Of a stretch of DNA of 26,708 nucleotides, positions 1-26,708 are shown piece after piece. The notes under the pieces are model-generated. The model had not been told where the DNA came from and did not search any database. It worked only from the letters and a program-made list of their open reading frames with translations. Location: positions 1 through 26,708 of the IMG/VR virus record IMGVR_UViG_3300025327_000138; one strand, 5' to 3'. Source of the DNA: a virus. Made by a program: the position numbers and the translations under genes. How positions within the stretch are numbered: the first letter of the stretch is position 1; each line of letters opens with the position of its first letter.

Positions 1-760
1 CGAGGAACCGGGCCACCGTCGCGGAGGCCGGGACCGGATAGATGTCCCGGATGCCCCAGGCGCCCTGTCGGCGGCGCAGCTCTGCCAGCAGGCGCTCGTA
101 GCATTGCCGCACCGTGAGCTTGAGGTCGACGTAGGCATGGGCGAGATCGAGCGCGGCCCAATCTTCAATGGCGGTGAGATCACCGGGAGCCGGGCCGGGC
201 TTGCGGTCGAGCAGGGTGCGGGGGTCGCCGAGCGGATTCGCCGGCGAAACGCTGGCGCGGTATTTGGCCAGCCAGCGCTCGACCGACCGCCCCGAAACTT
301 GGTAGCGCGCCGCCAGCTCGTAGACGAAATCGCGTTTGCGCGCGAAGCCTTGCGCGCGCCAGTTGCCGTTGAGCGTCTCCTGGCAGAGCGCCATGCGGCG
401 GCTCACAACCTCTTTCTGCTCCATCGGAATCGAGAGTGCGGCAATACAGTCGGGCAGGAAGAGATCCTTCTGCGACGGGCCTTCGGATTGACAGGGACCG
501 CTCCCTTGCGGTCGCGGCTCGGATGGTCGCGGCTCGGATGGGCGCGGCTCGGACGCAGACGGCGAAGGGATGCTGGCGAGGCCGCGCTGCAAGCGACGTT
601 GGCGGGCGCGCAGCGAGAGCGATGCGGGATCAATCGAGCCGGCCCCGGGGGCTTCTTCCGGCAGGCGGCGCAGCTCGCCGGATTCCAGGCGGCGGAAGAA
701 GGTGCGCGACGAGATGGCTTCGAACTCCATGACTTCCTCGTCAGTGAGGATGCCGGTCAT
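1..760 (-). CDS. Mu-type phage transposase, N-terminal 253 residues (partial)
   Basis: This would be the DDE recombinase that integrates and replicates the phage by transposition. Only the N-terminal part lies in the window; the catalytic core would lie beyond the left edge. Residues about 105-180 (LCQETLNGNWRAQGF..., then YQVSGRSVERWLAKYR) look like the helix-turn-helix DNA-binding domain of MuA relatives, followed by the usual DPRTLLDRKPGPAPG-type linker. The start is the ATG at 758-760, preceded by GCAGGAGGG, and overlaps the stop of the upstream repeat-protein gene as ATGA. A proline-rich linker (SEPRPSEPRPSEPRP, about residues 70-88) is encoded by a short tandem repeat (498-552) also found in the portal, endolysin and tape-measure genes. 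A transposase of this family is the best fit. The catalytic residues cannot be checked here. Confidence 0.8.
   Translation of the reverse strand, partial: MTGILTDEEVMEFEAISSRTFFRRLESGELRRLPEEAPGAGSIDPASLSLRARQRRLQRGLASIPSPSASEPRPSEPRPSEPRPQGSGPCQSEGPSQKDLFLPDCIAALSIPMEQKEVVSRRMALCQETLNGNWRAQGFARKRDFVYELAARYQVSGRSVERWLAKYRASVSPANPLGDPRTLLDRKPGPAPGDLTAIEDWAALDLAHAYVDLKLTVRQCYERLLAELRRRQGAWGIRDIYPVPASATVARFL
498..552. repeat. Interspersed repeat family E, copy in transposase linker
   Basis: The element starts ACCGCTCCCTTGCGGTC and continues with three units containing GCGGCTCGGA at 15-bp spacing. It is translated in frame as the SEPRP repeats of the transposase. Related copies lie at 3918-3946, 8986-9011 and 21859-21930, all inside genes. 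Confidence 0.75.
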
Positions 761-1539
761 CGAGCAACCCTCCTGCGGCGGGACCACGAATTCTTCATTG
801 CCGCGCGCCGCTTGGCGCGCACCTCGGGATTCGCCCAGGCCGCCTTTTGCGCGGCCCGCAGCTTGGCGCGCGCCTCGGGACGATTCATCGCCGCGCGCCG
901 CTTGGCGCGCACCTCGGGATTCGCCCAGACTGCCTTCATCGCCGCGCGCCGCTTGGCGCGCATCTCGGGATTCGCCCAGACTGCCTTCATCGCCGCCCGC
1001 AGCTTGGCGCGCGCCTCGGGACGATTCATCGCCGCGCGCCGCTTGGCGCGCACCTCGGGATTCGCCCAGGCCGCCTTTTGCGCGGCCCGCAGCTTGGCGC
1101 GCACCTCGGGACGATTCATCGCCGCGCGCCGCTTGGCGCGCGCCTCGGGATTCGCCCAGGATGCCTTCATCGCCGCGCGCCGCTTGGCGCGCGCCTCGGG
1201 ATTCGCCCAGACTGCCTTCATCGCCGCGCGCCGCTTGGCGCGCGCCTCGGGATTCGCCCAGGCCGCCTTTTGCGCGGCCCGCCGCTTGGCGCGCACCTCG
1301 GGATTCGCCCAGGATGCCTTCATCGCCGCCCGCCGCTTGGCGCGCGCCTCGGGATTCGCCCAGGATGCCTTCATCGCCGCCCGCCGCTCGCGGAGTTCAT
1401 CTTCCATGCCCGATTTGCCGCTAAAACAACCGCGGCACATGGGCTCGTCCGCAACCACGACACTGGCTGGCACGCGCCGTGCCCAGCGCTCCCAGTGGGG
1501 CTGGCAGATTGTGGCGGAATGGAGTGCGGTAGAACTCAT
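757..1539 (-). CDS. Tandem-repeat protein with WANPE repeats and N-terminal zinc-binding motif
   Basis: The protein has 260 residues. Residues 1-44 carry C12-x2-H15 and C35-x2-C38, a likely small zinc site. Residues about 50-247 are tandem repeats: nine 17-residue units (consensus RRAAMKASWANPEARAK) and three 13-residue units (RRAAMNRPEARAK), then a partial unit. The repeats are very basic and predicted helical. They resemble the short xxWxNPExRxK repeats found beside nuclease domains in some homing endonucleases (NUMOD3-like), but no nuclease domain is visible. It overlaps the 68-residue gene upstream and the transposase downstream as ATGA, so all three are probably translationally coupled. 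A DNA-binding role in transposition is inferred from charge and position. It lies upstream of the transposase, so it is not a positional match to MuB. Confidence 0.7.
   Translation of the reverse strand: MSSTALHSATICQPHWERWARRVPASVVVADEPMCRGCFSGKSGMEDELRERRAAMKASWANPEARAKRRAAMKASWANPEVRAKRRAAQKAAWANPEARAKRRAAMKAVWANPEARAKRRAAMKASWANPEARAKRRAAMNRPEVRAKLRAAQKAAWANPEVRAKRRAAMNRPEARAKLRAAMKAVWANPEMRAKRRAAMKAVWANPEVRAKRRAAMNRPEARAKLRAAQKAAWANPEVRAKRRAAMKNSWSRRRRVAR
790..1400. repeat. Coding minisatellite, 51-bp and 39-bp units
   Basis: About twelve head-to-tail units make up most of the repeat-protein gene. The long unit is 51 bp and the short unit 39 bp, so the frame is kept. Short units recur in the same neighbourhood (short followed by the AAQKAAWANPE-type long unit), suggesting duplication of larger blocks. 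Copies are nearly identical, which suggests recent expansion. Because units are multiples of 3 with few stops, long spurious open frames appear on both strands here. Confidence 0.9.
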
Positions 1540-1742
1540 TTGCGTGTGGCCTCCGACGCTGAAGCTCTGGAGGCCGGGGCCTCCGGGCGGCGCTCGGCCT
1601 TGCGGAAGTAGATGCGCTTGAACTGCTCGACCGCCACATCGAATTGCTCCTCGGTCTCCGGGAAGGTGATCTGGGCGATGTGGGCGCGGCCCTTGATGAT
1701 TCGTAATCTCAAATGCGGCTTCGCCAGCGGCTTTCTACCCAC
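1536..1742 (-). CDS. Small basic hypothetical protein of the early operon (68 aa)
   Basis: I do not recognise this gene. The start is GTG at 1740-1742, with AAAGGAG seven bases upstream; a longer reading from 1808 would overlap the preceding gene by more than 70 bases and lacks such a site. The start overlaps the upstream stop as GTGGGTAG and its own stop overlaps the next ATG as ATGA. The N-terminal half (KPHLRLRIIKGRAHIAQITF) is basic and probably beta-rich; the C-terminal third is low-complexity with many A, E and R. It probably has an accessory role in replication or regulation, but the sequence does not show which. Confidence 0.6.
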   Translation of the reverse strand: MGRKPLAKPHLRLRIIKGRAHIAQITFPETEEQFDVAVEQFKRIYFRKAERRPEAPASRASASEATRK

Positions 1743-2166
1743 GGGCGGCTCCTTTCGCGGAGCCCGCAGAACTCGAAAGGATGCGGGCTTTGAGCACCGC
1801 TTTCTCATCGGTGTTCAAATCTTCGTTCAGCGAGAGCTTGCCATAGGCCAGCAGGTCGGCATCCTGCTGCGTTGGGCGCGGCAGGCCGAGCGCGTCGGTG
1901 ACGACATATAGTAATGACCAGTCCTCGGTCTCGGCGGTCCAGGCCGCCACCCACTCGGCCGGGAAGCGGTGCGGGTGCGACTCGGCCACGAAGTCCCGCA
2001 GCATGGTTTCAGTGATGCGGGCCCCCACGCGGGCGGAGAGGCCCTGAGCGACCTGATCCGCAGATTTCTCAGATTGGCGCAGAGTCTCCTTGAGGGCGGC
2101 CCGAACCTGGCCGGGGATGCCAACTGAGGCTTGCTGCTGCGCCGAATCTTTCTGCGTCGCTGGCAT
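1735..2166 (-). CDS. Conserved-looking early-operon protein (143 aa), possible DNA-binding
   Basis: The 143-residue protein starts at ATG 2164-2166, with AGGGAAGGG ahead of it. The central part (SADQVAQGLSARVG..., ITETMLRDFVAESHPHRFPAEWVAAWTAETEDWSLLYVV) has the layout of a helix-turn-helix segment followed by a helical bundle. I recall similar small proteins beside the transposase in other Mu-like prophages, with a Q-x-A-x-x-L-s...it..mL..w.aes...rFPaeyl pattern; this is memory, not a search. It sits in the leftward early operon 32 bases after the second HTH gene. A regulatory or replication-accessory role is plausible. The C-terminus (SSSAGSAKGAARG) is low complexity. Confidence 0.6.
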   Translation of the reverse strand: MPATQKDSAQQQASVGIPGQVRAALKETLRQSEKSADQVAQGLSARVGARITETMLRDFVAESHPHRFPAEWVAAWTAETEDWSLLYVVTDALGLPRPTQQDADLLAYGKLSLNEDLNTDEKAVLKARILSSSAGSAKGAARG

Positions 2167-2198
2167 TGCGTTCCCTTCCCTGCTGCGGCAGCCTGATC

Positions 2199-2528
2199 TC
2201 AGGTCGCCTCTCCCTGTTTGGCAGTTCGACCAGGCTCACTACCCTTCGCATCGTCCTGAGCCTGCCGAAGGGCCTCCAGCCGTTTTTGAATCGCGGCCAG
2301 GAGCGCTTCCCAAACCCGGTCGGACTTGGAGTTGCGATGGACCACTTTGCAAACGTGGCTGCGCGAAACTTCCATTTGCCTCGCGACCTCGACTTCTATC
2401 CCCGGAAACTGCCGCAGAAAGCGGACACGGTCGCGCTTGTTTGTGGGGATGCATATGGCTCTCCGACGCTCCACGATATTCTCGGCGGCGGCAATCAGGT
2501 ACGCGAGATTGAATTCGCTGTTTGGCAT
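2199..2528 (-). CDS. Small helix-turn-helix protein, paralogue of the adjacent Ner-like protein
   Basis: The protein has 109 residues. Residues about 33-80 (RVRFLRQFPGIEVEVARQMEVSRSHVCKVVHRNSK...) form an HTH with the same layout as the neighbouring 74-residue protein (LLRRFPGLLSIVARRYHVNRSTASRVFHG), so the two look like a tandem duplication. The start ATG shares one base with the upstream stop (TGATG), a coupling signal. The last 25 residues (LEALRQAQDDAKGSEPGRT...) are encoded by an interspersed repeat (2224-2270) and are probably a late extension. It is likely a transcriptional regulator of the early region; its target is not visible. Confidence 0.65.
   Translation of the reverse strand: MPNSEFNLAYLIAAAENIVERRRAICIPTNKRDRVRFLRQFPGIEVEVARQMEVSRSHVCKVVHRNSKSDRVWEALLAAIQKRLEALRQAQDDAKGSEPGRTAKQGEAT
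2224..2270. repeat. Interspersed repeat family A, copy in HTH gene
   Basis: Read on the minus strand this is TTCGGCAGGCTCAGGA, a short spacer, then GTGAGCCTGGTCGAAC: two half-elements that are partly complementary. The same pattern recurs at 5131-5173, 13364-13422, 14680-14738 and 19091-19133. Here it encodes the C-terminal tail of the HTH protein. Confidence 0.75.
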
Positions 2529-2752
2529 CAGGTTATCTTTGCTAATTGGCCCTGGATGTACTTTCGGAGGCCCCCATGAATCCTTCGCGAAACAGCCTCG
2601 CCATGAAATACCCGGCTAGCGGTGCTGCGGTTGACGTGATACCGGCGGGCCACAATGGAAAGCAAGCCCGGAAACCGCCGGAGAAGCTGCTCCCGCTCTC
2701 TCCGTCTGCCGGGGATCGTGTTAATCTCAGCGTTGCATTGTTGGGACAACAT
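2528..2752 (-). CDS. Ner-like small HTH regulator, first gene of the early operon
   Basis: The 74-residue protein has an HTH at about residues 22-60 (LRRFPGLLSIVARRYHVNRSTASRVFHGEAVS). Size and position match Mu Ner, a Cro-like regulator of the early and repressor promoters (about 75 residues, first early gene, divergent from the repressor). No sequence homology to Ner is claimed. The open frame extends to 2791, but that start lies in the -35 box. With the -10 at 2762-2767, transcription should begin near 2752-2755, so the ATG at 2750-2752 would be at or within three bases of the mRNA end. Translation would then be leaderless, which fits the lack of a ribosome-binding site. Confidence 0.7.
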   Translation of the reverse strand: MLSQQCNAEINTIPGRRREREQLLRRFPGLLSIVARRYHVNRSTASRVFHGEAVSRRIHGGLRKYIQGQLAKIT

Positions 2753-2755
2753 GAT

Positions 2756-2785
2756 GCGGAGAGTGTACGCGGAGACTCTCCGCGT
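2756..2785. promoter_or_regulatory. Operator: 19-bp perfect palindrome plus an extra half-site
   Basis: ACGCGGAGACTCTCCGCGT (2767-2785) is a perfect inverted repeat of 9+1+9 filling the spacer between the -35 and -10 of the leftward promoter. A further GCGGAGA half-site lies at 2756-2762, next to the -10 and transcription start. A repressor or Ner-like protein bound here would block RNA polymerase. Which protein binds is inference. Confidence 0.7.
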
Positions 2786-2791
2786 TGTCAA
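2762..2791 (-). promoter_or_regulatory. Early promoter, leftward (sigma70 type)
   Basis: On the minus strand TTGACA (2786-2791) and TACACT (2762-2767) are separated by 18 bases. It is the best promoter match I found in the window and sits exactly in front of the leftward operon. Confidence 0.75.
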
Positions 2792-2800
2792 GAGGTCTTT

Positions 2801-3265
2801 TTGGAAATTATTACAGCACTCAAATTGCTTCGAAAAAAGCGCGGTTGGACATCGGAGGAATCAATGGCCCGAGCTTTGGGCCTCACTTACGCAGCGGTTT
2901 CGGCATGGCATCGAGGCCGTAACCGGCCCCACCCGGCGATGCTCGATAAACTGGCGGGAATTTGTTCCGGTGACCTCGCGGAATTCTTCCGGCGGGAGTC
3001 GGGCCTGCCTTCGAACGAATCCTTCAAGCCGCGGGCATACAATATCCTGGTGCGGGCGGCGGACATGCTCCTGGAAGCGGCGGAGCGAGGCAACGGAGCG
3101 GCGATGCAGTATCTGGAGCATTACGCGGATGAGATGAACAAGCGGGCGGTGGAGGTGGGGACGCTACCAGCGGAAGCGAATAAGCAACAGCAGGTCCCTC
3201 GTCGTCCCGCAAAGGCGGCGGGCCTCGCTGGGGATGACAAGATAAAGGCAAGGAGGAAGCGATGA
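2801..3265 (+). CDS. XRE-family repressor candidate (phage immunity repressor)
   Basis: The protein has 154 residues from a TTG start at 2801, with AGAGG five bases upstream (2791-2795). Residues 7-55 (LKLLRKKRGWTSEESMARALGLTYAAVSAWHRGRNRP...) are a complete HTH_3 domain. It is transcribed divergently from the early operon and its start lies next to the operator, the classic place for the lysogeny repressor. There is no LexA-like protease domain; residues 75-125 are helical and may mediate oligomerisation. The C-terminus (QQQVPRRPAKAAGLAGDDK...) is encoded by an interspersed repeat (3190-3240). GGAGGAATCAATG gives a good internal start at 2864, but that product would lack helix 1. The open frame upstream to 2546 lies over the opposite HTH gene and is not used here. 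Confidence 0.7.
   Translation: MEIITALKLLRKKRGWTSEESMARALGLTYAAVSAWHRGRNRPHPAMLDKLAGICSGDLAEFFRRESGLPSNESFKPRAYNILVRAADMLLEAAERGNGAAMQYLEHYADEMNKRAVEVGTLPAEANKQQQVPRRPAKAAGLAGDDKIKARRKR
3190..3240. repeat. Interspersed repeat family B, copy in repressor gene
   Basis: The copy begins GCAGGTCCCTCGTC and ends CTCGCTGGGGATGACA with a variable middle. Other copies are at 14834-14890, 16480-16536, 21051-21091 and 23461-23500. It is translated in frame as the repressor C-terminus. Confidence 0.75.
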
Positions 3266-3354
3266 TGGACGAAATCCCGGCGATAGTTTGGATTTTCCCG
3301 CTGCTGATTGCGCTGGCGGTGGCGCGCTGGTGGTCGGGGCGAAGGGGGAAGTGA
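3262..3354 (+). CDS. Small single-span membrane protein (30 aa)
   Basis: The sequence is MMDEIPAIVWIFPLLIALAV followed by ARWWSGRRGK. One hydrophobic span (about residues 6-22) is followed by a basic C-terminus, so the N-terminus is probably outside and the C-terminus in the cytoplasm. AGGAGG (3251-3256) precedes the ATG. The start overlaps the repressor stop (ATGA) and the stop overlaps the next start (TGATG), so it is translationally coupled on both sides and should be made in lysogens. I do not recognise the family. Superinfection exclusion, toxin-like or membrane regulatory roles are possible but unproven. Confidence 0.6.
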   Translation: MMDEIPAIVWIFPLLIALAVARWWSGRRGK

Positions 3355-3551
3355 TGCTCTGGAAGATTCAGCCCGGCACAGAATATTACGATATCGAGTT
3401 GCGGTTTACAGATGCCGAGCCGATGCCGGATGGCTTGATCGACGCAGTGATCAGCATTTCGATACCGGCGGGCATCGCGGCGAGGATGACGATTGCGGAA
3501 ATCGAAGATGCGGCCATGCGGCGTTGGGAAACGATCAAAGCGCGGCTTTAG
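3354..3551 (+). CDS. Small acidic hypothetical protein coupled to the repressor operon (65 aa)
   Basis: The sequence begins MLWKIQPGTEYYDIELRFTD, with alternating strands and then helices (MTIAEIEDAAMRRWETIKARL). The start is chosen at 3354 because it overlaps the stop of the 30-residue gene as TGATG and has GGGGGAAG just upstream; a longer reading from 3288 lacks this. Its stop overlaps the stop of the convergent minus-strand gene by three bases. I do not recognise the family. Co-transcription with the repressor suggests expression in the lysogen. Confidence 0.55.
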   Translation: MLWKIQPGTEYYDIELRFTDAEPMPDGLIDAVISISIPAGIAARMTIAEIEDAAMRRWETIKARL

Positions 3552-3715
3552 TTGCGCAGTATTTTGCTGCCGATGCCGCCCCGCCCCACTTCCACAGCAA
3601 GGGCTTTTCCCAGGGCTTCCGGGTAATCCTTCAGCTTGGCCAGGATGCGCGGAGCAAGTTGTTCTGCCAGGGCATCCAACTCTTCTTCGGTTAGCTCTTT
3701 CACGCCTCTGAGCAT
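3548..3715 (-). CDS. Small helical protein on the opposite strand (55 aa)
   Basis: Starting at the ATG at 3713-3715, the protein reads MLRGVKELTEEELDALAEQL, then APRILAKLKDYPEALGKALAV and a short tail. The pattern is clearly amphipathic helical and protein-like. The frame is open upstream to ATGs at 3805 and 3829; those longer forms (85 or 93 residues) add a plausible N-terminus but would overlap the divergent endolysin start. No convincing ribosome-binding site decides between them. It is the only minus-strand gene to the right of the switch, so it may be expressed separately, perhaps from the prophage. No family is recognised. Confidence 0.45.
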   Translation of the reverse strand: MLRGVKELTEEELDALAEQLAPRILAKLKDYPEALGKALAVEVGRGGIGSKILRN

Positions 3716-3803
3716 AGCGCAGTTCCCGCCCGACTGATCCTTCCACGAATTAAAACGTGCCCAAATGAGGCTTGCGTTTTGGTATGCGTTGTAGCTGACA
3801 CGC

Positions 3804-4361
3804 ATGACTGAGACCAAGCAATTCCCCATCGGGGCCGCCCTTCGACAAGCTCAGGACAGGCTTGCGACACCTGCCCAACCGCCAAATCCAAATGCGGCCC
3901 CTTTCTCCACAAACAAGCCACCGCTTACTTCCGTGCGCGGCTCGGGGCGCGGCGCCAATCCCGAATCGCGGCCGTCGCTTTTGAATCTGCATCAACTCGA
4001 CCCGCGCGCTGAGGCACTGGCAATCGAATTGCTTCACCGCGCGACGCGCCATCTGGGCTTCGAAATGACTGTTGTGGATGTGCTGCGCACCCCGGCAGAG
4101 CAGGCGCGCAACATCAAGAACGGAGTTTCCTGGACCAGTAACTCATTGCACCTGCCACAACCCTGCTGCGGCAAATCCCACGCCATTGATCTAGCCCCCG
4201 GCCATTTGATGAAGCTCAAAAACTGGGCGCCCTGGCATCCCGACTGGACCAAGCTCGGCGAACTCGGTGAGTCGCTCGGATTCCGCTGGGGCGGGCGATG
4301 GAAAAAGAAACGCGACTGCCCGCATTTTGAGTGGCATGTGCCAAAGGAGTCAACAGCATGA
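3804..4361 (+). CDS. Endolysin, M15-type peptidase
   Basis: This 185-residue protein would cleave peptidoglycan stem peptides at lysis. The M15 signature is visible: S114-L-H116, then A127-I-D129 (KSHAIDLAP), and PHFEWH at 173-178, supplying the expected zinc ligands and catalytic acid. The spacing from H116 to D129 is longer than the usual HxxGxAxD because of an inserted PQPCCG, a variant I have seen in other phage endolysins. Residues 1-60 are low-complexity and partly encoded by two interspersed repeats (3837-3868 and 3918-3946), so the catalytic domain may begin near residue 58. It is followed at once by two lysis-module genes, the first overlapping as ATGA. Confidence 0.8.
   Translation: MTETKQFPIGAALRQAQDRLATPAQPPNPNAAPFSTNKPPLTSVRGSGRGANPESRPSLLNLHQLDPRAEALAIELLHRATRHLGFEMTVVDVLRTPAEQARNIKNGVSWTSNSLHLPQPCCGKSHAIDLAPGHLMKLKNWAPWHPDWTKLGELGESLGFRWGGRWKKKRDCPHFEWHVPKESTA
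3837..3868. repeat. Interspersed repeat family A half-element in endolysin gene
   Basis: CCCTTCGACAAGCTCAGGAC encodes part of LRQAQDRL at endolysin residues 13-20. It matches the first half of family A. Confidence 0.65.
3918..3946. repeat. Interspersed repeat family E, copy in endolysin gene
   Basis: Starts ACCGCTTACTTCCGTGCGCG; the same sequence with one difference begins the tape-measure copy at 21859. It lies in frame in the variable endolysin N-terminus. Confidence 0.7.
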
Positions 4362-4690
4362 GGACGTTTTTGCTGAGGCTGCTCAGGCTGCCGTGGAAAG
4401 CGCTCCTGAAAATCGCGGCGGAGGCCGCGCTCAAGACCGAACTCGGCGAGTTGACCCGCTCCATCGTCGCCGAGATCGAGATGATCTACGACGATCTGCC
4501 GGGCATCGAGAAACACAAGCTGGCGGTGGAGCGCATCACGGGCGAGGCGCAGAAGCTCGGCTGGGGCGCGCTGCGCGAGGCCGTGGTGAATTTGCTGATC
4601 GAGCTGGCAGTGTACTTGCGCAAGCAACTATTCAGCGACTCCGCCCGGAGTCCAGAGTCCCGGACAACGACTCCCGGAGGCGAAGCGTGA
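4358..4690 (+). CDS. Lysis-module protein of unknown role (110 aa)
   Basis: The start at 4358 overlaps the endolysin stop and has AAAGGAG eight bases upstream. The N-terminus (MRTFLLRLLRLPWKALLKIA) is a strongly amphipathic, basic helix, followed by acidic helices and a second hydrophobic stretch (LREAVVNLLIELAVYL). It has no clear full transmembrane span. Its position between endolysin and a two-span membrane protein suggests a holin-associated or spanin-like part, but no family is recognised. The GTG start of the next gene overlaps its stop. Confidence 0.6.
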   Translation: MRTFLLRLLRLPWKALLKIAAEAALKTELGELTRSIVAEIEMIYDDLPGIEKHKLAVERITGEAQKLGWGALREAVVNLLIELAVYLRKQLFSDSARSPESRTTTPGGEA

Positions 4691-5130
4691 GCGAGCATAA
4701 AGGGCCGGAACTGGTAGGCGGCGTGATCAACGAAGCGCCGCGCCTGCCGGTCTACATCACGCCGGCCTCGGCGGTGAGAGGGGCGGGGGCTGGAGCGATT
4801 GCGGGCGCCGGCGTAACCGCGCTGATCTATACCCTGCTGCAAGGCCAGCCGCAGGTGGTGGCTCAACTCATTGGATGGGGACCGGGACTGCTGATCGTTG
4901 CCGGATTTCTGTGGCTGGCGAGCAGCTATGCGCCGCCATTTATCGATTCCCAGCGCGGCATCGCGCAGGGCATGGGGAGACTCGCCGACACGGTGGAGCG
5001 CACGGCGGGCAGCCAGCACGACCTGGTGCTGGCGATGCAGGTGAACTCCGACAAGTTGGAGCAAGTGCGCGATACGGTGGCGGAGTTGCAGTCGCAGGTG
5101 GTTGCGCATCTCGGACAGGAGAGACCATGA
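4687..5130 (+). CDS. Two-span membrane protein, holin candidate
   Basis: The 147-residue protein starts at GTG 4687 (GGAGG six bases upstream, start overlapping the previous stop). It has two hydrophobic spans, about residues 34-52 (AGAGAIAGAGVTALIYTLL) and 60-80 (QLIGWGPGLLIVAGFLWLASS). A helical, coiled-coil-like cytoplasmic part follows (DTVERTAGSQHDLVLAMQ..., residues 95-147). A small two-span protein directly after an endolysin is the expected form of a holin that permeabilises the inner membrane. The long C-terminal coil is more than a minimal holin needs, so a membrane-anchored accessory protein is the alternative. Confidence 0.6.
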   Translation: MSEHKGPELVGGVINEAPRLPVYITPASAVRGAGAGAIAGAGVTALIYTLLQGQPQVVAQLIGWGPGLLIVAGFLWLASSYAPPFIDSQRGIAQGMGRLADTVERTAGSQHDLVLAMQVNSDKLEQVRDTVAELQSQVVAHLGQERP

Positions 5131-5173
5131 CCCATTCGGCTAGGCTCAGGGTCATAGTGAGCGGGGTCGAACT
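5131..5173. repeat. Interspersed repeat family A, intergenic copy
   Basis: CATTCGGCTAGGCTCAGGGT, a short spacer, then GTGAGCGGGGTCGAACT fills the gap between the holin candidate and the winged-helix gene. A 16-codon reading inside it is part of the repeat and not called as a gene. Confidence 0.7.
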
Positions 5174-5428
5174 ATGAGTGCGGCGACAAAACACGATCTG
5201 CGGCGCGGCGAAATCGTCTGGGTGCTGAAGCAGGAGTACCCCAACCTGATCACCATCCGCCATCTGCAACTCACGCTGCGCGACCGGAATATTCCGCTGG
5301 GGATGCGGGACCTGGTGAGCTACCTGAGCTACCTGGAGGAGAACGGATTCATCCGCTGCGAGCGGCTCCGGGACGATGAACAGTCGCGAGAACCAGCTCA
5401 CGCCCTGGTCGAACGACCCGGTCAGTGA
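5174..5428 (+). CDS. Winged-helix phage protein upstream of terminase (84 aa)
   Basis: The sequence RRGEIVWVLKQEYPNLITIR, HLQLTLRDRNIPLGMRDLVS, YLSYLEENGFIRCERL has the layout of a winged helix: helix, recognition helix, then a short wing ending in FIR. Small proteins of this plan occur in Mu-like phages just before the terminase genes (the VpaChn25_0724-type family, by memory). It is expected to bind DNA, perhaps in packaging or late regulation. The C-terminal 20 residues overlap the next gene by 53 bases. No strong ribosome-binding site is visible because the repeat abuts the ATG. Confidence 0.65.
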   Translation: MSAATKHDLRRGEIVWVLKQEYPNLITIRHLQLTLRDRNIPLGMRDLVSYLSYLEENGFIRCERLRDDEQSREPAHALVERPGQ

Positions 5429-5558
5429 CCCGGTGGGTGAGGCGATCTACCTGCGGGACGATGACAGCGGCGAGCAGAAGATCATTGCGGCGTCGCTGAC
5501 GGCGCGGGGGTTGCTGCTGGTGGACGGGAAGATCGAAGACGCTGGAGTGAGGTTGTAA
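5376..5558 (+). CDS. Small acidic hypothetical protein before the terminase (60 aa)
   Basis: The sequence is MNSRENQLTPWSNDPVSDPV, GEAIYLRDDDSGEQKIIAAS, then LTARGLLLVDGKIEDAGVRL. It starts inside the winged-helix gene in another frame, with CGGGA a few bases upstream. An internal GTG at 5433 would give a shorter product without the long overlap. It is followed closely by the small terminase (GTG 5563). By position it compares with the small genes gp25/gp26 of Mu, but I cannot show homology. Confidence 0.5.
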   Translation: MNSRENQLTPWSNDPVSDPVGEAIYLRDDDSGEQKIIAASLTARGLLLVDGKIEDAGVRL

Positions 5559-5562
5559 TTGA

Positions 5563-6129
5563 GTGCAACGGCGCACGCATTTCGCTGCCGAGAAGTTGAG
5601 CCTGGCAGGGCTCACCATCGTGCATCGCGGGCGGCGCGAGAACTGGACCATTGCCAAAATCCAGGCGGAGCTCCAGGCCGCCACCAGGGAGCGCGTGGCG
5701 CGCTCGTCGCTCTCACGCTACCTGGCCAAATGCGCCATCGAGCAGCGCTCGCTCGAAGCGACTCAGGAGCAGGCCAATGCCATTGCGGCGCAGATGCAGG
5801 CTGGCGACATCACCGCCGTGGGCATGGGCAAGGCGCTCTTAACGCAGGCGCTCTCCGACGTGAAGGAGGCGCTGAAACGCTCCGACCCCATCGCGGCGAC
5901 CTACGCGCTGACGGCGCTCGACCGCGTGGAGCTGAAGCGCATGGAGATTGAGCTGCGGCGGCGCGAGATCGAGTTCAACGAGCGCAAATTCGAGGCCATG
6001 CAGGAGAAGGACGCCAAGGTGAAAGCAGCGGCGGAAGGCTTGAAAGAAGTGATCGATAAGCAGCCCGGCGAGTGGACGCCGGCTGACCGGGAAAGAGTGT
6101 TGGAAGTTTATGGCCTCGCCACGCAATAA
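5563..6129 (+). CDS. Small terminase subunit, Mu gp27-like
   Basis: The 188-residue protein starts at GTG 5563; a TTG at 5559 is in another frame. The N-terminal 65 residues (LTIVHRGRRENWTIAKIQAE, then RVARSSLSRYLAKCAIEQR) form an HTH DNA-binding part. Residues 65-160 are a long helical, coiled-coil region (ELKRMEIELRRREIEFNERK). This layout, and a large terminase of the Mu gp28 type directly after it with a 20-base overlap, match Mu gp27 (DUF3486). It would recognise the phage end and deliver DNA to the motor at the empty head. Confidence 0.75.
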   Translation: MQRRTHFAAEKLSLAGLTIVHRGRRENWTIAKIQAELQAATRERVARSSLSRYLAKCAIEQRSLEATQEQANAIAAQMQAGDITAVGMGKALLTQALSDVKEALKRSDPIAATYALTALDRVELKRMEIELRRREIEFNERKFEAMQEKDAKVKAAAEGLKEVIDKQPGEWTPADRERVLEVYGLATQ

Positions 6130-7537
6130 AGCGCTGGTGCCGCTCTATTCGTATCAGGAGCGCTGGGTGAAGGACCGCTCGCGGTTCAAGCTGGCGGTGA
6201 AGTCCACCCAGATCGGCTACTCCTTTGCGGCCTCGCTTGAAGCGGTGATTGAGGCGATGGGACAGAAATCGCTTTGGATCGTGCTGTCGCGCGGCGAGCG
6301 CCAATCGCTGGAATTCATGCAGAAAGTCCGCGACCACGTTCACGCCATGCGCATCGCCGAAGGGGAAGTCGAGACCAGCTTCTTCGAGCAGACGCAGCTC
6401 CTGCAGCACGAGGTGAAATTCCCGAATGGCTCCCGGATCATTGGCCTGCCGGCAAATCCGGACACCGCGCGCGGCTATACCGGGAACATGATCCTGGATG
6501 AGTTCGCCTTCCACCAGCAGGACAAAGCCATCTGGGCGGCGGCTTTCGGGCGGCTCTCGCGCGGCGGATTGAAGCTGCGCGTGATCTCGACCCCGAACGG
6601 CCAGCGCGGAAAGTATTTCGAGCTGGCCAAAGAACTGGGGCTGACGGGCGGCATGGCGCCTGATTCACAGCCCGTTCATGCCGGTGCGTGGAGCGGACAT
6701 TGGTGCGACGTGGAGATGGCCGTGCGGGACGGCTGCCCCATTGAGATTTCCGAGCTGCGCCAGGCCATTGGCGATGAGGATGTCTGGCAGCAGGAATATG
6801 AGTGCGTGTTCCACTCCGACTCGGAGAATTACATCCCGCTGGAACTGATCGTCAGTTGTGAAAGCGCAGACGCCTCGAAAGATTTGCCTGTGGGTTGGGT
6901 GGCGCAGGGGCCATGCTACTGGGGCTTTGACGTGGGCCGCACGCGCGACCTCTCGGTGCTGACGCTGGTCGAGAAACTCGGCGATGTCTGCACCGTCCGG
7001 ATGATGAAGGAGATGCCGAAGGCGCAGTTTGCGGCGCAGGAGAAAGCTATTGCGGACGTGGTGAACGCTCCGGAACTGAAAGCCCTGCGCGGCTGCATTG
7101 ACGCTTCCGGCCTCGGGATGGACCTGGCGGAGCGGCTGGCTAATAAATTTGCCGGGCGGGTCGAGCCGGTGCAATTCACCATGCAGGTGAAGCAGGACCT
7201 GGCGGTGACCATGAAAAAGGCGTTCGAGGAGCGCACCATCCGCATCCCGGACGACCGGCTGCTGCGGCGCGACATCAACGCTGTGAAGAAGATCATCACC
7301 ACGGCGGGGAATATCCGCTTCGACGCCGAGCGCACCGAAGCAGGCCATGCCGACCGCTTCTGGGCGCTGGCCCTGGCGCTGCATGCCGCCGACTCGGGCG
7401 TGGCGGCGGCGGAAGCGGGCACGGCGGCCACGGACGCGCGCGACGGCATTTGGGAACGCGGCGGCTACGGCGATGACCGGGAGTCGTTCTTCGACGCGGA
7501 TCGCGAGCCGGTGGGCGTGGGACTTTTCGGCAGGTAG
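6110..7537 (+). CDS. Large terminase subunit, Mu gp28-like
   Basis: This 475-residue protein is the packaging motor: an N-terminal ATPase pumps DNA and a C-terminal RNase H-like nuclease cuts it. The start region (YQERWVKDRSRFKLAV, then WIVLSRGERQSLEFM) is typical of the Mu gp28 type. Walker B is MILDE (127-131), the coupling motif is ISTPNG (159-164), and the nuclease carboxylates are likely D274 in GFDVGRTRD, D331 in CIDASG and the aspartate of HADRFWALALALHAAD. The Walker A region (residues 31-38, KSTQIGYS) lacks the usual GK[ST] lysine; other terminases with a QxGxS variant exist, so it is probably still active. It lies between the small terminase and the portal. Confidence 0.88.
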   Translation: MASPRNKALVPLYSYQERWVKDRSRFKLAVKSTQIGYSFAASLEAVIEAMGQKSLWIVLSRGERQSLEFMQKVRDHVHAMRIAEGEVETSFFEQTQLLQHEVKFPNGSRIIGLPANPDTARGYTGNMILDEFAFHQQDKAIWAAAFGRLSRGGLKLRVISTPNGQRGKYFELAKELGLTGGMAPDSQPVHAGAWSGHWCDVEMAVRDGCPIEISELRQAIGDEDVWQQEYECVFHSDSENYIPLELIVSCESADASKDLPVGWVAQGPCYWGFDVGRTRDLSVLTLVEKLGDVCTVRMMKEMPKAQFAAQEKAIADVVNAPELKALRGCIDASGLGMDLAERLANKFAGRVEPVQFTMQVKQDLAVTMKKAFEERTIRIPDDRLLRRDINAVKKIITTAGNIRFDAERTEAGHADRFWALALALHAADSGVAAAEAGTAATDARDGIWERGGYGDDRESFFDADREPVGVGLFGR

Positions 7538-7542
7538 CAACG

Positions 7543-9582
7543 ATGAGGTTGACGACACTCAACATCGGGTATCGGCCGGAGCGAGCGGCCCTTCGACTCG
7601 CTGCGCTCGCTCAGGACGATGGCGCGGAGATTCGCGCCATCGAGGCGGGAGTGCCGATCCTGTTCCCGAACCAAGGCGGGCCGGATGCCGGATACCGCAG
7701 GCTTTCGCAGTCCCCCAACGTGCGCGACTTGCTGGCGCCGCAGCAGGACCGTATGCAGCGCGTCGCCTATTACCTCTACGTCACCAACAATGTGGCCGCG
7801 CGGTGCGTCGAGATTTTGGTGGACTTCATTTGCGGCGAGGGCGTTAGCGTGGCCGCGGAAGAGCCCGCAGTGCAGGAAACGCTTGACGAGTTCTGGCACG
7901 ATCCCTGGAACGATCTCGACAAATTCGTTCCGCAGATGGTGCAGGGGCAGTCGGTCTTCGGCGAGTCGCTGGTGCAGTGCTACACCAATCCGGTGAGCGG
8001 GCAGGTGCGCATCGCGGATACCGATCCGCTGTGGATTGACGCGGTCGAGTACTCGACGCTCGAAGGCGATCCCGGCCGCGCCACCGGCCCGGCGCTGGCG
8101 GTGGTGTTGAAGCGCGACTACCAAGAAAAGGAAGCCAAGCGGCTGCGCGTGGTGAGCCGCGACGAAGACCCCTTTTCACCGGAGTACGGAATGCTGCGCG
8201 GGGAATGTTTCTACTGGCCGCTGCGCAAGGCGCGCGCGGCTACGCGCGGCATCTCCGACCTGTTCAAAAGCTCCGACCTGGCGGGCGCGCTGGAGCAAAT
8301 GATCTGGGCGGCGGTGCAGCATACCAAGCATCAGGGCGCGTTCATCTGGGACTTGTTATTGCGCGGCGCCACCCAGGAGCAGATTGACGACTGGCTCAAG
8401 AAAAACCCCGCGGGGCCTGCCGCCGCCGGGGTGCGCGTCCACAACGAGAACACGGAATGGAAAGCGGTCTCGCCGCAACTGGCCGCCTCCGAGCAGAACC
8501 GCATGGTGCAGACGGTGAAGTCGATGATCCTGGCGGGATTCGGTTTCCCGCCGCACTGGTTTGCCGAAGGCGGCGACGTGAACCGCGCGACGGCTTTAGA
8601 GATGGGCGATCCGGCGCTCAAGATGCTGACGCGGCGGCAGCGCGACGTGAAGTACCAGCTCGAAGAGATGCTGCGCTACGTGATCAGCGCCAAGATTGCC
8701 GCGGGCGCGCTGCCCGAGAATATCAACCAGGCCTTTGAAGTACAGATGCCGGAACTGTCGGTCAAAGACCAGGGGAAGATTGCGACGGCCTTGTCGCAGA
8801 CGGTGAGCGCGCTATCGCTGGCGCGGGCCGAGGGCCTGGTGGACGAGGAGACCGCGGCGAACGCCCTGGCCATCCAGATCCAGCAGCTGGGCGTGGAAGC
8901 AGACCCCGCGGAGATGCTCCGCAAAGCGCGCGCGGAGAAAGAAGCGGAGCGGGCGCGGGATTACCGGAACCGCAACGACGAACCACCGCTCCCTGGCGGT
9001 CGCGGCTCTGATCTGGAAACCGAGCCGCGCGCGTTGGAGGCTGAGTCCGGGGAGGAAAACGGGCGGTGGGTGACCATCAACGGGACATCCGTGTTCATCG
9101 ACGATTCCGGGAATATCACCAAAGGGCCAGCGGAGTTCGTCGGCAAGAAGCCTGCAGATATTGACGGCGGCGGCAGTAAAGCGGAACGCGATAAGGACGC
9201 TCGGGCTCTACGAGCTAAACGTATGCATGTGCCGGCAACGCGGGCCATGCAGCATCGCGCAGATCGAGAGCAGCGCCGCGTGGCGCAGATCTCTGGCGGG
9301 AAAGAAACGCCGGACAATTCGCCGACTGACGTGATCGTGGGCCGACATGCCATCGAAGTGAAAACGTTGCAGGTCCAGAAAAACGACAAAATCACGATGC
9401 ACCCGGACTCGTTGCGCCGAAAAGAATCATTCGTGCGGAGAAATAAAATGCAAGGGCATACGGTCGTCATCGATGCGCGAGGCTCCCGGCCGCAGTTTTA
9501 TTACCGGGAAGGATTCGGCTCGTTTCGACTGGGCGCAATGGAGGTCGTCAGCCAGGACGAGCTGCGAAGAAAATTCCGATGA
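7543..9582 (+). CDS. Portal protein with fused C-terminal nuclease-like domain
   Basis: The protein has 679 residues. Residues about 30-460 are a portal: it follows the large terminase, and it carries RDLLAPQQDRMQRVAYYLYV, the ring-building core and FGFPPHWFAEGGDVNRATAL. The portal forms the DNA channel at one head vertex. After a low-complexity linker (about 470-505, partly encoded by repeat family E) comes a different domain of about 170 residues: WVTINGTSVFIDDSGNITKG, a basic helix, then DVIVGRHAIEVKT with D596-x8-E605-x-K607, the spacing of a PD-(D/E)xK nuclease site, and MHPDSLRRKESFVRRNK. Toxin-like nucleases fused to portal or MuF proteins are known in phages. The N-terminus also contains a repeat (7588-7620). 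Confidence 0.82.
   Translation: MRLTTLNIGYRPERAALRLAALAQDDGAEIRAIEAGVPILFPNQGGPDAGYRRLSQSPNVRDLLAPQQDRMQRVAYYLYVTNNVAARCVEILVDFICGEGVSVAAEEPAVQETLDEFWHDPWNDLDKFVPQMVQGQSVFGESLVQCYTNPVSGQVRIADTDPLWIDAVEYSTLEGDPGRATGPALAVVLKRDYQEKEAKRLRVVSRDEDPFSPEYGMLRGECFYWPLRKARAATRGISDLFKSSDLAGALEQMIWAAVQHTKHQGAFIWDLLLRGATQEQIDDWLKKNPAGPAAAGVRVHNENTEWKAVSPQLAASEQNRMVQTVKSMILAGFGFPPHWFAEGGDVNRATALEMGDPALKMLTRRQRDVKYQLEEMLRYVISAKIAAGALPENINQAFEVQMPELSVKDQGKIATALSQTVSALSLARAEGLVDEETAANALAIQIQQLGVEADPAEMLRKARAEKEAERARDYRNRNDEPPLPGGRGSDLETEPRALEAESGEENGRWVTINGTSVFIDDSGNITKGPAEFVGKKPADIDGGGSKAERDKDARALRAKRMHVPATRAMQHRADREQRRVAQISGGKETPDNSPTDVIVGRHAIEVKTLQVQKNDKITMHPDSLRRKESFVRRNKMQGHTVVIDARGSRPQFYYREGFGSFRLGAMEVVSQDELRRKFR
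7588..7620. repeat. Interspersed repeat in portal gene N-terminus
   Basis: CCCTTCGACTCGCTGCGCTC followed by GCTCAGGACGATGG mixes the A and B half-elements. It is read in frame as about residues 16-27 (ALRLAALAQDDG). Confidence 0.65.
8986..9011. repeat. Interspersed repeat family E, copy at portal domain boundary
   Basis: CCGCTCCCTGGCGGTCGCGG then CTCTGA matches the transposase copy at 498. It sits in the linker between the portal body and the C-terminal nuclease-like domain. Confidence 0.65.
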
Positions 9583-9833
9583 GCTACGAATTATTTTCCG
9601 GGAATGAGACATTGGGACAGATTGCCTCAAACGCGGGCTGGCGCGAGACAGCCGCATTTCTGGAGCGCCAGGATGGCGCGGCGGCCGAACTCGCCGAAAC
9701 CGGCGAAGCGGATGCGGGAAAACTGTCCGCGCAATTACCCGGTTTGCTGGAGGAAGCCCCGGCTGACGTGCGCTCGGTTTTGGAAACTATCCAGGGATTA
9801 TTGCCGAGCAGCGGGGAGGTGAGCGTTGCCTAG
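9579..9833 (+). CDS. Small acidic protein directly after portal-nuclease (immunity candidate)
   Basis: The 84-residue protein starts MSYELFSGNETLGQIASNAG and is strongly acidic and helical. Its ATG overlaps the portal stop (ATGA), so the two are translationally coupled. Position and charge are those of an immunity protein for the nuclease-like domain at the portal C-terminus; this is inference. The alternative is a small structural or chaperone protein made between portal and MuF. Its last codons overlap the TTG start of the MuF-like gene. Confidence 0.6.
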   Translation: MSYELFSGNETLGQIASNAGWRETAAFLERQDGAAAELAETGEADAGKLSAQLPGLLEEAPADVRSVLETIQGLLPSSGEVSVA

Positions 9834-10737
9834 CGCGAAAGAGGAATTTACCGAGCGCGTGAACCGGCTGCTGCGGGAAGGCAGGGATTTGCCGGAAGAA
9901 GTCATTCGCCGCATGATCCGGGAACTCGAAGACGCGCGGCGCGATGCCTTGGCGCGGCTCGCGGGCCTGCCCAACGAAGGTTACACGCGCTTCCAGCTCG
10001 ATGCCGTGCGGCAGGACCTCGACCGATTGCTCGACGAGCTGGGGCGGCGGCTGACTAACCAGGTGGGCCAAGGACAGCGGCGCGGCTTCGAGATTGGCCG
10101 CGATGTGGTGGACGAGCCGTTCGGGCGCGCCGGGCTGGGTGTCAGTTACGGGCGGCTGCCCCTGGAGGACCTTGCGGCAGCAACGGATTACAGTGCCATC
10201 GCAATCACCAATATCACGAACGAGACGCGCGGGCTGATCAATGCGGCGCTGCGGCGCTCGCTGATGGGTGGCAAGCCGTTCCACGAAACGATCAATGAAA
10301 TTGCCGGGGCGCTCGGGGGAACTGAAAAAGGCCCGCCGAGCTTGTGGTCGAAGGCAGGGGAGCGGGCGTTCCGCATTGCGGCCACGGAGATTCCGACGGT
10401 GCAGGCGATAGCGAGCGACGCGCGGATCGGGCAGATGGCGGAGCGTTACGGCAAAGGCGCGGTCCAGAAAGATTGGCGGCATCATCCCGTGGCGCGGGTG
10501 CCGCGCGTGGGGCACCTGCTGCTGGGCGCATCGCCGCCGATTCCGGTGGACGAGCGGTTTGTGAATCCGGAGACGCTGGCGACGCTGCGCTTCCCGCACG
10601 ATCCGGCGGTGGAGCCGGCCAGTCAGTCGGCCAGCGAAAACATTCAGTGCTCGTGCGCGATGGCGCCGCACATCGCGGCATCCAGCGCGCTCGACAAGCG
10701 CCTGGAGGAGTCGCGGGCGCGGGCGCTGGCGGCATGA
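9826..10737 (+). CDS. MuF-like head morphogenesis protein
   Basis: The 303-residue protein starts at TTG 9826, with GGGGAGG upstream. The first 90 residues are charged helices. Residues 110-270 fit the Phage_Mu_F family: NITNETRGLINAALRRSLMG, GGKPFHETINEIAGALG, then RAFRIAATEIPTVQAIASDA, and near the C-terminus the cysteine motif ENIQCSCAMAP that usually ends the domain. MuF proteins are minor head proteins needed for assembly, carried in few copies and sometimes injected. Placement after portal and before protease/capsid is as in Mu (gp29, gp30). No toxin extension is seen on this copy; the nuclease-like domain is on the portal instead. Confidence 0.8.
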   Translation: MPSAKEEFTERVNRLLREGRDLPEEVIRRMIRELEDARRDALARLAGLPNEGYTRFQLDAVRQDLDRLLDELGRRLTNQVGQGQRRGFEIGRDVVDEPFGRAGLGVSYGRLPLEDLAAATDYSAIAITNITNETRGLINAALRRSLMGGKPFHETINEIAGALGGTEKGPPSLWSKAGERAFRIAATEIPTVQAIASDARIGQMAERYGKGAVQKDWRHHPVARVPRVGHLLLGASPPIPVDERFVNPETLATLRFPHDPAVEPASQSASENIQCSCAMAPHIAASSALDKRLEESRARALAA

Positions 10738-10739
10738 GC

Positions 10740-10815
10740 GCCCCGGCCTGCCGGGGCTGGAGAAAAGGATTTACCGTAGCCCAGCCGTTAACGGCTGGAA
10801 TCAAAAGGAGGAACG
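10740..10815 (+). promoter_or_regulatory. Two-hairpin leader before the 85-residue gene
   Basis: CCCCGGCCTGCCGGGG (10741-10756) and the 18-bp perfect palindrome CCAGCCGTTAACGGCTGG (10781-10798) precede AAAAGGAGG and the ATG at 10816. Neither hairpin has a T-run, so they are not standard terminators. They may stabilise or insulate the downstream mRNA. Confidence 0.55.
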
Positions 10816-11073
10816 ATGCAAGAAGAACAGAAGCAGGAAAAGGGGACGAAGGAAGAGCTGCGACCACAGGTGAAGGTGTGCCTTGGTTCGCACGCCGAGG
10901 ACGGCAAGATGATCGCCGACTACGCGCGGTTTCCGCAGCCGCGCGGGCCGCAGGACTTCCCGAAAGGGACCGTGTTGGACAAAAGCAAGGATGGCCGCAC
11001 CGTGGTGACGGTGGACGGACAGAAGTTCCGCTTCGGGGCGGATATACCGCCCGTAACTGCGCAGCGCGCTTAG
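10816..11073 (+). CDS. Hypothetical protein between MuF and capsid genes (85 aa)
   Basis: The sequence begins MQEEQKQEKGTKEELRPQVK and contains FPKGTVLDKSKDGRTVVTVD, which looks like a small beta domain. AAAAGGAGG lies just before the ATG, so expression should be good. The last 13 codons and the stop lie inside a double-hairpin module (11036-11081), so the C-terminus is dictated by that element. I do not recognise the family. A minor head or assembly role is inferred from position. Confidence 0.6.
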   Translation: MQEEQKQEKGTKEELRPQVKVCLGSHAEDGKMIADYARFPQPRGPQDFPKGTVLDKSKDGRTVVTVDGQKFRFGADIPPVTAQRA

Positions 11074-11090
11074 CCGCGCGCCGCGAAAGC
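11036..11090 (+). repeat. Double-hairpin module D, copy 1
   Basis: Stem GGGCGG/CCGCCC with loop ATATA (11036-11052), linker GTAACTGCGCA, then stem GCGCGC/GCGCGC with loop TTAGCC (11064-11081), followed by CGCGAAAGC. The TAG in the second loop is the stop codon of the 85-residue gene. It compares with the copies at 13421, 14604, 15636 and 18179. Confidence 0.7.
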
Positions 11091-11117
11091 AAGAGCCACG
11101 GGGGAAGGGAGTGAGCG

Positions 11118-13364
11118 ATGAAATTACGATTTGAGCTGGTGGAGTGGCTGCTGGCCCACGGAGAGCTTTCGAAGCCGGCCAATGATGGGTGGATCTGGCC
11201 GGCGGTAATTATCCGCGCGGGCCTGTCGCAGATACAGGTGCCCGGCTCGAAGCTGCCGGTATGGATCACGCGCGAGTTCATCGGCAAGGCGGCAGCGCAC
11301 TTCGAGGGCGCGCCGGCTAACGCCGACCATCAGGAGAAGGGCAACGTGCGGGCCTGGGTCGGCAACTGGAAGGGCGTGCGCGCGGAAGCCGATGCGCTGC
11401 TCGGCGAGCTGCATCTGCTCAAGAGCGAAGGCTGGCTGCGCGAGAAATTGCTGGCCGGCCAGGAAGTCGGCGGGCACCAGCCGGGCGTGTCGATCAACGC
11501 CGTGATCGGACTGAAGCGCGCGCGCCGCGACATTGACGGCCGGGGGGCCGACGTGCTCGAAGCGCAGGAGCCGATCCCGAACACTCCGCGCACGGCGGAC
11601 GTGGTGATGTTTCCGGCGGCGGGCGGAAAGATTTTGAAGTTGGCGGCGGGCGAGGACCCAGAAGCGGCCCTGGCCAGCGCGCGCGAGCAATATCAAGTTC
11701 TCCCGGCAGACCGCCGGGACAATCCAGGCTCCGCAGAACGGAGCAACGAAAAAGGAGCAACCATGAAAGAGACCATTCTGAGGCTACTGGCTTCGCTCCG
11801 TGCTCTATCGCTGACGGAGGCCGCAAAGACCAAAGTCACGGCGATTGAGGCGGAGCTGAAGCGGGAGAGTCCGAAGTTCGAAGAGTTGTTGGCGCAGGCC
11901 GGCGACATTATGCAGGAAGCGGCTGCGGCTGCGGCCGCGGCCGGCGCGGCCACGCCGGTGGCGGCGCTGCAGGGTGAAGTGAAGACATTGCGCGAGCAAG
12001 TAGCCGCGGCGCAGGAGGCGCAGAAAAAGGCCGACTGGAAGCTGCTGCTGGCCTCCAGGCTGACGGCATCGAAGCTGCCGCAACCGCTCCAGAACCGCAT
12101 GCGGGAGCGATTGCTGGAGACGGTGCTGACGGCGGAGCTGCTGGACGCGGAGATCAAAGCGGAGCGGGACACTTACGCGGCGCTGGTGCCCAGCGCGGCG
12201 CGCGCGTCCGGCATTCCGGCGATCACGCTGGGCTTGGAAGGGATCGACAAGCTGCGCATCGCGGCTTGCCGCACGTTCGGAGTGACGCACGACTGGGAGC
12301 GCGTGGAGGCCGGCGGGCTGTTGAGCTGGCGGCGCGGCGCGGCGTTCGACAATGCGGTGCCGGGCTTCAGAAGCCTGAAGCATCTCTACGCCACCCTAAC
12401 GGGCGACGTAGAGTTCAGTTTCGATCCGGCGCAGGCGCATCTCCACGGCGACATCACCTCGACCACGTTCACAAACCTGATGCGGGACACCATGCACCGC
12501 CTGCTGTTGCAGGGCTATGCCGAGCCGAGCTACGGCCTGGACCTGGTGGTGCCCTCCAGGAACCGCACGGCGGTTACCGACTTCAAAAACCAGGAGCGGG
12601 TGCGGGTGGGGTATTTCGGAGACCTGCCGGAGCACGACCCGGAAGTCTCCGAGTGGCCGGTGCTGACGGCGCCCACCGACGAGCGCGCTACCGGAGCGGT
12701 GGTGCAGTTCGGCGGCGTGGTGCCGATCACCCGCAAGGCCATCAAAAACGATGATCTGGGCGGCATCACTCAAACCGTCAACAATCTGGGGCGCACGGCG
12801 CGGCGGACGCTGGCGCAACGCGTCTACAACTTGATGATCAACAATCCGGCGACGACCTACGACGTGGTGACCTGGGCGCATGCATCTTCGCATGGGGCCA
12901 ACCTGCGCACCACGGCGCTGTCGGCGGCGGAGATCGAGGTCATCGCGCAGCTGATGTACCTGCAGACGGAGAAGGACTCCGGGAAGACGCTGGGCATCGA
13001 GGCCGCCATCCTGATTGTGCCGCGGCAGTTGCAGAAGACAGCCAAAGACCTCAACGAGCATCAGAAGGAAGATGCCGCGCTGAACGAGGCCATTCACCGC
13101 TTCGGCGCGAACAGCGAGCGCATCATCACCAACCCGCTGTTCACCGATGCCACCGACTTTGTGGTGATGGCGGACCAGAGCCAGGTGCCCTGCATCGAGC
13201 TGATGTTCATGGACGGGCGGCAGGAGCCGGAATTGTTCCTGGCAGACAACCCCAACGAAGGGACGCTGTTCACCAAGGACGAGATCCGGTACAAAATCCG
13301 GCACGAGTACGAGGCGCTGATCACGGACCATCGCGGATACGCCAAGAACGTCGTCGCCGGCTAG
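11118..13364 (+). CDS. Prohead protease-scaffold-major capsid protein fusion
   Basis: The protein has 748 residues. Residues 1-180 look like a phage prohead serine protease, with H71 (NADHQEKGNV) and S125 (PGVSINAVIG) as likely catalytic residues. Residues 216-320 are a helical, alanine-rich delta/scaffold part. Residues about 330-748 are an HK97-fold major capsid protein (FRSLKHLYATLTGD, FGGVVPITRKAIKND, TLAQRVYNLMINNP, C-terminal DEIRYKIRHEYEALITDHRG). In Mu these are separate genes (gp32, gp34). At the junction an intergenic-like stretch with two hairpins and AAAAAGGAG is followed by an in-frame ATG at 11763. A separate 533-residue scaffold-capsid product is therefore likely in addition to the full fusion. 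The start at 11118 is preceded by GGGAGTGAGCG. Confidence 0.8.
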   Translation: MKLRFELVEWLLAHGELSKPANDGWIWPAVIIRAGLSQIQVPGSKLPVWITREFIGKAAAHFEGAPANADHQEKGNVRAWVGNWKGVRAEADALLGELHLLKSEGWLREKLLAGQEVGGHQPGVSINAVIGLKRARRDIDGRGADVLEAQEPIPNTPRTADVVMFPAAGGKILKLAAGEDPEAALASAREQYQVLPADRRDNPGSAERSNEKGATMKETILRLLASLRALSLTEAAKTKVTAIEAELKRESPKFEELLAQAGDIMQEAAAAAAAAGAATPVAALQGEVKTLREQVAAAQEAQKKADWKLLLASRLTASKLPQPLQNRMRERLLETVLTAELLDAEIKAERDTYAALVPSAARASGIPAITLGLEGIDKLRIAACRTFGVTHDWERVEAGGLLSWRRGAAFDNAVPGFRSLKHLYATLTGDVEFSFDPAQAHLHGDITSTTFTNLMRDTMHRLLLQGYAEPSYGLDLVVPSRNRTAVTDFKNQERVRVGYFGDLPEHDPEVSEWPVLTAPTDERATGAVVQFGGVVPITRKAIKNDDLGGITQTVNNLGRTARRTLAQRVYNLMINNPATTYDVVTWAHASSHGANLRTTALSAAEIEVIAQLMYLQTEKDSGKTLGIEAAILIVPRQLQKTAKDLNEHQKEDAALNEAIHRFGANSERIITNPLFTDATDFVVMADQSQVPCIELMFMDGRQEPELFLADNPNEGTLFTKDEIRYKIRHEYEALITDHRGYAKNVVAG
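11700..11765 (+). promoter_or_regulatory. Internal ribosome-binding site and hairpins inside the capsid fusion
   Basis: CCCGGCAGACCGCCGGG and GCTCCGCAGAACGGAGC are two hairpins, then AAAAAGGAGCAACCATG gives a strong start at 11763 in the same frame. The layout is that of the intergenic leaders elsewhere in the cluster, yet the frame is open through it. Confidence 0.65.
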
Positions 13365-13422
13365 GGCGGGTATGCGGTTCGACTTTCGCTCACCGTCCTG
13401 AGCGGAGCCGAATGGACCGCCC
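13364..13422. repeat. 59-bp inverted repeat, left copy (contains family A)
   Basis: Starts GGGCGGGTATGCGGTTCGAC and ends GAATGGACCGCCC. It is identical over all 59 bases to the reverse complement of 14680-14738. It begins at the capsid stop codon. Confidence 0.85.
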
Positions 13423-13460
13423 GCAATTGCGCAGGGCCGCTTAGCCGCGGCCCTGCGAAG
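13421..13460 (+). repeat. Double-hairpin module D, copy 2 (second hairpin)
   Basis: CGCAATTGCGC linker followed by an 11-bp perfect stem CGCAGGGCCGC/GCGGCCCTGCG with loop TTAGCC (13430-13457), then AAGG. The place of the first hairpin is taken by the 59-bp repeat. Confidence 0.7.
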
Positions 13461-13509
13461 GAAAAACATCAGAGCCCCGACCGCAAGGGAGGGGTCAAAG
13501 GAGAAAAAC

Positions 13510-14601
13510 ATGAAACGAGTTTGGAAGGAATTGACAAGCATGGAGGCGCTGGTGCTGCTGGTGGCGCTGGCGCTGGCGAGCCCGGCGCTGCTGATAGCGC
13601 AGAGCGGGCCGCTCGACCGCAGCGTGGGAATGATTCACAGCTCGGGGTTGTTCTACGAGTTTACCGCCGGGGCCGCCACGATTGCCGCCAACGACGCGGT
13701 CTATCTGACGACCGCCGGCACGGTGCTGAAAGTTCCGATCACCGGGCAGACCACCACGCTCATCGGGGTGGCGCCCTTCGCCTGCGCGGCCAACTCGACC
13801 ACCTGCATAGTGCAGATAGACGGCAAAGCCACGGTCGTGGCCGATGACGCCATTGTGGTGGGAGATTATGTCGGCGCGCCGACGACCACGGCCGGGCGCG
13901 TGCTGGCGCTGACCGGCACCATCGACACGAATCTGGTAGTGGGCAAAGCGCTGACGGCGCAGGCCACTCCCGGAGGGACCCTGACGATCTTGCTGCTGCC
14001 CGGCAAAGGCGGCACGGCGCTGGGCAACGGCACCAGCGGCGGCATCGTGTACTACAGCGGCACCAACACGGTGGCCTCATCGGCGGCGCTGACGGCGAAC
14101 TCTCCGGTGCTGGGCGGAGGCGCGGGCACTACGCCGGCGACAGTGGCCGGGATCACCTCGGACGGCGCATCGCAAGTCCGCCTGGGCGTTGCGGGCACTT
14201 CGGTGGGCAGCGTGCGGTATAGCAACGCCACTTCTGGGACGATCACGCAGTCTCCGGTGACCGGGGCGCTGGGCACGATTGCGCAAACCATCCCAGCGGT
14301 CGCTGGCACCCAGATGTTCCAGTTGGGGACCACTGTCACGCTGGCGAACGTGGATCTGGACACCACCGACAACTCGATTGCGGCTCACGTCTGCGAGGAC
14401 CTGGTGCTGACCGCAACGGGCTTGACGGCGACCGACAACATCGCCTGGATCATGACGACGTCAGACCTGGCCGCCACGTTCAACGTGCAACTGCACACGC
14501 CGGCGACGGATGCGATTACCGCGCGGACGTGCAACAACTCCGCCGCCGGGGCCGACCCCGGAGCGGTGGCCGACTTCCGCATCGTGCGGCTGATGCCCTG
14601 A
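13510..14601 (+). CDS. Decoration/fibre-like protein with N-terminal signal peptide
   Basis: The protein has 363 residues. Residues 1-31 (MKRVWKELTSMEALVLLVAL, then ALASPALLIAQ) look like a Sec signal peptide, unexpected for a head gene. Residues 35-165 (FYEFTAGAATIAANDAVYLT, ...LIGVAPFACA, ...VVGDYVGAPTT) resemble the small beta-rich DUF2190-type proteins that follow capsid genes and decorate heads. Residues 170-280 are Gly/Ser/Thr-rich repeats (TSGGIVYYSGTNTVASSAAL) of the kind in fibre proteins. The C-terminus (to RIVRLMP) is probably beta-rich. GGAGAAAAAC precedes the ATG; the ATG at 13540 is an alternative start. The gene is bracketed by the 59-bp inverted repeats. A decoration protein is likely; a secreted surface protein is the alternative. 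Confidence 0.6.
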   Translation: MKRVWKELTSMEALVLLVALALASPALLIAQSGPLDRSVGMIHSSGLFYEFTAGAATIAANDAVYLTTAGTVLKVPITGQTTTLIGVAPFACAANSTTCIVQIDGKATVVADDAIVVGDYVGAPTTTAGRVLALTGTIDTNLVVGKALTAQATPGGTLTILLLPGKGGTALGNGTSGGIVYYSGTNTVASSAALTANSPVLGGGAGTTPATVAGITSDGASQVRLGVAGTSVGSVRYSNATSGTITQSPVTGALGTIAQTIPAVAGTQMFQLGTTVTLANVDLDTTDNSIAAHVCEDLVLTATGLTATDNIAWIMTTSDLAATFNVQLHTPATDAITARTCNNSAAGADPGAVADFRIVRLMP

Positions 14602-14603
14602 CG

Positions 14604-14679
14604 GCGCGGGTATACCGCGCGGAATTGCGCTCATCGCTCAGCCGCTCTTCGCGAACCGCGCAGCGTGCGAGCGCATTAC
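14604..14679 (+). repeat. Double-hairpin module D, copy 3
   Basis: Stem GCGCGG/CCGCGC with loop GTATA (14604-14620), linker GGAATTGCGC, then a longer GCGCTC/GAGCGC closed region. It starts two bases after the stop of the decoration-like gene. Confidence 0.65.
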
Positions 14680-14738
14680 GGGCGGTCCATTCGGCTCCGC
14701 TCAGGACGGTGAGCGAAAGTCGAACCGCATACCCGCCC
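14680..14738. repeat. 59-bp inverted repeat, right copy
   Basis: Exact reverse complement of 13364-13422. Together with families B and D it fills the 389-bp region 14602-14990, in which I see no certain gene apart from the possible upstream extension of the following gene. Confidence 0.85.
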
Positions 14739-14833
14739 CGGCCTGAGCGGTGAGCCGCGAATCATCGCTCGTGCGCGCGACATGAGCCGCGCAAAACCTC
14801 CCGGGGCGGTTCGGGTTCGCCGCCCCGTTAAAA

Positions 14834-14890
14834 GCAGGTTCCTCGCGGAGTTTCCCCTGAGCAAAGCCGAAGGGCTCGCTCGGGATGACA
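14834..14890. repeat. Interspersed repeat family B, intergenic copy
   Basis: GCAGGTTCCTCGCGGAGTTT ... CTCGCTCGGGATGACA. It is close to the copy at 16480-16536 over its whole length, including the CTGAGCAAAGCCGAAGGG middle. Confidence 0.75.
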
Positions 14891-14906
14891 GCGGGGGAGA
14901 AAGGGT

Positions 14907-14932
14907 CGCAGCGCGCGGCTAAGCGCGCTGCG
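14907..14932 (-). repeat. Double-hairpin module D, second hairpin in inverted orientation
   Basis: On the minus strand this reads TTGCGCAGCGCGC, loop TTAGCC, then GCGCGCTGCG: a 10-bp perfect stem with the same loop and TTGCGC flank as the plus-strand copies. Confidence 0.65.
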
Positions 14933-14990
14933 CAATGGGGTACGCAGTACGCCGACAATTGCGCAATTCCAGCAGGCCGTAGCGTTCCGG

Positions 14991-15635
14991 GTGCAAGATT
15001 CGGCTCAGAAACTCGCGCAGGCCGCCATCGATGCCTGTATCGTCAAGGCCGTCAAGGGGCGCTACGCGCAGGCGCGCCCGCTGCTGCGCATCAAAGATTT
15101 TGCTGGCGACTCGGCCACTTACGAGTACGCCGTGGACGCGGCGACGTTCGCCGACTGGGTGGATGAAGCGAGCTTTATCCGCTCGCTCGAATATCCCGCC
15201 GGGGAGAAGGAGCCGGTCTACATCGATCCGGATGATTACCGGATCGTCCAGATCAGCTCGACAGTCAAGATGCTCCGGCTGCTGACGACGGTCCCGCAGG
15301 CTGGGAAGACGCTGCGGATCGAATACTCGGTGCCGCACTCCGACGATGCCTCGACGGTGCCCGGAGTGGACTTCGAGGCGGTCTCCGATCTGGCGGCGTC
15401 GTATGCCTGCGTCGCGCTGGCGGCGTATTACAACCAGATGGGAGACCCGGCTTACGGCGCGGCGGCGGTCGATCATCAATCGAAGTCGCAGCAGTACCTC
15501 TCGATGGCGAAGAAATATGGGGAGCAATTCGAGGGCGCGTTGGGGCTGAATGCAGACGTGAAGCAGCGGCCGGCCACAAGCTGGCGCGAGTGGGAAGCGG
15601 AAGGCGGCGGCGGGGAATTGCCGCTGACGCATTGA
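14991..15635 (+). CDS. Head-tail connector-like protein
   Basis: The 214-residue protein begins here at GTG 14991 (VQDSAQKLAQAAIDACIVKA). It has helices, a beta region (ATYEYAVDAATFADWVDEAS, FIRSLEYPAGEKEPVYIDPD) and a C-terminal helical part (SDLAASYACVALAAYYNQMG, SKSQQYLSMAKKYGEQFEGA). That last part resembles head-completion adaptors, where a helical hairpin binds the portal. The frame reads like protein upstream of the GTG (PTIAQFQQAVAFR, from about 14952), so the true start may be earlier, possibly a non-standard ACG at 14949. Position between capsid and tail genes supports a connector role. Confidence 0.6.
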   Translation: MQDSAQKLAQAAIDACIVKAVKGRYAQARPLLRIKDFAGDSATYEYAVDAATFADWVDEASFIRSLEYPAGEKEPVYIDPDDYRIVQISSTVKMLRLLTTVPQAGKTLRIEYSVPHSDDASTVPGVDFEAVSDLAASYACVALAAYYNQMGDPAYGAAAVDHQSKSQQYLSMAKKYGEQFEGALGLNADVKQRPATSWREWEAEGGGGELPLTH

Positions 15636-15708
15636 GCACGGGTATACCGTGCGAAATTGCGCGCCGCTTCCGTCCCCCTCACAGGGGGAAGCCCCAGGTC
15701 GCGGCGCG
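15636..15708 (+). repeat. Double-hairpin module D, copy 4
   Basis: Stem GCACGG/CCGTGC with loop GTATA (15636-15652), linker GAAATTGCGC, then stem CGCGCCGC/GCGGCGCG (15660-15667 with 15701-15708) enclosing a CCCCCTCACAGGGGG hairpin, then AAAG. It starts directly after the connector stop. Confidence 0.7.
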
Positions 15709-15725
15709 AAAGAAAGGGCACAAAG

Positions 15726-15950
15726 ATGAAGCCAAGCATCGGACGGATCGTGATATTTCACCTCGGTGATGGCGATGACGGAATCAACAACGGATCGAGG
15801 GAAGTGGCCGCCATTGTCACGCGGGTGTGGAATGACATCTGTGTGAACCTGCGGCTGTTTTATGACGGAGAAGGGTGTCCGACGGAATGGAAAACCTCGG
15901 CGGAGCTAGGCACGCAGCCGGGCCAGTGGAGCTGGCCGGAGAGGGTGTAG
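15726..15950 (+). CDS. Small phage protein of the head-tail junction (74 aa)
   Basis: The sequence MKPSIGRIVIFHLGDGDDGI, VAAIVTRVWNDICVNLRLFY and a tryptophan-rich end (PGQWSWPERV) form a compact SH3-like beta protein. This small family is frequent in phages between capsid and tail genes (IGRxVxY...VNLxVFxDG...WHWP, by memory). Its function is not established to my knowledge. AAAGGGCACAAAG precedes the ATG; a longer frame from 15657 runs through the hairpin module and is not used. It is followed four bases later by the next gene. Confidence 0.65.
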   Translation: MKPSIGRIVIFHLGDGDDGINNGSREVAAIVTRVWNDICVNLRLFYDGEGCPTEWKTSAELGTQPGQWSWPERV

Positions 15951-15953
15951 GCG

Positions 15954-16475
15954 ATGATCGGAATCGGCGTAACGCTGAATGCGGAGAAGGTGAAGCTGCT
16001 GCTGGAAAAGGCGCCGGAGGAGCTGCGCGCGGCCATTGAGCTGGGCTCGGCGAAGCTGCTCTCGGCGATGCAGCAGACGGCGGTGGGCGTCATCGAGAAG
16101 CACACGCCGTATCCGGCAGTCGCTTTCGGGAACCTGGCGCGCGGAATTGATTTCGAAGTGGCAACCCGCCCGCCGCTCGGGGGGCTGCTGTTCGTGAAGC
16201 CGCCCGCAGACACGTACGCGCTGCCGATGGAAACCGGGACGCGGCCGCATTTCCCGCCGACAGCGGCGCTGCTGCCGTGGGTCTTGAAAAAGTTTCCCGG
16301 CGCGGACGAGAAGAAGGCGAAGTCGTTCGCATTCCTGATCGCCCGGAAAATTTCGAAGGTGGGAACGACGGGCGTGTTCTTTTTCGAGAAGACCCGGGCG
16401 GCGCACGAGCCGGACGCCGCCGCGGTCTACGAGGAGTTCCTGGATGCCGCAATCGCGCGCCTGGAGCAGCCATGA
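15954..16475 (+). CDS. Minor tail/connector protein, HK97 gp10-like
   Basis: The 173-residue protein opens with an N-terminal helix (KVKLLLEKAPEELRAAIELG, KLLSAMQQTAVGVIEKHTPY), then a Gly/Pro-rich beta part (PMETGTRPHFPPTAALLPWV) and a C-terminal helix. The motif of a Met-Glu-x-Gly-Thr segment followed by helices is typical of HK97 gp10-type proteins that help join tail to head. GGAGAGGGTGTAGGCG lies before the ATG, which falls three bases after the preceding stop codon. Position between connector genes and the tail terminator candidate agrees. Confidence 0.65.
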   Translation: MIGIGVTLNAEKVKLLLEKAPEELRAAIELGSAKLLSAMQQTAVGVIEKHTPYPAVAFGNLARGIDFEVATRPPLGGLLFVKPPADTYALPMETGTRPHFPPTAALLPWVLKKFPGADEKKAKSFAFLIARKISKVGTTGVFFFEKTRAAHEPDAAAVYEEFLDAAIARLEQP

Positions 16476-16479
16476 AAAA

Positions 16480-16536
16480 GCAGGTCCTTCGCGGAGTTTA
16501 CCCTGAGCAAAGCCGAAGGGCTCGCTCAGGATGACA
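16480..16536. repeat. Interspersed repeat family B, intergenic copy
   Basis: GCAGGTCCTTCGCGGAGTTT ... CTCGCTCAGGATGACA. A 17-codon reading begins at the ATG at 16472 and runs through it; I treat this as the repeat, not a gene. Confidence 0.75.
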
Positions 16537-16546
16537 TGGGTGGAAG

Positions 16547-17038
16547 ATGAAGCTCACGGAGATCATTCACGAGATCGCGGAGCTGCTCCGGGCGCAAGCG
16601 GGCATCAGCGGCGGCGCCGCCAAGGTTACGGAATACACCCAGGCCGCCGAGACCGAGGAGCAGATGATCGATGCCTACGTCGCCTACAAAGGCACGGCGC
16701 AGGCGCTGCTGCATGGCTGGGTGGTGACGCGGGAGGAGATGGAAGCGCCGGAAGGCACGGCGCGCGCGCCGCGCAAGCTCCATCACATCGCCATCCACGG
16801 ATTCCGCGCGGTGGCCTCCTCGACCGACTCCGAGCAGCTGCACCAGGAGCTGACGGAAACCGTGATCGATGCGCTGAACGCGGCGGCGCATGGCGCGCTG
16901 CCGAATCAAGCCGGATACATCAAGAGCTTCGCGCAATTGCCGGAAGCAGACCTGCGGTTGTTTGGCGGCCCGAAACTCAAGATCGCGGTGTGGTACTCGA
17001 AAATCACGCTGACAGCCACGCCCTGGCCATTAAATTGA
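16547..17038 (+). CDS. Tail terminator/completion protein candidate
   Basis: The 163-residue protein has an N-terminal helix (MKLTEIIHEIAELLRAQAGI), a central beta sheet (RKLHHIAIHGFRAVASSTDS) and a helix plus strands to the end (KLKIAVWYSKITLTATPWPLN). This alpha/beta order, size and position just before the major tail protein are those of tail terminators that cap the tail tube. No diagnostic motif can be named, so the call rests mainly on context. The ATG is preceded by a short TGGAAG. Confidence 0.5.
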   Translation: MKLTEIIHEIAELLRAQAGISGGAAKVTEYTQAAETEEQMIDAYVAYKGTAQALLHGWVVTREEMEAPEGTARAPRKLHHIAIHGFRAVASSTDSEQLHQELTETVIDALNAAAHGALPNQAGYIKSFAQLPEADLRLFGGPKLKIAVWYSKITLTATPWPLN

Positions 17039-17043
17039 TGAAC

Positions 17044-17079
17044 GGGTAGCCCACTCAAACTCTTTTGAGTGGGGCACCC
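17044..17079 (+). promoter_or_regulatory. Hairpin before the major tail gene
   Basis: Stem CCCACTCAAA/TTTGAGTGGG (17050-17059 with 17064-17073) inside an outer GGGT/ACCC pair, followed by AAGAAGGAGAG and the ATG at 17100. No T-run follows, so it is more likely a 5' stabilising structure than a terminator. Confidence 0.55.
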
Positions 17080-17099
17080 AGGAAGAAGGAGAGAACGAC

Positions 17100-18179
17100 A
17101 TGGGAGCATTTCTGCCGGCATGGATTCAGGAAGCCTACCTGGCGCTGTCAACCAAGGTGCAGGCCAACATGGCCACGGTGATTGGAGATGTCAATTTCGA
17201 CATCTGGCTATCAGTCGAGGGCTACCATCCGCCTAGCCAGTCTCGCAAGGCGCTGACGGATCGGGGCGATTCCGGGCGCGGCACGCCATTCGCATCTCCG
17301 GCCGGACACAAAAGAACGTCGCACGATGCCGACATGGACATCACAGTCAACGCATCGTCGCTGATGACCGGTTGGGCGGCCTCGATGTGCCTGGGCGGCT
17401 ATGCCGCACCCACCAACCCCGCCCCTGGCGTCTATAACCACGTCTTCACGATGCGCGATCCGACGGTATCGAAGGATGCCCGGATCAGTTCTGCTTACTC
17501 GCAGCTCGGCGCCGACGCCGCCTACCAGAAGAAGATTTGCGCCGTAACGGTGGCGCGGTTCACGCTGCGCGGCAACCGCCGCGGCGGCGCCAATGACGCG
17601 CTGCAACTGACGTGCAGCCTGATCAGCTCCGGCGAGATGATTGCCGATCCGGTAACCATTGCGGCGCCGACGGCGCAGGCCTTCCTCGATGCGGGAGGCG
17701 TAACGTTCAATTTCGGGGCGCAGGGCTCGCCGGTGGATTTGAGCGAGCGCCTGGATACTTTCGAGCTGAGCTTCGATCAGGACATCAATTTGGAGCTGAC
17801 GCGGATACCGGGCTCAGGGCTTTACCGCGGCAGGATGTGGCGCGGCCCGAATATGTTCGCCGGCTTCACTGCCGACCTGTTCCTCGACTCCGCCGACGCC
17901 GACATCCTGGACGCGGCGGATGGGGATACGATCCTGGAGGCGGAGTTCGATTGCCAAGGAGAACTGATCGACGCCACCTACTTCAACTATTTCAAGGCGC
18001 GCTGGCCATCGTTCCGGCTGGTCAATGCGCCGTTCAAGGATGTGGCGGGATACCAGGCGCACACGCTGGTGGTGGACCGCGATACGGTCTACAGCGATAC
18101 CGGGTCGACGCCGGCATCGACGCCAATCGTGGTAACGGTGCAGAACGCGCTGCCGGCTTATCTGGCCGCCGCCGCCTAG
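17100..18179 (+). CDS. Major tail (tube) protein
   Basis: The 359-residue protein starts at ATG 17100, with AAGGAGAG upstream. It is a beta-rich protein with segments such as FDIWLSVEGYHPPSQSRKAL, GGYAAPTNPAPGVYNHVFTM, SERLDTFELSFDQDINLELT and a C-terminal stretch of strands. The order (before a chaperone candidate and the tape measure), strong ribosome-binding site, upstream hairpin and the NHVFTM-type core found in tube proteins support the tail-tube call. It would polymerise around the tape measure to form the long tail. The stop overlaps the first base of a double-hairpin module. Confidence 0.7.
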   Translation: MGAFLPAWIQEAYLALSTKVQANMATVIGDVNFDIWLSVEGYHPPSQSRKALTDRGDSGRGTPFASPAGHKRTSHDADMDITVNASSLMTGWAASMCLGGYAAPTNPAPGVYNHVFTMRDPTVSKDARISSAYSQLGADAAYQKKICAVTVARFTLRGNRRGGANDALQLTCSLISSGEMIADPVTIAAPTAQAFLDAGGVTFNFGAQGSPVDLSERLDTFELSFDQDINLELTRIPGSGLYRGRMWRGPNMFAGFTADLFLDSADADILDAADGDTILEAEFDCQGELIDATYFNYFKARWPSFRLVNAPFKDVAGYQAHTLVVDRDTVYSDTGSTPASTPIVVTVQNALPAYLAAAA

Positions 18180-18233
18180 CGGGGATATGCCCCGCGAAAT
18201 TGCGCAGGGAACCTCGATGGGCTCCCTGCGAAG
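18179..18233 (+). repeat. Double-hairpin module D, copy 5
   Basis: Stem GCGGGG/CCCCGC with loop ATATG (18179-18195), linker GAAATTGCGC, then stem CGCAGGGA/TCCCTGCG (18203-18210 with 18223-18230) and AAGG. Linker and trailing TGCGAAGG match copy 2. Confidence 0.7.
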
Positions 18234-18258
18234 GCAAGTACAAGGCAGGAGGCACAAG

Positions 18259-19005
18259 ATGGATGATGTTCGCGAAGCGACCATCGGAAGCGAAGCGCGA
18301 AGGCCGGCACGCAGTGCCTACGAATTGAAGCCTGATGAGATTGTGCAGCCGGTGATCGCGGCGGGCGGACTCCGGCTCACCCACTATTTGCGCCCGCCCA
18401 GCCAGGCCGACTGGGAGGCTTACGAAGCCGAGCTGCATGTCAGCGTGGACCGCCCGCCGGAAGGCATCGCGCTGCACTCCGAGGAGCTGGCCGCGGCCAA
18501 CGCGCTGTGGCAGCGCATTGTCTTGCGCGTCGAGGGCTATGAGCCGCTGGACGATTGGCGCGAGCGGGTGCCGCTGCCGCATCGCCGCGCCGCGGTGCGG
18601 CCGCTGACGCAGGTCTACTCCATCGAGCCGGAGGCCTCCGGCGAGCAAGCCTATCGTCTGGCAGCCGACCGCATCGAGGTGGAACTCGTGGCCGGGCCGA
18701 ACTATACCGGCTTGCGGCACATCTTCCGGCCGGCCACCGCGCTCGAAGCAGTCGAGTTCGAGCGGGTGCGCTCGGCGGCGATCTGGGCGCGGGAGTCGCC
18801 GGGCCGGACGGTTTATCCGGCGAAGCTCGCGGGCTACGTGAAACTTTACGACGCCCTGATCCTCAAGGTCGAGGGCTACACCATCGCGGGCGAGCCATGT
18901 ACGGGGCGCGAACAGGCCGTGCAGGACATGGACGCCATGCACAAGCAGGCGGCGGTGCGGGCGCTGTTCGGGAGGGACCATGCCGAGAGCGGTCCTGGCA
19001 ATTGA
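18259..19005 (+). CDS. Tail assembly chaperone candidate
   Basis: The 248-residue protein starts at ATG 18259, with AGGAGGCACAAG upstream; the longer frame from 18187 begins inside the hairpin module. It is alpha-helical with two internal repeats that both end in a RVEGYEPL/KVEGYTIA motif (residues about 90-95 and 208-213), suggesting an ancient duplication. Position between tube and tape measure is where tail assembly chaperones lie. I see no slippery frameshift site at the end; the following gene has its own GGAGG and ATG. The last 26 bases overlap that gene. Confidence 0.55.
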   Translation: MDDVREATIGSEARRPARSAYELKPDEIVQPVIAAGGLRLTHYLRPPSQADWEAYEAELHVSVDRPPEGIALHSEELAAANALWQRIVLRVEGYEPLDDWRERVPLPHRRAAVRPLTQVYSIEPEASGEQAYRLAADRIEVELVAGPNYTGLRHIFRPATALEAVEFERVRSAAIWARESPGRTVYPAKLAGYVKLYDALILKVEGYTIAGEPCTGREQAVQDMDAMHKQAAVRALFGRDHAESGPGN

Positions 19006-19489
19006 AGACGGCGCTGCGTTGCAGCAATGGCTCCCGATATTTCTGGAGCAGGCGCTCGAATCCGCCCCTCGGCTTCGCTCGGGACGGGATGGCCCATTCG
19101 ACCCTGCTCAGGGCGGTGAGCGAAAGTCGAACCGTGAGCCTGTCGAATCCGCGGAGCGCCCCCGGCGCCCCTCGGCTCCCTTCGGCCTCGCTCAGGACAG
19201 GCCGCTCGGGACCCGAGAGGCTCACGCTCAATGGCGTTCCAACCCTCGCCAGGCGCAAATTCCAGACGCCATCCAGCTGGCCATCGGCCATCTGCTCTAT
19301 CTCGACCTGATGACTCAGGGCGCGCAATTCCGCGCCGGAGAACTGACGGCGGCAGAGGCACTCGGCCTGGGGCTGCTGAAGCTGGCGCGGGAGCGGCTGC
19401 AAAGCCAATACGCCAGATGCGGGCGCTGCGGCGGGCTGAACCGCTCGACGGCCGGCTTCTGCGCGCGGTGCGGTGAGAAGTTCCGGTAG
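18980..19489 (+). CDS. Zinc-ribbon tail-region protein with repeat-derived insert
   Basis: The 169-residue protein starts at ATG 18980, with GGGAGGGACC upstream. The N-terminus (VLAIEDGAALQQWLPIFLEQ) and the part from residue 95 (DAIQLAIGHLLYLDLMTQGA) are helical. The C-terminus is a zinc ribbon: CGRC at 147-150 and CARC at 161-164 with GGLNRSTAGF between. Residues about 28-84 (RLRSGRDGPFDPAQGGERKS ... RPLGTREA) are translated from three adjacent interspersed repeats and interrupt an otherwise plausible 110-residue protein. Zinc-ribbon proteins occur next to chaperones in some phages, but the role here is unknown. Confidence 0.55.
   Translation: MPRAVLAIEDGAALQQWLPIFLEQALESAPRLRSGRDGPFDPAQGGERKSNREPVESAERPRRPSAPFGLAQDRPLGTREAHAQWRSNPRQAQIPDAIQLAIGHLLYLDLMTQGAQFRAGELTAAEALGLGLLKLARERLQSQYARCGRCGGLNRSTAGFCARCGEKFR
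19064..19202. repeat. Cluster of family A and B repeat elements inside a gene
   Basis: Three elements in a row: CCTCGGCTTCGCTCGGGA (19067-19084), family A at 19091-19133 (CATTCGACCCTGCTCAGGGC then GTGAGCGAAAGTCGAAC), and CCCTTCGGCCTCGCTCAGGA at about 19178-19197. The total length keeps the frame. Confidence 0.75.
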
Positions 19490-19583
19490 CAGTGATGCGT
19501 GATGCGTGATGAGTGGTTAGCAAAAGCAACGGAAGGAACGCGGCGCCCGGCTTAGAGGGCGCAGCGCAAAGGCCGACGCAGTC
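19490..19583. repeat. Intergenic spacer with short tandem repeat and hairpin
   Basis: GTGATGC is repeated head to tail (19493-19510), followed by GCGCCCGGCTTAGAGGGCGC, a hairpin with a TTAG-containing loop, in front of the tape-measure start. Confidence 0.5.
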
Positions 19584-22187
19584 GTGGCCATACAGAAGCT
19601 CCAACTCGCCGTAGAAGTCTCGGAAGACCCGAAGGGTTTCTCCGGGTCGATCCAGCAAGTTGAGCAGCTCGAAGACCGCGTCAAGGCGCTCACCAAAGAT
19701 ACCGTCGAATTGCGTAAGCAGAAAGAAGCCGTGACGGCGCAGCTCCGCGCCTACGACCGGCAGATGGCATCGGGGACACGGCTCACCCAGGAGCAGGGCA
19801 AGCAAGTCGAAGCCCTCACGCTGCGGGAGAGTGAGCTGGCGAACTCGCTAGGGCGCTCGGAATTCAGCTCGCGCACGGCAAGGCAGGAATTGCGCAACCT
19901 GAATTTCGCCGCGAACGATGCCCGCATGGAGGCGCAGCTATTGGCGGCGCAGTTTGGCGTGCATCTTCCAGTCGGTATCGACAAATTGTTGTCGCGCCTG
20001 CCGGCGGTGCAGCAGGGCATCAGCAAGGCTTTCAATGCCGGGATCATGGTGGCTTTCGGGGTGGCTGGCGGACAGGCGCTGGCGCGCCTGATCGTCGAGA
20101 TCACGCAGTTTGACTCCACGCTGCAAGGGCTGAAGCAAACCATCGCGGATGTCTTCAGCCCATTCGAGGCGGCAGCCCGCGGCCTGCACGAGGCGAATGT
20201 CGCGGAGGCCTCGGAAAAGCAGTCACAGCGGGTACTGGCGTCCATCGAGCGGGCGCGCAAGACGCGCGAAGAGACAGCACTGACCGGCCGGGAAGGGACC
20301 GACCTGCTCCGGGCGCAGCAGGCGCAGGCCATCGAGGAGCTGCGCCGCCGCCAGCAGCAGGAGGGCTTGCCGCTCGGCGTGGTGGCGCAGGAAGCCGTCG
20401 CCATCAACCAAAAGTTCGGCGCGGAGATTTCCGCGGCGCTCGCCAAACGCACCGAGGAGTTGCGCAAGCGCGTGGACGCGCTCGAGGAGCAGGAGGCGCG
20501 GCTCGCGGAGCAGGAGGCGCGGCTCGCGGAGCAGGAGCGTAAGACGCTGCTGGGGCCGGGGATCAAGACGGTCGAAGTCGAGGCCGGACTGGGGGCGCAT
20601 CCCGAGGCGGTTGTGGCCGCCGGGGAGCGGATCAAGACCATTGGAGCGACTCAAGCGAAAATCCGGGAGCTGGAAGCGGACGCTGAAGTCGCCCGACTGA
20701 CCGGGAACCAGCGCACCCTGGCCCAGATCGCGCTCCAGGAGCAGCGCCACCTGGCCGAATACCGGAAGCTGCTCGACGAGGGAATCATCTTCCAAAGTGA
20801 ATACGAGCAGGCGCGCACCGCGATTGCCATTGACGCCGAAGGCGAGCGCATGGAGGTCGCGCGGCGGGCGGCGGAGGAGCAGCGCCAACTGATCGAAGCC
20901 ACCGCGCGCGATTGGGAGTCGATGTTCGACCGCATTACCGGCGGCGCGCACAATATGGGCGACGTGCTCGGCAATATCTTCGACGAGATCAAGCGGGCGT
21001 GGAAGCGGCAGATTTTCGAGATGCTGGCGGCGGCGGTTGTTGGCGGAAAAGCAGGTCCCTCGTCGGCGACAGGCGCCTCGCTCGGGATGACAGGCGGCAG
21101 AGGGATACTTGGCAGCATTCTGGGATCGGTGCTTGGAGGGGGAATCGCCGGAGGCGGCCAGGCGGTTGGCGCCGCGACGCCGCCATTCATCCCCAATCAG
21201 TTTGCCGCGGGCACCAGCGCGCTCTCCGGGCTGGGCCTGGCCGGGGCCGGAGGACTAGGCGGCGGCATCTTTGCGGCGGCGGCGCAGCCCACGCAGGCCG
21301 CGGCGATGGGCTTGCCGGCAACCACGCCGATCGGAGATCTGCTGTCGAAGGTTTTCCCGCATTCCATCGGCGGCGTAGGAGGGCCGACGCTGGCATTGGG
21401 CGGGCTGACATTGGCGGGGCTGGGCCTGGGGCATGGCTCCCTGCTCGGCGCGCTCGGCGGCCTCGCTGGCGGCGCGCTCACGGGCTTTGCGGTGGGCGGG
21501 CCGATTGGAGCCATAGTCGGCGGGATCATCGGCGGCATCGCCGGGCTGTTTGGCGGGAACAAGAAGAAGGAATCGGACGCCCGGATCGAAGAGCAAGGCT
21601 TCGCCACGATCAAGCAACTGCTCGAAGAGTACAGCAGGCAGCGCATCGACTATGCCTCGACCTTCGAAGGCTATCAGCAGGTCCATCAGCAGATGCAGGG
21701 GGCCTTCCAGCGGCCACAATCGAAGCGCCACGAGCAGTACTGGTTCGACCAGTACATCAAGCAGCTCCAGGGAATCGAAGACGAGCGCAACCGGCGGCGT
21801 GATTTTCTGAGCGGGTTTGCGGTGCCGGAGTTCGAGAGCGGCGGATTTGTGGACGCCACCGCTTACTCCCGTGCGCGGCTCGGAAACGCGCGGCTCGGAA
21901 ACGCGCGGCTCGGAAACGCGCGGCTCGGATTCGCTGCGGGGGGCGAGGTGCCCGCGATCCTGCACTCGGGCGAGTACGTGATGTCGCGGCCGGCGGTGGA
22001 GCGCTGGGGCGCAGACCTGCTGGCGCGGATGAACTCATCCGAGCCGCGCGGGCAAGCAAGCGGTGGCGACGGCTACGAGATGCATATCTGGGCGCCGTCG
22101 AAGGCATGGGCGGCGAAGGTGGTCGAGGAAGGCCTTGCGGTGGTTATCGGCAAAGGCGGCCGCGCAAGCAAGATGCTGCGCGGGTGA
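19584..22187 (+). CDS. Tape measure protein
   Basis: The protein has 867 residues from GTG 19584. The N-terminal 450 residues are long helices and coiled coils (EQLEDRVKALTKDTVELRKQ; EEQEARLAEQEARLAEQERK). Residues about 480-660 are Gly/Ala-rich hydrophobic segments (LGMTGGRGILGSILGSVLGG; GFAVGGPIGAIVGGIIGGIA). Near the end come the GGEVPAILHSGEYVMSRPAV motif frequent in tape measures and a short C-terminal domain. It sets tail length and helps DNA entry through the host membrane. An interspersed repeat is read in frame at about residues 490-503 (21051-21091), and a four-fold ARLGN repeat at about residues 764-783 (21859-21930). The length predicts a tail of roughly 130 nm if the usual 0.15 nm per residue rule holds. 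Confidence 0.85.
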   Translation: MAIQKLQLAVEVSEDPKGFSGSIQQVEQLEDRVKALTKDTVELRKQKEAVTAQLRAYDRQMASGTRLTQEQGKQVEALTLRESELANSLGRSEFSSRTARQELRNLNFAANDARMEAQLLAAQFGVHLPVGIDKLLSRLPAVQQGISKAFNAGIMVAFGVAGGQALARLIVEITQFDSTLQGLKQTIADVFSPFEAAARGLHEANVAEASEKQSQRVLASIERARKTREETALTGREGTDLLRAQQAQAIEELRRRQQQEGLPLGVVAQEAVAINQKFGAEISAALAKRTEELRKRVDALEEQEARLAEQEARLAEQERKTLLGPGIKTVEVEAGLGAHPEAVVAAGERIKTIGATQAKIRELEADAEVARLTGNQRTLAQIALQEQRHLAEYRKLLDEGIIFQSEYEQARTAIAIDAEGERMEVARRAAEEQRQLIEATARDWESMFDRITGGAHNMGDVLGNIFDEIKRAWKRQIFEMLAAAVVGGKAGPSSATGASLGMTGGRGILGSILGSVLGGGIAGGGQAVGAATPPFIPNQFAAGTSALSGLGLAGAGGLGGGIFAAAAQPTQAAAMGLPATTPIGDLLSKVFPHSIGGVGGPTLALGGLTLAGLGLGHGSLLGALGGLAGGALTGFAVGGPIGAIVGGIIGGIAGLFGGNKKKESDARIEEQGFATIKQLLEEYSRQRIDYASTFEGYQQVHQQMQGAFQRPQSKRHEQYWFDQYIKQLQGIEDERNRRRDFLSGFAVPEFESGGFVDATAYSRARLGNARLGNARLGNARLGFAAGGEVPAILHSGEYVMSRPAVERWGADLLARMNSSEPRGQASGGDGYEMHIWAPSKAWAAKVVEEGLAVVIGKGGRASKMLRG
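21051..21091. repeat. Interspersed repeat family B, copy in tape measure
   Basis: GCAGGTCCCTCGTCGGCGAC ... CTCGCTCGGGATGACA encodes AGPSSATGASLGMT in the glycine-rich region. Confidence 0.75.
21859..21930. repeat. Interspersed repeat family E with four 15-bp units, in tape measure
   Basis: Starts ACCGCTTACTCCCGTGCGCG, then GCGCGGCTCGGAAAC units in tandem. It encodes RARLGNARLGNARLGNARLG just ahead of the C-terminal motif. Confidence 0.75.
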
Positions 22188-22190
22188 GTG

Positions 22191-22272
22191 GTAGCCACGG
22201 CACGCAGTTTGTGCCGTGGGATTGTTGGACGGACGCGAAAGGCCCACGGCACAAGAACCGTGCCGTGGCTAC
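22191..22272. repeat. Cloverleaf-like inverted repeat family C, copy 1
   Basis: Outer arms GTAGCCACGGCACG and CGTGCCGTGGCTAC enclose two GCCGTGGG/CCCACGGC segments and a centre containing TTGTTGGACGGAC. Each half can also fold on itself (CCACGGCAC with GTGCCGTGG), so a cruciform or branched RNA is possible. Confidence 0.75.
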
Positions 22273-22289
22273 AAAGTGGCTACAAAGAC

Positions 22290-22916
22290 ATGGCAACGAG
22301 CGACACATTTCCAGTCGATCCGGGCTACGGCAGCCTGCTGACGCGCGAGTCAAACGTGCTGCGCGGGCGCGTGGAGAGCGCGCGGGAGTACCTGCGGCAG
22401 AAGGCGGCGCCCCGGCGCATCTGGGCGGTAGTCTGGCCAGAGCATCCGGTGGCCGACTGGCAGGCGATGGAGAACTTCCGGCACAAGATGCTGGGGGATT
22501 TCTTCACGTTCCACGACAAGGACACCATCGTGACCGGGTTCACCGGGCGGAAATACTCGGTGATCTTCCACGGCGAGCCGACCTACGAGCGCGCCGGGTA
22601 CGAGACCATCAATATGCGCTGCGAGATCATCGAGCAGATCGGCGCGGCGATGGCCACGTATCCCACTCTTACGGGCGGCTTCTATCCCTCGATCAATTTG
22701 CTGACGGCAGCCGCCGAGGACCTGGGGGCAAGCGGCAAGCAGTGGATTTATCCCGGCTATGGCTTCCGCGTGAACGGCACGTTCACGACCGTTTATCTGG
22801 ATGAGGTGGACGTCACGGGATCGCTCGCTTCGGGAATGCTGACGGCGGTAGCGCTGGGTCTGCATCGGCTGCGGGTAGTGGGTGGCGCGCCGACCAGTCT
22901 GGACTATCTGATATGA
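22290..22916 (+). CDS. Minor tail protein (distal tail region)
   Basis: The 208-residue protein starts at ATG 22290; the longer frame from 22188 runs through the repeat. Visible segments are ESAREYLRQKAAPRRIWAVV, WQAMENFRHKMLGDFFTFHD, KYSVIFHGEPTYERAGYETI, and a C-terminal part rich in strands. The central part (helix, then FFTFHDKD and GRKYSVIF) resembles distal tail proteins that follow tape measures, but the match is weak. Position right after the tape measure supports a tail-tip component. Copies of repeat family C lie immediately before and after it. Confidence 0.55.
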   Translation: MATSDTFPVDPGYGSLLTRESNVLRGRVESAREYLRQKAAPRRIWAVVWPEHPVADWQAMENFRHKMLGDFFTFHDKDTIVTGFTGRKYSVIFHGEPTYERAGYETINMRCEIIEQIGAAMATYPTLTGGFYPSINLLTAAAEDLGASGKQWIYPGYGFRVNGTFTTVYLDEVDVTGSLASGMLTAVALGLHRLRVVGGAPTSLDYLI

Positions 22917-22922
22917 CGCGGC

Positions 22923-23004
22923 GTAGCCACGGCACGATGTTTGTGCCGTGGGGTTGTTGGACGGACGGAAGAGGCCCACGGCACGAAAGGCGTGCCGTGG
23001 CTAC
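22923..23004. repeat. Cloverleaf-like inverted repeat family C, copy 2
   Basis: Same orientation and structure as 22191-22272, with base changes in the loops (CACGATGTTTGTG against CACGCAGTTTGTG) and conserved arms and TTGTTGGACGGACG centre. Confidence 0.75.
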
Positions 23005-23010
23005 AAAAGC

Positions 23011-23454
23011 ATGAAGTGCGCAGGCGAAATTGCGAAGACGCTGTTCCCGGACGCGGGGATTCCCGACGCCGGCTGGCGGGCGAAGTGGCAAATGTTCCGC
23101 GCGGCATACCCCGCGAAGAAGCGCAGCACCAAAGCCGAGCGCGGCGAGCAGGCTATGCGACAGCTCAACCCGGACGACGCGCTGTTCGGGCGGATGCTGG
23201 CGGCGCTCGAAACGCATAAGCGCAGCGAGCGCTGGGAAGATGCGGCATTCATCCCGCACATGGCGAGCTGGATCAATGGGCGCTACTGGGAGCACGACCT
23301 GGCGGAGTACCGGCCCGCGACAGAAGCGCCGCGGCGAGTCGCGCAAAGGTCTGCGCAGCAGTGTCCGGAGTGCGGCCGTAGCTGGCGGGTGCATCTGACG
23401 CATCCCAGCCGCCAGGGGCAGCAACCGAACGCCGAAGGGAGCTATTGCGGATGA
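23011..23454 (+). CDS. Protein with replication-type W...FIPHxxxWxN domain, out of place among tail genes
   Basis: The 147-residue protein starts at ATG 23011. Residues 25-95 (WQMFRAAYPAKKRSTKAERG, LFGRMLAALETHKRSERWED, AAFIPHMASWINGRYWEHDL) match the pattern I know from C-termini of phage replication proteins: FW..YPkK.gK..A...W, then W....fIPhp.tWLN..RWeD. A lone CxxC (PECGRSW) follows. In a Mu-like phage replication is carried out by the transposase and the host, so its presence between tail genes is odd. It may be a cargo gene, or this fold may have a separate tail role. No clear ribosome-binding site; repeat C abuts the start. Confidence 0.55.
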   Translation: MKCAGEIAKTLFPDAGIPDAGWRAKWQMFRAAYPAKKRSTKAERGEQAMRQLNPDDALFGRMLAALETHKRSERWEDAAFIPHMASWINGRYWEHDLAEYRPATEAPRRVAQRSAQQCPECGRSWRVHLTHPSRQGQQPNAEGSYCG

Positions 23455-23460
23455 TGAAGT

Positions 23461-23500
23461 GCAGGTCCCTCGTCGGCCTGCGGCCTCGCTCGGGATGACA
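23461..23500. repeat. Interspersed repeat family B, intergenic copy
   Basis: GCAGGTCCCTCGTCGGCCTG then CGGCCTCGCTCGGGATGACA: the most regular family B copy, palindromic around its centre (GGCCTGCGGCC). Confidence 0.8.
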
Positions 23501-23514
23501 GCAGTGAACGCACG

Positions 23515-24198
23515 ATGAGCAGAACACTCACAGCGGGAATTGCGGGCGCGATCTTGGACACCAAGCTCCAGCGCGCCATCCATCTGCTGACGTTTACGAT
23601 CGGAGCGGGAACGTATCGCTTCGCGGAAGACGAGGTGCGCTACGCCGGGCAACTCTATACTGCGCGCCTGGTGATGGAAGACTCCATCCGGCACACGCAG
23701 CGTCCGCAGCTCGAGCCGGTAACGGTGAAGCTCCAGAACATCGACAAGGCCACTGCCGATATCTTGCAGACCGAAGGCGTGGACGTGCAGGGCGTGGAGG
23801 CCACCATCTCGCGGCTCTACCTTCCGGTGAACGAGGCGCTGATCCTGGTGATCGCGGAGATCACGGCCATCGAGGTGAACGAGCGCGAAGCCACGCTCAC
23901 GCTCTCCGGAGACCTCGATCCCACGGCGTCGATGGTGCCCAAGCGGAAATATTCTCCGCTCGACTCGACTGATGGCAAAACGTTTGCGGAGTGGGCGGCG
24001 ACGCCGCACCTGTTTGACGGCTTCCTGCACATCTCGCGCGATCTGACGATGGCGGTGGAGGGGCAGGGAGAGACGCCGGAAGACGCGCCGCGGCGCGAGA
24101 GAAACGATGTGGCAATGGTTACAAATCTTAGCCGTCGCGACCGCCGCGCTGTTTGCGGCTGGGAGCGCAAAGGCCTGCGCAGCAGTGGCAGTAACTAA
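23515..24198 (+). CDS. Minor tail protein before the tail-tip protein
   Basis: The 227-residue protein starts at ATG 23515 and begins MSRTLTAGIAGAILDTKLQR, followed by strands (IHLLTFTIGAGTYRFAEDEV; RYAGQLYTARLVMEDSIRHT) and EREATLTLSGDLDPTASMVP. The plan resembles DUF2163-type tail proteins that precede tail-tip or hub proteins. The last 30 residues (NLSRRDRRAVCGWERKGLRS...) overlap the next gene in another frame and look like shadow sequence, so the functional part probably ends near residue 195. It probably lies in one operon with the following gene. Confidence 0.6.
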   Translation: MSRTLTAGIAGAILDTKLQRAIHLLTFTIGAGTYRFAEDEVRYAGQLYTARLVMEDSIRHTQRPQLEPVTVKLQNIDKATADILQTEGVDVQGVEATISRLYLPVNEALILVIAEITAIEVNEREATLTLSGDLDPTASMVPKRKYSPLDSTDGKTFAEWAATPHLFDGFLHISRDLTMAVEGQGETPEDAPRRERNDVAMVTNLSRRDRRAVCGWERKGLRSSGSN

Positions 24199-26708
24199 CC
24201 AGACCGACATCCTGACCGCGTCTTACGGGCGCGCGGTGGCGCTCGCTTACGGGCGGCACCTGGTGGGCGGCAACGCGATCCTGCTAGACAACTCCGACCC
24301 CAACATCGCCACCGCCTTCATCGCGCTGGGCGAGGGGGCGTGGGATGCTCCCGAGCAGCTTTTTGTGAATGCCGCCGAAATCGATCTCGCGATTGACGCG
24401 AACTTCCACTTCCACCGCGGCCTGGCCGGGCAGCTTTCTTCGGGAGGCAATCTCGATCCCGAAGGGACTGGCTCGCCGTATCCGTTCAGCACCGATGGCG
24501 ACCAGAAAGCCGATCTGTGGACTCCGGACGGAGTGCAGGGGCTGACGTTCTCGAAGACCGCCTATCTGGCGCTGCGCGTGCCATTCGACGTTTACGCGCC
24601 GTCGCCGGAGTTGAATGTGGTCGGAACATACCGCTGCCGCAAAGTGCGCACGTTCACCAGCGGCGGGGTCCAGGATGGCTACCTGTGGAGGGACAATCCC
24701 GCCTGGCACATTGCCGACCTGCTCACGGTGGTGCGCGGCCTGGATGATTCCCGCATCAATTGGGCCAGCTTCAAAACCGCCGCGGACTATTGCGATGCGC
24801 TGATCGACCCGAACGGCGAGGGTGATGTCAAGCGGTTCGTCTCCAACGTGGCCTTCACCGAAGAGGTGGATTTCGACACCGCGCTCGAAGCTCTGCTGAT
24901 TAACTGCCGGGGATATCTGACGCAGGATGCCGGACAGATCTCGCTGCGGATCGACCAGGCCCGCTCGAGCATCTTCGATTTCTCCGACCATCCCGCCGCG
25001 GGCGCGGGCGGCAACATCATCGATGGGAGCTTCGAGGCCTGGCGCAAGGAGACGCGGGCGAACCCCAACCGCCTGGAGCTATTGTTTCGCGACAGCGCCA
25101 ACGGCTTCCAGGTGATGACCAAGGCCTGGAACCACCTGGTGCAGCAGGCGCGCATCGGGCGCGTGATGACGGCGCGGGCGCAGTTGGGCAATATGCCGCA
25201 GCAGCAGGCCGAGCGCATCGGCAATTACCTGCTCTTGCGCGACATCAACAACAACCTCTTCTGCCGCCTGCGCGCCACCCCGGCCTCGCTCAAAGTGATG
25301 CCGGGAGACGTGGTGCGCGTGAAGCACGACGCGGCGCCCTGGGGGCAAGGCCTGGGCGGGGACGATTTGTGGCAATCGTTCGAGGTGCTGGAAGCCACCG
25401 ACAACCCGGACGAGACTCGGGACTTTTTGCTGCGCGTCTACAACGCCAGCACCTATCCCGACACGGCGGGCCCGGCGCAGGCGCTGGTGGACACCACCAT
25501 CCTGCGGCGTCCGCTCCCGCCCCCCGCGCCGGTTTTGCCAACCAAGTTCATCCTCTCGGCCAACCTGGATGGGGACCTGCGGCTCAGCTTTGATATTCCG
25601 GCGCTGGCCGACTATCGCACCGGTGATCTGACGCTATTGGCAGACCTGGAAAAAGAGCGCGTGGCGACGGCGCTGGCAGCCGCCATGGATGGCGATGATA
25701 CAACCATCACGGTGGACTCCTCGGCCGGCTTCCGGGTAGGCCGGTACATATCGATCCAGACCGAGATCCTCAAGATCACGGGGCCCGGCAGCGTCGGCGA
25801 AGAGCCGAGCTCGACCACCTGGAACGTGGACCGCGCGCAGAAGCTGACGAGTGCGGGAACGGCCGCGATCGCTGACCTGGTGATTATGCTGACGGAGGTT
25901 CCGGAGCATTTCGTTTTCCCGCCAGGCTGGACCCTGGCGCATCCCACGCTCGACCTCGCTAACGGCGAGTACTACGTCCTGCGGATGCGTCCCGGCCGGA
26001 TGCGGATGCTCTATGCCTCGCTGCAGTTCTCCGGGCTGGGGGGCAATTCCACGCTGCTCGAAAAATCTTTCGACAGCTTCAGCTTCGAGCCAATTGTCGC
26101 GGGCACTCTGCCGGGCCTGCGGGTGGCCGACGGAGTCTACGCGTTAATTGAAGTGCCGGGAGATCTGGCGCTGGCGGATCAGGCGGCAGCGCCGCTGGTG
26201 CTGCCGGCCAGCGCCGTAACTATCGGGCTGATCTCGGCAACTGTTTCCGACGATGCGGGCGAGCCGGGCGGGATTCCAGTGGGAGCTGCCGTCAAGGGCC
26301 AACTCTACATCGATGACGGCGGGCCGCTGGGTCCTGAGTTCGTGATTCCCGATGGCGGCGCCGGCGTGGTCGCCACCAGCCACGTCGAGTTCGGCGGCGG
26401 CGGCTATGCCGTAAACGAAACCTATATCCTCCTCGGCGGGGATATGAACGCCATCATCCGGGTAGACAGCATCACCGGCTTTGGCGTGCTCGACACCTAC
26501 ACGCTGCTCGCTGGCGGCTCCGGGTACTCCGAGGCAACAGAGTATGCGCTCCTTGCCGGCGGAGACAATCCAGGCAACGGCGTGGGAGGCTCCATCACGG
26601 TGGACACGGTAACCACCGGAGGCTCGCCGGGCACGGGGGTATTTTTCTCCGGCGCGCAGCTCGGTGCGGTGGCGGGCCGGATCATCGTCTTGGCAATCAC
26701 GCAGGTGG
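24107..26708 (+). CDS. Tail tip/host-specificity protein, partial (at least 867 aa)
   Basis: The frame is open from ATG 24107 to the window edge. The first 27 residues (MWQWLQILAVATAALFAAGS, AKACAAV) form a hydrophobic, signal-like segment; a GTG at 24185 would start just after it and reduce the overlap with the preceding gene. The next part (TASYGRAVALAYGRHLVGGN; FHFHRGLAGQL) has the YGRHxVGGN-type motif of tail-tip proteins, followed by a domain with NRLELLFRDSANGFQVMTKA and PGDVVRVKHDAAPWGQGLGG as in hub/J-like proteins. A fibronectin-like linker (LPPPAPVLPTKF) and repeated YxLLAGG units near the edge (TYTLLAGGSGYSEATEYALL) follow. It probably contacts the host; the receptor-binding end is not in the window. 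Confidence 0.7.
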   Translation, partial: MWQWLQILAVATAALFAAGSAKACAAVAVTNQTDILTASYGRAVALAYGRHLVGGNAILLDNSDPNIATAFIALGEGAWDAPEQLFVNAAEIDLAIDANFHFHRGLAGQLSSGGNLDPEGTGSPYPFSTDGDQKADLWTPDGVQGLTFSKTAYLALRVPFDVYAPSPELNVVGTYRCRKVRTFTSGGVQDGYLWRDNPAWHIADLLTVVRGLDDSRINWASFKTAADYCDALIDPNGEGDVKRFVSNVAFTEEVDFDTALEALLINCRGYLTQDAGQISLRIDQARSSIFDFSDHPAAGAGGNIIDGSFEAWRKETRANPNRLELLFRDSANGFQVMTKAWNHLVQQARIGRVMTARAQLGNMPQQQAERIGNYLLLRDINNNLFCRLRATPASLKVMPGDVVRVKHDAAPWGQGLGGDDLWQSFEVLEATDNPDETRDFLLRVYNASTYPDTAGPAQALVDTTILRRPLPPPAPVLPTKFILSANLDGDLRLSFDIPALADYRTGDLTLLADLEKERVATALAAAMDGDDTTITVDSSAGFRVGRYISIQTEILKITGPGSVGEEPSSTTWNVDRAQKLTSAGTAAIADLVIMLTEVPEHFVFPPGWTLAHPTLDLANGEYYVLRMRPGRMRMLYASLQFSGLGGNSTLLEKSFDSFSFEPIVAGTLPGLRVADGVYALIEVPGDLALADQAAAPLVLPASAVTIGLISATVSDDAGEPGGIPVGAAVKGQLYIDDGGPLGPEFVIPDGGAGVVATSHVEFGGGGYAVNETYILLGGDMNAIIRVDSITGFGVLDTYTLLAGGSGYSEATEYALLAGGDNPGNGVGGSITVDTVTTGGSPGTGVFFSGAQLGAVAGRIIVLAITQV

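Follow-up and report, generated by a model that had tools for sequence, protein, structure and literature searches.

The window analyzed here, 26,708 bases in length, is the whole of IMG/VR record IMGVR_UViG_3300025327_000138, and its base 1 falls inside a gene. The left end is occupied by an early operon on the minus strand, in which ORFs of 87, 109, 143, and 68 aa are followed by a repeat gene and the start of a transposase gene (Table 1). To the right of this operon lie a divergent HTH_3 gene, an endolysin-like gene, and then terminase, portal, head, and tail genes. The transposase ORF matches phrog_310 (E 4.4e-8, positions 100 to 239 of 696) and no Pfam family above the cut-off, and on this sequence evidence we assign it as a transposase with moderate confidence. 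The 68-aa ORF has no family match in Pfam or PHROGs. Elsewhere in the window, the portal ORF (7543-9582, 679 aa) has its best portal-profile match at residues 233 to 471, and the long extension at its C-terminus matches no family. Short tandem repeats of 15 bp, GC-rich and with CGCGGCTCGG in common, are found at 510-553 in the transposase ORF and at 21873-21929 in a tape-measure-like ORF, and an interspersed repeat, TTCGACARGCTCAGG, is present in three copies with at most two mismatches (2255-2269, 3841-3855, and 19133-19147), where 0.13 are expected by chance.

Table 1. Features of the early region, in window coordinates
Feature	Position	Strand	Remarks
Mu-type transposase, N-terminal part	2..760	minus	record ends inside gene; ATG overlaps repeat-gene stop
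Repeat gene	757..1539	minus	260 aa; ATG start; pI about 12; charge about +52 at pH 7
NUMOD3-like unit array, twelve units and a partial last unit	760..1392	minus	
N-terminal 49 aa, zinc-ribbon-like C-x2-H ... C-x2-C motif	1393..1539	minus	pattern at 1418-1506
68-aa ORF	1536..1742	minus	upstream of repeat gene, ATGA overlap; proposed start GTG
phrog_2345-like regulator, 143 aa	1735..2166	minus	member of early operon with repeat gene
Early ORF, 109 aa	2199..2528	minus	weak helix-turn-helix similarity
HTH_3 repressor-like ORF, divergent	2546..3265	plus	start codon uncertain

The repeat gene is a real and intact gene of the early operon. The original prediction described twelve near-identical units behind a C-x2-H...C-x2-C motif and a gene coupled to the transposase, and these are present in the window; it also noted that no nuclease is present. 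The zinc-like motif (CQPH...CRGC, residues 12 to 38) belongs to a pattern that occurs once in the window and in none of 100 shuffles, while the tandem core pattern of the units occurs five times, compared with none in 100 dinucleotide shuffles. The array begins at residue 50 with twelve PE-units, one of 16 aa, eight of 17 aa, and three of 13 aa, and ends in a degenerate thirteenth; the 13-aa unit is four residues shorter than the 17-aa unit and lacks the tryptophan. TRF places the array at 793-1388. The eight full 17-mers are 82 to 100% identical at the DNA level (mean 89%) and 228-nt blocks recur with up to 96% identity, which makes a recent duplication likely. Compared pairwise, the codons of the 17-mers show 45 synonymous and 70 nonsynonymous differences, which represent too few independent events for an inference on selection. 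At the 3' junction the stop codon of the repeat gene (TGA) and the transposase start (ATG) overlap as ATGA, with AGGAGG upstream of that start; at the 5' junction its own ATG overlaps the TGA of the 68-aa ORF, with GGAGG upstream. Because the repeat is free of stops, other frames across the array are open on both strands, and the codon-position GC of the unique N-terminal codons singles out no one frame. The frame is instead set by the gene junctions, by unit lengths that differ by whole codons, and by homologues read in the same frame. Searches of Pfam and PHROGs revealed no nuclease domain in the repeat protein or in nine early-region ORFs, and neither a helix-turn-helix nor a known regulator domain in the repeat protein. 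Pfam matches to GerD and NPM1-C fell below the cut-offs and were taken as matches to helix composition.

What kind of unit this is can be seen from other phage proteins. The units of the window protein have in common with the NUMOD3-type repeats of phage GIY-YIG and HNH homing endonucleases the core WxNPExR and a spacing of 17 aa. A pattern of two WxNPExR or WxDPExR cores at 17-residue spacing, run on the IMG/VR collection, matched 59 stretches. In every one of these the tandem core is read in frame within an ORF, 60 ORFs in total, and together with the window protein these form a set of 61. At E values up to 0.01, Pfam assigned GIY-YIG to 21 members of this set, SegE_GIY-YIG to 8, and NUMOD3 to 6; at E values up to 0.001, PHROGs assigned phrog_22215 to 57 and the homing-endonuclease family phrog_314 to 45. 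The resemblance to homing-endonuclease repeats that the original prediction had noted is thus borne out by the core, its spacing, and the company that it keeps. The window protein itself matches phrog_22215 (E 2.8e-6, to be read with caution because the query is repetitive), a profile of the same tandem unit for which the PHROG model gives no function. An HMM built from 20 double units of other phage proteins scored the window protein at 215 bits, compared with 18 for the best of 1000 composition shuffles. When the core residues used for selection were masked, the score was 37.4 without bias correction (11.5 for shuffles) and 1.2 bits with it (shuffles reach 11.1); since the masked, bias-corrected score is no better than that of shuffles, homology beyond the core and its spacing is not independently proven. 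Because this control fails and because Pfam NUMOD3 (PF07460) does not match the protein at E up to 1, we call it NUMOD3-like and not a NUMOD3 member; the proteins of L214 (25.8 bits) and L198 (27.5) exceed the NUMOD3 cut-off of 20.4. The alanine-, lysine-, and arginine-rich helices of the window protein are of low complexity, and its sequence matches in the PDB (designed 4D2 proteins at 6e-6, nitrile hydratase at 0.023, and weaker ones) were taken as low-complexity helix matches. In five loci (L185, L192, L193, L195, and L217, identified by sequence reading), WxDPE repeats occur in large phage proteins with apparent restriction-endonuclease-like and Mom/GNAT-like parts, and Pfam Mom matches 5 of the 61 proteins.

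A tblastn search with the window protein found nothing in 50,697 phage records, and a related-locus search gave eight pattern matches, none of them confirmed. The tandem pattern, which matches the window itself, had no match in 396 acidobacterial genomes or in four genomes of terminase relatives. The same tblastn search with the L214 protein hit 122 phage records, and among the 30 matches listed most carry an annotation as an endonuclease, homing or other. The original prediction also suggested that copy number changes fast, and this stands as a property of the repeat kind. L186 and L178 (the latter identical to L197) are identical over 1056 bp except for one 63-bp unit, and L200 and L183 are 91% identical with gaps of 45, 54, and 51 bp. 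All of these are metagenome contigs, so the difference between L186 and L178 could be an effect of assembly; as sequence comparisons they support unit gain and loss in this kind of repeat.

The AlphaFold2 model of the repeat protein, built from a 9-row alignment, has a mean pLDDT of 90.3 and a pTM of 0.45. A small head at the N-terminus, made up of helices and a hairpin, is followed by one helix per unit, of about 16 residues in long units and 11 in short ones, broken at the N-P step of each NPE. The best structural match in BFVD is an unnamed protein (E 1.4e-6), followed by a phage SP-15 protein labelled Holliday junction resolvase (0.0016) and a GIY-YIG homing endonuclease of Burkholderia phage Maja (0.0031). 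The PDB yielded one weak match, of the N-terminus to the HNH endonuclease of phage GVE2 (5h0m; Foldseek E 8.8, VIA Z 2.2, rmsd 7.9, 50 residues aligned).

Two other phage proteins have the zinc motif at their N-terminus as well. The closest architecture is the 257-aa protein of L214 (IMGVR_UViG_3300043661_000156), in which a cysteine motif of the same spacing at the N-terminus precedes 17-aa units in tandem and in which, as in the window protein, we could find no nuclease domain; the two N-termini align with a local score of 92, compared with 50 for the best of 2000 shuffles. The L214 protein differs in having CxxC in place of CxxH and nine DPEVR units, of the WADPE/LADPE type and all 17 aa long. 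Its phage encodes a tyrosine integrase (phrog_1, E 2.7e-65) and has no transposase beside the gene. The second protein, from L229 (114 aa), has a zinc-ribbon-like domain (CxxHW...PMCxxCxxGK) similar to that of the window protein (score 76; best shuffle 54) and no repeats; its gene is followed by a phrog_503 gene and then by a gene that reads as HNH-like. The zinc pattern with PMC was found in five stretches, these two and L226, L227, and L228. The 51-aa frame of L226 was not counted as a homologue, and the matches in L227 and L228 have no in-frame ORF. The variant without proline was found in nine stretches, seven of them new, and none of the seven has an in-frame ORF with the motif. By sequence reading, further repeat proteins without a nuclease occur in L170 (two, one of them cut), L177, L187, L198, and L216; the repeat proteins of L213, L223, and L224 lie at or near the ends of their loci.

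The original prediction suggested that the protein could coat or bend DNA in transposition or recognize a repeated target. One proposal of this kind is a dedicated transposition factor that coats, bends, or pairs the phage ends or target DNA for the transposase. The ATGA overlap and shared operon fit this proposal, and so does the placement of two nuclease-free repeat genes elsewhere, one between an excisionase-like gene and the integrase gene in L170 and one overlapping the primase gene in L177. The relatives of the window, however, argue against it. Terminase relatives were represented by 80 loci kept of 402 confirmed in genomes and 80 kept of 553 in viruses. Among 167 sequences scanned, only the window, L001, and L002 have at least two units in one frame, and L001 and L002 are the window itself. 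With L001 to L003 and L005 left out as copies, 162 loci were scanned for a Mu-type transposase (phmmer, E <= 1e-5); 51 have one, 29 of these with at least 900 nt upstream, and L006 and L087 are one record. The repeat is present in none of the 51, whereas conservation with the transposase would be expected of a Mu-type transposition accessory factor; absence from relatives with transposition genes, which had been named beforehand as evidence against the proposal, is thus largely what was found. Moreover, in L125, L164, and L131 nothing lies between the transposase gene and the homologue of the 143-aa gene, which overlap or abut directly, and in L006 the two are separated by an unrelated 98-aa ORF; these layouts indicate that the operon is otherwise recognizable and that the repeat gene was inserted into it or replaced another gene. 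The 98-aa ORF contains cysteines, but as a counterpart of the zinc domain it was rejected, its alignment score of 21 being reached by 1011 of 2000 shuffles. Since the nearest architecture also belongs to an integrase phage, we consider a dedicated transposition factor unlikely. The tie of the repeat gene to transposition is positional only; the gene does not look like part of the core transposition machinery but like an accessory that is optional.

The transposase of the window is itself distant from those of the relatives (BLAST E 0.005 to 0.04). With L001 to L003, L005, and L006 left out, phmmer gave no match at 0.01, and neither a related-locus search nor tblastn in phages turned up close relatives of the fragment. 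The fragment had no match in 297 acidobacterial genomes in a run without a positive control, and DDE_2 had none in 11 records, a result that carries no weight, since the control genomes likewise gave no match. Because the window transposase is distant from all those compared and no close relative was found, the role of the repeat protein may be private to this phage.

Some terminase relatives have features of their own. The nearest, L003 (79%), carries a Mu Gam-like gene and an HNH_3 endonuclease gene (L003:853-1431 and L003:3183-4112). Three acidobacterial genome loci without a Mu-type transposase (L007:1-13314, L013:1-21482, and L079:1-8510) contain a packaging/head cluster related to that of the window, with terminases 61 to 66% identical. 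All three clusters sit at one and the same chromosomal position, next to obg- and rplU-like genes, and in L007 and L013 also next to accD-, rlmH-, and rsfS-like genes (names by sequence reading), which makes the cluster a candidate domesticated prophage or gene transfer agent.

A homing endonuclease offers another source for such a protein, which could be the remnant or the DNA-binding half of one, either working, if at all, with a nuclease supplied in trans or, having lost its nuclease domain, in the course of decay. Most proteins with the repeat match nuclease families, and the gene order in L229 shows a zinc domain close to an HNH-like gene. We nevertheless think this improbable, because the early-region ORFs scanned include no nuclease, the ORF is intact with tidy junctions at both ends, twelve in-frame units do not resemble decay, and several nuclease-free forms exist elsewhere. 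That the protein regulates early transcription from promoters of the phage or the host would suit a regulator-rich early operon and the fusion of the repeats to a GcrA-like domain in L216, but with no regulator domain recognized in it by Pfam or PHROGs we hold this to be quite improbable. A DNA-level array of binding sites with an incidental open frame, to which the high DNA identity and the frames open on both strands might point, is highly improbable given whole-codon length differences, ATGA junctions at both ends, and proteins elsewhere that carry the unit in the same frame.

The explanation that we favor, and hold to be somewhat more probable than its negation, is that the gene encodes a nuclease-free NUMOD3-like DNA-binding protein, an accessory of architectural or regulatory kind that the phage can do without. 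It would have been exapted from that half of a homing endonuclease which grips DNA, or drawn from the same pool of repeats. We infer DNA binding, zinc, and a role as follows. The protein, predicted to be a string of about twelve helices, would lie along DNA through these very basic helices with low sequence specificity, capped by a zinc knuckle, and its reach on DNA would change as recombination adds or removes units. Because translational coupling would keep the repeat protein in a fixed ratio to the transposase, it most likely acts early in infection, on phage or target DNA, as an optional accessory. We also speculate, as a rather unlikely extension, that nuclease-free proteins with zinc and NUMOD3-type parts are recurring DNA-gripping cofactors of phages, of adjustable length and in fixed ratio to a DNA enzyme (the transposase here, the primase in L177, the integrase neighborhood in L170), and that the protein of the window steers or tethers the Mu-type transposase. 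Length differs by whole units between otherwise identical alleles, which provides a natural test of whether repeat number tunes DNA binding.

The repeat gene thus belongs to a known kind of repeat, and what is unusual is its setting. Among the titles and abstract openings listed in searches of the NUMOD and homing-endonuclease literature, none describes nuclease-free NUMOD3 proteins beside transposases. In published accounts, NUMODs serve homing endonucleases as modules for DNA binding, and the linker of I-TevI wraps the minor groove (PMC3943268, PMC4065259, PMC11201747, PMC1564403); NUMOD3 or this linker is described as wrapping DNA (PMC11201747, PMC4065259), and a plant gene with a NUMOD3 domain is reported (PMC11201747). 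Our results suggest that the DNA-binding repeats of homing endonucleases can persist without a nuclease and be recruited beside other phage DNA enzymes, including a transposase. The phrog_314-type homing endonucleases with NUMOD3-type repeats are of the I-TevI, Seg, and Mob types. The repeats of these GIY-YIG and HNH enzymes are, like those of the window protein, basic tandem helical units of the WxDPExR type, whereas the window protein has no catalytic domain and its units are richer in alanine and arginine.

Follow-up and report, generated by a model that had tools for sequence, protein, structure and literature searches.

A two-hairpin module recurs in the gaps between structural genes of this soil-type phage. 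It does not represent a single conserved RNA, because two near-identical relatives (L030 and L033) hold different repeats in equivalent gaps. It is probably a fast-turnover palindromic repeat of the REP/BIME kind, one of several families that are swapped in structural-gene gaps and would be carried as a hairpin in late mRNA. The window, that is, the whole stretch analysed, is the 26.7-kb IMG/VR virus record IMGVR_UViG_3300025327_000138 (1-26,708). Its structural operon lies on the + strand and includes the following genes, whose starts were set by inspection:

6110-7537, + strand, terminase large subunit
7543-9582, + strand, portal
9826-10737, + strand, head morphogenesis
10816-11073, + strand, small gene
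11118-13364, + strand, fused head protease/major capsid
15954-16475, + strand, neck-type gene
19584-22187, + strand, tape measure

Each module is laid out as a 6-bp stem (HP1) with a 5-nt loop, a linker ending in AAYTGCGC, and a second stem (HP2) closed by GCGC...GCGA. Eight copies were found in the window, five sense (C1-C5) and three antisense (C6-C8), all within 11.0-19.6 kb in gaps of the structural operon. The scores below come from a covariance model (R1) built from six aligned rows, among them HP2 of C2, of C6 and of the relative L017; training copies are recovered by construction.

11036-11088, + strand, C1: HP1 GGGCGG-ATATA-CCGCCC, linker and HP2 (73.8 bits)
13364-13460, + strand, C2: HP1 GGGCGG/CCGCCC with about 42 extra loop nucleotides, linker, and an 11-bp HP2 with a TTAGCC loop (57.5 bits)
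14604-14656, + strand, C3: HP1 GCGCGG-GTATA-CCGCGC, HP2 weak (67.6 bits)
15636-15711, + strand, C4: HP1 GCACGG-GTATA-CCGTGC directly 3′ of a TGA, with a longer HP2 (28.3 bits)
18179-18233, + strand, C5: HP1 GCGGGG-ATATG-CCCCGC, HP2 of 8 bp plus an inner stem (65.4 bits)
14904-14950, - strand (antisense to the genes), C6: 10-bp HP2 with a TTAGCC loop, weak HP1 (54.2 bits)
14647-14738, - strand, C7: inverted copy of the C2 HP1, loop insert and linker (17.6 bits, E 0.002)
19536-19578, - strand, C8: HP2-like copy in the gap 5′ of the tape-measure gene (28.0 bits, E 2e-6)

C4 and the antisense copy at 19536-19578 were picked up by the model in addition to its training rows. An earlier sequence-only reading had described four full modules at 11036, 14604, 15636 and 18179 with variable yet paired first stems, and these are present as it described them. 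The core GGRTATRCC-N6-AAYTGCGC occurs four times on the + strand, and still four times with two mismatches allowed, against a shuffle expectation of 0.02 (0/100 shuffles reach four). In the window copies CGNAAYT adjoins HP1 and GCGA follows HP2. Across the six-row alignment 92.6% of cells are paired, and sliding the pairing partners lowers this to 23-54%. Both-sided changes occur in 6 of 17 pairs (shuffled mean 2.7, with a value as high in 1 of 500 shuffles), so that the compensatory change noticed earlier is genuine covariation, though thin at six rows. Single-strand folding formed HP1 in all four full modules and a clear HP2 in C1, C2, C4 and C5. The second stem that had been claimed for every full module is therefore clear in C1, C4 and C5 and weak in C3, for which no clear HP2 was obtained. 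A scan of the window against Rfam 15 gave no family above the gathering threshold, in agreement with the earlier view that the module belongs to no named RNA family. A palindromic DNA operator was considered and set aside, as the outer stem positions appear to change jointly in both arms, which a dimer site would not need.

Four of the five sense copies begin -1 to +2 nt from a stop codon: C2 and the HP1 of C5 each start on the last base, G, of a TAG stop codon, which for C2 is that of the capsid gene. The earlier observation that modules directly follow stop codons is thus borne out generally, with the exception of C1, into which the small gene 10816-11073 runs. C1 lies over the 3′ end of this gene, provides the last ~12 residues of its product and places its TAG stop in the HP2 loop TTAGCC. 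Homologues of this protein end in charged tails; the window protein ends in GADIPPVTAQRA, encoded by C1, which occupies the place of the tail. All five HP1-complete sense copies point along transcription, and this shared direction hints at selection at the RNA level.

The first stem of C2 (13364-13369/13417-13422) encloses a loop of 47 nt instead of the usual 5 nt, and the hairpin at 13430 that had been taken as isolated is the second half of this full module. The inserted loop sequence is a repeat in its own right; most of it recurs at 19091 (89%). The composite of first stem, insert and linker (13359-13427) was copied again in inverted orientation at 14675-14743 (69 nt, 96%). The resulting C7 stands head to head with C3 as an inverted pair, and TTCGCGAA is common to both. 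The inverted hairpin at 14907, also described earlier as isolated, has a weak first hairpin and is matched by the whole model on the - strand at 54 bits.

Every gap of the structural operon in the window has a palindromic or repeat element, and these elements belong to at least six families; the module is probably one lineage-specific family among several. Two further elements are:

10738-10815 (gap), + strand, a two-hairpin cassette unlike the module (CCCCGGCCTGCCGGGG ... GTAGCCCAGCCGTTAACGGCTGG); 43 nt of it recur in another gap of L017
22191-22275, + strand, a GTAG-ended inverted repeat pair in REP/BIME layout, with a second copy at 22923-23007

The latter two copies are GTAG...CTAC inverted palindrome pairs that are 88% identical and have the classic REP/BIME layout, and a palindrome matching the 22191 pair fills a gap of L033 (2601-2638). 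Repeats of GCGCGGCTCGGA, which form part of a host-type REP family, are found at 21874-21944 and 22038-22068 and also at 498-568; those within the tape-measure reading frame are 15-nt in-frame repeats. A tandem array with a spacing of 39/51 nt occupies 743-1405 inside a long reading frame (104-1621) for which no PHROG match was found.

The strongest evidence on the nature of the module comes from L030 and L033, whose coding sequences flanking four gaps are 91-95% identical while the gaps themselves are only 39-59% identical. In gap D, L030 has the two-hairpin module and L033 has a CCACGGAGACACAGAG repeat plus a GATCCCTCGCTGCGCTCGGGATGACA repeat. In gap A, L030 has a CCGCTCCCT repeat, and its counterpart in L033 is an unlike repeat that folds strongly. 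Gap C contains a heptad repeat and a GATCCCTCG repeat in L030; in L033 it contains a GTAG-type palindrome that matches the window element at 22191. Gap B has no special folding in either phage, so not every gap requires a hairpin. No target-site duplications were seen by eye in the L030/L033 gaps, and the insertion point in L030 is ambiguous because the L033 gap likewise opens with GGGCGG. The 43-nt piece of the cassette in the 10738 gap is found in L017 after the capsid gene, a non-equivalent position. The differences between near-identical phages, together with the mixture in the window, indicate that the content of the gaps is renewed far more rapidly than the genes and comes from a common pool of palindromic and tandem repeats. 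L026, L027 and L028 likewise have their own repeats in these gaps. Heptad-like tandem repeats (GTCAGTA, GACTTTG, GTGACGA and GGTGTTA) are present in gaps of L027, L028, L030 and L031, often with a complementary run that gives a long hairpin. Shared 12-mers were counted in 82 of 200 gaps versus 32 in coding controls, a figure on which we do not rely, as the gene calls used for it were crude and did not recover the modules of the window itself.

Beyond the window the module was seldom found. A model search of ~80 capsid-defined relatives returned two convincing matches. L017 has the second hairpin in the equivalent post-capsid gap (46 bits; this row is also in the training alignment), and L030, which is outside the training set, has the whole module in another gap, immediately 3′ of a TGA (35 bits). 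A model search of bacterial genomes had been proposed in the sequence-only reading; in 396 Acidobacteriota genomes, among which the true host probably does not figure, it gave five lone, GC-rich matches at 27-30 bits. These, and one in the class of the Acidobacteriota genome G100, were judged to be chance, being GC-rich and single. The exact core pattern had five matches in IMG/VR and seven in GTDB contigs, none with stems; the pattern used on GTDB was narrow and fits only C3 among the window copies, so that for GTDB this is weak evidence of absence. A pattern for HP2 with TTAGC had L017 as its only real match in IMG/VR and none in the 396 Acidobacteriota genomes. A search for relatives by tail protein found none; phages closely related to that of the window are sparsely sampled. 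In none of the genomes searched was the module found as an abundant repeat, nor was a transposase linked to it.

The host is probably an Acidobacteriota lineage, because a repeat class shared by the window and L030 (CCGCTCCCTNNCGGTCGCGGCTCGGA) has 4-5 copies per genome in two Acidobacteriota that are related to each other (reversed control pattern, 0); the module is absent from these two genomes. In one of them, G100, inverted copies of the CCGCTCCCTNNCGGTCGCGGCTCGGA family stand on either side of a gene with a Y1-transposase domain. This REP-transposase unit (L115; G100:C37:46400-49400, ~627-1530) carries a repeat that is also present in the window.

The copy number, the paired stems, the two orientations, the overlap with a gene end, the loop insertion, the inverted re-copying and the turnover of gap content are all observed steps in the history of the module. 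We infer the enzyme that would move it, which way it would pass between host and phage, and any influence on how fast mRNA decays. The module would be copied or swapped as DNA, in a REP/BIME- or MITE-like manner, into tolerant sites just 3′ of stop codons, and its stems would be kept in each copy since what moves, or is tolerated, is the hairpin as a unit. After settling in a gap, the module would be co-transcribed with the capsid and tail genes and fold at the 3′ end of the upstream message, where it would most likely form a generic barrier to 3′-5′ decay and insulate the cistrons from each other. Such a generic 3′ hairpin role for gap elements is plausible and unproven.

Selection may go further than tolerance. 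Across 78 relatives, the first 80 nt downstream of the capsid stop have a folding z that averages -2.5, far better than shuffled sequence, versus -0.3 for coding controls (P ~8e-13), and post-capsid gaps fold more strongly than other gaps (z -2.4 vs -1.5, P 0.0035), with the caveat that these P values ignore relatedness and some contigs are near-duplicates. Despite this richness in hairpins, post-capsid sequences vary from phage to phage. Structural-gene gaps might accordingly be viewed as "hairpin slots" in which a stable 3′ hairpin is selected, most strongly after the capsid gene, and its sequence is free, so that mobile palindromes from a host pool serve as interchangeable parts that tune late-gene mRNA. 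We regard this extension as less likely than not.

The sequence-only reading had suggested processing sites, mRNA stabilisers or protein-binding elements. A dedicated phage RNA of this sort would be a processing or stabilising site of the RNase III/RNase E type, or one bound by a phage protein, and would set the relative expression of structural genes. Five sense copies, four of them at stop codons, the compensatory changes in the stems, the same second hairpin 3′ of the L017 capsid gene and the post-capsid hairpins of relatives all speak for it. However, three of the eight copies are antisense and one lies over a gene end, the loop insertion in C2 is tolerated and its loop repeat was re-copied inverted, and the second stem of C3 is weak. 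Furthermore, L033 has other repeats in place of the module, and among ~80 relatives it is found only in L017 and L030. We therefore consider a dedicated element unlikely. The plain mobile repeat to which the earlier reading had opposed it agrees largely with what was found, namely both orientations and gap replacement, the exception being that every copy is in a transcribed gap.

Somewhat less probable still is that the gaps are phage crossover points and that immobile repeats were carried along by homologous or illegitimate recombination. The window and L017 do form a mosaic: identity is 77-84% for terminase, portal and head morphogenesis and only 48% for the capsid, with the break at ~11.1 kb, just 5′ of the capsid gene. 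Gap content also switches exactly between conserved genes. With L030 and L033 at 91-95% identity around every changed gap, however, many double crossovers within ~100 nt would be needed, and the inverted re-copying of C2 inside one genome would be left unexplained. Intrinsic terminators between structural genes, although suggested by GC-rich hairpins directly 3′ of stop codons, are very improbable, since no T-run follows any module, none of the terminator-like sites in the window falls on one (8 sites vs 11.2 in shuffles), and a terminator after each structural gene would cut the operon. There is likewise no excess of promoter-like sites in the window.

The preferred reading, a mobile palindromic repeat, can be placed among known elements. 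ERIC and BOX are MITE-like composite repeats that are small, dispersed and folding, lie in transcribed gaps, and have sub-modules and internal insertions. The module is likewise a small, dispersed, folding element with sub-modules and an internal insertion; it differs in that terminal inverted repeats or target duplications are not established for it. C3 and C7 form an inverted pair. REP/BIME elements are palindromes tagged with GTAG and CGTC, with proposed roles in mRNA stability and termination (PMC3733652). They are short, GC-rich gap palindromes, single or in inverted pairs, some of them at the ends of coding regions (PMC3733652), and the module resembles them as an extragenic palindrome with heterogeneous stems, kept pairing and both orientations. 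In contrast to REP, its window copies have neither a GTAG nor a CGTC tag, and it is therefore classed as a REP-resembling variant rather than as REP; GACG, the complement of CGTC, is found beside HP1 only in L030 and may be there by chance. Further differences are that it combines two unlike hairpins with a conserved linker, and that it occurs in phage records and is not high-copy in any genome searched. Flanking of a Y1 transposase (RAYT) was seen for another window repeat family, in G100. In cluster K mycobacteriophages, extended start-associated sequences (ESAS) occur among non-structural genes, immediately 5′ of start codons and together with a 13-bp SAS (PMC3203893). They share with the module the character of phage-specific repeats with inverted repeats, located in several gaps and nearly all in one orientation (PMC3203893). 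Unlike the modules, which adjoin structural-gene stop codons and turn over, they are retained next to the same gene families in different phages (PMC3203893).

If such repeats do turn over faster than the phage genes that flank them, phages would carry REP-like elements and at the same time serve as a testing ground for their evolution, and covariation of hairpins within one genome could not by itself indicate a conserved RNA. The post-capsid position, rich in hairpins of unrelated sequence in relatives, offers a testable case for structure-only selection on the 3′ ends of phage mRNA.
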